Assembly (NCBI GenBank): GCA_000310025.1
Contig: FN649755.1
Span: 2,533,315 to 2,597,314, forward strand
DNA: 64,000 nt
Origin: Ectocarpus siliculosus
Lineage: Eukaryota > Sar > Phaeophyceae > Ectocarpales > Ectocarpaceae
Direction: 5' to 3'
The notes below the pieces were generated by a model. That model ran no database searches. It was not told where the DNA came from and saw only the letters and a program-made list of their open reading frames with translations. Of this stretch, positions 1 to 64,000 are shown one piece after another. The position numbers and the translations under genes are program-made. The first letter of the stretch is position 1. The number at the start of each line of letters is the position of its first letter.

Positions 1-66
1 TGCGTCTCCCTTTCGATCCCGATCCCGATCCCGATCCCGACGACAAGCGGGTGGGGGGGGGGGGGT
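1..66. repeat. GATCCC-type simple repeat and G-run
   Basis: The left edge carries about four tandem copies of the hexamer gatccc (about 13-41), then a run of about 15 G (about 52-66). It is simple sequence next to the 3' end of the kinase gene. I see no gene in it. Confidence 0.8.
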
Positions 67-328
67 GCGGCCAGTGTCGTGCGCACAGCTATCTGCCACC
101 CGCAGCAAACAGAGGAATTAGTGTGTAGGAGGTGGTGTGTTCGGGGCTCAAAAAAAGACTTCGGTATTGAGCTCCGTCTCAGAATCTCACGAGAACAACA
201 ACAAAACCCGTTCGGAAAAATTCGAAGATGTCAACGTTCTGCGCACTCACCTCTGACGGACCTGGCATTGCCATCGTCGTCGCCCTTGGCTTTGGCCTTG
301 CCCTGGTTCTTCGAACTGGGGTATACAA

Positions 329-3300
329 TCATCCGGTTCGGCCAACAGTACCCTTTACACGAACCTGCACTGTCCTCGTGTACCTCGAAATACCAAGTCT
401 TGTATCTTGAATGACGAGAATGCGGCAGTCCAAGCCAAGTATCGTGATTCGAACGCCAGACCGAATTTTCAACCATGTTTCAGGACGAACTCCGTGAACA
501 TACCTCGCCAAGACTGCTCTCGAGTTTCTTCAACGCCTCCAAGACCTCGTTGGCGTCAAGATATCCACTCTTATCCGTGTCGACCATTTCAAACGCAGCA
601 CGCATCTTCTCTTTTGAAAGGGTTTCGGTTCCTGCAGCTGTCAACAGCAGCATCGCGCGCCTGTGAAATACGCCGAGGAAATCATGTGACCCGTATGCGG
701 GGAGCTATTGAAGCCACTTGCAAACACGACTCACCATGTCCTAGGTCGTGAACCCGCGGACAAACATTTATAAAGCGAGGTGTCAAATTTCATCTGTTTA
801 CCTTCCAGTGCTTTTCAAAACGTCTGGGAGTCATACGTTGCACTATCACCAGGGAACGGGGCCGTGTGGTCAAACCTACCAGCTGAGACACGATTTCGAT
901 CTGTTCCAAATGGTCGATATGTACTCCCCAAACCCAGAAACAATAAATTAAACCAAACACCCCCATATACAAACCCAAAAACAATTAATCAAATCAAACA
1001 CCCCCATATATTATTATCAATAATTTACGCAAGAACGTTAAACATGGGCATGAATAAGAGGGATGTTCACAATCAACGGCAGAAATGCAAACACTCGTAT
1101 CCATGCTTGCCTGAATAGGCGCGTGCGCATGATGACCTTCATGCTCTTCAGGAAGCTATCGGATTGTTTGAGCATTCTCACGAAATCCTCGCCCTTAATT
1201 TCGTTAACCACGCAGAAGCCCCCCGGGACCCGATCCGTTCCGCCCCCCTCTCCCGGCAGGGTCGGAGAAGAGCAAACCACAGTTGCGCTTCTGGGTTGCT
1301 TGAGCATCAGCGCCATTTCTCCGAACACATCTCCGGCACTGCCAAGGGTTAGATGGAGTCCATGTTATGACCCCAATATTCGACTTGGCATAGGAGAGAG
1401 GCTGAACAGCACAACTAGTTGCCAAGCGAAACGTAGAGATTTCAACAGCGGAAGGTACCACTTTGCAGGCTTTTCTCACCTGCCGGAGTGACGATGAACG
1501 TATGGAGCAGAAAGACACTATGAAAGACACCCGGAACAAAAAATACTCCCGAAACGTTGTTGGTATTAATTTTGATTCATACTTGAAGTATCTGATCAAA
1601 CATGCTGCAATCAGGAACATCTCCGTCCACTGGGCGGCGTGAGGATCACGTCCACAACCGGAAACGCTTGAACGCCCGCGGATTTGCGCTCGAGCGACGT
1701 TCGACAGTTCGTGCTTGAGGGTAAGATCGTGCAGGGCATTCAAACGGGCTGTGGCGTACAGTACTCCGGTGGTCATTTCGAGAAGGCAGATAATAAGTTC
1801 CGTCCCTTGGCTTCAAGGGAAAGCGCGGGGCGCCTCGTCTTCGACAGTACAGGCGAAAGCCGGGGAATTTTTCACTGTAACCATGCAGCGTTAATGAGGG
1901 GTCAGACCTCCGAAAGAACCAGCGGGGGCGTGGTTCTCTGCGCTAGCCTGATCTGCTCGTCATCACGTGAAGAGTGGGAAAATACTCAACGGGTTGAGGA
2001 TACTTTCACCTCTGGCACCAGCAGTACCAGCGGCGACAACTCGGGACGGACATGTTTTCTGAGTGTGATTGGATCACAATAGTACCAGCCAAGTATTGGC
2101 AAGCGCGGAGAGGGGTGGCCAACACCTGTGGGCCCGCTTTTTTATCGGTTTCCAATGAAAGAGGTCGCACTCGGCATGGTATTGCCGACAAATATAGTGG
2201 ACGCGAACCCCTTCAACAGACGGAGGGGAAGTGTGCGCAGAAAAGCCTATACGCTGGACATGAAAAAAATGGCTTCGAGCGCCAAAACAGAACTAGCACA
2301 GTGTCTGCGTCGGGGGGGATGTTTCATCATGGTAGTGTGGTGGGAGGTACCCACAAGGGGGGGCTTAATTTGCCGGCCGTATATCACGGTTGTTCTTTCG
2401 CGGGCAGAAAAAAAAAGGGGGCAACTGAGTAGCAGAGTTCGAGAACCACATATATATGAACATCCCACGAGGGAATTTTGAGAGCACAAACAACACCGAT
2501 TTTTCCGCCGGTTCGACTAGGCCCTGACACAATTACAAAATTGAAAAATACATCAAACACGGTCTCCTCACCTGCTTCCAGGTGCTTAAATGTGCTCCAA
2601 TTCATTCAAAATCTCGTTCACGATCGGGATTATCTACAGTGAGGTTGATGGACTATACTCGGCACAAGCTATCGCCGTTTGGAGTATTCTGCCTCATTTT
2701 CTCGAGTACAACAACTCTTACCATATCGTGCTTCGAAAAGGCTGTGGGGTTGGTTCCAGCAAAATATCTACCAAGTACGTTCCAGTTGACCTGAACACAG
2801 AAGCGGTTCTTCCCATTCGGGGACCGCGCCCAACTGGCACTACCAAAGAACGGCACTTCAAAACGCTCCAGGCATGTATTCCTGCAAGAGCCGTAGATGC
2901 ATAAACGCTCAAAGGTTACCACCCTCGTCAATAAGCAGGCAAAGTTATTCGGTCGTGATCGAAAAGACTTTCTCGCCTGAGAGATGCCACCTTATCTCCG
3001 TACGGGTGTCCGGCCCTGCCATTGCCTTCTCCTTCTCGACCTTTCGCTCTCACGTCCAACTTCCCCTGGGAATCCAAAATAGGTACGGCACCAATCGCCT
3101 GAATCAAAACGACGAATTTGCTGCCGATGCAGTGATGGGAAATTCAATTTCGCCAAGTGTCCCATGTTTCGGTCGGCGGCATAACAAGCATACCCCGCTA
3201 TCTGCTATTGGTACGCAGTTCGTTTCAATATTCGTTTGGCTGGTGGAGTTGAGGCACACCTTGCGGTTAAAATGTTTTTTCCTCCGGCATGGCGTCTACA

Positions 3301-6300
3301 ATGGAGACGTTATCAATATGTGTTCAAACTCCCTGTTGCCACGATTTCCATATTTCCGGAGTGGCTGCACCGCAGAAGGCGAGGCAGAGAGAGATCGAGA
3401 CGGGGACAGGGGAACGGACGCGTAGCGTTGGATGCACTCAAAACCTTTACAAGTAAAGATTTGAGTTCGATGCTCGGTCCAATCGCACTAATGCGCACTA
3501 ATGACCACGCAACGTGGCAGGGGCACTTGAAGAATGCTTTTTAGCGTGAGCATGAGTGCACGCAGACAGCGGGAGAATTGTTGGAAGTCCCATGCCGTAG
3601 AAAGTGTTCCCTGGGCTCGCGACGACACCACCGTTACATGTGAGTGGTGATGCACTGGAGCAGCACTCTAGGAGCCTGCACGGCAATCACGTTGAGAAAT
3701 ATTCCCCCAACCGGTGTGATGAGTGTTCTTGTCATGGTGGGAGGACGTTTGTAATGCCAAGCTATGGTTGTGCCAGATAATGTTACCCATTCTACAGCGA
3801 GCTCCTGGCAATAGCCAAAGTATCACATGATTCACAGACAGTATTCCGTCGTGGGCACCTGGCAGTACTCAAGGGGCACGTCCGAGGGGGGGGCATTGAC
3901 TGCAACAGAGGCGGACATGAGCAAAACCACCAGATGGCAGAAGACTCGTCCCCGCACTCCGCTCTGAGCTTTGAATCATCGCGCCGTGAGTTACAGAGTA
4001 TGAGTCCCGTCGTCTACCCGCCAAACCAACGGGCAATCCAAAGAGAATACTGAAACGTCCCGCCTATTCGCATGGCGGGCGAGAGGCAGCCGATGCTATA
4101 ACCCCCGCATACATCATACATACGCCGGAACGCTCGTGAGGAAAATGCCTACCGCAACCGTGTCATTGATAGTGCCTGCGATGAAACCTCTCACCTCTAC
4201 CACGGTGTACATTGAATCTCCTAGATCCCCTTGCTGCACAACGGCACTTCCTGCGGGCAACCTTCTCTGTGTGATACTCCCCACAGCTCTTAGCAGAGTC
4301 TTGGCGCGGCTGATGTCACGAAGAATAGACATCTGTGCCAAGGCAAGGAAATACAAATCGTGGTTCGGCAATCCAAGAGGTGTATGAGAAGGCTTGGGTT
4401 TAAGGTGTGCATAGGACATATCGGCGGCTGATAGAACAAATCACGTGATATTTTCCGCCGCTGTTCGCGTGGGTGAAGCACCTCGGTGTCTCGTTCGGAG
4501 GTCTGATCTACGAAAGCCTTTTCACTCGCACCAGTGAAAAAAGCCAACAAGAACTCGGTCACAGGGCGATGGCCCCAACCCCTCCTGAAGCCGAATATCT
4601 GCTGCCATGTTGCCATCGGCGTCTCTCCTGCTATTGGTCTGCACGCAAGAATGTCCATACCTCTCTCAAATTGGCGGATGCCGTCTTCGTGCCCTTCATC
4701 ATACGTCCGAGGCTGTCTTTGCCGATTCGAACCGCCTGTTGCCACCACAAACAGTGACATCGGTGGGAGCCATATGGAAGGTGCGCAAGTATTCACCAGC
4801 TGGCAGATTAGCTTGCACGAGCAATACCCTTGCTGCTGTAGGTGCAGTGAAACGTCATGTGCCCTTGATTGCTTCGTTGCGCTCCGCGTTGTTGGTGACA
4901 GGCGAAGGGCACCTGAACTTTCTTTAGGCAGACAGTTGTAGCAAATAGGGAACTGTACGGCGTTGACGAGGGAAGTTTTGATTGGTGAGGGCACCCGCCG
5001 TGGTAACACCTCCCTCAACTAGCTAGCGTACCCAGTGAATTGAGGCAAACCCGCTAGATACTGATTTAAGCCCATACACCGAAGTAAAACAGCCATATCA
5101 GCTGGTATTAGCACAAAACCATCTGTATTCAGTACACTTCCCGTAGTTCTTTATTGGGTGAACGACAAAAATATACTTCAGTAAAACATATGGCGCCCTG
5201 ACTGTCCTACTCCCGCCCCGCCATCCTGCCTGAGTGACAGGCCACGAAATATATTGTGGCAACAATTCAAAACAACAGCAAGAAGCAGCAGCCGAGGCCT
5301 TCCTACGCCGGTGGACTGATTCGTGTCCTAGAGCACAGAACAGGCATCCTCCCGAACTTTCGTTTAGATTGATCGCGTATGGTTGTAGTATCAGAATACC
5401 GCTATGATTTTGTGCAACCTGCGCACAGCACGAATGTATATGTGTTACAATTTTTCACCAGTGGACTGCGGCATCAGCAGCGAAACAACAGCAGCAGCTG
5501 CAGCAATCGATACAGCCAAAGATCACTCTTACAAATGTACCACGTGTGCTCGTGAGCGTTGTCTGAACAAGGCTCTAGGTGGCAACACCCCGAAGGGAGA
5601 TAGATGTCCGAGTCATCTGACACGATTTTCACCCAGAATAACATATACCCCTATTCCTACATGAAATGCACCAATGGATGACCTAGACGGCGCGAGCGTC
5701 GCCACCCGCCGTATGTGCCGCCGCAGCAGTCAAGTGATACCACGTATAAGGCTTCCCTTCGGGAGTTAGGGGGTTTACGTCCGGCGGGCGACGCAACAGG
5801 ACATGGCCAATTTCATCACGGCTACATCATTGTATCTCAACGTTTGGCGGTGCCAGTTTTCCGTACAAACAACCTGCAGACCTTGCGTGCATGTCCGCTG
5901 CATCCTGCAAAGCATCCTGCTAAGGGTGTTCGGCATATTGTGCTTACTTCCTTGCGTACACCTGCGTATGACTCAATTTTGTTTCTGGTGCTTTCACTTC
6001 CAGAGATGGTTTTATGCACTGTGTAACTGCCTCGAGGGTGCTTGACCAATTAAACACAACGCGGTGCGATCATCTCCTGTGCGCGGAGTGAGGTTTCTCG
6101 ATCTCGCACAACATAATCTACTTGAACGCCATTCATGGTTACCGCAAAAAGAAAAACAAAGGAAAAAAAAAGCGGTAACCTGGTGGCCAAGCTCACGATG
6201 TGATCGGCTTGTTGTACAACATCGCTGCCAAGCGACGAAACCCCAACCCCGATGGCAAACACCGGGGGCGGCGGCTTGTTTTACAACGTCGCTGCCAAGC

Positions 6301-9300
6301 GACGAAAACCCAACCCCAATGGCAAACACCGAGGTGCTGGGGGGAGGGAGGGGGGGGTAGCGTTACAGTGCATCCATCATTTCACTCCGTGTACCCTCTT
6401 TCCGCGGGGAAAGGTGGGGCGCTCTGGCCATGAATCCAAGAGTCTGCGCGACCTTCCTATTGTGTGACCCCGGCTGACAAGGCAGATATATACACCGAAA
6501 AGCGTGTAGCCTGGCGCCAGAACAGATGAGACAAACACACTTAACTCCGGATGCTCGCTCGCATGGAATATTGGACCCGATCGAAACTCAACCATATTAG
6601 TTCTGTTGCCGCTGCTGTTGTATTCTCCGTACACTTAATAAAGCTGTTCCGGCCGATATCCAGCCACCCCCACAGTCCTCACCGATCCAGCGCCTGTGAC
6701 TACACCTCTCTTCACACCTTGAGCGTACTAACGACGTAAGTGCCATCGCACTTTGTGAAGAAACACGTACCTGGACTTCACTCGCACATCGCACGGTCGC
6801 CGATCTCGAGCCGCCTTGGATCATGGCCGATTCGCCAAAAATATCGCCGCTCGATAAGGACGCCAGCTTGACTGGGGGAGCGCCGTCATGTACTCGCTTC
6901 AACAGATCCACCTGGGAGGGTGATCACGAAACCAGTTCAAACTTCAGTCTTGCTTGCGCTGCGAAGGAAAAAACCAAGACATAAAGCTCACAACCAACCC
7001 TTGACGATTTCTGCCGTGATAGGTAAGGCTTGAGACAGACGGACTAAAATGAACCTTCGTCTCTCCACCCCCGGTCCTACTGGGGGGAACGTGCAAGACA
7101 CGGAACTTAAGGAGTAATCCACCCACTTTTTTTTATCTCGCGGCACGTCATGTTTTCGGCGATCTATCCACGCCACTGCCACTGCTACTCCTGCTCTCCG
7201 CTCAACAAGTGTGCACACGTATCGGTGGCGTCGAGACGTAATCTGTACCGCGCCAAAACCTTCACAGAGGTCAAGGGTACCCCTCCCTTCGCCAGAATTA
7301 GAGAAAAGAACGACCCCACGTACACAAGGTATCACCTTTCCGCTGCCGAGGATGTACATGTAGGGAGACTCTTCCACATCTTCCCCTTCAGCGAAAACAA
7401 CATCTCCCCGCTGGAATTCTACCGTCTCGAGGGAAGTCATCATCTTCTCGAAGCTGAAATAGACCAACAGTTCAGGGTAGGCCATTGGGTGATGTGGATG
7501 AGGTGAAAAACAAGAACCAACCTACCCACATCAAGGAACGCCGTTATCAGCGATCCACCAAACAAGGCTGTTGAGTTGTGTGATTTTGTTTCATGAGCAA
7601 AAAGGGAGATGTGGTGTGAAAATTCCCTGAACACATGGCCGGAGTAGCTCAGAAACCTGTGGAGGAATGCCCATGTGCCCCGGTGAGGTGGGTTCGATTC
7701 TACGACAGCGGAATAGGCGCTTCTATCGGATACAATATGGACTACTGTACATACCTCTCCATGTTGACACCTCGCTGCCCTCTGTTGGCACTCGCCACCG
7801 CCTTGTCGAGCTCCAGCGACTCCTGCAAGAATGGCAGGCGAGGACACACGTGACATTGGTGGTGGACAATTCATGCAGCACCGATCCTCTGAAAGAAAGT
7901 CGGTTCGAACCATGTGATAGTAACATTTTCAAATATTCCTAACGTGCCAACCATTGCAAACACCGAGTTCATCTCAATTCTATTCTAGTTGGAACAAGAA
8001 AGTCAGGCACAGCCTGAAAGCTGTCGGCTTATTGAAGCTGTTCTGTCTACTAGCTTCTAGCCTACGTCACCAGGTTCTGTCTGTCGCTTCGGGCGCCTCT
8101 GCAATAATGCTTATTTCGTGCTCATTCTTCTTGATGTCGGAAAAGGTCAAGAGTGGTTTTCCTTATGAAGATTGGTGTGCGTGGGGGTGTGCTGACATGT
8201 GGATGCGTCGGGTTGGCGCAGACAACTCCATGTCTCGCCCCCGTGCGCTCGGTGTTCGGTAGACGCCGAGGTACAGTGCGAACATCAACACCGACGCATG
8301 CCCCCAACGGGACACTGCACTGGTGAACACATCAATATCACCAGCCGGTCCTATGCATTATTGCCGGGCTTGCATTGGGCCAAACCTACCATTCATTGGG
8401 TTTTGGTGACGTTTGATGTGGTACAGCACTGCAACGTGTCTTTGCCAGATTCGGCTCTCGCCGTTGTCTGTAGCGCCCTTCACATTTTTCTGTCGCGACG
8501 AGATACACCAGCTCAAGCCTTTCAGTTTCATGGACTGATAGACTTGTTCGGATCCCAACGTTGGACATGAGCTCACGTTAGCGATGGAATGGATCGTAGA
8601 CGCCAACAATGCAACATATACTCATCCACTGTATATGGACACTCCCGCGGCCTGCGCTCGCTCTTACTGGTGTTTCTAAAACGTGACCGTCGCTTTGTCA
8701 ATCCACGAAAAAACTACATTAATATCTAATCATGTGTCACAATCCGAAAGAGCTCCTTTCGGCGTAATAGACCACGCACGTACAATTACCACACACCCAC
8801 TTTCCATGGTCTGGGGCGTTTCTGTTTGCAACGACGGGAAATTTTTCCTACCCTTCCAACTTAGAGGCGTGTATTTCATCCGGTCTACCTGACGACGACG
8901 AAACGTGAAAACGGTTACACACGCGTGAGAATCACCTCCGGCAATATGCACTATTGTTTGTCGTTAAACTATCAAAATACCCAGCTGCTCGTACCTCGTC
9001 CGATAGAGTTCCCTCTCCAGACTCGGCTAGCACCCTCGAGATATCTGCGGCGCTGACGAAACCCTTGCCCTCTTGGTCGAAGCTGGAGAATGCCTGACGT
9101 ATTACATCCACGGCCTCCTCAACGCTAAGTAAGGTCGCAAAGGGCGCGCGAGTGTTTTGGGATGGGAATACAGGTACCCACCTACATTCGAGACCGTAAA
9201 AAAAGTGGCGTGTACGCACGGGGAGAACCACGGCGTTCGTGTAGAGAGCCCAAGCTGGCCAAAAATGAGGTAACCATTTATACCGCATACCCTTTCTTTG

Positions 9301-12300
9301 AACAGAAAAACGAAACAAAAAGGTATACATTCACGCACAAGCAAGCTGATGAACTTTTCGGCTGCGCATGAATGAGAGCTCCATGCTCGGCCCATTTGCT
9401 CACAAAGAAAGACTGACAAGTACTTCGCTGCTAGTGTAAGCCATGGTGATGTCTGTGAGCTGGAGCATGCCGACAAAACACCGTTTGGCTAAACAAACCT
9501 TGCTGGAGTACCCGTAGCCCTGACGGGACCAGTGGCAGAAGAGGTTGGACTACCGCCATTTTTTAGCGATTCCTTCACCAGGATGGCGAACAGACCAGTT
9601 TCGAGGTTGGTTTTCACAACCTGGAGAGGGACGAGGAGGGTTTCCGCGGATTGTGAGTGCAGACGGGGATGGGGCGATGTTCCCACGACAAAAGATAAGG
9701 AGGGCAATTGAACCAAGCATCCCTCCTGCAACAAAACCGCAGGTATATCCCGCAGAAGAGAGATTAGGGGCCCCGCCGAAGCGGGTTGGCGTGTCGAACT
9801 GCGGCCGAACCACGGTGGTTGACCGAGAAAGAAATAAGCCAGACGCAGAGGACAAACAGGACGAGAAACAACAAGGTGTATCGTGTCCTACTGAACACGA
9901 GGAACGAGGAAAACCTTTACGGTATGCGGCAAGACACCCACACGACTCTGTCCCTCAGCATCAGCCCGGATGTCCCAACATATTGCGGTAGTTTCGGTGT
10001 GAAAAAACAACGATGATAGCAGCCGACTAGCCAGCAGCCCAGAGAAAATGTGCGCCACACAAGTGTTTGATTGTGGACTCTCCTGTCCGAGGGCCGTACT
10101 CAGCCAGACACCATGGCAAACAACACAAGCTAAAGCGGGCTTGCGTCTAGGTGCATTGTGATGTGTCCTTTGTGGGTTTTTCTTCCCTCAGAAAAAATCA
10201 ACATTATTTCTTGCAGAATGTCTGATGACCCGCTGACAATCGACAGCTCACTTGTTGAAAGGCTGCCAGCTTCTCGTCGACCCCTTCCATCACGTCCTGG
10301 CTGGCACGTTCGCCAGTTGTCCAGGGATGCCGAAGCATGGCGTCCGCTGACAGGCGCTTGTTCGGATCCTTCCACAAAAAAGAACACCCAGGAACACTTA
10401 TCAAGTACAAATATATTCCATGCAACACAATATCAAGCCGCAGCTATCGAGAGCTGCCGACGCGTAGGGTCCACCGGCAGCAGTCGTCAACCATCTTGAC
10501 TACTCGTACCATGAAACTCAAGAACCCACCATATTGTCTGTCTATTGCTGAGCCAAAGGCATTCTGCAAAAGGGCAACACATGCAGACATCAAGGTTGTG
10601 GGATCAAATGACAGGATCTCTCGGCCATGGCCATGATTTCCGGGCTTGCCTAGTGCCAAGACGAGAACACCCGATAAAGACTCGAGGGGTCGCGGAATCT
10701 CGCAAACCGTCCCCCCTACACACAACAAAGTGGATTTCAGCTTGAGAGGTAATTCTCTCAGTTAAAAAACTGCTCGAACCCAACAATAGCGCAAGCGCGG
10801 CGGGCGATTGTCCATCCGGTTCAATTTTGCCACCATTTGCCAAAATATCTTGGGACTTACATATTCCGCGTGACTGGCGTACCCCTTAGTGATATCCAAA
10901 TACATACCGTGAGCAAGTTTCGTTTGCGGATAGCTCGATCAAGAGCGGGTTATAATTCTTGTGTTTGTTGGTGAGAGAAAAACGTGATTCCGCCAAGAAA
11001 ATGCTAAATTTGCTTAGGGAAAACTTGGTCGAGTGTGGGATGCAGTTTGTTTTTAAACCTGTTTTGAACGGATCATGCCGACCTCACGTCCCCCAACCTC
11101 TGCTTTTCGCCGAAATCCGGTGGAGAAATGGAAGAAGAAAAAATCATGCGACCCCAGAGATACATATTTTCGGAAGGTTGCACCGGCAGATTCAATAACA
11201 CTGAAGGGAGTTCGGACCATTAGGACCCGCACCCAGCTCGACATTTTACAACAAGGAATATGCTACCTTCTCCATGAGCTTTTGCATGAGATCCACCGCG
11301 GCCTCTGACAGGTGATCCGTAACGCCTTCTTCGACCGGGACCTGATAGGAACATTCCGAAGAAGACGAGTGTTTCCGAGAAAGTGCTTCGTGTAAACCTT
11401 TTATTTGCCTCTTTTACGGAAAGAAAAAGGTGGTACTTCTAGGTGAATAGGTGAATAGCAAGCCATTACTCTTGCTACCAGAAGGAGTACGAACCAGGAC
11501 ACAACGATAGACTTCTCCGGTTTGTTGTTTCGGACCAATGATGGAGGGCAATGTTAAAGTGGACGTTTTGATACTTCGAGAAAGCGCTCCCTTTTTTTTT
11601 GGCGGTAAGTCTTTCTCCTGCTAGTTTTTTTATGTTTTCTTCGCCGTTATAGCCTGCGACCACGAATGTGCTTCGTTGTCTTTGTCTCGACGAGGAGGGA
11701 TGGTAAGATGCTGGAGAGAGGTCCGCTCGATTATTTCAGATCACCACAACGACAACAACAATCAAGTCGTCCACCACCCCCTACTTTCTTGCCTCGGCCT
11801 CGACGACCCGGCGAAGTATGTCGACGTCGCTCGTGCCTCCTTCCAGATCGAAGGGGTGAACGCCCACCAGCATGATGAACATCACCACGCCCATCGCCCT
11901 TGGTTCCGTTGGATAATGAGTCGATGCAGGTCGATTCAACGCACGATAAGTGTAATGACGACAACGACGACTATCACAACAACGACAGCACAAGAGGGAA
12001 ATCCCGGAAAGGAACTTTGGCATCTAGCAGTTTCCGAAAGAAGTCATTCAAGCGTGAGCACCCGGTCGCGATGCTCGAAGCATGGTGTACCGACGCCTGC
12101 AAGCTGTCGCCACGTGCTATATTACCGTCTTCAAAACCGTCTCTGTGGAAGGGATCATTCCAGCGTCTTCTATTTTTTTCACCAAATTACCCTCTTTATC
12201 TTGCCTTCCATGGGGAATAACTGAACCTGGTGTAAAAATCGGCCAACCCATGAGGTCCGTTAGTAGGTTGTTGTACCACGCAGCACACTCTCAACGGCAC

Positions 12301-15300
12301 TCTAAATAAACCCAGGCCTTGCTCGAAACATCATACGCCATCACGCCCAAACCGAACCAAGGAAGATCATACAGCAGTACGGCGGCGAGGGTATCGAGGT
12401 ATCGTACCTCTGCTGCTGCTATGGACTAGACACGCATATTGCCGTACAAGCGTTTTGTGTCTATTGCCCCTCCGCCCCCGGCTCTTCTACTCGCAAAAAA
12501 TCCCCCAAGTCTTGTTTATCCGAAACAGAGAAGAACAACCAATATCACCCGCACGCGCGGCTCATTTCTGCATAAATAGCTGTGTCGCGGTCCATCCACT
12601 CACCACATGTCCGCCGCAGTGGTGAAATTGTATGGTATGCCTTCGTCTTCGCACTGCACAAGCTCCGGTGGCCAATAGGCAGGTGTTCCGTTGATACGTT
12701 CACCTCGGTCCAACTCCTGCCGCACGCCCAGCCCAGCGCCGCACGAGCAGCCGAAATCCACCAGTTTCACCTTCCGGGGCCACGCGGATATTATTAACGC
12801 GTTTTGGGGAGAGTGCGTGCCTCTGAAAACGTACGTCGAAGAAGCGGTGCGAGCTGAAGAGCAATGTTGTTTTGCTGAGTCTGGTGTTGTGCTAGTGACA
12901 GCGCACACGCCAGTCATTACTTGGCAACAGGTGGAAGAGGGACAACCGAAAACCGGAAAGCGTTGGAAATTTTGAGGTGTTCAGGTCTGTTAGCGGTCGT
13001 TGACACAATCTTGTGGGAGGGGGACGTCGAGATGCCGCCGCCGCCGTGAGAAGCGCCAATCCTGAAACTGGCACACAAGGGGTGACCACGCATTGGTAAG
13101 ACATGCATGTACCTTGTCCCTGGCTTGAGGCGGGTCTAAAATACTCAGAGCGAACCAAGGCCAGGGCGACATCTCTCCAGTCATGCCGACTCTTAATGTG
13201 GAATTCCATCAATCCATACATTGCAGGCGGAGCAACCATACACTTTGAATTGTCGGATGATTAATTATTGCTGCTGTGAGTTTTAATCAGTGTTCTTGGG
13301 TGCACAAAGCACAGTTCGGAGAGGGGCAGAGTTTCCGGAGAAGGACACTCGTCAATACTGCACTCCAGACAAGAACAGTTCTCCGCAAAATTACAGCGCA
13401 AAGTCGAAGGTCTCAATCTTGATGGGAGAGAGGTTAATAGCGGTCTGCTGTGAGAGAACACTCGTTGCCATCGAAGAAAGAATCACGGGTATGGACACCA
13501 CACTTCAGGCCGCGCATGTAACGGAGTAACAAAGATGTTGCACGCATCCCATCAACCCTTCAGCACGTCACAAACATATGCACCTCATTTGACATACCCA
13601 AAGCAAGCACACGCAAGCAAACATACCCGCGCGTCGTCGTCGTCCCAGGAGGACAGCATGAGGTTCTCCGGCTTCACGTCGGCGTGCACGATACCCTTCC
13701 GATGCACGAACCGCAGGGCCGCGGCGAGGTCCCTCAGGAGGGCTGCCGCGGTCTGCTCGCTGTACGCCCCGTTCCGGATGAGGTGTTCAAACAGCTCGCC
13801 TCCGGAGACCAGCTCCAACACCAGGTAGTAGAAGCTTTCGTCTTCGAATATCTCCCGCATCCCTGGCAAGCGATTCAGCACCAGACTCTCTCTTAAGAAC
13901 TCCGAAACTAGGCTGGACCGGCCTGCCTTCCTTGCGTGGCGCCACAAAGGTTTAGAACTGATTTTTATCTGTGGGACTCGTCGCACTCGCCGATGGTCGG
14001 CGCTGCCCTTGTCATGTGTTCACAGCACTGGCCCAGCTGTCCTCGCACCCACGTTGTCACGAAAGGGTCGGTACTGCATCGATCATCGCTCTCCGCCGCA
14101 TGATTTAAGGAACCGCGTACTTTCTGAGTCCTCGTGGTATAGCTCAGTGGTTCGTGGAAAAAGGAGGAAAAAAAAAAAGCTATCTGGTACATGATACCAC
14201 CTCATTGGGATGCTCTCAACAACGCGATGTCCTCCCAACGCCTTGGGCGTTGTCGACCCCATACACAACACGTCCATCCTGATGCCGAACATAGCAAACT
14301 AAGTTGCAGAGGGCGTGTCGTATGTGCAGGAACGTGTGCCTTAGAGCAAAAAAGTAGGGACGAAACACGAGAAAGTTCGCCACAAATTCGAAGCTGGCTG
14401 AAGCGGGCCCAGAGCGAGAAATGTTTTTTTAAGCCATCGAACCGCCTTGTTGCCGAAAGCAGCGTTACAGGAGGAAGTGGGCGCCCGTCGCTTCGCAGAT
14501 GGCAAGATAAATATCGCGTGGGTAGGTAATGGCGAGGCTACCTCAGCCAATAGATGAGACCAGACTTTGAGTTTTTGTTTCCGGTCCAAGATACAGCCTG
14601 CAATTCAAGCTATGGCAAATCAAAATCGCATCCAAGGCCAGGGAGTCAACTCCGACTATAGACGAATGAGGAACGGGAGGGTGAGCTTTATTCTGGAAAT
14701 GTGAGTAGACATGAGAGAAGGGCTGTTCAAACCATCTTCAAGTAAAGCACCTCAGAGGAACTAGCCTGTGTGACTCCGGATCAGAGTTCTTTAGTAAAAG
14801 AGGAACACCGTCGGTTCGATGGAAACTGGAGCAACGACAGGTTCTTGGAGGGACTAAAAAGGGGTGGATACTCATGGCTGTGCATGCCGTAGTCGTTAGA
14901 CCATCGACCTCGCATCTCTACCAAGCCGGGACGGAGCACGCCGGATTCTCACACAACCAGGCTAGCACATCATCAACCGCGAAGCGCCCTGAGGTGTTCG
15001 ACGAGTCACATGGAGAGTGCACTGCAGCCTGCTAAGAATACATGGCATCTTGTGCTTACTTTCTTGCACACCGATGACAGCTGGGAATAGACGGATAATT
15101 TTTCTGGTACTTTCACTTCCAGAGAAAGTAGTACGCACTGTGTACTGCCTCGAGGGTGCTCCTCCAATTTCACACAGCGTGATGCGATCGTCCCCCTTGC
15201 GCGCGGAGTGAGGGTTCTCGACCCCGCACACCATGATCTACTCGACCACCATCATGGTCAGCGCAAAAAAAACAAAGGCAAAAAAAAGCTGTAACGTGGT

Positions 15301-16714
15301 TTTCGAGCCCACGAAGCGACCGGCGTGTTTTACGATGTCGTTGCCTAGCGACGGAAACTCACGGGGGGAGCTCGGGGCGCATTCGTCGCGCAACAACAGG
15401 GCTGGAACAAATATGTACATATCCACCACTCCTTTCGAAAGGTCGCACCGCGCGCCATCGCAAAGGCGTACACGCTGCTCAGCACATCTGCCCTCGACAC
15501 CTTCTGAACAACAACACTGAACGCGCAAGGCTTATCTCGCGGCACGGCATGCTTGAGAGGACAGGGAATGGAGATGGTGGCTGCGACAATTGAACGCATG
15601 CACGCACCGCGTACGCACGCACGATGCGCCCCCACCGCCCCGGCATCGGTGGACATCACCTGCGATGTTTGGATGCCCGCCAGCGTCGTGGATAATTTTC
15701 AACGCGGAGAGCTCGTGAAGGAATTCCGCCTGGTCCATCGCTTCTTTATCAACCTGACGAACGTGGTTGTTGTGGTTGCAAGAATAATTCTCATCGAGGC
15801 ACCGCTAACGTTCTGGTGCGTTTTATTATGATACCGCAATTAACTGGGGAGAAGGGGGAGCAGCACATCACTGTTGGTATATTCAATTAGCCGAAGACAG
15901 ACCAGTGTCCCACTGGCTGGTAGTCCACTATGCCAGTGTGTCACGAGATTGAAATACCCCTGTGGAATACCTACGGAAAGCACAGAAAAAGTCACCGGGG
16001 TGGTGTGGGGGCGCGCTATATACACTGGAGCGCTCGGGCGAACTTAAACATACGGGCAATCACATCGCCCACTCCCACCCAATGACAAGGCAGCCCCACC
16101 ACGTAACGACTGGCAACACCGTGAATCCGCAGCTACGAAGAAACCACGACACCTTTTTGACGGCCACGCACACATCGCTGTCGGATCCCCCCGCGTCCGA
16201 GCTCTCGGGCGAGACCTCGGATTTGTGTCCTCTTCCTGGTACTGCTGCCACCACAGGAGGAGGTGCTGAGGTTGCAGTGGCGGGTGTGCCCATGATGCGA
16301 TTCTTAGGAGTAGCCATGTGCACGGTACCATACCCGCCCTCGCCGAGTACTTCTCCCATGTCGTAGTGGTCGGTGATGGCCGAGGTTTCCGGTCGAAAGG
16401 CCTGCCCAGGTCAACGATCAGTATTCGCACGGAATCGTGTGCATGGTGGGGTAGGAGGCGGGGTGCGGCGTCGAGCCGGGGGGTCGAGCGGTTCGCTCGA
16501 AATGATCTCTTTGTATGCCCTTTGGCCGTAAGCGATGTAGCCAAGTCTGCGGAAGTGAGATTGTCACGGGGCTAAGCTGACAAAAATAAGCTTTCACTCC
16601 GTGTGCGATGTGAGCATGGTCCATTGGCACTCCTCATTTCGACATCCAAAACACGCTACATATCTATGTACGAAAAGCTCATGTTGTCCAGGAGCTTACT
16701 TTGCCCTTGTTCAT
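329..16714 (-). CDS. CDPK-like protein kinase with EF-hands and two cyclic-nucleotide-binding domains
   Basis: Predicted Ser/Thr kinase controlled by both cyclic nucleotide and Ca2+. Minus-strand exons: 16714-16700, 16401-16153, 15753-15660, 13862-13627, 12770-12604, 11898-11793, 11341-11267, 10368-10252, 9620-9499, 9124-8995, 7822-7755, 7453-7336, 6911-6771, 4735-4661, 4332-4195, 3065-2977, 1338-1111, 660-504 and a tentative 364-329. Every junction is in phase, giving 786 codons plus stop. The start, MNKGK, is a five-codon exon with an in-frame TAA directly before it and a GTAAGC donor after it. It is plausible but unproven. The tentative last exon adds 11 residues and a TGA; the true C-terminus could lie left of the window. 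Domain order: kinase about 15-350, EF-hand pair about 395-460, cNBD1 about 460-565, cNBD2 about 565-720, EF-hand about 735-770. Three introns have GC donors (after 11793, 2977 and 1111). SINE-like repeats sit in the 15659-13863 and 6770-4736 introns. The gene is certain; the two terminal exons are not. Confidence 0.85.
504..4332 (-). other. Cyclic-nucleotide-binding domain 2 and C-terminal EF-hand
   Basis: Exon 4332-4195 starts MSILRDISRAKTLL and carries LPAGSAVVQQGDLGDSMY. Exon 3065-2977 adds GKLDVRAKG and ends in VASL. Exon 1338-1111 has a textbook cassette, GDVFGEMALMLKQPRSATV, then helices ending MRTRLFR. Exon 660-504 carries a fully canonical EF loop, DTDKSGYLDANE (Asp1, Asp3, Ser5, Gly6, Asp9, Glu12), predicted to bind Ca2+. 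A cNBD followed by an EF-hand at the C-terminus is unusual. About 20 Gly/Pro-rich residues interrupt cNBD2 just after the cassette. Confidence 0.9.
5738..5812 (+). repeat. Short dispersed repeat A
   Basis: One of four copies of a 60-75 bp repeat (others at 21604-21665, 28242-28299 and, inverted, 30610-30690). Shared parts are an aaggyt-cc start, a cgggagttag-like middle and a core close to gcctcccgggggcgacgcaa. It lies in a kinase-gene intron just before a SINE-like copy. Confidence 0.7.
5895..6345 (+). mobile_element. SINE-like repeat, copy 1 (head missing)
   Basis: Closely similar to the reverse complement of 36445-36900. It contains the stretch around ctgcctcgagggtgcttgac, a poly-A/G tract bracketed by inverted ggttaccg/cggtaacc, and two tandem units of about 60 bp with the core tcgctgccaagcgacgaaa. 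It ends in a G-rich run. The tRNA-like head seen in longer copies is absent. It sits in the kinase-gene intron 6770-4736. Confidence 0.8.
8995..9620 (-). other. Junction segment and EF-hand 1 of the kinase
   Basis: Exon 9620-9499 encodes the segment after the kinase, beginning VVKTNLETGLFAILVKESL. It is in the place of the CDPK autoinhibitory junction, but I see no clear pseudosubstrate. Exon 9124-8995 carries an EF-hand: an entering helix ending AFSSF, then the loop DQEGKGFVSAAD. Position 1 (Asp), 3 (Glu) and 6 (Gly) fit. Position 5 is Lys and position 12 is Asp instead of Glu, so Ca2+ or Mg2+ binding may be weak. A second, fully degenerate EF-like segment (GVNMESFEKMM) spans the junction of exons 7822-7755 and 7453-7336 and runs directly into cNBD1. 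Confidence 0.75.
14128..14160 (+). other. tRNA-like 5' half (A-box only)
   Basis: The segment tcctcgtggtatagctcagtggtt resembles the acceptor and D-arm of a eukaryotic tRNA, but no anticodon arm or B-box follows. It is probably a decayed SINE head or chance. It lies in a kinase-gene intron. Confidence 0.2.
14867..15365 (+). mobile_element. SINE-like repeat, copy 2
   Basis: Diverged copy with its tRNA-like head on the left (gtagtcgttagaccatcgac), then the shared body, the poly-A region and a single 60-bp tail unit (about 15320-15360). It lies in the kinase-gene intron 15659-13863. More decayed than copies 3 and 4. Confidence 0.8.
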
Positions 16715-17239
16715 TTACTTCGTTACCACCGCTAGAAGGTGATACATCCTACCCTATCGTCTTGGCTTTCCAACGAAGAGCTCTGATCCGGGGTCGCACA
16801 ACGACTTTGCACGGGGTAACGACTAAGCCGACGCTTTGGCCGCTCGCCCCGTCAATAATACTCACAAGAACGGTCTTGATACAAGCAGCTGAGTGTTTCT
16901 TTTCCCCAATATCGCCACTCAAGCTCGTGGCGAATTTCTTACTCTACTGCCAAACAAATATCAAGCTCCAAGGAAGCTGCTAGTGGTAGAAAGAGAACAA
17001 AACGACAAATTCTCTCCGGCCTGCTTTTCCCCTCGGAAAGCGACCGTCGTTTGAACAAACCTCCAGCACACAGCACACAGACTCGATTGAAAGCGATTTT
17101 TTATTTTCTATTTCAACATAAAGCTTGCTGTCCTGTATATTGTTACATCCCTCCGTGCTGTTGTCGTAGAGTCGTCGCTAGTTGACGCCGGCGAACAACT
17201 TGAAGCTTTGGTTCGTACACTGAAGAGAACGTTCCCAGT
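16715..17239. other. Upstream region of the kinase gene, no gene seen
   Basis: About 0.5 kb between the proposed kinase start and the retroelement. It must hold the kinase promoter if the small first exon is right. No clear TATA box or further exon could be supported. Confidence 0.4.
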
Positions 17240-18967
17240 TTGAACCAATCAATCAATCAAAACTGGATCTTGCACACTTTGACAGGACTCGGTTCCGAAG
17301 TCCGACACGCACGACCTCAAGGTGTGGAACGGAGGAGAGATCTCCATCACGGTGTTATAGAAGAAGGGCGACCGGTCCAACCGCAACAACTTCAGAGGGA
17401 TCTCGCTGCTATCTCACGTAGGCAAGGTCCCCGTCAAGATCATCACCAACCGCCTAAGTGCCTTCTACGAAGCCAACAACATCCTCCCGGAGTAACAGTG
17501 CGGCTTCCGACCTGGGCGATCCACCATCGACATGCTGTTTGTCGTGCGCCGACTCCAGGAACTGGGGCGAAGAAGGAAATACCGCTCTACATGTGCTTCG
17601 TCGACCTGAAGAAGGCGCATGATTCGGTGGACCCGAGAGCGGCTTGCCAGGGCCAGGATCCCCGAGAAGATGATCGCCGTCATTCGCCAATTCCACGACG
17701 CAATGCTAGCCCGGGTGCGCATTGACGACGGAGAGTTTTCGGCCTGGTTCTGCGTCACACAAGGCCTACGACAAGGGTGTGTGCTGTCCCCGCTGCTGTT
17801 CAACATCTTCTTCGCCGCGGACATTCGACTCCTGGAGGATGATGTTATTCTGCAGAACCTGGTGTACATGGAGGAGGAGACGGGAGGGGGAACGTCCTGT
17901 ATGCCGATGACGCCGGCGTCGTATCGAGGTCTGCCGAAGGACTGGCGAGAATGATGGCCTTCATCGTGGAGGTGTTCGAGGAGTTCGGGCTGACGGTATC
18001 GGAGAAGAAGACGGAGACGCTCCTGATGTGCGCAAAGGAGAAGCACACACCAACACCACCGCCCCCCCCGCCGCCACCGCTGATCATCGAGGCAGCAGGG
18101 CAGAGGTACGCCCAGATTACTGAATTCCGGTACCTAGGTGGCCTCGTCAACGAACATGGCGACCTCACCCGGCGGATCAATTACCGGAGCAGGACAGCGT
18201 GGGCATGCGTCAGGAGATATCGTCAGGAGCTCTTCGACATGCCGAGAGCACCGTTCCGACTCAAGACTCGCCTGCTCCAGGCCGAGGCGACGGAGGTACT
18301 ACTGTACGGCTGCATGGCATGAGCCCCACGTCAAGATCAATACCGGACGTTGCGGACGATACACCACCGGCTGCTACTGCGAGTTATCGGCTACCAACGC
18401 AAGAAGGGCACCTACCGGCAGCTTTCCTACGCCCAGACCTTGAAGAGGGTAGGGTGCCAGAGCGTGGAAACCACTATTCGGCAACGGCGCCTGCTGCTCG
18501 CGGGAGCATTGGCAAGGCAGCCACGTGGACGGTTCCCGAAACGGTTGATGCTTGGCGAGCTGGTGGCGGGCGAGGGCCCAGGCAGGGGGAAACCGGAGCA
18601 AAACTGGCAGACGTGCCTGAAGGATGACCTCAAAATATTCGAAGCAGAGCACGGATCTACGGACACCGAGACATGCTTCTTCGGAGTGCCGGAAACAACT
18701 TGGATGGAAGCAGCGAAGGTGGAACGGGGTGTACCGTGGCTTACAGGGGTACTGCAGGGAGCTAAGAGGTTCATGACCTCCTGGCACAAGAAGGAAGAGG
18801 AGGCTAGCCGACAACGAGCGCTCATACACAACAAGAAGCCCGGCAACAACACGGACATGGCAACAACCGCTGGGGCGGGAGGGGTACAGCAGGTGGACGA
18901 GACGGCGAGGGAGGACAGGAAACGCGAAGATGCGGACCGAGTGGCGCTAAATACTATGCCGGATTGA
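17240..18967 (+). pseudogene. Decayed non-LTR retrotransposon reverse transcriptase
   Basis: Reverse-transcriptase blocks appear in order across shifting frames. They are FRGISLLSHVGKV (about 17390) followed by an in-frame stop, then [15 protein letters not shown] (about 17760-17805), then the YADD active site (about 17895), then VSEKKTETLLM and EFRYLGGLVNEHGDL (about 18120-18160). The C-terminal part is an intact frame at 18350-18967. At least two frameshifts and one stop separate the blocks, so no full-length product is possible. No endonuclease domain or 5' end was recognised. The type is a LINE-like (non-LTR) element. The 18,986 repeat copy abuts its end in the opposite orientation. Confidence 0.88.
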
Positions 18968-18985
18968 ACCCCTTGCTTGACTTAT

Positions 18986-19607
18986 CCCCCCCCCCCCCCC
19001 CAGTGTTTGCCATCGGGGTTGGGTTTTCGTCGCTTGGCAACGACGTTGTAACACATGCCGCCGCCCCCGGTGTTTGCCATCGGGGTTGGATTTTCGTCGC
19101 TTGGCAACGACGTTGTAAAACAAGCCAAGCCAATTCACTTCGTGAACTCGGCAACCAGGTTACCGGGAGGTTTTTTGCCTCTGTTTTTTTTTGGGCGGTA
19201 ACCATAATGGTGGTCGAGTAGATCATGTTGTGCGGGGTGGAGAACCCTCACTCCGCGCAAGGGGGATGATCGCACCACGTTGTGTTAAAATGGTCAAGCA
19301 CCCTCGAGCAGGTATACAGTGCTTACAACTGTCTCTGGAAGTTAAAGCACCAGAAAATAAATTAAGCCATAAGCAGCTATCATCCGTACGCAAGGAAGTA
19401 AGCACAAGCGGCCGAACACCCTTAGCAGGATGCAGCTCACCCTTCATGCGACTCGCCGAATACCTCACGGCGCTTCGCGCTTGGTGATGTGAGAGCCTGG
19501 TCCGGTCAGAACCCGGCGTGCTCCGTCCCGGCTTTGTAGGGATGCGAGGTCAATGCTTTACAACTACGGCATGCACGACTATGAATACACCCCCCGCCCC
19601 CCCCTGG
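18986..19607 (-). mobile_element. SINE-like repeat, copy 3
   Basis: Near full-length. On the plus strand it begins with a C-run (about 18989-19002). Next come two 60-bp units with the core cgtcgcttggcaacgacgtt, a ggttaccg/cggtaacc hairpin around a T-rich stretch, and a body of about 280 bp. It ends with the tRNA-like end and a second C-rich run at the assembly gap. Very similar to copy 4. Read in the minus direction the head contains ccgg-gttctga-ccgg, which folds like a T-arm. Confidence 0.85.
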
Positions 19608-19707
19608 NNNNNNNNNNNNNNNNNNNNNNNNNNNNNNNNNNNNNNNNNNNNNNNNNNNNNNNNNNNNNNNNNNNNNNNNNNNNNNNNNNNNNNNNNNNNN
19701 NNNNNNN
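19608..19707. other. Assembly gap (100 N)
   Basis: Exactly 100 N, a conventional scaffold gap of unknown true size. It is flanked by C-runs on both sides (the right one about 29 C), which probably caused the break. Confidence 0.99.
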
Positions 19708-20257
19708 AAAACCCCCCCCCCCCCCCCCCCCCCCCCCCCGGCACTGCGCCGTTGCACCAACCCCCCACGAACGATGATGTGCATTTTCTGGCTCGGGTGG
19801 CCCGCTTTGTGCTGTTTTGCGTTGTCTTGTGCTGCTTTGTTTGCTGTTTGTCGCTACGGCGTTTGTCTTTCTCTTTCTGTGTCTTTCTCCTTCTCTTCCC
19901 CTTTTCTCTCCATCTGCTCTCTTGTTTTCTTTTTCTTTTTCTTTCTTTTTTCAATCTAGGGTTACCTCACATAGCCTGTAGAGGCGAGCGGAGCGGCCTA
20001 GAATATGTCGTTGACTTCTACAAATATTGACTTGCGGACTTCGGGTCCACTTTTATTTTCGTATATTTGGGTAAGCTAGCCTGTGACCACGGGAATCGAC
20101 CCCGTCAAGTGTTTAGACTCGTACGGACAGAGAAGAAGGTACAGGACAGAGAGAACGAAACGGTTTTGACTGTGAAGACCCCTGCTGTAACAATGGAGGT
20201 GGGCAGTCTGTGCGTGTTTACATTACAAAAAAAAAAAGTTTGCTCCAGTAGAGTTAC
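19708..20257. other. Low-complexity region right of the gap
   Basis: A C-run (about 19711-19739), then pyrimidine-rich simple sequence (about 19860-19960). No coding region could be supported. It could include introns of the minus-strand gene starting at 20485. Confidence 0.5.
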
Positions 20258-20485
20258 CTCAGCCAAAGCTCGATTGAGACCGTCATCGGAATGCCTAGCC
20301 ACCACCACCACCGCCGCCGCTGCCCCTGCCGCTATCAGTGCCGCTGTCCCAGCCGCCGCAGTCACCTTTCCCGCTAGCGCTTGACGCCCTCCCGTCTTTG
20401 GCGAACTCCCGTTTGTTAATAGGCGCCATCTGCAACGCGACGCCTTTGAGGAAAGCAGTCGCGATCCAACTTTACTCGCCAACAT
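20258..20485 (-). CDS. Possible first exon: mitochondrial-type presequence plus membrane helix
   Basis: An ATG-started frame of 76 codons ending in a good donor (GAG|GTAACT, phase 0). The N-terminus MLASKVGSRLLSSKASRCRW is rich in Arg, Lys and Ser and lacks acidic residues, like a mitochondrial targeting peptide. It is followed by a hydrophobic stretch VTAAAGTAALIAAGAAAAVV. Later exons were not found; they would lie to the left, at or beyond the gap and the retroelement, so this could also be a truncated gene. No family recognised. Confidence 0.45.
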
Positions 20486-20947
20486 TTCCCCGCCTGTACG
20501 AGCTCCGTTGCAGCGTGTATGACGCGTACATATAAAGCGAGAGAGGGAGAGGGGGGGGGGGAGGGGGGGGGATACGGAGAGTCGGCTGCTCCGTTGCTCC
20601 AGCTGCTGCGCTGCAGCGATGACTTAATGCGGTGAGACTGAAGATGCGGAGGGTTTCCCTGTTTCCGCCGCGCGGACACCCGAATCGGTGTGCAGGGCTG
20701 CAAAAGCCGCGCGCTTGTATCGGCTTTGATCGGCTTGTATCGGACACCCCATCAACTGCACAATCTCTCTCTCTCGCTCTCGCGTGGTCCTGACTGTATC
20801 TCAACGTTCATGATAAGTATCAAGGTTCTTGCGGCGTGAAGCAGTCCAGAAACTTTGCCCGGCCGTCGAGAGAGTCGAGAGCTACAGGTTTTCAGGTTAC
20901 TGCGCTCGCCAGGAGCCAACGCGGGACCGTGGGCCGTTCACGTCAAC
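20486..20947. promoter_or_regulatory. Possible bidirectional promoter region
   Basis: Separates two outward-facing ATG-started first-exon candidates. It contains catataaag at about 20528-20537 (TATA-like; tttatatg on the other strand, about 45 bp from the minus ATG) and purine tracts at 20535-20575. The inference rests on the reality of both flanking exons. Confidence 0.3.
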
Positions 20948-21048
20948 ATGTCCACGGAAGAGGAAGTCATGTTTGCGGCAAATCGCAGGGGGCAGCTGCC
21001 CCACGACTTGGCTGCTGATCTTCAACAGGAAGGACAAGGGGAGATTCG
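20948..21048 (+). CDS. Possible first exon of an unknown gene
   Basis: ATG in a favourable context (caacATGtcc), 33 codons beginning MSTEEEVMFAANRRGQLPHD, ending at a GTGAGA donor in phase 2. Acidic and polar, with no known motif. I could not find a matching next exon in the repeats to the right. It may be the start of a gene interrupted by insertions, or chance. Confidence 0.3.
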
Positions 21049-21603
21049 GTGAGAGGGGGGGTTGGAGATCCAACAGGACGCTGCAACGGTGTATCTCTTC
21101 CTGTACCTTTGGAATGCACTAGCCACACCTGTTGCGGATGACAATCTTCTATTCTATCTTTGTGTTGCGTGGGTATCTACTGCTTGTTACCTTTTTGTGC
21201 TCACGTTTTTGGGGCTCAATAATCTCGTCGCAATCCATAGCCAGTAGTGTTAGCATGCTCACAATTTCTAACGCGATGTAGACCATGTGGGGGGTTAACG
21301 CAGTGCAGCGTCGCGACCCTGCACCTAGAACCTCAAAATCAACCCAAGACAGCTAAGCTGGGCATGTCGGGTCGTTGTTGAACCGAACAGCCCGAAAAAA
21401 AACCCGGCGGTTCGCTTTGCCGATGCATTGTCGTGCGTAGCTCAAGTTTGCACGTCTAAGCGCTCTCGACAGTATTGGAAAAAGTAAAACACTGTAGGGA
21501 ACTCCGTAGAGACGGAATTGTGTGCCGGGTAGACTATGCCGGTATTTGTGGCAGTGACTTGTGAGTCTCCTGATCGCTTGTATTAATAGTTGTACTACAT
21601 TTT

Positions 21604-21665
21604 ACAAGGCTGCCTTCGGGATGTAGGTGCAATGGCCTCCCGGGGGCGACGCAAGAGGAAATGGA
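21604..21665 (+). repeat. Short dispersed repeat B
   Basis: Copy of the repeat seen at 5738, with the core gcctcccgggggcgacgcaa. It sits left of the OTU-like reading frame. Confidence 0.7.
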
Positions 21666-21739
21666 AATGAATTTAGGGGTTGTATCGTAGCGTGCGGTAG
21701 TGCTGGTGGCCGTATAATAAATCGCACGTATAAGGCCAG

Positions 21740-22335
21740 TTGTTATGGTAAATTTTCCGATTTGGAATCCCGATATTACGCCTTTTACATCCAAACCCCC
21801 ATGAGGCCGCAGGAGTTCTGCGTACTTCGTTGGAAATGCTCACATAAGCGCTTTGGCACTCAGTACTCGCCTCACAGAGACTCGTTTGCATTCAAACCTT
21901 CGAGGCCGCGTAGAGCATTGCTGTGAGCCTCTTCGAGCCAAGTTTGGGGAGCTGCGGTGCAGTGTGTGTTCACCATGCTTGGTAAAATAGGAATTCCAAT
22001 TTGGAATTGCTGGACGATCCGGGTGGGAATTCCTCATGAATTCCCAACTGGATTTGGTTGGAATTCCAAATTGGGAATCGTGAATTTGCTTTCATATCAT
22101 TGCATACTCTACGCACACTACACTCTAGCTGCCCAAACTTGGCTCCGAGAAGCTCACAGTAGTGGAACAGCCTTATCGGTTAGATGGCAAACAGGGGTCT
22201 GTGAGGCGAGGACGAACTGACAAAGCGCTTTGGTGCTCTCTGCTTGCTGCCCAGTACGCAGACCTCCTACTTTTAGGGGGTGGTGGAGCATTATCTGGCC
22301 ATCCCCCGGATTCCAAATCGGAAAAATTCTCCGTA
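21740..22335. repeat. Palindrome-rich element built on ggaattcc and ccaatttgg
   Basis: An imperfect palindrome of about 95 bp (21,988-22,080) is centred near ctcatgaattcc, with repeated gaattccaatttggaatt-type words. A farther inverted pair, ttttccgatttggaatcc (about 21,757) and ggattccaaatcggaaaa (about 22,309), brackets it about 550 bp apart, like terminal inverted repeats. It may be a small non-autonomous DNA element. The C-terminal part of the OTU-like frame runs into it. Confidence 0.45.
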
Positions 22336-22922
22336 ACACCTGGCCTAATCGGACGGTGGAGGCGGGTACGGTTGACCAACGAGTGTGATTTTTTTATGTT
22401 AATGTTGTACAACTGCTGTTGGGCAGCTACAATCTCTATTCCCGTTCCATAGGTGGTTGGGTTTGCCATGAGTTGAAGGTAGTATGCGACACTTTGATAG
22501 GTTTGCTGAGGATGACCGGGTATTTGAACGTGTTCTGAATTTATTCCCGCTGAGATGCTCTGGAAGATATTTTGACCTGAGCCTGGGATGGGGATGTGAA
22601 GGTTGTTCGTTAAGTGGTCGATGAGTTGCCCTCGGACCGAAGAGTGCATGCTACGATCATGGACGACGCGACGGGCGATACATCGCGGTAGGCATGCACC
22701 ATCACCAATTTCGTCGACAATATGCCAGGACCCGTTGCTGCCAGAGCCACTGGAAGGGTTATTGCCGTCGTCATTTCCGTTGTTGTTGCCGTTGTTTTGG
22801 TCATCACGGTCGCCTTGGTTATTATTATTGTGGCTGTCGTTGGTGCAGCCGTGACCAGGTAGTTGAATGTCGAACACTGGTGGACGTTGCGCCCTCTTCT
22901 GAGCATCTACCTACTATACCCC
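22173..22922 (-). pseudogene. OTU-like cysteine protease frame, probably transposon-derived
   Basis: An open minus-strand frame of about 245 codons with no ATG before the domain. It has an Asn/Gly/Asp-rich leader, then GDGACLPRCIARRV, matching the OTU active-site box around its Cys. Farther on is YYLQLMANPTTYGTGIEIVA, matching the conserved M-x-G-x-x-E-I helix region. OTU enzymes cleave ubiquitin-type isopeptide bonds, and such domains are also carried by several retroelements and large DNA elements. The frame loses similarity before the expected catalytic His because it enters a palindromic repeat, so it looks truncated. No intron or neighbour gene was found. Confidence 0.55.
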
Positions 22923-22974
22923 TTCTGTTACCCGGGACTGGCTGCATTAGCACTTCATTTCAGCCGCGGCCCTG
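22890..22974 (+). repeat. Direct repeat, copy 1
   Basis: About 80 bp including gttacccgggactggctgca. It recurs at 24680-24756 with roughly 90% identity, and more weakly at 24330-24445. It overlaps the beginning of the OTU-like frame. Confidence 0.75.
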
Positions 22975-24329
22975 GCGGCTAATCGGCAATAGCGATTCAA
23001 TCATTAGTTTGCACACGCAAACGGACAGAGTTAAATATTCAACGAATTCCAATAATAGTTGAAGATTCAACGAATTCCAATAACAGGACTAAAGCTCAAA
23101 TGTCATTTTGGATAGATTAACCCTTTTGAGTCTTCAGGCGTTCTCACTGATCATTGATTGATCATTTGCAAATGCTGGTGTAGTGGCAAGTCGTGGAGTT
23201 GCCGCCCTGCAGCCCTTCGCGCCGTGTATTGGCAAGTCCATAGGGTAGGTGTGTCTAGATTATTAGCACCCACGCTAACCGGCTGACCAATGAAGAGACT
23301 TCAGTGACAGCGGGTAACATCAAGGTCTCGGGAATGGGAATGGGGCCAATCAATGCCAAATCATGAATCTCTCAACGTATGCACATGTCAATGAACGCGT
23401 GTGTGCATACAGTACATACATACATACATATATGTGTTCTTTCGAAGCACCACACATACACTCGCCCGAACGTAGGAAGCCACTGCTGCAAAGAGCAGAG
23501 GACAGCAAAAGGGAGGGGTATTGCAGTCCCTGCCGAAGCCCAGATATCGAGGATATCGTGGTTCCCAACAATTTGAAAATCGTTCCCAAGATCCAGCAGT
23601 CATTGTGTCAACAGCTACAACGAACGCTACAACAACACTACTACTACTGCTGTAGACGAGTAAAACATATCAGCAACACATCCACACTCGTAGCGCCACA
23701 CATACCACCCTCGCCCGAAGCTAGGAAACCACGAGGTACAGGTGTGTGCTGGTGGATGTGCTTGTTGTTTGAAAAACACAGGAGCTCTAGAGAGTTGGCA
23801 GGGCACATTTCGGGGGGGGACAGAGAACAGAGAAGTACAGAAGTACAAATACCAGCTATGGGTCTTCACTGATCATTTTGCCCTCTCTGGACTGATCATT
23901 TACAATATACCGAAAATAGACTAGTTGAGGCAGCTAGACGACTGATCATTTCAAAGCCTACACAGCTAACCTGCCCTACTGACCGCAGCGCGACCACCCA
24001 CCAACCCTTCTACGACCCTGTCTGTGGCCACCACCCTGTCGCCGGCTTCTCTCATGGCCTACAGGTGGAGATAGCTGTTGCGTGTGCAGAAGTACACTGG
24101 TCTCTTTCTCTGCACTTCTCTCTCTCCCGCTCGCTCTCGCTCTCATTTTTTTTTTTTGGCGCAAAAAAAAAAATCTGACAGTCCAGCCTAGACCCAAAGG
24201 GGTTAATGTACCTATGCCCATGCAGAAAAGGATCGTTGATGAAGAAAGATTCAATCTGATTTTTTTTTTCCGAGGAATCTAAGAGGAGGAACGGTCGTGT
24301 TGTGATTTTGGACGATTTTTTCAGATGAT
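22975..24329. other. Repeat-rich spacer, no gene seen
   Basis: Contains duplicated pieces: attcaacgaattccaata twice (23035-23085), tgatcatt words (23148-23165, 23870-23950), and two related stretches around ctcgcccgaa (about 23460 and 23711). T/A-rich runs lie at 24146-24172. No open frame looked like a gene. Confidence 0.5.
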
Positions 24330-24679
24330 CCAGTCCAGCTCATGGGTGGGTTTAGAACGTACGTATACCCATCAGCGGAGTCGTCACAACAGGTACCTGT
24401 GCATACCCCTCTGTTACCTGAGGCTGACTGCATCAAGAGGTTCATTTGATCTACTCTGAAGTATCTATCTATGTATATAGAAATCGTATAACCGAAAACA
24501 TATTTTATATTATGCGTGACCTATAAATATCCAACGCAAGGGCGAAAGGTTCACCACTCAAAAAAACAATATGGAACATTCCTCGGAGCAATCTAATAGA
24601 CGATGTTGATTTTTTTTCTTTTTTCTTTCCATGATCCAGTAGCTTCATGCTTTATAACGTGTGTACGCATACCCATCGG

Positions 24680-24756
24680 CGCACTCTTCTGAACAGCTAC
24701 CTACTATTCCCCATTCTGTTACCCGGGACTGGCTGCATTAGCACTTCCTTTCAGCT
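24680..24756 (+). repeat. Direct repeat, copy 2
   Basis: Second strong copy of the 22890 repeat. A third, weaker relative precedes it at about 24330-24445. The three may mark ends of related insertions. Confidence 0.75.
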
Positions 24757-25237
24757 ACATATGTATGGGAGGGGCGTTATTCACAAACAACGTATTCCTC
24801 ATTTTGTGTGCGCTTCAAAGATTCAACCTCAAGGAAAGGTGAAAGGTTCACCAACAATCTGGAAAGATTCACTCCGAAATGAATATTCGGAATGAAGGGC
24901 GAACGGTTCACACAACCAATAACTCGAGCGGAACTCCACTTTCTTTAACGTACTCACACCTCGCTATGTATGTTGTGATGCCTTTCTGTATTCCTGACTG
25001 ACTGCTATTACTACCACCGCTGATTGCATCATCGGTGATCGGACAAATGGGGACCAACCTCCTGCCTGCAAAGACACGGCAGTAGATCCTCGGCATTTAA
25101 CAAATGGTGTCACGATCTATTTCCCTAGAGCGTAAAGATTCAACGAATTCCAGGACTTAAAGCTCTCTTTAGGAAATCAATACAAACGTGCAGAATTTGG
25201 GTGGAACTTGCTCCATGGGCGGTGTATTTTTTTTTTT

Positions 25238-26395
25238 CTCACAGACTGCTGTTCGCCTGTACGTGAGTTCGTGTGTACTGCAGCGGCGTCTTTCTTGCAA
25301 GTCCTCCTGCTGTCGTCCTGCTGCTGACGCGACTGCTGTTCGCGTGTAAGTGAGTGTGTGTGTGCTTTAGCGGCGTCTTCGTTGCAGGTCCTGCTGCTGC
25401 TTAAGACCGCACTGGGGATCGCAGTACTTCCTCTTCAAAAAAACAGGAAACGCCTGGAAACGCCTGCATATCTCGGTTTTCCAAAGTCTAACTCCAGTAA
25501 GAAACTACCATCGTAAATTAACCGTCCGCAGCGGTCGCTTGTGTACAATGTTAGTAGCTGAGGTTGTACCCCTTACGATACACTACAGACTAGCGGTCCG
25601 CGATTTTCCAAACGATCCTTCTATCATCGAGTTCGGTGAGCTACAAGCTAGATGTTTGAAGCTGCTGTGCGGTCCAATTTTGAAACGCTTCAAGCACACG
25701 GTGAACACGAATCACCGCCTATGTGAGTGTATGGGGCCGCGAACTTCAGCGCAGCTCTTCCCTCACGTATCCAGCTGGTCGCCATTGTCGATTTGAATGC
25801 CTAGGGTCATGTATATGCATGTCCAGCCTTTAGGCAAAGGTGCTTGAAGCGTTTCAAAATTGGACCGCACAGCAGCTTCAAACATCTAGCTTGTAGCTCA
25901 CCGAACTCGATGATAGAAGGATCGTTTGGAAAATCGCGGACCGCTAGTCTGTAGTGTATCGAAAGGGCTACAATCTCAGCTGCTAACATTGTCCACAAGC
26001 GACCGCTGCGGACGGTTAATTTACGATGGTAGTTTCGTACTGCAGTTAGACTTTGGAAAACCGAGATAGGCAGGCGTTTCCTGGATTTTTCAGAGGAGGT
26101 ACTGCGATCCCCAGTGCGCCCTTAAATCCGCTGCGTAAGACCACTCGCTCTTGTGTAGTCATACGGTGTCGCTGTTCGCGTGTACGTTAGTTTGTGTGTG
26201 CCTTAGTGGCATCTTTGCTGAAGGTCCTCCTCCTGCTGCTGCGACCGCTGTTCGCGTGTATGTTAATTCGTGTGTGTTTTAGCGGCGTCTTTGATGCAGG
26301 TCCTACTGCTGCTGCTGTAATCCGCTGCGTTGATCACTTGCTCTTGTGTATTACGGTGCTGCCCATGCTCTGTGGGACTTGTGTGCTCTAATTCT
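25238..26395 (+). repeat. Tandem array of about 90-bp units split by a fold-back element
   Basis: Units share ctgctgttcgcgtgta, a ttcgtgtgtg-like word, agcggcgtcttt and caggtcct-ctgctg. Two units lie left of the fold-back element (25238-25400) and about two right of it (26126-26330), all in the same orientation. That fits insertion of the fold-back into an older array. Confidence 0.7.
25401..26125. mobile_element. Fold-back element with 290-bp inverted arms
   Basis: Arms 25401-25697 and 25840-26125 are near-perfect reverse complements with a 142-bp spacer. Each arm reads inward through the same peptide (HYRLAVRDFPNDPSIIEFGE and onward), open for 64-86 codons, with a few differences such as Val/Ala and Thr/Ser. 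No transposase is present. It is a MITE or fold-back type, or two head-on copies of one fragment. Confidence 0.85.
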
Positions 26396-26640
26396 TCTGT
26401 TTTTTCGAAAGCAGTAAATGTTGTTGTATTTCTTGGGAAGGCTTTCTTCCCGCGGAACACGTCCCCGGGGTAAAGAGCCAGTTTCTTCAACTCGAGGCGT
26501 CAAGCACACGCGCCAAGGGTGGGTTACGATCCTCGGGCGTGCGCGGTAATGTACCGACGACCCTCGTGCGTGCCCATGAGAAAGAACCGTGAGAAAAGAT
26601 TGACTTACGCCGGCGAAATATGTCCCGAAGCACAAAAACA
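26396..26640 (+). repeat. Dispersed module, copy 1
   Basis: The stretch with ggtaatgtaccgacga and a following tgagaaaa word recurs at 29195-29300. The part at 26280-26390 (ctactgctg, taatccgctg, ctctgtgggact) recurs inverted at 30290-30460. Confidence 0.6.
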
Positions 26641-26666
26641 GGCGAAATGATACATATACATATTGG

Positions 26667-26866
26667 CTTATCCCGTCGGCAACGTCGGCACATCTTTGGC
26701 GTCCTCAGCTTTTCCTCGACTTATCCCAGCAACCTCGGCTTATATCCTTATCCTTGGTTTATCTTCGGCATCCTCGGCTCAGCCTCAGCAACCTCGGCTT
26801 ATTATCGGCAACCTCGGCTTATTCCCAGCAAATTCGGCTTATCGTCAGTAGCCTCGGCTCTGGTTC
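26667..26866 (+). repeat. 20-bp tandem repeat
   Basis: About nine imperfect units close to ggcttattatcggcaacctc, best preserved at 26780-26860. It is a minisatellite. It reads as an open frame by chance because the period is not a stop. Confidence 0.75.
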
Positions 26867-27635
26867 CGTCACAAGCAAGCGCAGACGAATGAACGAACAG
26901 CGCACAGCAGTTCCATATGAGACTGGCCGCGTAGCTTAAGCCAGGCCCCGTAATTTGTTTTGGAGTGAGGGCGGTCCTTCTTACTCGACACCGCGGGAGG
27001 CTGGAGGTTGTTGTTGCCGTTGATGCAGCGTCTGTGCGTGCCTCTCTCCTCTCCTCTCTCTCTTTTCGGTTTTTGACTATCAAGCTGCCCGAGTGCCAAC
27101 ATAGAGTGCCAAGCACAGTGCCAAGCTAGCGTGGGTCGGGTGTGCTCTTTGGCAGAGACGAGTTCGCCTTGTCTGCTGTTCGTTCACTACATGAGCGTGT
27201 GCATGCCACCATATGAAAAAGGCACTGATTTTCGCTTGCTGGTTGTGTTCGGCATAACTTTGGCTGGACCACCACGGCAGGCCACCTGCCCGACACCAGC
27301 TATCCAAATCACTGTATCTGCCAGTATTGGCACAGGCCAACAGTCCTGTGGTTTTATCCTGTGAAGATCCACTGTTGAGTTTTAAATACGTGCCAAAACT
27401 GCTGTGCGTCGCTATACAACTTTACGCCCATTTTTGGCAGCGAGCGCTGAGTCTACTACGATGACGACATTGCCGTTTTTGCAGCCGGAGTTTGTTTTCA
27501 GAGCACGCTGCCGTTTATGCAGCTTTTGCTTTCTGTTTTCTGGCAACTATGGGATTGTCTCTAGGCGTTACTTCGTCGTAACGCGTTTCTTTCGCGCTGA
27601 CTCTAGTATTAGTGTTCCATGAGGACTATCAACGC

Positions 27636-27854
27636 ACCGTAAGTTGCGTAAGATATCACACCCCCTGGACCGATTTTCAAAGCTCGATTCATCCACGACG
27701 AAGAGGATGCCGAAATTAAAGTATACGTTTTCCGAAACCTCTCGTCGAGACAGTTCCAAAGCCGCCATTTTCGGCACGGTCGCCGCTTTTCCTGCCGAGA
27801 AGTGGAGCTTCGAAAATCGATCCAGGGTGTGTGATTTCTTATGCAACCTACGGT
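27636..27854. mobile_element. 219-bp MITE-like inverted repeat
   Basis: Arms of about 55 bp start accgtaagttgcgtaaga and end as the complement tcttatgcaacctacggt. The two strands encode look-alike peptides (HPLDRFSKL / HTLDRFSKL), as expected for a palindrome rather than a gene. No clear target duplication was seen. Confidence 0.7.
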
Positions 27855-28241
27855 TTTCAAGTATTCGGCGCCTCTTCGCACGTGCTTCCGATCATAACAC
27901 CCACACGACAACATCATTCGCCCTTTTTTTCGTGAACAAGGCTGTCGAACCGTGTACGCGTCCGTGCACATCCTCTGGGATGAAAATACACGCAAACCTC
28001 CAACTTCCCCATTTAGTTACCAATGCCACGTTCGCACTATTCACGTGGAATGAACGATTCATGCCTCGTGCCAATAGCCGTCCTTAGTTTATCCTCAACC
28101 CTTCCTGGACTTGTGCATACTACCACACCCACCATCAAATTTCTTCAATATTTTGCAATCTATCACCCACACGGACACACCACTTTTTTTTTCTATTTTT
28201 CCCACAAACCCGTACAACCGTTCACACCTTCGTATACACTT

Positions 28242-28299
28242 CAAGGTTCCCGTTCCGGGACGTCGGAGCATGCCTCCCGGGGGTGACGCAAGACGAAAA
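28242..28299 (+). repeat. Short dispersed repeat C
   Basis: Copy of the 5738 family; core gcctcccgggggtgacgcaa. Confidence 0.7.
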
Positions 28300-28639
28300 A
28301 CCTAAAAACACCTAAACGACTGTGCCGTCTTTTTCTTTGGAGGCAGACAATCACTATCATCGCGCTTTGACTAAAATATGTACTTTGAAGTATGTATGAA
28401 CCTGCTACGATCGGGGCAATGCACATTCTGTCTCAGAACGTTACGGAATATTCGCGTAAATGTAGATGTGCGAAAACATATACTATAGCATAGCAATCGA
28501 CCTACATATTAATCGTGAGGGAGAAGGCCGCAGCGTTTTACACTACGTAAGAAGAGTCCAGTAAATAAAGTAAGCAATAAAAAATAAAAGTCGTTGCCGA
28601 GGTTCGAACCACGTCGAAAAATACCCCGCCAATAATTGT

Positions 28640-29080
28640 TCTGCTTTTTTTTAGAACAGCTGTATGCACATCCTCTGTGTGGCCTGCGATAGCCGCGTTT
28701 AGCTATGTATGTAATGCGAATGCTGCTGTACCACAACACTACTGCTGAATATTGTGTTTGCACCGTGTTGAGTTTGCACGGCCTTGTTGTGTGGGCGTCC
28801 ACAACAGGTGAACGTGATGTGTGTGCACCGCGAGAAATACGGCCTACCGGACTAACTATTGTTCTGTTTTTCAGAACTGCTGTTGTTGCACTGTTGTGAT
28901 GCACCACAGCAGGATACTGTACGCATCACCTGTGTGCCTGTGTGGGACAGCCGCGCTGCGCGTTTTACAAGATTGCTGCTCTTCCACACACACCCTGCTT
29001 TTCCTTTTGTTTGCACCGTGTTCCTGTGTGGATGTCTACTTCTAACAACTGGTGATGTGTGTGAAGAGAACATCAGCCCG
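28640..29080 (+). repeat. Two diverged direct repeats of about 200 bp
   Basis: The stretch from about 28640 (gttctgctttt, agaacagctg, cctctgtgtggcc, gccgcg, gtttgcaccgtgtt) is repeated from about 28859 with the same landmarks in the same order. No gene recognised. Confidence 0.5.
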
Positions 29081-29194
29081 CCTACATAGAAATTTGATTC
29101 CGGTTTTCATGAAGGCCTTTATTGGTTCGGAATCGCGACCCCTGGAATAGAGCCAGTGCCATCGACTTTTGAGCGGCCATCACGCGTACCACCG

Positions 29195-29300
29195 ATGTCT
29201 AGCGAGCCGCACACGCAACGGTTAATGTACCGACGAGTCCTCTGAGTGCCATGAAGACGAAAGTGTGAGAAAAAACGCTGTCCCGCCAGAAAAAAAGAAC
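29195..29300 (+). repeat. Dispersed module, copy 2
   Basis: Shares ggttaatgtaccgacga and the following atga-gaaa-tgtgagaaaa words with 26540-26600. Confidence 0.55.
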
Positions 29301-30289
29301 AAAACCACTAAAAAAAGTCGACTTGGTACATATCTGGGCAGACATCCCACACATTCTGGCCGCGGGACTAATCATTCCACCTAGTACGCATACAATCAAA
29401 GAGGGACTACCCATTCTTATCCACGGTCGAGGTACTGCGGTAAAGTCTGTACATACCCGACCTCCTCCGTGCGCTTTGCAAGGCGAACAAACGAAGAAAT
29501 ATGCTTACATGTATGTAGCATTTCGACTTTTTTTTTTTTTGTGCTTTTTTCTCTGATGGGACAGCGTTTTCTCCAACACTTTCTTCTGCATGGCCCTCAG
29601 AGGACCCGTTGGTGTATTACCCGCTATGCGTGGTTCTCGTGAGACATTTGTACCTGTACTGGCCGCCTCAAGTCGCCGTGACCGGCTCTTTCTTCAGGGG
29701 CTGAGATCCGAACCAAATATGCCTTCAGATGTACATGAACACTGAACTGGAACACTTTCTTAGAGGGTTGTTTTCGTGTTTTCCTCTTTGGTGGTCTGTT
29801 ATGTTTAGTTGCGCGTGTCTTTTCCATGATGATTTTTGCGCGTTGTTCGTCTGTTGAGAACATGCACGATTTTGAAAGACCAGCTGGGCGCTGGAGCTCA
29901 ACACACATGGTACATTGCGACTGAACCAAGGGGAACAAGTACCCCAACAAGCATTCAACGGTATTGGCGTATTGGCATCCGTTGAAATTCGACCAGTGGC
30001 GACGGATTTTTTTTTTTATCTTCAACCAGGCAACTACAGCAAAGCAGTTTTTGTTTTGTGCAGTCCCGCGTGTACCGCGAACACAGCACAGCTGTCAAAC
30101 ACAGATGTAGACAGCGGTTTTTCATGGCCGCCGAGGGGACCAAGGCTCTTGGTTGATGTTGCTCATGGGAACAACTCACGCAACATAGAAGTCCTCCGAC
30201 ACGACTTTGGCTGCGGTCATTCATATGTCAATTCGGAAAAATCGAAAAAATTAAAATTCAAACGTGTGGTAAGCAGTCGATGTCTGTCA

Positions 30290-30460
30290 CTGTTCTTGGG
30301 CACGTTGTGCGGCTCTTTGATCGTTTGGTGTGTGCGTGAAATAGTCCCACAGACTATACATGGGAAACACGATCACACAAGAAGAGTCAGTGACCAAACA
30401 CAGCGGATTACAGCAGTAGGACCTGCAGCAAAGACACCACTAGCCTAAAACCACACGCTC
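30290..30460 (-). repeat. Dispersed module, inverted copy
   Basis: The reverse complement matches 26270-26390, including tgcaggtcctactgctg, taatccgctg and tgtgggact. It suggests a composite element spanning about 26.2-30.5 kb. Confidence 0.6.
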
Positions 30461-30609
30461 GCGCACAAGCGAAAAGTCACGGCGGGAGAAGACAAAATAG
30501 CCCGCACACGATACATACTCCAGGGTAAATTATGCAGGTTGCACGCAAAACCCGCAATACCGAACGTCATGAAGTTGAGATGCGACCATGCGACCGCGAT
30601 GCCAATGAC

Positions 30610-30690
30610 TGGCCATGTCCTCTTGCGTCGCCCCCGGGAGGCAAGTGACCTAACTCCCGCAGGGGAACCTTGTATATATATAAGTTGATA
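30610..30690 (-). repeat. Short dispersed repeat D
   Basis: Inverted copy of the 5738 family; next to a run tgtatatatata at 30670. Confidence 0.7.
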
Positions 30691-30702
30691 ATCACACATT
30701 GG

Positions 30703-30944
30703 TTTACAATGTCGATGCGGTTTTTAAGTGCGTTGTGTGTGGACATCATATGTCTCCCGGTGGCTCCGTTGGGCTCCAAGGCTTGAAGGACGGTTTTTCT
30801 TGCCGTCTTCACCATGTGGCTTGTCTCCGGAATGTACACTATGTGTCCTGCGGCTGTAGGCGCCTTTGCACGTTACAGTATGGTCTTGGACGGCCTCACC
30901 GCTGCCCAAAACTGGACGGGTCCGCCGAAGATTTGAGTGCATGA
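30703..30944 (+). CDS. Small Cys/His-rich frame, possible zinc-binding exon
   Basis: An open frame of about 80 codons with spaced cysteines and histidines: FKCVVCGHH, then SCRLHHVACL, then SCGCRRLC and PHRCP. It resembles a RING-type or similar zinc finger but lacks one expected Cys pair. There is no ATG before the first Cys pair, and no firm splice sites were chosen. It could be an exon, a transposon remnant or chance. Confidence 0.25.
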
Positions 30945-33876
30945 GAGAGGCAAACGCGCTCGGCTGTTAAGAATGGATGCTTAAGCTGAACTGCGATGCT
31001 TGTATGCATTGCGAGCGCATCGCAGCATGGTCACATCATGGAGGCTAGCTCGCAGACAACCGTTCCCCGGTGGCTGGTGTAGTGAATCATGTGCCCATGA
31101 GCCAAGACGCCCTCGGCATTCCTGGCTGTCGTTGGGCATCCAGCTCTGCGGTCGCCCCACGCGACTGCTGCCCTATGTGGTATACCACCGCCACAGCAAT
31201 TCGAGATGCACACGGACCTCTACCGGCAAAAATTCGCCCTCACAGGTCCCTAGCGGCGGGTTGTGATTTTTATATTTCCCGCAGGATTTATTTCCAGCGA
31301 CGTTTGGGCTTCTTCACGGTTGACGAGGGACAGGGTTGGCTGAACCCTTCTCACGATAAAAACTGACGCTTGAGTGTGTCGGGTAACTTGTTAGCCTGTC
31401 CCATCCATCTGTCACGATGCTACGATGCTTCTGGTGCTCTGCGGCCGTTTGGAATGATCGTCGGCAGGCATATGCAGCATTCGATGTCTTTGCCCGATAT
31501 GCGTGTTTGCACCGCATTCAATTTGCGCGCGGCGGGAAAACTTCATGTGTGGGTGCTTTGTTTGGGTGCTTCGCCAGTGCGTGGCATCAACAGGGGCCGC
31601 CTCCCCCCATCGGCACACAAACACCTCCTCATCGTTCCCGTCGCACGCCTGTGCCTGGCGTAGCTACACTACAGAGAGCACGCTGCCCGTGTATTGAACA
31701 GCGTTTAACGTCACACCGTATCGCAGATAGACTACTGCCTGCAAGGTATCGATCGTACCCCACGGCTCATTACCCCGCCCTATTCTAGTACAAGGGAATA
31801 TCTTGCTGATCTCGCCTTTCCCGGTTGGCGGCCTTTAGCCGCGATGTAACTCCTTGTATAGCGATCGATATCATACAACTGATTTCAGCAGAGGAGGAGT
31901 GGGATGGAGGGTGGGTGACGACAGGGGTAAGGGACGCGTGCTTAGTAAACGGGTTCTGCTTCTGTGGACGGAGGTTGTGGTCGTAGCCGTAGGACCGGGT
32001 CATCTCGCGGTGCTGCCGCGGCCGCTGTTTTGAGGCCGCCCGACCATTGAGACAGGATGGGTGTGATTTTGTTGATTTGAAGTTTTCGTCCAATCCGCAG
32101 CACTTGTGAAACGACTGCCTACGTAGCCCGGTCGATTGCAAGCATAAGACCACATTCGTTGCTATTCCAAGCATGGTACTGGTGTAGGCCGCACGTGAAT
32201 CGGAAATCGATCGCACTGAATCCGCATCTGTCGTGATTTCTTGAACCTATGTACGTAAGGTCTCGCCGATCGACGAACGGGGGGCTGGTGGCGCAGGCAT
32301 CACGTCTCCAGCAAGGGAGAAGGCGGTCAATGCAGACTTTCCAGGTACCGGAAGAGAGAAAGACAGAGACAGAGGCGGAGGCAGACGCAGAAGCAGGCAG
32401 ACACGCACGCAGAGATGGAGAGGCGAAAACAGAAATAGAGAGAGGAGGAGGAAGAGAGAGCGACAAAATTATAGAGACGACAGAGAGACCAGGGGGGAAG
32501 AGATAGAAACAGCCCTGAGCTTGTTGTGCCAACCTACCGTGAAACCAAATGGCCGCAGGTGTTGTTTTCATTGTTGTAATCGTTGCTTTATTTGCCGTCC
32601 GGTAGTACACAGCTTTGGCTGTATCGCAAAAGGTACATTGTCATACAGACGTTGTATACCAACAGAACATCACAGCTTTTTGTGGGACCGCCATAAACCC
32701 ATGACCTATGCATCCTGATGGTTTCTTCTCATGGATCGAGGATGCTTGGTCTTGTTGTCGTCCGCAAATGTATTAGCTAGGTTTGTTTTACAGCCGCTTG
32801 GGGCTGCCTACGGTAGCCATGGGCACGCTGTCTGGGTCCTCTTTCTCTGACGACGGTAATATGTCGCAAGCGCTCCTAATCGGCTGTTGGAAGAAGTGAG
32901 CAGCAAGCAGGCTTTGGAACTAAGGGTTGGGAGAAGAGACACATTCGTTGGGGAGCGAGTCAGGGGAAAGTTTGATGCATGGGCGTGGAAAGCCACAAGG
33001 TCTTGACAGGTCACGCCCTTGCAACAATTACGGTGTGGTATCTGTCGAGGGTCTGGCCATCGATGCCACGCACAGCACACGATCCTGTCCAAACTTCAGT
33101 TTCTCACCTGTCCGATCACCAGTGCTTGTACGAAGACCGCTTGGGTATTTCCTGGAAGGGTTTTGCGTTCGTGGTGCCCGTTCGAGACATGGCCTTATTT
33201 CCCAAGAATCCTATGTAAAGTGCAGAGAATCGTACACACACGGCACTCCCGTTCTCTGCGATGATGTTGCTCGTGTTTCCTCCTGGGACACTGCTAAACT
33301 GAATAGACGTTGAGCTACGGGAGGACAGCCCCCGTTCGTGGAAGTATGATACCGATATCGATCCTCGAGCGCTGTTTCGCCGTACGTTGTTAGAAAGAAC
33401 ACCTGCACCCTGTTTATCGCCACCGACAAGGTCAGGGGCGCACAGATCTTCGATTAAGTAGCCCAACAGAAACATGCACCGAAAACGATATGTGCGTCAG
33501 CTCACACGCACGCCAAAAAGCAATGACGCTGAGGCGCGGGTGGCCACGGGGAGGAAGTGCCAAAGGAACGCCGCTCTTTGTAGCCGTGAATGAATCCGGC
33601 TTCCCGAGGCTGGGCCGTTTTTTCCAGTCTCTTCCACGACCCCCGCTGTTACAAAGCGTTGTAGAGGTTTCTGTTCCCATAGGCATCCTTTCATTGGTGA
33701 AAAGGTTGACGCCGCGACTTCCAGTCTAAGGAACCCGCGCGCCATTCCCACCATTGAACTACCCCCCCTGGGCCGGCCCTGAAAACCAAACTTGAAATGC
33801 TTGACAGGAGACCCATCCGTTCCTCCCATCCTCACACCTGCGCCACCCGCTTGAATGCTGTTTCTAATAGTCCCAC
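30945..33876. other. Intergenic region, no gene supported
   Basis: About 2.9 kb before the anion-channel gene. It holds a purine-rich simple-sequence tract at 32350-32505 and otherwise unique-looking sequence. Several open frames exist on both strands but none shows family motifs or good paired splice sites. Confidence 0.45.
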
Positions 33877-36800
33877 ATGGCGACCGAGAAAAACTTCACG
33901 AGCGTCCTCAAGGGGATAGAGCTGGAGGATCCCCGCCCAAACACGACTCAAATCGACCCACAGCTGCAACTCCCATGGTGAGTAGATCCGGGTTAGGGTT
34001 TGAGACGCGAGGGGTGAAGGGGGGATGCATGCTGCTGTCGATGCGAAGACTTCGCCGTTTAGCCAGTGACGAAGCATGCGTCCTTCCTCGAGACGAGACG
34101 TAGCGACGCCGCCGCTTTTGTTCCTTGTGGGAGACAGCCAGAGTTCCTTGTGGGAAAATTTGCCTCACCATTTTGTTGCTCTCATGGGCATCAAGGGCGT
34201 TCCTGCGAAAGACCGGTTGACAGAACGTGAGGACCTCGCTTGAAGAAATCGTGCTGCAATACCAGTCCATGACTTGGATATCGGGGGTTCGAACAGGGCG
34301 CTCGAGAACGTCAGCCCAGCAGAAATAACGAAAATATGTGCTAAACTCTCAAGTTTCCACGAGCCGCTTGCCGGAGAACAGGTGCCCTTTGTTTTTGTTT
34401 GCTTCGGGGGGGGCGGTGTGCTGTACTTGTTTTCTCACTCACGACCAGTTCCTAACGTTCTCCTGTTCACGAAAAATCTCTTTTTCACGAAACAGGCCCT
34501 TCTTGCTGCGGCTGAAGGTCAACACTTTTGCCATACCCCTGGGGCTCTCGTCTCAGGTGCGGATTGCTACGGATACAACAAACAAGGAGCACAGCAGTAC
34601 CGCGGCGCACCCTCGACAGTAGATTGATATTTGATGCCCTCAGGGGTTCAGCTCGCGTTGTTGACACAACCTAGTGTTAGGTTGCGTGGTTCGCGTTGGC
34701 CGCTGTTGTCTCAGAAGCGACTTCTGAAATATCTGGGCATGAGGACGTAACGGTGGATGCAGAGGTACGACAAACCTCATAGGGTAGTGGAGCGTCGCGA
34801 GGTGCTCACGGTAGCCCATGGCATGATTCATCTGAGGCTTCTCACAAATATGCAGAAGGACTTTACTTTAGACATCAGGAAAGCGTTTCGAACAAAAGGC
34901 GTTCCAGCTTGAACGAAGAATGAGGATTTCACAAATGTGCAGCTTTTAGTTTAGGGGAGACATAAAATCAACGAGGAAAGCTTCGTTTTAGGATCGTTTC
35001 GGGACGTTATTCGAAAAATCCCGTCCTCAAATCTCCACTGCTCTTTGGCCTAAGAAATATCCGGTAAATCAGCTCGTTTAATCCGTTTGTTGACTGAGGA
35101 TACGCAGATGGAAAGCGGCGGCGATGGGTCAACGTTCCCGGAAGATCCGGCAGTTTCGTACAGGCTTGGCCTGGTGCATGCATCTAGAGTATTTTCTCGT
35201 TGCCTGCTGCTGCTTTCAAGCCATGCGACCTCGCTCAAACACCATATAGGAGACTTTAGCAGCTCGAGCAGTGCGGTTCTTTGGCGTGCTGTAGCTGTCA
35301 GCAACCGACGCATTCGTTTCGACGCTTGCTCACCATATTCCAAGCGCCTCGATCTCACGCTACAAGACCCACACTGATAAGCGGCACAGTTTTAATCGAC
35401 GGGGTTGCTCAAGCTGAATGATTTATCCAAAGAGAGATGCAGGTTTGTGTCTCCTATTTACGGGGTTAGCGGGAGAGGGGGGGGGGGTAAGGGACGCACA
35501 GCAGTGTGGGGCACCGGCAAGGATTTTGTATCATTAGCCTTGACCTGTGAGAAAAAAAAAACATCTGAAAAATTCAACACCATCACTGGGAGCCGAGGAC
35601 ACTAGGGACGGCATCACCTCCGCTGGAGCCAGGCGTCCCCTTTACGTTCCCGTTGTGAAACCAGGCACGTACGTGTTTGAACATAAACTAACTATGCTTG
35701 GTACTCGTCGTTCTTTTCTTGTCTAAATTTTTTTCACGATTGATATGTTCAACCACCGGCCTCCGATCCGCAGGCCCAGCTGTGGGGCTCTCTCTCGCGT
35801 TCGTCGCTACTCGAATCGGCGCTAGGACGCGGGATTCCCGATGTGATTCAGCAGATCTACTGGGTGCTGGCGTTATCTCTGTTGGCCGTTATTGCCCTCG
35901 GCTACTTCTTGAAGGTGGGCTAACGCATAGCTGATTTCGGGGTGCACGAAACGTGTGCTGGGTTAGGTGCGGGAATGGTGCGCTCGGTGCTGCAAACGAA
36001 GAAGGTGATGATACCCCCGAAGGAGGGGAGTGATGGTGGTTTCGAACGGACATGGATGCACCCTCTTATGAAACCCCCCAGATCAATTGTGCCGCGTGCA
36101 AGGGTTCCGGACTCGGGCGCCATACGCGCCCTCGTCCTCATAATTTCGCTGGGAATATTGGCTCTGAAGTGGATATTGATGTTGACGGAAAGCGCGGTGG
36201 GTGTAGGACGTGCTATTCATATATGCATGCATACCAAGGGCACGAAGTCGGAGGTGAGCGTTTGTTTTATCAGTAAGGCATGATTGTAAGCGGACCTTTC
36301 GGCGTTCTGCTGTAACCCGGGGGCCTTGTGATGGGAAGATTGGCACGTTGAGGTCGGCCAAGACAGCCGAAATATTTTTCATTCCAACTTCTAACAAACT
36401 CGTTGGTAAGTGTTGCATTTTTCACATCATATGCCTCTACCCCCCCCCCCCGTCCCCACCCGGTGTTTGCCGTCGGGGTTGGGTTTTCGTCGCTTGGCAA
36501 CGACGTTGTAAAACATGCCGCCCCTCCCGGTGTTTGCCATCGGGGTCGGGTTTTCGTCGCTTGGCAACGACGTTGTAAAACAAGCCAATTCACTTCGTGA
36601 ACTCGGCAACCAGGTTACCGTTTTTTTTTTTTTCCTCTGTTTTTTTTTTGGCGGTTACCATAATGGTGGTCGAGTAGATCATGTTGTGCGGGGTGGAGAA
36701 CCCTCGCTCCGCGCAAGGAGGATGATCGCACCACGTTGTGTTAAAATGGTCAAGCATACTCGAGGCAGTTACACAGTGCTTACAACTGTCTCTGGAAGTG

Positions 36801-39800
36801 AAAGCACCAGAAAATAAATTAAGTCATATGCAGCTGTCATCCGTACGCAAGGAAGTAAGCACAAGATGCCGAACACCCTTAGTAGGATGCAGCTCACCCT
36901 TCATGCGACTCGCCGAATACCTCACGGCGCTTCGCGCTTGGTGATGTGAGAGCCTGGTCCGGTGAGAACCCGGCGTGCTCTATCCCGGCTTTGTAGGGAT
37001 GCGAGGTCAATGGTCTAACGACTACGGCATGCACGACTATGAGTACACCCCCCCCCCCGTCCCGTCCCGTCCCGCGTACCTCCCAGTATGTGGTAGACTT
37101 AATGGCTCGCTCCTATCCCTTCCCTGTCTGCCTCGCGTGACGGGGGTAAACTCGAAGACTCGTAGGCTGAGCTATTTTCACACCGTTGAAAATATACAAT
37201 CTTCGCTTCTATCCGTCCCCTTTCCCTCGTGTTTCATTTGTATTTACAGTAGTTAGTCGCACCAAAGGTATACGTTCCACGGCGACTAAGGGTGGGTGGG
37301 TGTGGCTAAATTGCACTCCGGATTAGATAAATTTCAGTTCAAAGGGTACGTCATGGGATCGAAATTCTCTGAAGAAGTTTCGAAGGGACATGTATTGGTC
37401 ACGAGAGACAGATGGCGGGGTTCGAAAGTTCCAGTAATTGGTTGGCGTGCTTAAAGAAATCTAGTCAATCGTTGAGCGTTCGTTGACTCTTCTACTACCA
37501 ATAAATGCAGCAACAACTTTCTGCCATCAGCCTTCCGACGCACATACTGTAGCTACGTGTGTACCAACGGAGGGCAGAGCCGCAGCAAACGAAGACAAGC
37601 GTAGAGACGTGTGTTCCTGATGCGCAGATCTTCCACCTCATCTTGTATTACTGCTGTTGTAGTCACGGCATCTTGCACATGAAAAGTTATGTTCCAGGGA
37701 GACCGCCGAAAGACGTCATCACCGAAACATCTTGGTTGCTGCCGAAAAGTTGAACGCAACCATGATAACGGCATACAAACTACCCTGTCGAAACCTTCTC
37801 ACTGCTTGGTGCATATCCCACACGTGCGTGTTTGTATACAGACTCTTCATTCATCAGTTTGCACGTGACAGCCTCTCCCAGCGAGACTATCAAAATCGAT
37901 CACTGCCCGCAGCAGACAGAAACCGAGTAATCAAGATGTAAAATCTCCCTACAACCTATGTTTGACGTAGTGTACCCAAATGAATCTGCCGACAGTGTAA
38001 GTATTTTTCGTTTCTGACTTGACGTTCGCCAACAAAGTCTCGTCCAATGGCCGGCGCTTTGATTGATTGGTTCCTCATTCGATGATTTTTGGCTGTGCCG
38101 GTGATCGGTTGTCTCAAGCAAAAAATACGAACAACCAGCACAACTCCCGACACCAAAATGCCCCGACCTCAATCAATCAATTGTCTGCATCCCGAAATTA
38201 AAGCCCTGTCCAATCTACAACTGGGTGTTCTACCTACTCAGTTGTTTTGTATCACCATATCGCCGAGGTTATTTCGTGGCGATACGGTTACCCTAAATGA
38301 GGCTTCCAATTGGGTCTTTTTTTTTTTCTCAATCAAGGCGATGTTGTACAGCGGTGCCGTCAGGAGGGAATGGGCGCACCCGATTCGGTCCAACTTCGTC
38401 TTCACACCCCTCTTGGCCTCGATGACGCTTACCGCGGCTGTGCCTCCGAAGGTTGTTCATGGTGAGTTTTAGATAGTTTTTTCCATTGAGCAGCCGCTGC
38501 GAACGCGTCAAATCTCCATCAGGTAATACGGGTGCCGCAGAATGAATTGTTGGAAAAGTTCGGCCCCAGCTTGTCGCCGACGCGGCACCTCTTTGGGTTT
38601 CAAGCTCCTTCAATGCTATGTGGACATGTGTTCTTGGAACATGCTGGACAACGTAGCCGCCACGGTGCCGCTGAGGTACCGTTGAGGGCAAGAGCATCGC
38701 GAAGCCCTTTGGGCTATACGGCTGGAGGCATGTGTCGTTGAATATTTCTTGGGCATGACCACGGCTTGACCCGAGTAAGCTCTACCGTAGAGAATCACGT
38801 ACAAAGTAGGAATGTTCAACATCCCCATGCTCCGTTGAGGTTATAGCCGTCCGCGCCCTGCGTAGAGGGTGGAATTGCGGTTGTTGTGGAGCATGCCAAG
38901 TGGACGGTGCCGAGACTTGTTCCATGCGTAGAGGAAGAAGGCAAGAAATATGTTGTAGCCGGCAAAGCTGTGCGTTCACTATTTTGGGACGACAGCAGGT
39001 GTTTGCTCACCTTTTGCCGGCGATGACTTTGAAGTCCCCACCAATACGCCATGGCGTAAGTATCTATCGGCCGCGGGGATGTGAGGATGGACATGGGTGG
39101 AAGGCACACAACACAGCAATGTGGTAAGCGTGGGCACAGCTCTCTACGCAAGAAAGAAAATAGATAAATGTACATATGGAGGGATGCACGTTCGAAGTCG
39201 GAACAAAATTCTCTTCCAAACTAGCGTCCTGGATCTTAAGAATGAGAGAACACAAGCTGGAGGTGCCAGCGGACTTTTGCATCTAGCTTCACGGTGCTGT
39301 GTAATAACCCGGCTCTCGCTTGAGGTCTCGCGACCGCGACCGCGTAGCCGCGGCGGAGAGAGCGGTCCCCGTCGCCGCCGCGAAGAGAGACAAGAAAGAG
39401 TCGATGGGGGTCCACGTGCCGGCAAGCCGAAAACGTCTGGAGTTGAGACTTGCCCCCAACACGCCACTGCTCTGTGAGGCGCCCCAAGCTGAAAATTCTT
39501 TCACATGGACCTTCCCTCTGTATTTGCGAGCGATAGGATAGGCGGACGGATTACGGGTTTGCCCCCAGCAACTGCCGCGGATGGATGCCGGACCTCCCGC
39601 ATGCATTCGCGATGACAGCCTTGCCAATCTTCGTATTACGTCTTTGACGTCTTTTTACACCTGGGCTCTGTCACCAGGAGTTTCGTAACTCGAGTCCTGA
39701 GGAGCTGTGGGCGGCATTGTGGCGTGCTCTTGAGACGTGCAGGCGGTTTCGGTAGTACAGTCGTACGAAATGCCTCTCTCAGGACAGTACGCGTGCGTGG

Positions 39801-42800
39801 CACGAACGCGTGTCGGATTTCAACAATGTTCGATGATTTCCTCTTCTTCAGGCACATCCAGTCATCCCGTCGCAGTCTGTCGGAGCCGGGGGGTCACCCA
39901 GAGGACTTGCTATCCCTGAGCCCCCCGCGCGCGTTTGCTAGCATCGTTCTGCGATGCATGGCGCTTGTTTTATCACAAAAATAGTCAGGCGAACCTCTTT
40001 CTCCTTTCTCCTTCTCGTGAGTATGGTGTGAATCACATTTATTTTGTTCTTGTGTGCGTGATGACGCTGTTTTCTGCGTGAGTGATTAGTACCTGTTCTC
40101 GGACAAGTCTACTGTGATTTTGTACGCCTAAGGGAACCGTTCTGCGACTACATGAACATCACTTTATCTTTGCAATAAGGTGCTGTGGAGGGGGCGGGAG
40201 GGACTGAGTAGAACGCACAACGATCATTTGGTGTACATAAATTCGACGCCAAAGACATCAACAACACCCCCTGCCCTGTGTTGACCTCACCATCCCGCCG
40301 TGACCGCTGCTCAGCACTGCACCCGTCTACGGACGTACCCCTGCCCGCTTTCATGATCCTGAGCGGTCTCGTGCTGTACCTGGAGATGGCTTCGTACGGC
40401 AAGTGGCTGTTCAATCAGACTCGCAGCCTCAGCCGGGCGAACCCATCGTACCAACTCGCTGTCGTGGGCAACTTTTTGGTCGCATCACTAGGCACGCAGG
40501 TGCTTTTTGTTGTCTCTTCTCTCTCTCCTTTTTATTCGTCATCGTATCGCTTGTTACCGCCGCTCTTGCGTGCCAGTAGCTTAGTTGCCGACCCCGCAGT
40601 GTCGCCCGGTACTGATATGAGTCGACCGTTTTGTCTGCGGTTCCTGTCCTTAGATGCGTGAGCATGTGTACCACGGTATCCCTCAAAACCGTAGCGTTGT
40701 CAACCCGAGCCAGCCAGAGTGTTGCAGGTCTGTACTTTGCGCACAGCTGTCGACTGAACGTCCCAGTTGCGTCAAGTGGTGCATGTTCACCTTGTTTTTT
40801 GTTAGTCAAGCGGGATATTTTCAGCATTGTGCCGCATGCTCTTCCTCATCGTTCTCGTGGCTCGTGTTTTTTCCTTCTGACGGACCGCGCGTAGGTTTCG
40901 GGAACAGAGAGCGTCGAGCTAGCCTGCAGGGAAATTTCCCTTTTTTTCTTCGCCGTCGGGTGTCTCTACCTACTCCTCGTGTTCTTCGCCATCCAGGTAG
41001 GCCTTCCAGGGCGTGGCGGTGCTGCCTGGAGTTGGGTTGATGCTCTTACACTTTTGAGGTGTTCTTCTGTGGGAACCTGCATTCAGATTGTACACGATTG
41101 ATAGCTAAGACATTGAGGGTTCGATTATGGGCACTTTCAACCTAATAAATTCCTTATTGGTTTCCCAATCGATCAAATACCGAGCGAGGGTTTCGCAAGG
41201 AGTTTGTAAGTTAGTAGTGCATTGTGTATGGGGTGCCAACGTCGCCGTCATCCCCGGAGTAACGGTAGGGTATGTGTGTTCATCCTATAGAAGTACGCTC
41301 GGTTATTTGTCGGACACTATGATGCGTTTTTCCTCCGCAACCGCAACCTTTGCCTTTATTTCTGCTCCGACGGACTGATGAAAACTGCTATTCATAACCT
41401 GCCAAAACGTGAATGTAGAGACCGTGACCAAATTTCGGGAAATGCACCTTCAACAAAAAGCGTTGCTCCATCCGCTGAGGAGGTGCAACGTCGACTTGTT
41501 CGAGAAGAAGATGCAGGCACTTGCGCCGTCGTCGCACAAAAGCAGTTCGCTGTCGTAGCGGAACGCGACAGTTTTCAGCCCTAAGCTAAGCAGCCTGCCA
41601 ATTTCAATCCCAGGGCAACGGTTGAAATGCAGCGCCCAGTTGGTACGCGTGAAGGCATGGAGCCAAAGACGGTGTCATCCCTCAGTCGACATGCCTGTGC
41701 CACGAAGAAGATGGCTGGGTTTGGAACGATCTCGTGACTAAGACTGCGTAGGTACGGGCTTGGAACATTGGCCGGAGGGGAGAGGTCGATCCCCCTGTTC
41801 TCAGTTGACTACCCCCTTGATTCTCGTCAACAATACAAGTGCAGACTACATTGGTGGCAAACGTTCAGAGCGCAGCTTTTGGAGGGACGATACACCTTGA
41901 AGGAGGGCGACAGTGACGTTTTGAGGGCCTGTCGACATATCGAAATCGGTTCATCACACGACAGAGCTCAACCTCAAGTGTCTCACCCCGTTTCGCTGGG
42001 GGCGTCCAAAGTGCAAATATCCCAGCACACAAACCAACAATTCGCGAATAGCAGCAGCAACAGACCGAGATTCTCGTCGTTGTCTTCTCCACCAATGTCA
42101 CCAGGAACGCAACTTATTCCCTGTCGTTGGCGTACCCGCCCCAACTTTGTTTGACGACAACACGCGGAACCCTGTGCACCGTAGTTGCTCTGATTGGCGT
42201 TCATACCAACCCTCGAAGCCCTCTGTAGTGGCTGTGACCAAACCCCGGCGCTCCTTGATTTCCCGGCTCGTATGAACGCCTCCCTCCGACACAAAACGTT
42301 CGTAGCACAACTCGGCCGACAACGTCGAGCACCCTTCCGTCGCTGCTGCACGGCTCTCGGTGGATCCGACTCCAGATACCTCAACGGACCATCGTGTTGA
42401 CGGTAAGCACACATGAAAACGAGCGATCGAGAGGTAGGAGGCTCGCCCGCGACACTGACCTTCTGCGCCGCCATCAGCGCGATGCAGTTTCACGCATAGA
42501 GTAGCTGGTGAACAAGAGATTCTCGCTGCACGACTTCGAGAGAGAAACACGAAGTCAAGTCTTGCTGGGGCCTTTGGCATGTTGCCCTGATTTGGCCGTA
42601 GGATGTGAGGTTGACAATCGCTGCTTCGTGTTTTCGTTTCATGCCTTTCAAACAAAGGATTGGTTCAAAATACAGAATTCCCGAACGGTGGGGGTGACCT
42701 TGTGCGCGCCCCTGTCGCACACCGATGTTTTCTGCCGCTGTCACTCACTCTCCAGGACGAGTCGGCGGAAACGAGGAAGCCATAATGAGTCATCCCACGC

Positions 42801-45800
42801 GAAGGACAAAAGCCGGGCGGGTACACGGCCAGCAGGAACAAGTTCCATTCCCATCTCACCCACATATGCCGGTTTCGGCGGCCATTGTCTCCGGGTGGGG
42901 GCGCAAGCCATCCGAGCACGTCCCAGCTGGGAAGGAAAACAGAGAAGGGGAAACGGGGGACAGGAACAAGGTCGGCCAGATAGAGGGAAACTCCCGGTAC
43001 TCTGGCCGGCTGCACGACATCGCGTTCAACGCGACGCTTCCCCCGCTCTCCGGCCTCGAAGACGCGCCGCTGGTCGAGAGCGAGGACACGACGGCTGTAG
43101 TAGAAAGGGGCAGTGCCAACCTCGAGGCCGACAACGAAGACACCGAGGACGCAACAGCCAGGGCCGAGAACCACCTAGGCGCTCGCTCGTCGTGGCCAGT
43201 GCCCCCGTTCACGGGATCCGGGCGAAGCCTACTGTGGCGCCCGTCCTCATCGGACATTTCGTCCGCCATGCCGTCGCATCCGGTGAGTGTTTTTGAATCG
43301 CGGCAGTGTCGACTGGAGACATCCGAAAACAAACGCGCAAGCGAAAAACAACAGCTATGTTGGACTGCAAGCGCAACCAACCCCTGTTGAGGGTTTCCCC
43401 TTGTTTCCCGCTAAACAGACGCTCCCCCACAAGGGTGCGCAGCAACCAAGATCTCAGAAAACCTGTGAGGTGCAAGGTTCAGCAAAGGTGTTTTAGCTCG
43501 TTGGTGGATGTTGACTTCTGTGCTATCCCCGAGCACGTGCGCATTATCGGCATGCCAGGAGTTTGTGGGAAATTTAGAAGTGGTTCCACTCTTTTTTTTG
43601 CCGCCTGCTGCCACGATATGTGGTTTTATGAGGAACTTGTTCCAATTATCCATACCCGGGGATGAATGTGCGATCTCAGACAGAAGTTATTCCCCGATGG
43701 GTTTCCACTCGGTTGGCATTCGCAGCCACAAGCACCAAAGTGTCCTCGTGGAACAAAGATGCCATTGACCGGATATAAGCGAGCAAATCTCGCTCTCAGG
43801 TGTCATCACTGAAACGAGTTCAGGGTTCTACTTTGCGTGCCAGTCTATCGTAAGGGCAAGCGCTGTTGCTGTTGGCGCACATGTGCAGCAGCGCCTTGAT
43901 TTGCCAGCATCTCTGGCAAGGTTCCCGGTATGATCGGGGTGGTGTTGGACGTCAAGCTTGCAACTACAGACGGTTCTCATGTACTACCAAATATGGCGGC
44001 TTACCACGTTCGCAGATTCTTGTCGTTGTTGTCGCCTTCATCGTGGGGGGTTATGAGTTGTTCTTTTGGTGTATTTTCTTTTTGTGCTGCCTTGGCTTTC
44101 GTTGGCTCGTCACAGTGGAATTTGTTCTTGTGCAGTCAGGCTCACGGGAGAAGAGGTGCTGCGCAAGCGTCAGGGAATATTGTGGTGTGAAGATACGGAC
44201 GACGACACCAACAACCTAAAAAGTATTTCCTATACGCATGTTGCTTCAGTGTCGGGTACCGTTTGGGTGTGACATTGTCCGCCCTCCATACTCTCACCCT
44301 TCTCCACCCTTGCCGTCCACACCCAGCAAGGTAAGGATAGCGGCAGCGGCGACGACGTGAATGCAGCACGCGAGCGGAGGATTTGCAAGCCAGCGCAAGA
44401 GACACCTTCTATACGACCGCCCACGTTTCAGGGGGAATCCGCCGGAGCGGCTGCTGTTGCCAACGGTAACGCGCCCCAGACAGCGGTCTTCCCCGCTCAG
44501 GGGCGGGCCCGCTGCAGCTCGAGCAACGTCGATGTTGGCGCACCAGATTGTCACCTAAAGCGGGCAGAAGCGAAGGATGCCGCCGTCTCTCATCGCATGC
44601 CGAAGTCCATGCTCCTGAGCAGAGCGTTACACCCCATCTATTTTCTGTTCATCGCTCCCCCTTCGGCGGCGGCGATCGCCTGGACGCGCATCAACGGAGA
44701 GTTTGACGTTCTGTCCAGGTCCCTGTACTTCATCGCCGGGTTCTTGTACATGTTCTTTGTGCTGGGCAACTCAAGCTTCCTGCGGACGGCCTCGTTTAGC
44801 GTCGCCTGGTGGGCGTACTCCTTCCCATGTGAGAGAGCCCTAACTAGTGGCGGCTAGCAACCCTCCCTCGCGACGAAACGTTTTTAAAACAATGTGTTCC
44901 GTTGCTTTTCTGGCAGGAAGCACGCGTCGCAATCCGACAATCTCTTCAACACATGTTGCGGCGTGGTAAGCTCCGAGAAGAGGGCAACATCCGCGCTTCG
45001 GGTGTCGGGAAGCTTGACATGCGCGCAAAGGCTCTATGCTGTTCCAATGTCCTGTCAACGTGGTTCGTCCAGTCGTTCGAAGCGCACCCCGACCTCAAAG
45101 ACAGATATCTGCCGAGACAAAAGCTCCGAGACCAGCGCAAGGAAGAATGTAGCCTAGACTAATGCAACTGGCTTGCGAAGACAAGTCCCTTTTTCGCGAG
45201 AATTTCCGTGGCAGAGAAAGTAGAGCTCGCTGGAATGTGGCCTGGGACAGTACAAAATTGTTGCCTGATGTTCGAAGAGATTTTGTAAAACGGTAACGGA
45301 TCCGTGGCCAGTGACCCTTGTTTCGAGAGACACGTAAATGGCATGACCCCGCCAGCTGAACATGTGGTCTCATCAACCCGATGCCAACTGCGCAACAATA
45401 TTGTGCAGGGGTCCAAACCTATCGTTATTACTCCCTTGGAAAGCAGATATAGTCTATGTGTGTTGTCTGGTACGTTGTTGTATTCCACAGCTCCTCAGCA
45501 GACGACAGCTGCGTCGTCGAGGGGTACGTGATACTCACGTGGTGTCGAGTGTATTCAGTGTTTTCCCCGTGACTGCCGCACGCAGGTTAGCACTCAGTCA
45601 GTGGGGGTGAGTCGAACTTCGAGCTTGACGCTTCGTTCGTCACAAGTAGAGTTTGGCTATGCCCCCCCTCTTCCTGAACAGGTTTCCTTGCTCTCCCTCG
45701 AAGCCTTTTCTGCTGTTGTGAACACCGCCAGCCCTCAAGTTTGCGAGAAGTCGAGAGACGTAAAAGTCGAGACAAAGCCACGTGCCGCCCCGTGGCTACA

Positions 45801-46521
45801 TGGGATTTGCATTCCGCATCTAGCTTCGTCGTGCTGCGTGTTGTGTAGTCCAACTCATGTACGACTGCAGAGGACATGGCGCAACGCGACCAAGCCGGGG
45901 TGCCACCCTTGCCGAGTTAAACTAGGGTTATACGTTGCCGTTGGCAAGCAAGTGTCGAGAGAGTGGAGGTCTTGGACCCATGAAGCCGATCCCCGGTCTG
46001 ACTGATCGGAGCAGCTCAGAGGGAATAGCCTTGACACCGCATTCTTCTTACATTTCACGTGGTTGAACATTCTCGTTTTACTGCTCCTGAGTTTCGCTCA
46101 CCTGTTCTTGTGCGCATGATGTTCATGTTCTATCGAAAAGTAACGATAATGTTCTTGATTGAGTATGCGCACGTCTCACCGCACCTGACAATTAAGGTGA
46201 TGGCATGTACTCGAATTTTATACTGCCTTGACGTCACTTTTTTTCCTTGATCCTTTTGCCTCCCACCCCCCGACGCACGTTCCGCACGTGCCACTGCCCT
46301 TGACTCTTGGTGGCGGAAAAGCCTCCACATTTGCCGTCGCGACGATCCTGTACGCCGAGGAGCTGTCGAGCGAGGGAGTGGTTCTGTTCGCCCTCGTCGT
46401 GTCTCTGGGATCCAGTGTGATAGTGATGGTGGTGTTCGTGTGCACTCTATATTCAGCAGCAACAGGATCTCTCTTCGCTCCCGACCCGGTTCTTTCGGTC
46501 CGTCTTGAAGAGCTGCCTTAG
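33877..46521 (+). CDS. SLAC1/TehA-type (TDT family) anion channel or transporter
   Basis: Multi-pass membrane protein expected to pass anions such as nitrate, chloride or malate. Exons: 33877-33977 (ATG, in-frame TAG just before), 34496-34556, 35774-35914, 38338-38461, 40315-40499, 40895-40996, 42756-43282, 44327-44828, 46322-46521 (stop TAG). Phases match except that one exon of 3n+1 bases is needed between 40996 and 42756. Family marks in order: FAIPLGLSSQAQLWGSL (TM1), YWVLALSLLAVIALGYFLK (TM2), EWAHPIRSNFVFTPLLASM, SRANPSYQLAVVGNFL, LFFFAVGCLYLLLVFF, ALHPIYFLFIAPPSAAAIAW, FSVAWWAYSFP and STFAVATILYAEE. These match plant SLAC1 blocks almost one for one. Its short soluble N-terminus (MATEKNFTSVLKGIELEDPR) lacks the long plant SLAC1 tail. 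A copy of the SINE-like repeat is in the third intron. About 647 residues plus the missing exon. Confidence 0.9.
36052..36276 (+). other. Small open frame with CxxCxGxG, inside a channel-gene intron
   Basis: ATG-started, 74 codons, with CAACKGSG and GGCRTC, reminiscent of a DnaJ-type zinc-finger repeat. It lies in the 35915-38337 intron. It has only one and a half motifs and no splice support. Probably chance or a remnant. Confidence 0.15.
36440..37060 (-). mobile_element. SINE-like repeat, copy 4
   Basis: Near full-length, very similar to copy 3 through both 60-bp units, the hairpin, the body and the tRNA-like end. It is bounded by C-runs on both sides (36440-36463 and 37046-37060). It sits in an intron of the anion-channel gene, antisense to it. 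Confidence 0.88.
42756..44623 (+). other. Large hydrophilic insertion in the anion-channel loop
   Basis: Exon 42756-43282 (175 codons) and the first 99 codons of exon 44327-44828 encode about 270 polar residues. They begin RVGGNEEAIMSHPTRRTKAG and include GNSRYSGRLHDIAFN and LEADNEDTEDATARAENHLG. The position is between the membrane segment ending FFAIQ and the next block ALHPIYFLF, where plant SLAC1 has only a short loop. It is rich in Ser, Glu and Asp and predicted to be disordered. Confidence 0.7.
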
Positions 46522-48390
46522 TTGTTGTTCAGGACGGAACTGGCATTCACCTAAGAATGCATGTGACATCACTTCGATGTTGTCGGAGAACCGAGAATCG
46601 AAACTTGCGTCAAGTGGTAATCCTTTAGACTTTGGTGTATCGTAGAATTACATGTTCGTATTTCTGCTTAGCTTCCCGAGGAGTCTGAGCGTCAGCCTCT
46701 ACCTTTCTTCAGGGTTTTGTTCCTTTCTTTAGTTGTCTCTTCGGATTTCGTAGTTTTTGCGTTTTTCGTGGTAGTTGTGACAATCTGGTCGTCCGTGAGA
46801 AGACAAGAGGGCATCGGCTGTAGAGATTTTTGGGGTTCGATGGCGGTGCAGACCAGCACATGTATCGGTATGACTGGGGAGACAGGGCTTGCAAGGCAAC
46901 CCCACGGGCTAGTGGTTCACGGAATCAGAAGTACATAGCAGTCAACGAAAAGCCTCCCGTGAAGCTGTGCCAACGGGGCACGTAGAAGTCACATAGGGTT
47001 AAGAAGTCTTTGTGTTTGTTTTCTTTCATGTCCTTGCATCGCAGCTTGTGACGAGACATGTGCACGTATAGGATGATACCACTGTATTGAGTACGAAACA
47101 AAACAAAACGTGAAGCGGTCATGTGGCCCTGATTCCCACCTCTGATATACTCGCAGTACCAGGCTTGAGGCCGATTTGGTGTGCACCGTTGTGTAGTAAT
47201 ATGGAGGAACGAAGTGTGAAGTTGAATTGTTGATATGAGTATGCCACACGGAGCTCTAACCCTTGCATGTACTTCCTCTGTCCCATAAGGCTAGTCGGTT
47301 ATGGGCAACAAGTCGTTCGTGAACATAGAGGTTGAACCTAACCTTGTAGTAAGGTTCGTTGGAAGCTGGCGTGTAGACGATGCTGATGTATTAATTGCAG
47401 ATCGATCTGAAGACTGTTTTCTTTTTTTCTTTTTTTCCGTCTTTACTTCAAATCAGCGCTCACAGCACTCAACTTGTGCCGTTTACTCCAACCGGTGGTC
47501 ACACAGAATGGTTTGTCTCCTTGAGGTCCCCTACGCACCCTTCCTGCGATACTTTGCCTTCGACTTTTAAGGCGAGAAGAGTGCAGCACTCTCTTCCCTC
47601 TGTGTACACACGTACACAAGAACTCGCGCTTTCCACCCAGCCGAGGAACTGAAGCGAGAGAAAAAATATCTTTGCAAGAAAAGCTCGCGTAAGCCGGGAT
47701 CCAAACCCCTGACCCTGGATAGACACTAATATTTGTGTTGTCTAACTACTGTAAGAAAACAACGTAAGAGTATATACTGTAGTCCAAAGCGCGTTCGGCC
47801 CCTTTCTCGTCTGAGTAAGCAAAATCCCAAATCCAGCTCCGGTGACGGTAATGCGGATACCCTACCGTGAAAGAGGACGGGCCGAGTACCGAGATTCGCC
47901 GGTGCCGCGACTGCCACCATCATCTTCCGATGTCCACTCCCACATGCGTATTGCCCCCACCCCTGAAACCTATAGGCACGATCCCACCCCTCGTGGCCCC
48001 GTGAGAGCAAGGAAGCTGACTAGCGAAATATTTTCCCCCGCCTTCTTTCTCAGTAATTAGGCTCTCAGACCCAATAGACGCACACCGAAATGTCTCAAAG
48101 ATATCGGGTCAGCTCTCTCCCGCTAAGGTCAACAAGGAGTCGCCGGTCAAACTCAAAGGATGCTCCTGTACAGTTGTGTGTGCTACTGCCGGCGTTGATG
48201 CAACCATGGGCTGGCGAGGCTGCACCTTGCAACAGAAGAAGAGGGCTCGGTCTTGCGGTGTCCTCTATTTCTATTTCCGAGACATGATGGTGAGGCAAGC
48301 CGACTTCACACCTCGAGTCTCTCTCCACTACTATCTAGCGCGACTCTGTGTCATCTTGCCGTCCTGCGAAAGCGTTGGTCGGATGATCAC
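46522..48390. other. Convergent intergenic region, no gene supported
   Basis: Between the stop of the channel gene and the last recognised exon of the minus-strand poly-Q gene. It may include 3' exons or the UTR of the latter. At 47690-47750 a minus-strand ggtttggatccc word looks like a B-box, but no tRNA can be folded around it. Confidence 0.4.
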
Positions 48391-48455
48391 CTGTGGGGGA
48401 ACCAAGACGGCCCTGTGCCACCGCCTCCGCCAACATGGAAAACCCGTGAAAGGTG

Positions 48456-48495
<40 letters not shown>

Positions 48496-50677
48496 CAGTC
48501 CGCGAAGGCGGCGAAGGAGTCCAAGAAGAAGTATGTGATGGCGGTGCTGACGACGGCGGCGGCTGCACTCTTCTGTCTCCTCTCCACACGGGTGTCGGAC
48601 GATCGCCCCTTTCCGAAGAAACCACAGTCATCGTGGAGGCCGCTGGAAGTGTCCGTGATCCACCGCCACCCGTTGTGACTTGTGCGGCAGTTCCGAGATA
48701 ACTGCGATCCGTAGACACATCTCCCCCGCGCACCTGCTCACCTCGGTCCTCAGCCCCGAGATAAAGCGACCGAGACCCACCGACAGAGCTCGAATCCTGA
48801 CGCTGCTGATAATCCCTTCCGGCACCTCCTCCGCGGCTCTCTGAGCGCGCCGATCCGTCACGCTCCTCAGCGTATCGGCGCCAGCCAGCACCAACAACAC
48901 TACCGCTCGCGCTGCCAAGAACAGCCGGAGGCACCGGCATGAGCTCGCCTGAGATCACTCCAGCGCTCGCGGTGGCCCTAGCCCCTTCCGGCACCAGCCC
49001 ACGGGACCCCCACGACGACGTCGCAGGTACGAGGGTGGACGACGCCATTTGGCGGTCCGCCTCGTCACCAGGAGCGTTGGCAGCTAGCCACGCTGCTGCA
49101 TCCGCCGCCGCTCCTCCCACAGAGCCACCACCACAGCCGTTGCTGCGGTCGGTTGACGGGGGGCAGTCGTCGGGGGGAGGCATGAGCGTGTGAACAGCTG
49201 CATCCGCGCCAGTGCTAGTAACGAGGGGCACAGCAGCAGCAGCAGCAGTCGAACCTTTGTTGCCTCTGACGCCGCCATCGTAAGAATCGCGAGTACCACC
49301 CATCGCCCCGCCACCCGCCGCACCCCTCCCCTTCATATTCCCGCTCGTAGTCAAGAGCGCTTGGACGCCTACCATGGGGTGCCGGTCATTTTCTGCTGCC
49401 TCGGCCGTGTCCGTGCGGCGCTGATCACTTTCCTGCGCGGGAAACAAGTGGTTGGGAGGGAAAGGGTTGTTGAACTCGCACGGAAAGGACTAACCGCAAA
49501 AAGAAAGCGTCGTCTCCAGCAATAACCATTCCCGCCACAGAAAGAGGCTACTCATTTCAGTTATCGCGTGAACAAGGTCTTTCCACCAGCCCATCTCCCT
49601 CTAGGTGTTCAGTGTCAAATGCCACCAGAACAACGACATAATCGTCCCCTGTCCTGCGTTCACCCGCAAACCGCCCGGAAAACGGTTCAACGCTTTAACT
49701 TCCAACAGTAAAGAATGTCTTGAATACAATTCTTACTTTGATACGTCCGCAAAACCACACTCAAAACATCCACACGAGTCAGAGTCCAAAACTGTCTTGC
49801 CTCATTTCGTGCAGCCTCTTCCTCAGCCGCGGCTCTCGCAGCCGCCGCTCTTATCTCCGCCTCCTTGGCCCTTTCGGCTGCCTTCTCGGCCTCTGCGGCG
49901 GCCTTCCTCTCGCGGTTACGCCTCGCCTTCGCCCTTGCCTCCTCCAGCTTCCGCTTGCGCTTAATCGCCTCCTCGTCGTTCTTCTTCTTCTTGATGGCGA
50001 GATCCTCCATCATCTTGGGAACCAATTTCCTGGTGTTCCAACCAAGTAATGTCAGTTGTGAGTGCAGCACTCGGGGTCTCTGGGTAAGACCGTTTAGCGT
50101 CGAGGGATTTGGCCGGCCTCATACCAGATACCTGACACTCTTGAGAGTATCAAACAAGTAGCATACTCCTTTTGTTTAGCGCGAGTTCGCCGTCCTTGAT
50201 GCACGGCAACCGACCTTACTAATGCCGCATAACTCCCGGGACCGGGACTATTGGTGTAGTACTTGATTTTTCGTTCTTCTCCCTTTCTTTTGCCTGCCAT
50301 CATTCTTGGTGTTCAACAACAACACGCCGTTTAGCCGCTACCGACTTTCATGGGGACATCCTCCAACACCTTTCGAATAATCTTCCGCGGGCTCCTTGTT
50401 CTCGCGCCGCCTCCACTTGAATGGTTTCGACGTGAACAGGGAGGGGGATCGACCTAGAGGAAAACAGAACATTCTGCAATCGTAGCCATCCGTTTCTATG
50501 GCAACACAACAGCCAAAGGCGACGCAGACTGCAGTTGCCTGTCACCTGCGTTTCTCCGCCAAATCGTTCTCCGACATGCCAGAAGACCCAAACCTCTTTC
50601 GCGCTTCCTTGAGCAACGCGGGCGTGGCGCCCAGCAGACGCGCCAGGGGCCCCGCAAAGCTCTCTTGCCCTCCTCCC
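48391..50677 (-). CDS. Unrecognised protein with basic coiled coil and poly-Q/Gly/Ser region (partial)
   Basis: Three exons. 50677-50546 reads GGGQESFAGPLARLLGATPA and ends ENDLAEKR. It joins in phase to 50029-49737, a Lys/Glu/Ala-rich helix (KKKKNDEEAIKRKRKLEEAR and onward) likely to form a basic coiled coil. Exon 49432-48391 encodes about 347 Gly/Ser/Ala/Pro-rich residues with a 12-13 Gln run near its end. The phase between the second and third exons does not match directly, so an exon is missing or the third belongs elsewhere. No family recognised. It could be a C-terminal extension of the Rbbp5-like gene to its right (same strand), but the phase from 51700 does not fit directly. Neither start nor stop was found. 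Confidence 0.5.
48458..48493 (+). repeat. (CTG)12 trinucleotide repeat, coding for poly-Gln on minus strand
   Basis: Twelve perfect CTG triplets. Read on the minus strand as CAG they encode a Gln run inside the low-complexity exon. Likely length-variable between strains. Confidence 0.95.
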
Positions 50678-51040
50678 CTGCATTTGAATGATTCGGTAAC
50701 GCACACAGATATGTAACACTCGAAGCAACTAACTGGCACGACCATGAAAGATGTTTCAATTCAACGACAGAAAGAGACCAAACAGTTGGGAATGGTATAC
50801 CCCTCGTGGTTAGCAAACATCACCAACAGGGAGAGGCTGTACTTGACAATAGTGGCCAAATGAAGGTTATTCATGGTAGGGCAACAACGGCAACAGAACC
50901 TAAATTTCACCTCGGAGAACTCCTAGGTCCGCCCGACCCGTCCTCGCTCCCGCCTTCAGACGGCCAGGAGTCTTCCCTTTCTGGTACCCACCGTAGCTCG
51001 CCAGGTTGGGCGTCCGCCCACAGTTCTGTGCGCCAGGGGC

Positions 51041-51042
<2 letters not shown>

Positions 51043-51081
<39 letters not shown>
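51043..51081. repeat. (GT)n microsatellite
   Basis: About 19 perfect GT dinucleotides followed by T6. Confidence 0.97.
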
Positions 51082-51083
<2 letters not shown>

Positions 51084-51227
51084 TTACTTTCAGCATCGAC
51101 CGCGCCAACCGGCTGACCAATGAAAATACTTCAGTCTCAGCGCGGGTGAAAACCAAGAGCACTTCTAAATGCCATTAACTGGGACCCCGTGAGGGGGCGG
51201 CATGGGGGAGACTAACCTATTCTCCGG

Positions 51228-51308
51228 TGTGTGAGAGAGAGAGAGAGAAAGAGAGAGACAAACAGACAGACAGGGAGAGAGAGAGACAGACAGAGAGAGA
51301 GAGAGAGT
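51228..51308. repeat. (GA)n-type microsatellite
   Basis: An interrupted GA/GACA simple repeat of about 80 bp. Nothing else was seen in 50678-51658 apart from this and the GT tract. Confidence 0.95.
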
Positions 51309-51658
51309 CACCGCTGTTTTGCGACACCGAAAACTGAAGTGCGCGTCATCCATAACAAGGTTGGTTGTGAGATAGGCTATCGCGGAAATGTTTAGGTTAG
51401 GTGCCTGAAACTAACAGATATGGAGAGATTATGGCAGCCGAGAACGTGAACACGCCTACAAAAGTGCTGGTGAAAGAAGAAAGGGGAAACGAATAGATGC
51501 CCCATCTGCAATGTTAATTCTTGTCTGAGACACTGGAAAGAGGTCAGTCATAAATAGTATGGACGTATCCACCAAACTGCGGCGGTAGCAGCAGCCAAGG
51601 CAAAATAACAACAACAGCCACAACAATAACAAGCACAACAGCACCAACAACAGCACCA

Positions 51659-54600
51659 TCAACAACAACAACAGCGGACCCACGCTCCCTGTTCATCACC
51701 CGTGTCCCCGCCGCCCTCCACGTCGACCGGCTCCTCCTTTTCTCCCAACGACGAGTCCTCTTGGGCGACAGCCTCGTGCTGCCAGGGCACCACCACCTCG
51801 TGCGCCTGGGTCTTGCTCAACACCTGATAACATCCATGTATGTGGTTCGATATTGTTGTTTTGATGTTGATGCTGTTGGTGGTGGTGGTGGACGGTGCCG
51901 AGGTTTTACTGCGGGTGATGAGAATAGAACGGCGTGGTCGAATGGCATAGTACTGCTGTGTATCCGATTGTAGTTTGTACGGCATCGGTCTGTACGAGGC
52001 AGTGTGACATCAGGCATCATGCTGCTGGGTGCTTACCTCGCCCCCCGGGCCAGTCATCACCACCGTGTCCAGCTCGTCTTCTGCTTCGAGATAATCCTGT
52101 CAGAGGGGACCCGACACGAGCAGCCACGGGGATGGACGGCACGGCCGGAAAGAAACAGAAGATCCCAGCGGGAGGTGGGATCGGGACGAGCGATAAAGCT
52201 TTACACATGCACGGTAAAAGGGGATCAGCGGCTTTCGCCGTCCCGGCTAATAGATCAATTCCAAGATACGCGATACGTGGTACTCTACATTTGTGGGGGC
52301 CTGTAGCAATTTGGCGTGAAAAAAAAAATGGCTCGGTGAAGAAAGAGAGAGGGCGACTCAATTCGTGTCATAAACATCAAAATGACAAATTCAGTGTGCT
52401 GCGTCTTGAACAAAGGCGAAGAAGAGTGCTCGAGCAGCAAGCAGCACTAGCGTACATACAGCAGCATCATTGATGACACACGCACACGGGTTGACAAGTA
52501 AAAGGCAGGAGAAAAAAACGTCAACCATTGTTGCAAATTTCGATTTATTTTATTTTATTCTGAGAGGGTTTGTCTATGCATGCGCCAATTCGTGACGAAC
52601 AAAACGCATACACATGAACAGCTGCCACATGAACAGCTGCGAGTGTGTGGTGATGAAGAGGATGGTCGTGGTGTGTGAGAGAGAGAGAGCGGGAAAACAG
52701 ACTCAAGTGTATGTTACAGACAAACGTCCAGGACGCCCGGACGCGACATACAAGTGTCAACATAGCCCGACAAAGCTGTATGCCATGTGGTTCCTCGCAG
52801 ATACATACCCGAAGACTGTATCGTAGAGGTAGGGTCAGCAGCGGACCCATGGACGTTTTCATGTTTGATAGGAACGCGTGGCCGCCACCGCCAGAAATGT
52901 GCCCGGCGTCTACTCGTCTTTCATCGTGTTGCAACTGAATACAGTCCGCTTCAGCAGAAAGCTGAAAGTGCGCGGCATGTGGCGCTCAGAGCGGGAAATG
53001 TACATGCGGAGTGAAGCGTCCAAGTGCAGAGTTGGAAGAATTGCGAGCGGGCCCGCCGAGAAACAAAACCATCTCAGATATGACCCATGAACCGTGCAAG
53101 ATTGATTGAGGCGTCCGGTACGGTTGGTGGCGCGGTTCGTCCGGTTTCCGCGAGCGGGCGAGACAGAGGCGGAGTGAACATGTACGTGGAAAGCGGAAAT
53201 AAAAACTGTTCTGTACGAGCTCCAAACATCCTGCCCAGCCGCGAAGCCCGAAATATTGAATGTACGATAGCCCGGACACATGTCCGTACTCCGTACATAT
53301 TTGCAAAAAATATGAGAAGATGTTCGGCATGTGAGAGCCGAGAGAGAGACTGGGGTAAAATGCGAATGGATACATGGGGGCGCGGAGGCGGGGGGCGCAA
53401 GGTTTATGCGAGCGGACGACACGGATCCAGAGAGAGAGAGAGCTGGAAAGTAGCGCTCCAAAGATCCGGAGATATGGAAGCCCAGCTCTGTCAAGAGGTT
53501 TCGGTATACCTATCGTCGTTTTTCGCATCCTCTTGGTTGTGGAGCGATCGAACTGCGGAAGTCACTCTTGAGGGGAGTTGCGATCCTTCGCACAAAAATG
53601 ATATGTGCAAGGCAATCAGCGTGTCCATGTCGTTGTGCAACAGCCGAAGTCCATGACGCCATGGAGCACTCTCCTTGTTGAAGACGTTCTCCCGACCGCT
53701 AAAACCGTTTGAAACTGAGGTATTAGTTCAAAATGCGCGAAATTACCAAAAAAAGAAAAGACTCTATCGATACCATCCACAGCAGCCACATGACTCGTTC
53801 TGGACGCAGCGGAAAGCACAGGTAGTCAGCTGCCCCGCGTTCTAAACCACGGCGGCGGCGGCTTCTGCCTTCGTGCATGCAGTTTTACCACTTTGCTATG
53901 CTTGCTTCGCGGTGCCACATCCAACGTTCCGTTCTGGTCCCCTGACGCAGGGGGCTGCCTGTCTGTGTGGAGCGTCCTTCTTGCTCAGCTTGAGACTATT
54001 TTTCATCCGCAACTTAGGTGAGAAAAGTCTTGCGCCAGCGCAATCGTTCAAGACCCGCGAATTCACGTGCGCACGAAAAACGCAGAACAACAACTCACCA
54101 CGTTGTTGTCGATGAGGACGTAGCCGGACGGGTACCAGGGCCCGGGAAAATCTGTTTTGAGCACCTACGCAGAACGAGGGTTTCGAGCCAGGCGAAGGCA
54201 TGGGATTTGGATGCAATAACCATTTCAGCAGCGCCGACAACCATGGCAAGACGCGCACCCAACCTGGCCAAGCGTGAAAGCGTGGGTAGTGTTCTCCGGC
54301 AGGCGAGCTTCAGGGTGTTGGTCGTCTGCCGCGGTGTACTTTCATGGCTCTCTTGATTCGTTGACGTAAGCTTCTTCAATGGAACAAACACCGACCCCGA
54401 CCTACGGACATTGCTGCCGTTCCTTGTATTTTCTGAAATATCAGTCGATACCAGGCTTCTCCGAATACCTACCTTGTGAATATAGTCCAGCTTTTCGAAT
54501 CTCTCGTAATGTGTCCTATACTGCCTACTCTAGGTGGTATAGACCAGCTGTGTAGTTCGCTTGACATCGTGAGAGGGGAACAACTCAACACACATCATAG

Positions 54601-57600
54601 AAAAAAGGACAAACCAATTACGTAAAAAATAATGGCTGACTAGGGACGAAACCAACCGTAGGGATACGCAATGTACCTCGGAAAATTTGCGTGTTTCATG
54701 CAGTATAGAAAAAAGCGAGTTCAAAACCGAAGACACTGAAACACAAAGGGAATGCACACACTGCCTCCTTATCCATGCTCTTGCACGGCTCCCTGTTGGG
54801 CGAGCCCCGACCCAACGCACTCTTCAATTATTGTTCCCCACAGATCGACGACATGTCTACCGTCAGCCGGGAAAGCGCGAGATTCAAGCCCACGTTGACA
54901 ACAAACACACCAAACACACCATGACATCAGTCAGTATACAACGTAAGTTGTTCGAGCCACCGATTTGATTTTGTGGAACTTGTTACTTCGGGGCCGGCTG
55001 TAGATGCACGCAGTGATTGTGGGGATGGGACGGGACTGTCAAAACCTAACCTCAAGTCCCGAGAGCAAAACGTCAGACCCAAGATCTCCAACTTGAAACT
55101 CCCCAAGTGAAAACCTGTAGAAAACAGGCATCGGCGGAGGGTTTGCTAGCAAACAAGCGCTACCTGCACGTACCTCTTCCTTGAAGTAGACCTCGCCTGT
55201 AGGGCACAGAAACATCAGCAAGGGGCGCCGTGGGGAACACGCCAAGGCGAGGACCCCCTCTCGGCGAGGCGTGTCTATGCGCTCGGGCTGCCCCCCTCCC
55301 AGACCGAAGAAGAAGAGATCTGTTTTATCGTCTCGGGTCTGACGGGGGGGTCCGCGCGAGTGAGGACAGTAGCGGGAGGTCCTGAATCAGTTGTTTGATC
55401 GTTGACAACTGAACCCCTCGAAGGGGGGAGCCACCTTCAGATTCTGCCGACGGGGACATCACCAGACAGGGAAAAAAGCAGACACCAAGCAGCACCCGGG
55501 GCACAGAAAAAAAATAACAAAACGGCACCATAACCTGCAGGCTAATGCACATAAAAAACAAACAGACAACGAGGCTCACCCTTGAGGGATTGCCAACGAT
55601 GGTCAGGCGTCGCTTCCGACTGCCGTCGTGTCCTCTGCCGTGGATATCGCCCAAAGTCGCTGCTCCCCAGTAACGGGCTTTGGCCCCCCGTGGCCCCAAG
55701 CTTCGCATGACGTTTGATTATCCAAGCGTTATTTAGGGGCATTATGAATCTTGGGGAAATGCTTGGAGGAGCGTGATAAGCGACAGGTCTATTCCTACCC
55801 AGCTTGCTGCGGGCCGGTGTTCGCGGGTGTGACAAATCCCCTGCGGAGCGACTATCAAGAGTTCGAATGCCGTCCAGGAAAAGAGGTGCCAGCGGTGCCA
55901 AACACAGTGTCGTTGGAAAAATCTCGTCCAATAGCTTTTCCAACACGTATCCGAAACGCAGTTGGCACCCTCTCGGCAACAATCAAGCTTTGGAGCTTGG
56001 CCCAAGATGTTGGTGACATCACGACGGAACACGGAGGTAAATCGGGCAATGGTCAACGATGGCGTGCCGACGCTAAACGCAACACCGAAAAAAGATTGAG
56101 CGCGGTCCATGTTGATATCTTGCCGCGTTCCCCATGTGCCGGGAACACGGCAATTCGGGGTAAGTTCACTCGACAGCAATGTGGCCCAAGACAGGCGATC
56201 ATTCGAGCACGTCAAGTGTGACCATTTCCGGTAAATCTTAAAGAGGGGATAAAGGACAGCCACACTAGAACGACGTATAAGCCACGGGCGAAAACACGTT
56301 GCTGTATTTTGAATGTCGACACGAAAACCCTCTTGAGCCCCGTTTCAACGCTCAGTTGCTGCACTGATAGTAGGAGGGGGTGTCGCTGCGCATTCCGAAA
56401 GCTCCCGAAAAAGAACTTTCAAACGACACCTTTTTCGGGGGCGACACTCCTTGTACTTCGGTGGAACATCAAGTTTTGAAAATCGGCCCGGAAGTTAGGA
56501 TGCAACGTCCAACACGGTATACACGAACAAAACAAGATAATAAAGGGATGACTTGCACCGAGCAAATATCACCTGTGACTTCGCGACAAGACCAAGCGGC
56601 CACAGTAGAGAAACAACAAAATCCAGCAGAACACGTGAGTAGGCAATGCTGTGCCTGGTACCCGATCATCATCATCAACACACACTTAGGCACCACCAGC
56701 AGCACCATCAGCAACAGCAATGGCCACGAAGACGACGACAACACCACGCACTTTTCTCCGAACGGCTCTGCCTTCACGAGGTCCAGGTCCTCCGTGGGCA
56801 CCAGGCACAAGCCTCTCGTGGCCGTAGCGATAAGCACCTTGTCTCCATCGGGCGCGAGCTTTCACGATGATGCACGTTCACATGTTGGATGGAAAAGGGC
56901 CAGAACAAGTTAGGGTCACTAGGGTTAGGGTTATGGTTAGGGAAAATACTGAGGAACTAAATAAAACCAGACGGACAAACGAGCGACTCAAACAAGCCTC
57001 AGGCGCGTGCGCGGGATCGGGGTCATCAAAGTCGTCAGGCGGAGACATGACAAATCGCACATCTGCAGATCAGGTTATGGGTACCCTTGGCTATTGTAAC
57101 TCTTTTACCCAATGATCTTCTCTCTGCTTGTTCGTAGTTAACCTGTTGATTGTTCGTAGTGAACCCGATTGGGGTAGGCGTCTGCGCCAACTGGACGTGT
57201 AAGGATGTTTGAAGGTACCTAGCAGGGATCGGAACGATTGTGTAACGTGAAGACAACGACCACAACAACAACAACAACAACAACGAAACGACGAAAAGAG
57301 ACGGCGTCTGAGAGCCCGCACCCGGGGCGGGAGAAACGGCCGGGTCATGTCCTCGTGTTTGCACTCTAGAATTTGTCCAGATCGTGCCGAACCGTCCGCG
57401 AAATGTTCATCTGGTGGCGTGATATTGTAAACGCATGCTCAAGTCGTTAGACCATTGACCTCGCATCCTTGCAATGCCGGGACGGAGCGATATGCCGGGT
57501 TTTCGTCGGCCCAGGCTACGTCCCACAAGGATAAACCAGAATCTGGTTATTATCCTTGCGTTAGCCGTGCCAAACCGGATACGTCATGGGTTGATTGGGC

Positions 57601-60600
57601 ATCCCGGCTGAAGCACACGTTTCACATTCGGTGGGCATGACTATACTTCACGCATGGCAAGGGACTTCGATCTCTGCATGCTTGTACAAAACAGGCGCGC
57701 CACGCACAGCGAAAGCGTCGGTTCGTGTTTGATGCACTTGGAGTATAATCTGCCGGCTCAAATGCTTCATGTGGAAATTTCCGACAGAGGAGTTCATGAG
57801 ATTGTTGCTCTAGGATGTTCCAACTATCCAGTGTTCAACGGAAATCCTATGGGGTGTGAACGCTAGGACCGAAGCCCAAAGGCTCACAAGATATACCGCA
57901 GAAACAACCCCCATACCCTATCCGGCAGTTTTGCAGTTACATGCCACAAGAGCCAACCCTCAACCAATCCAACTCGAACCTCACAGGTGGGGGGATGGTC
58001 GGTCTCAGTTTCACCGGGAGGACATGGTGGGGAGGAGAGGCGGTTAGTTTATCTTGCTGAAACAATCAATGAACGCCCAATATCCTGACAAAACACACTG
58101 CTCACGGTAAGTAGTTTAGTTCTTAATGATGACCGCAAATATTCGTCCTACAATCGATTTTGTTCCTGTGGGGTTGTCAAACATGTGTCACACGTCTGAT
58201 GGCTGTCCTCGTTATTTTTTCCACCGGAAATACACGTTGATTTCGGTCAGTGGTATTACCGCGGTAAATCGGAATTTTGCTTCCCATCCAAACCGTTACC
58301 GTGATAAACTTGTGGTACCATTACCACACAAATATTTACCGTGGTTTCTCGTCGTATACGATTGCCGCAAGAAGCATGGATCCTAATCGTTTTGAGGCCG
58401 CGATACATTTCATTTTATTTAGGCTAAAACGTGCTCGGTCAATGTGTCGCAAACGATGTGCGGTGACCACACGCTCAAGCGATACTAAAGCAGCACACAG
58501 GGTGCATTGCCGTGGTTCTAGCACAGTACAAGGAGGGTTCTAACCACGAGCTGTGTTCATCCCATATACCGATCACGTTATGTGTACACCGAGAGCTTGA
58601 CAATTTGGGGGTTCAAGCTGAACCTGGTCAGGGAGACTGCCACGCCTATGGCATGGGGGTCCCGCGGCACAAGGATGGCCAGAAGGAGAGCGTGAGGTCG
58701 TCGCTGTCGTGCGAGCGGGCATCGAGAGCGGCTGGTTTCAATCTAGGCGTAACGCATGTTGTCACCTGCAGGGTGGCGGGGGAAGCGCCCCCTTGCGGAT
58801 CTGCCCTAGCAAGCAGCGACAGCGAACCGTCGCAGTGGGTCTTGATCTTGAGCAGGTTGCCTGCGCATCAAAACGAAACACGAAAGACGAAGCAGCGAAG
58901 GGTGCTGATCATACCGCTGTCCGTCATGCCTGCCTAAACGAGAGACCTGGCCTTCGATTCTGTGTTGGTCTCACGTTGCGAACAAACCGTGGGACTACAC
59001 CTGCCCTGCGACAACGGCTGTAGGCGTTTGTGTCAAAACAAACAACCCGCTTCGATTAAACGATCGCCATCACCGGCAACACGGCCATCCGCTCTCACGT
59101 TGCCATGGACACCATGATGTCCAACGTGGTCGTGTCCATGGCAACGTGGGAACGGATGACCGTGTTGCCGGTGATGGCGATCGTTTAATCGAAGCGGGTT
59201 GTCTGTTTTGACACAAACACCAACAGTTGTTGTCTCAGGGCAGGTGTAGTGAAAGAGGTACAGTAGCAGCAGCAGCGGTGCTACAGTACCGTTCAGGCTT
59301 GGGCGCTAACGTCGCGCTCCTCCCTAATCTTGCTGCGACCATAGGCTTTGCTTTCGTGCGTCCAATTCTTTCTGCATCCATTCGTCCCCCGCCCGTTCGT
59401 TAACGTATCAATCTACAATTGTGGCCCCGGGAAATGTCGCACACTGCCGAGGGACAATTGTCTGCCGTTTACCGGGCACTAGGTGCTACCGCACGTTGCA
59501 ACTCCAATATTTCGTGTATGTCGCGTGATTTCACCGGCCTCACAAAGTCCGATCGGGCTTATTTATGCGGCCACTACCGAGGCCATTGCTGTTCCCCCCT
59601 CCAGAAGAAAAAACACAAGCCCCTGGAGGGTGTGCTGTTTTTGAAGTGTAAACAGTGTAAACAGAGCTTGGAAGAGACACAACGCGAGGGTGGTGACGCA
59701 ACGAGGTGGGAACAATTGTAAGAACGGAAAGAGGCCAAACACCCCCCGCACCCTACTTATCTCGGTCGGACGTCGTTCGTTGCTCGTCTGCTGGAAAGGG
59801 GCGCATCTAGCTACTGCTCGGTTTTCTTCCTCTTCGCCCCCCTGCGTATCATCAACGCCCCTTGATGCGGGATCCCAACCGATGCTCACCCACTAACACT
59901 AGTACCACCCTCTTATGTTCAGACACATTGTAACGGGAAGTTCCGTAGGGTTTGCAGGTTTCGGGTGCGGTATCGGAAGTGCCGCAGACCCCGCAGAAGT
60001 GTACGGTAGGGAATCGAAAGTGTTACAGAATTCACAGAAGCATCGGGTGCGGATAGATACCTGAAAAAATAACGCCAATATGCTTCTATAGGCTGTACAG
60101 AACATGCTCTTGGACATAATACTACATTCTTTGGGCCAGCCTGTGATCGGGATCTCGTTTGTTTGTCGTCCAAGGGAAGGTAACACAGCAGGTAGAACTC
60201 AGGACGAGGTTAGGTGGTTCAGCAAAAAATGGGGACGACAGCAGTCCCAACAACAAGGACATCATTGAGAGCAACAATAGCAACAGCGAGCAACTTCCGG
60301 CTCGCGTCCTACCTTCGTGATTGAGAAGAAAAAACGTCTCCCCGTCGTCGCACCAAGCCACCCTCCCAGCCTGAATAGCCGCACGGTTCACCGCTCTGTT
60401 CGCACTGCTTCCGCCGCTTGTACCGCCAGACACACTGCTGACCGCAGTGACCCCAACACATGATGTCGACGGCAGCGGCGGTGATGACGACGACGAGACG
60501 AGAGCTTCTTTGCGCACGGCATCCGTGTCTACTGTTCCCTTGCCGCCTCGCACGCTACTGCCTGCTCTAGATATTGAGTCGCTGCCGGAATTTCTTTCAC

Positions 60601-62939
60601 TTGAGCTTGATATGGAGCCGTCTCCAGATTCGCCGGTGATGCTGCCGCCGCCGCTGGTAGCGTTGCGTTCGCAGACGGTAGAAGCAGCAGCTGCGGTCGC
60701 TGTGGTGGCGGCCGAGAATAGCTCCTCCACCCGTGGGACAGCGGGGTCCCAAATCTTGCGGAGTTTCGCGATACCCACGCTGCCGACGATGTTCTTGTGC
60801 CCGACCGACTGTCCAACAGCCGGCGCTCCTGCTCCCACCCCCGCACCAGTACCCGTCTCCGCTGATGGCACAGCTTCTACCTCCGCCGCACCACCGCTGG
60901 AACTCTTATTGTCTTCGGCACAACACCTGCCTGTGCTGCTAACGTTGTTGCTGCTAACGTTGGTGTCAGCTTCGCTTTCACTCCTAGCTTCTTTTCCGTC
61001 GTCAACGTCCATGGCACCATCGTCATTTTCGTCCGTAACGCCGTTTCCAGCGACAGTAACGGCAGCGCGGCCGTATGCCCGGGACACACCTCCAGCCCCA
61101 CCTGAAATCATCATCCCCTCCGCCCCCGGCGACTTCGCTCTCGCATCGCTGATACAGTCATCTGTGTCCACCTGCTGTGGCTTCTGATCCTGCTCAAGCT
61201 GCTGCTGCGGCTGCTGCTGCTGCTGCTCTTCCCCTTCGCCCTCTCCAAAGGACAACCCCACCCCCGGGGTTTGAACTGGCGCGGCAGCGTCGTCATGGGT
61301 ACCGCAGTTTGTAGCCGTGGCGAGGGCTGTGGCCGTCGCAGTTGCTGTAGTGGCTGCAGAAGGAAAATCGGCGAGAAAAGAACTTCCGTCGGCGCAGCAT
61401 ACGCTTCCACAGCGAGGGTTGGACGGCGAGAGGGAGGCGTGCACGACGCGGGAAGGCAGTCGCAGGCATCCCTCCACCTGATGTGTAACCAAAGGGCAAA
61501 CAAAGCGCAGACGGCAACGGCAACACCTAGATTGGGTCGAGACGGTTGCTAAGAACTTCCTAGAGGTTTAGGGACATAGGGAAATGCATCATCGCGTTGA
61601 GAGCACGGGCACTGTTTCGTTTCGCTGCTTGTTTTGTGGCTGTGTTGAGTGCTTTCACAACGTGTTGTAGTGGAAGCTGTGCAGTGTCGAACGTCGAATG
61701 AAATAACCACGACGACAACATGGTCACCGGACCTAAAAATCCAATTGCAAACAAATCAACCAACAGCAAGCGGTATCGAAGAGTGCATATAACTGGAATC
61801 GGCGGTGTATGGGATTGCCTTGCTCGAGCCAGCATGCCAACACGGGTATGGGAGACCCATGGTGTAATGTTGCCCAGAGCAACAACAACAAATTCGCGAC
61901 AGGGGCGACAGCAAGCGCCGAAAGCACAACAACAGCGTCTCTGCCAACAACGAAAATCCCGACAACAACCACCGACCCTGACATCGACAAGACCACAACC
62001 AGACCCAACAGCAATAGCATCATCAACACGACCGCCACAGCAACAAAACAGATTATCGGGCCGGACGACAGGCCTGGTTTACCTCTTCCTCCACAATGTC
62101 CCACAGCAAGACCAGGCCCGGCAAGAGCACTTCCTCCCCATCTGGCCAAGTCTTCCTCTTCTGGACGTACGCCGCTACCATGTATCGCGAGCATCTGCGA
62201 CACAACAAACGGTCGTCACAAAAATCGCAGCTCGAAACAAACATAACACAAATCGCACCGCACCTATCCCCAACGATCGAAGGAGCAAGCAGGGGACCAA
62301 AGAGCAACGTATGTATAGTATACGGCGAGCGCCCAAGCAACAAACATACCGTGCAACTGTCCAACAATAGAAGCGAAATGCGGATCTCCAGCACGAGCTA
62401 AGCAAGGTCTGTAGGCGTCTTCTCTTGCCGCGTGATACCTGGCGCTGGGGTGCCGTCAAACCAACAGCAGCAGGCGGGCCCCCGGCAACTAGAGGGCGAC
62501 CCACAGCAATACCGGGTACAGGCCATGCCCATTGATGTCATCGTATTAACCTCCACAAATGCGAGCGGGTCTCTAACCTCACGACGACGAAACGCAAAAT
62601 GCCGTGACGCACCACCAGTAGCATTCACCTTGACCAACCGACGCTCGTCGTAGACCACCCGTGGTCCACGTCCTCCCTGTCCTTGGCCGCCGCCCTTGCT
62701 CCTGACTTCTCGGAGGCGACGGCGGCGGCGGCGGCAGGGGTGGTAACAGCGCTGTCGACGGACAGGGTCGCTGGCGGGAATATCTTGTCGAGAAGGTCGT
62801 GAGTAAGTTCGAGCGACTTGACGTACATCCGTATCGGCACGAAGCTCCAGAGGTCGACTCGACCGGCCTCATCACCCACAGCGAAATGGGTCCCTCGGCG
62901 GTTGAACTGGCAGGTTAGGGGAGCGGCGTCGTTCTCGTG
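51659..62939 (-). CDS. Rbbp5/Swd1-like WD40 protein, COMPASS (H3K4 methyltransferase) subunit
   Basis: Predicted nuclear scaffold of the SET1/MLL complex. Exons: 62939-62629, 62194-62083, 61477-60313, 58860-58766, 56858-56752, 55700-55580, 55338-55174, 54164-54099, 52096-52037 and 51823-51659 (TGA). All are in phase, giving 788 residues without the first exon, which was not found. Landmarks follow Rbbp5 in order: PLTCQFNRRGTHFAVGDEAG, SVGWSRCSRYMVAAY, LVLLWDIVEEE, ASLSPSNPRCGSVCC, GRVAWCDDGETFFLLNHEGN, LAPDGDKVLIATATRG, DLFFFGLGGGQPERID, LALACSPRRPLLMFLC, then the hallmark acidic tail LIDNNVDYLEAEDELD, which in Rbbp5/Swd1 contacts Ash2L/Bre2. The last exon (EKEEPVDVEGG) may instead splice at ACGG|GTGATG (51700) into further exons. 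The 56858 acceptor has a poor pyrimidine tract. Repeats occupy two introns. Confidence 0.85.
56910..56944 (+). repeat. Telomere-like TTAGGG words
   Basis: Three to four TTAGGG hexamers with interruptions, inside an intron of the Rbbp5-like gene. Too short and degenerate for a telomere; an interstitial trace. Confidence 0.7.
57431..57530 (+). mobile_element. SINE-like repeat, head fragment only
   Basis: Shares only the tRNA-like end with copies 2-4 (aagtcgttagaccattgacc, cgggacggagc, gccgggtttt-cgtcggc). It continues into unrelated sequence, so the head exists apart from the body. Lies in the Rbbp5-like intron 58765-56859. Confidence 0.7.
58995..59249. mobile_element. 255-bp near-perfect palindromic MITE-like element
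   Basis: Termini ctacacctgccctg and cagggcaggtgtag. The arms are complementary for about 115 bp with few mismatches (gattaaacgatcgccatcac on one side, its complement on the other) around a loop of about 20 bp. No coding capacity. Lies in an intron of the Rbbp5-like gene; it would fold into a long hairpin in the pre-mRNA. Confidence 0.9.
60368..61363 (-). other. Low-complexity insertion of about 330 residues in the WD40 propeller
   Basis: Exon 61477-60313 starts and ends with propeller sequence (VEGCLRLPSRVVHASLSPSN and GRVAWCDDGETFFLLNHE). Between them are about 330 residues rich in Ala/Thr, Gln, Gly/Ser and acidic residues, including QQQQQPQQQ and ENDDGAMDVDDG. Rbbp5 has only a short loop here. 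A small ordered island, IAKLRKIWDPAVPRVEELF, sits in the middle and might be a binding motif. It is uninterrupted coding, so it is not a retained intron in any obvious way. Confidence 0.75.
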
Positions 62940-64000
62940 CTGCGTTCGAGGGGAAAACCAATTAGCCGGCGAGGGTGGAAGACGGGAGTGGGCTGGTGGC
63001 CGCGGGCCGGGTGTGCGGGAGGGCGCCTTGCTTACCTACAAGTACCCTGTGACAACGCATCCCTTTCTAGGACGGATCACTCTTGCTACCCGTAGTAACA
63101 ACATCACCAACAGCCGGGCGGCGCTCTAAGCTTGAGCGGCCAGAACAAGGAACTCGGTGGCGGTGGCCAATCAGCGTGACGCCTCGAGGTCGATGCCCGC
63201 GTAAAAAAATCCGTTTGCGCCGAACTATGTCACCCGGACCATACTGCTGGCAGTTGTATACGGGTTTCTGTGGTTAAATTTAGCCCTGTATGGTTCCGAT
63301 CATCTCCCTCTCTAGTTAGATATGACCGTCGCTCGCTGTGCCTGCCTCCGGTACGATCATGCTTTCCTCTGCCGCGGAGTTTCATCAATAGGGTCTGTAT
63401 CCCTAACCCCAGCCTTTGGACAAAATATCAAAATATGCAGCTTTTCGATCCACCAACTATGCAGATTTACTCCCAATAAGAAGGTTCACGCCTTTGTGGG
63501 GAGGTCGGTGCGAGCCTTTTTTCGTCCTCAAAGATCCTTCTGTCGGAATCAGTACCTTCTTTTTTTTGGGAAAGTAGCATACAGCAGTTATTCTGTTACT
63601 ACAGAAGGCCTCCACGTCCAATGCACATGTTAGAACGTATCGAGCAGAGATCGGAACGTTTTTCGTCGTCAAAACAAGAGCAACAACAAGGACAAGTATC
63701 GCTGTTTCCTGTTCAAACAGGGTTGGCAATTGAAGAGTGAGAGCGCGGGTGCTCCTGACTTCCTCCAACGTTGTCTTTGGCGTGACTACGCCGGGAACGA
63801 TTGAGCGATTTTATCTTCTTCCATCTCCATTGGTTAAAGAAAACTCAGTTTCACGCCAGGTCTTCTCCTCAGACCGGATGGGATCACACAGTGCCATCAC
63901 CTCCCACAGCCGGTGTGCGAACTCCCTCTCATGCAACAACCATAGCAATCGGGTGCCCCACGTTACTGAGCCTCCCCGACCCCACCAACTGATGAACAAA
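62940..64000. other. Region upstream of the Rbbp5-like gene, first exon not identified
   Basis: Must contain or precede the missing first exon and promoter. One candidate start, ATGGAGATGGAAGAAG, at about 63833 on the minus strand encodes MEMEEDKIAQSFP. Its only nearby donor is weak and in the wrong phase. No other gene supported. Confidence 0.35.

Follow-up and report, generated by a model that had tools for sequence, protein, structure and literature searches.

Gene model and domain order

The window considered in this study, a stretch of 64,000 nucleotides from Ectocarpus siliculosus (contig FN649755.1, positions 2,533,315 to 2,597,314), harbors on its minus strand a chain of 16 exons running from position 16401 to 504. 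In the exon model these exons form an open frame of 745 residues, in which all junctions are in phase and no stop occurs over 745 codons, and the encoded order is kinase, EF-hand pair, cyclic-nucleotide-binding domain (cNBD), cNBD and EF-hand. A sequence-only reading of the same DNA had named these modules on one strand and in this order, which the model bears out, and the exon borders from 10368 to 7336 and from 1338 to 504 given there recur among the 16 exons. The features are listed below; C346 denotes a paralogue on another contig.

10321..16365, minus strand: protein kinase domain, exons 1-7 (Pfam Pkinase, best PDB matches, exon model)
16401-16153, 15753-15660, 13862-13627, 12770-12604, 11898-11793, 11341-11267 and 10368-10252, minus strand: kinase exons 1-7 (exon model)
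9499..9620, minus strand: exon 8, kinase/EF-hand junction (VVKTNLETGLFAILVKESLK...; exon model, aligned with C346)
8995..9124, minus strand: exon 9, EF-hand 1 with the loop DQEGKGFVSAAD (Pfam EF-hand_7, 25.6 bits with a cut-off of 30)
7755..7822, minus strand: exon 10, the greater part of a degenerate EF-hand 2 (by eye, exon model, aligned to C346; unrecognised by Pfam)
7336..7453, minus strand: exon 11, putative EF-hand 2 exit helix (FEKMM) followed by the start of cNBD1 (single uninterrupted exon)
6771..6911, minus strand: exon 12, phosphate-binding cassette of cNBD1, FGESAMIQGGSRSATV (Pfam cNMP_binding for the whole domain, PKG alignment)
4195..4332, minus strand: exon 13, last part of cNBD1 plus the opening strands of cNBD2 (exon model)
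2977..3065, minus strand: exon 14, middle of cNBD2 (GKLDVRAK...GDKVASL), with a GC donor (phase-constrained search, Pfam match of cNBD2)
1111..1338, minus strand: exon 15, cassette of cNBD2, FGEMALMLKQPRSATV, and the helices after it, with a GC donor (Pfam cNMP_binding for the whole domain)
504..660, minus strand: exon 16, C-terminal EF-hand with the canonical loop DTDKSGYLDANE (Pfam EF-hand_6, EF-hand_1)

The splice sites of the model were picked to keep the frame open, and its openness is thus partly a matter of construction. A spliced aligner applied to the raw window gave back the identical 16-exon model, which is a self-check only, because the query was the model itself. For exon 14, a phase-constrained search gave nine candidates, from which the present one was chosen by its fit to the cNBD fold; this exon (3065-2977) is needed to complete cNBD2, a departure from the earlier description. 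GC donors are found in three of the 15 introns and weak 'aag' acceptors occur three times, and introns are up to 2.4 kb long. The earlier extent of 329 to 16714 finds no support, neither for an exon reaching 16714 nor for one reaching 329: a stop lies immediately upstream of the 16401 acceptor and therefore at least one upstream exon is absent from the model. No start codon was found for the gene model. Likewise, no coding exon was identified below window position 504, and the 4000 bases below window position 1 consist entirely of N.

The kinase domain

The kinase domain of the window protein is recognised by Pfam (Pkinase, 178 bits, 2.6e-52, residues 73-325, curated cut-offs passed). Inspection by eye revealed the Gly-loop (before an insert), the VAVK lysine, the alphaC Glu, the DFG and the PPE motifs, with HAD replacing HRD. 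Among the best 60 of more than 2100 PDB matches per search, CaMK1 and CaMK1D are closest and CDPKs stand high. No AGC kinase occurs among the best 60 of 2162 PDB matches, where chains of CaMK, CDPK, DAPK, CHK2 and phosphorylase kinase are named. As a control, an exon from contig C25 matches PKA and PKG; exon matches on that contig place cNBDs upstream of a kinase of the AGC type, an arrangement like that of PKG. By sequence comparison, the window kinase is thus a member of the CAMK group near CaMK1 and CDPK.

In CDPKs, the junction leads directly into a calmodulin-like domain of Ca2+-competent EF-hands, usually four of them. Like the CDPKs, which are found in plants, apicomplexans, ciliates and some oomycetes, the window protein continues from a CAMK-group kinase through a junction to EF-hands within a single chain, and CDPK chains are among the best PDB matches listed for its kinase. 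By eye, exon 8 looks like a CDPK junction helix. However, the contiguous four-EF-hand calmodulin-like domain is absent from the window protein; only two hands with poor loops occupy this place and, unlike in CDPKs, two cNBDs stand ahead of the last EF-hand. The earlier label 'CDPK-type' consequently suits the CAMK-group kinase near CaMK1 and CDPK and the CDPK-like linker (by eye), whereas it does not extend to a four-EF-hand block or to competent loops.

The cyclic-nucleotide-binding domains

Both cNBDs are detected by Pfam cNMP_binding, with 55.1 bits for cNBD1 and 55.3 bits for cNBD2 (cut-off 27.5). The pair is best matched by PKG chains, followed at a modest distance by PKA regulatory subunits (1.5e-16 vs 2.6e-14). 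We take these best-matching chains, listed in PDB as cGMP-dependent protein kinase, to be Plasmodium PKG. In the alignment with the PKG chains, Glu, Arg and Ser are kept in both sites (FGES..RSA and FGEM..RSA). The two cassette arginines correspond to R530 and R633 in the numbering of the 745 residues. A Ser in the cassette favours cGMP, and the ligand predicted from the sequence is probably cGMP.

The tandem cNBDs with PKG-type cassettes (FGE...RSA) are common to PKG and the window protein. In contrast to PKG, the window kinase belongs to the CAMK group and not to the AGC group, the cNBDs are located C-terminal and not N-terminal to the kinase, and EF-hands are added. In line with the earlier description, the cNBDs follow the kinase and are flanked by EF-hands, an order distinct from that of PKG and PKA by exon model and Pfam.

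The absent start codon and the three GC donors would also be expected if the window copy were a decaying pseudogene of a kinase-EF-cNBD-cNBD-EF family. We regard such decay as highly improbable: a stop-free in-frame chain of 745 codons can be built, and the catalytic lysine, the alphaC Glu, the DFG motif and the Glu-Arg pairs of both cNBDs are intact.

The EF-hands

On its own, EF-hand 1 stays under every Pfam cut-off (25.6 of 30, 23.1 of 25 and 17.9 of 25.4), and its loop is non-ideal at positions 3, 5 and 12. EF-hand 2 in exon 10 is not recognised by Pfam and, by eye, its loop is devoid of the usual acidic residues. The C-terminal EF-hand exceeds the Pfam cut-offs of EF-hand_6 (31.2 bits, cut-off 25) and EF-hand_1 (31 bits, cut-off 25.4). 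Above its cut-offs, Pfam recognises the kinase, the two cNBDs and the C-terminal EF-hand, and neither of the kinase-side EF-hands. Judging from these loops, Ca2+ sensing would come mainly from the C-terminal EF-hand; because the kinase-side pair is degenerate, the predicted Ca2+ control rests on this one visible hand, whose partner was not seen, the sequence below window position 1 being N.

These features bear on the possibility that a single chain is regulated by cyclic nucleotide only, with the EF-hands as structural remnants or scaffolds and Ca2+ ineffective at cellular concentrations. The loops of EF-hands 1 and 2 are poor in both the window gene and the aligned C346 and, together with the unseen partner of the C-terminal hand, they speak for this explanation. 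Nevertheless, we consider it rather unlikely, since the C-terminal loop is canonical and passes two Pfam cut-offs, and since the C-terminal EF pair of C346 lies above the cut-off (EF-hand_7, 48.7 bits).

Relatives in the genome and the one-chain model

The search for the same domain order elsewhere succeeded within this genome for C346, which is 46% identical over its length, and partly for a gene on contig C11. The colinear alignment of C346 reached a score of 1101 with the spliced aligner and is not attributable to chance, since three controls, namely the C11 reverse strand and window positions 30001-44000 on either strand, scored 90, 109 and 115. For the part after the kinase, the score is 511 vs 76-114 on four controls. 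The window protein served as guide in placing the exon borders of C346; some donors there are poor, and one exon measures 17 bases. Its first cNBD cassette reads PRGES, so that cyclic-nucleotide binding at this site is doubtful. The C11 gene encodes a kinase (207 bits) followed by a cNBD (40.8 bits) according to Pfam; no EF-hand family matches its protein, the second cNBD is below the Pfam cut-off and EF-hands are seen by eye only. The C11 tail scores 135.9, slightly above the controls (76-114). Full membership of C11 in the family is thus unproven, as only the kinase and one cNBD pass Pfam.

Could the window instead contain two neighbouring genes, one for a CDPK-like kinase that bears EF-hands and the other for a cNBD-cNBD-EF protein resembling a PKA regulatory subunit? 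The chain is predicted from genomic DNA, and it covers a long span with introns of up to 2.4 kb. A degenerate copy on C9 includes the cNBD-bearing half of C346, and no kinase match was found within the 20 kb around it. In both the window gene (C30) and C346, the putative end of EF-hand 2 and the start of cNBD1 are located in a single open exon (in C346, one open frame from 9565 to 9065 with the modelled exon at 9170-9066), yet this link hinges on the correct reading of an EF-hand that Pfam does not recognise. Against two genes, the phases fit throughout, C346 is colinear from the kinase to the last EF-hand, and in C11 the kinase is also followed by a cNBD. We therefore deem two genes improbable, and one chain for the predicted window gene is supported by phase and by the colinear paralogue. 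Conserved intron positions were dropped as evidence for one gene: of the 15 introns in the window model, none falls within one column of a C346 intron of equal phase, at a random mean of 0.3.

When the genome was searched with the EF1-EF2-cNBD1 stretch, C346 and the kinase gene on C11 were both missing from the matches listed. Since spliced alignment places this segment in C346, the six-frame search seems weak for it, and the result counts against easy recognition of the segment. The search listed another place on C11 (2846521-2846709), which shows an EF-like match and a stop. Among viral contigs, 21 stretches matched a pattern in the search for relatives with a kinase stretch, and none was confirmed. 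NCBIfam listed 19 models, including distant bacterial kinases and cNBD proteins, all below their own cut-offs. The PAS_9 and bZIP_1 matches listed for the genome contain no neighbouring pair of the aureochrome type.

A predicted two-signal kinase

We consider it fairly probable that one gene specifies a Ser/Thr kinase of the CAMK group whose tail consists of a degenerate EF pair, two cNBDs and a Ca2+-competent EF-hand, and that the product is a two-signal enzyme. The replacement of HRD by HAD suggests control from the tail and not by activation-loop phosphorylation. As in enzymes of the CaMK, DAPK and CDPK type, the kinase would be kept inactive by the C-terminal tail. Once cyclic nucleotide, probably cGMP, occupied both cNBDs and Ca2+ the C-terminal EF-hand, the tail would change, and this change would release the kinase. 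We infer only from these modules that the enzyme may integrate Ca2+ with cGMP or cAMP.

The caution expressed earlier that related protist proteins may exist stands: Phytophthora infestans has eight proteins with a kinase and a cNMP-binding domain, AGC and CAMK families taken together (PMC3019232, Table 2). By description, its CAMK/cNMP kinases resemble the window protein in joining a CAMK-group kinase to a cNBD; this description gives a family count and neither domain order nor EF-hands (PMC3019232). A further P. infestans protein, PITG_08008, combines EF-hands with a PH and a kinase domain and was negative for 45Ca binding (PMC3019232). Like the window protein, it represents an unusual EF-hand/kinase combination in a stramenopile, but its EF-hands are N-terminal and its description mentions no cNBD. 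The portions of the literature covered by our search contained no kinase bearing EF-hands and cNBDs together.

Ca2+ and cyclic-nucleotide signals normally act on separate kinases and meet further downstream. As the predicted chain carries sensor modules for both messengers, one enzyme could read both and would be a compact integration point for Ca2+ and cyclic nucleotide. We know of no direct animal or plant counterpart of the kinase-EF-cNBD-cNBD-EF class, and the E. siliculosus lineage would gain a kinase class of this kind. In malaria parasites, the Ca2+ signals by which Ca2+-dependent kinases are activated lie downstream of PKG (PMC3942320). Tentatively, and with slightly more doubt than confidence, we propose an as yet unnamed kinase family, represented in this genome by two full members and a divergent third, whose CAMK-type domain would be gated by cGMP and Ca2+ in one chain, condensing the apicomplexan relay from PKG to Ca2+ to CDPK into a coincidence-detecting enzyme. 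In favour of the two-signal reading, this genome also contains three exon matches to class III nucleotide cyclases (PF00211).

Exon model and domain order

A kinase gene lies on the minus strand of the window (C30:2533315-2597314, in a genome of 189 Mb and 492 contigs). Its exons were rebuilt using splice sites and phases, and 16 exons, all joined in phase, give an open frame of 745 residues with the order kinase, EF-hand pair (EF1, EF2), two cyclic nucleotide-binding domains (cNBD1, cNBD2) and a last EF-hand.

Exons of the window gene (window positions; placed by splice sites and phase, exon 14 by a phase-constrained search)
16401-16153, minus, exon 1
15753-15660, minus, exon 2
13862-13627, minus, exon 3
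12770-12604, minus, exon 4
11898-11793, minus, exon 5
11341-11267, minus, exon 6
10368-10252, minus, exon 7
9620-9499, minus, exon 8
9124-8995, minus, exon 9
7822-7755, minus, exon 10
7453-7336, minus, exon 11
6911-6771, minus, exon 12
4332-4195, minus, exon 13
3065-2977, minus, exon 14, one of nine candidates, chosen by cNBD fit
1338-1111, minus, exon 15
660-504, minus, exon 16

Single exon borders may shift, since three of the 15 introns have GC donors and three acceptors are of the weak 'aag' type. A stop codon is found just before the 16401 acceptor, and the true N-terminus lies beyond the model. The gene end is likewise outside the model: a look for coding exons below 504 found none, and the sequence fetched from beyond that edge of the window (4000 bases) is all N. 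GC-AG introns seem to be frequent: those after 11793, 2977 and 1111 have donors of otherwise good consensus, and the intron after 12681 of a paralogue (locus C346) is of this type too.

In Pfam searches, the window protein showed a Pkinase domain (178 bits, residues 73-325), with the Gly-loop before the insert recognised by eye. Both cNBDs match cNMP_binding, at 55.1 and 55.3 bits against a cut-off of 27.5, and EF-hand_7 reaches 47.8 bits as a sum across the whole chain. Scored alone, the C-terminal EF-hand, with a loop canonical by eye (DTDKSGYLDANE), exceeds the EF-hand_6 and EF-hand_1 cut-offs but, at 29.3 bits, falls short of the 30 required by EF-hand_7, the pair model. EF1 alone (loop by eye DQEGKGFVSAAD) is below every Pfam EF-hand cut-off; the helix-loop-helix of EF2, next to it, is unrecognised by Pfam and by eye its loop lacks the usual acidic residues. 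Thus, the cNBDs are indeed enclosed by EF-hands, as the sequence-only reading had proposed, but the pair adjoining the kinase is degenerate.

A paralogue with the same order

On a separate contig of 22.8 kb (C346), spliced alignment with the window protein gave a colinear model covering residues 13-745 with a score of 1101, compared to 90, 109 and 115 for three control stretches with the same aligner. The post-kinase part alone scored 511.5; four controls, taken from both strands of two window stretches, gave scores of 76 to 114. The proteins are 46% identical (299/652 aligned columns), the C346 exon borders being guided by the window protein in a model with a 17-base exon and poor donors. Pfam scores for the C346 protein are 201 bits for the kinase, 124 bits for two cNBD stretches and 48.7 bits for an EF-hand pair. 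Intron positions shared by the two genes amount to 0 of 15, so either the duplication is old or introns have turned over.

Two neighbouring genes, instead of one, are unlikely because both loci have the same order. Within the single chain, exon 11 (7453-7336) spans the putative EF2 exit helix and the first cNBD1 strands, a link that is weaker if the unrecognised EF2 is misread; the corresponding C346 segment falls within a single open frame (9565-9065).

Kinase type and ligand residues

CaMK1 and CaMK1D come first for the window kinase domain among the 60 PDB matches listed, and CDPKs also rank high. For the C346 kinase, the best of the matches listed is a calmodulin-domain protein kinase (CDPK), and Aurora and DAPK chains are also present. 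The cNBD pair of the window protein matches cGMP-dependent protein kinase chains best (1.5e-16), followed by PKA regulatory subunits (2.6e-14). Glu and Arg are retained in both phosphate-binding cassettes, and a Ser follows the Arg, as in the PKG alignments; this Ser favours cGMP.

The catalytic-loop HRD is HAD in the window gene and C346, and HFD in a third gene (C11). Where such motifs occur in DAPK- and titin-type kinases, control comes from a C-terminal tail and not from activation-loop phosphorylation. The window kinase, with the domain order described above and intact ligand residues, may be inhibited by its own tail; cyclic nucleotide and Ca2+ would then release it. Cyclic-nucleotide input, through the cNBDs, is the stronger case; Ca2+ input would rest on the last EF-hand, which is canonical in the window gene and forms part of an EF-hand pair over the cut-off in C346.

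An open-access literature search, mostly at the level of listed records, returned no kinase with both EF-hands and cNBDs. What comes closest in these records is the P. infestans kinome, whose Table 2 gives cNMP-binding domains in eight AGC- and CAMK-family kinases, with no EF-hands mentioned for them there (PMC3019232). The same order may well occur in database entries of other stramenopiles.

Related loci in the genome

The following loci were observed on other contigs:
C11:3668961-3675057, plus, divergent third member with HFD kinase, EF-like segments, then cNBD
C9:3383009-3391149, copy of the C346 gene's 3' half together with its introns, 66-80% identity, interrupted by a stop codon
C13:3022171-3020647, minus, cNBD exon upstream, on the same strand, of a different kind of kinase, another cNBD-kinase combination

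The C11 gene has a kinase (207 bits) followed by a cNBD (40.8 bits), where a cassette Arg was looked for and not seen; its EF-hands are recognised by eye only, and its tail scored 136, little above the controls (76 to 114). No kinase match was found beside the C9 copy in the 20 kb fetched. On contig C25, cNBD exons precede an AGC-type kinase exon that matches PKA and PKG in the PDB, an arrangement read from exon matches and not from a gene model; the window gene therefore probably encodes an additional enzyme, beside another cyclic-nucleotide kinase of the species. The genome also gives three exon matches to the class III nucleotide cyclase family.

Other features of the window

Repeats are located in the kinase-gene introns and just upstream of the gene, and further open frames were noted:
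6205-6334 and 18991-19124, opposite orientations, 67-base tandem unit, two copies
5912-6168, 14897-15275 and 19171-19560, opposite orientations, dispersed repeats of greater length, 79-94% similarity
18323-18964, plus, open frame of 214 aa immediately upstream of the kinase gene, resembling a retroelement polymerase tail by eye, no Pfam match
22176-22910, minus, open frame of 245 aa containing GDGACLPR, a stretch reminiscent of OTU proteases, no Pfam match
44273-44854, plus, open frame matching the SLAC1 voltage-dependent anion channel (35.5 bits, cut-off 27.9)
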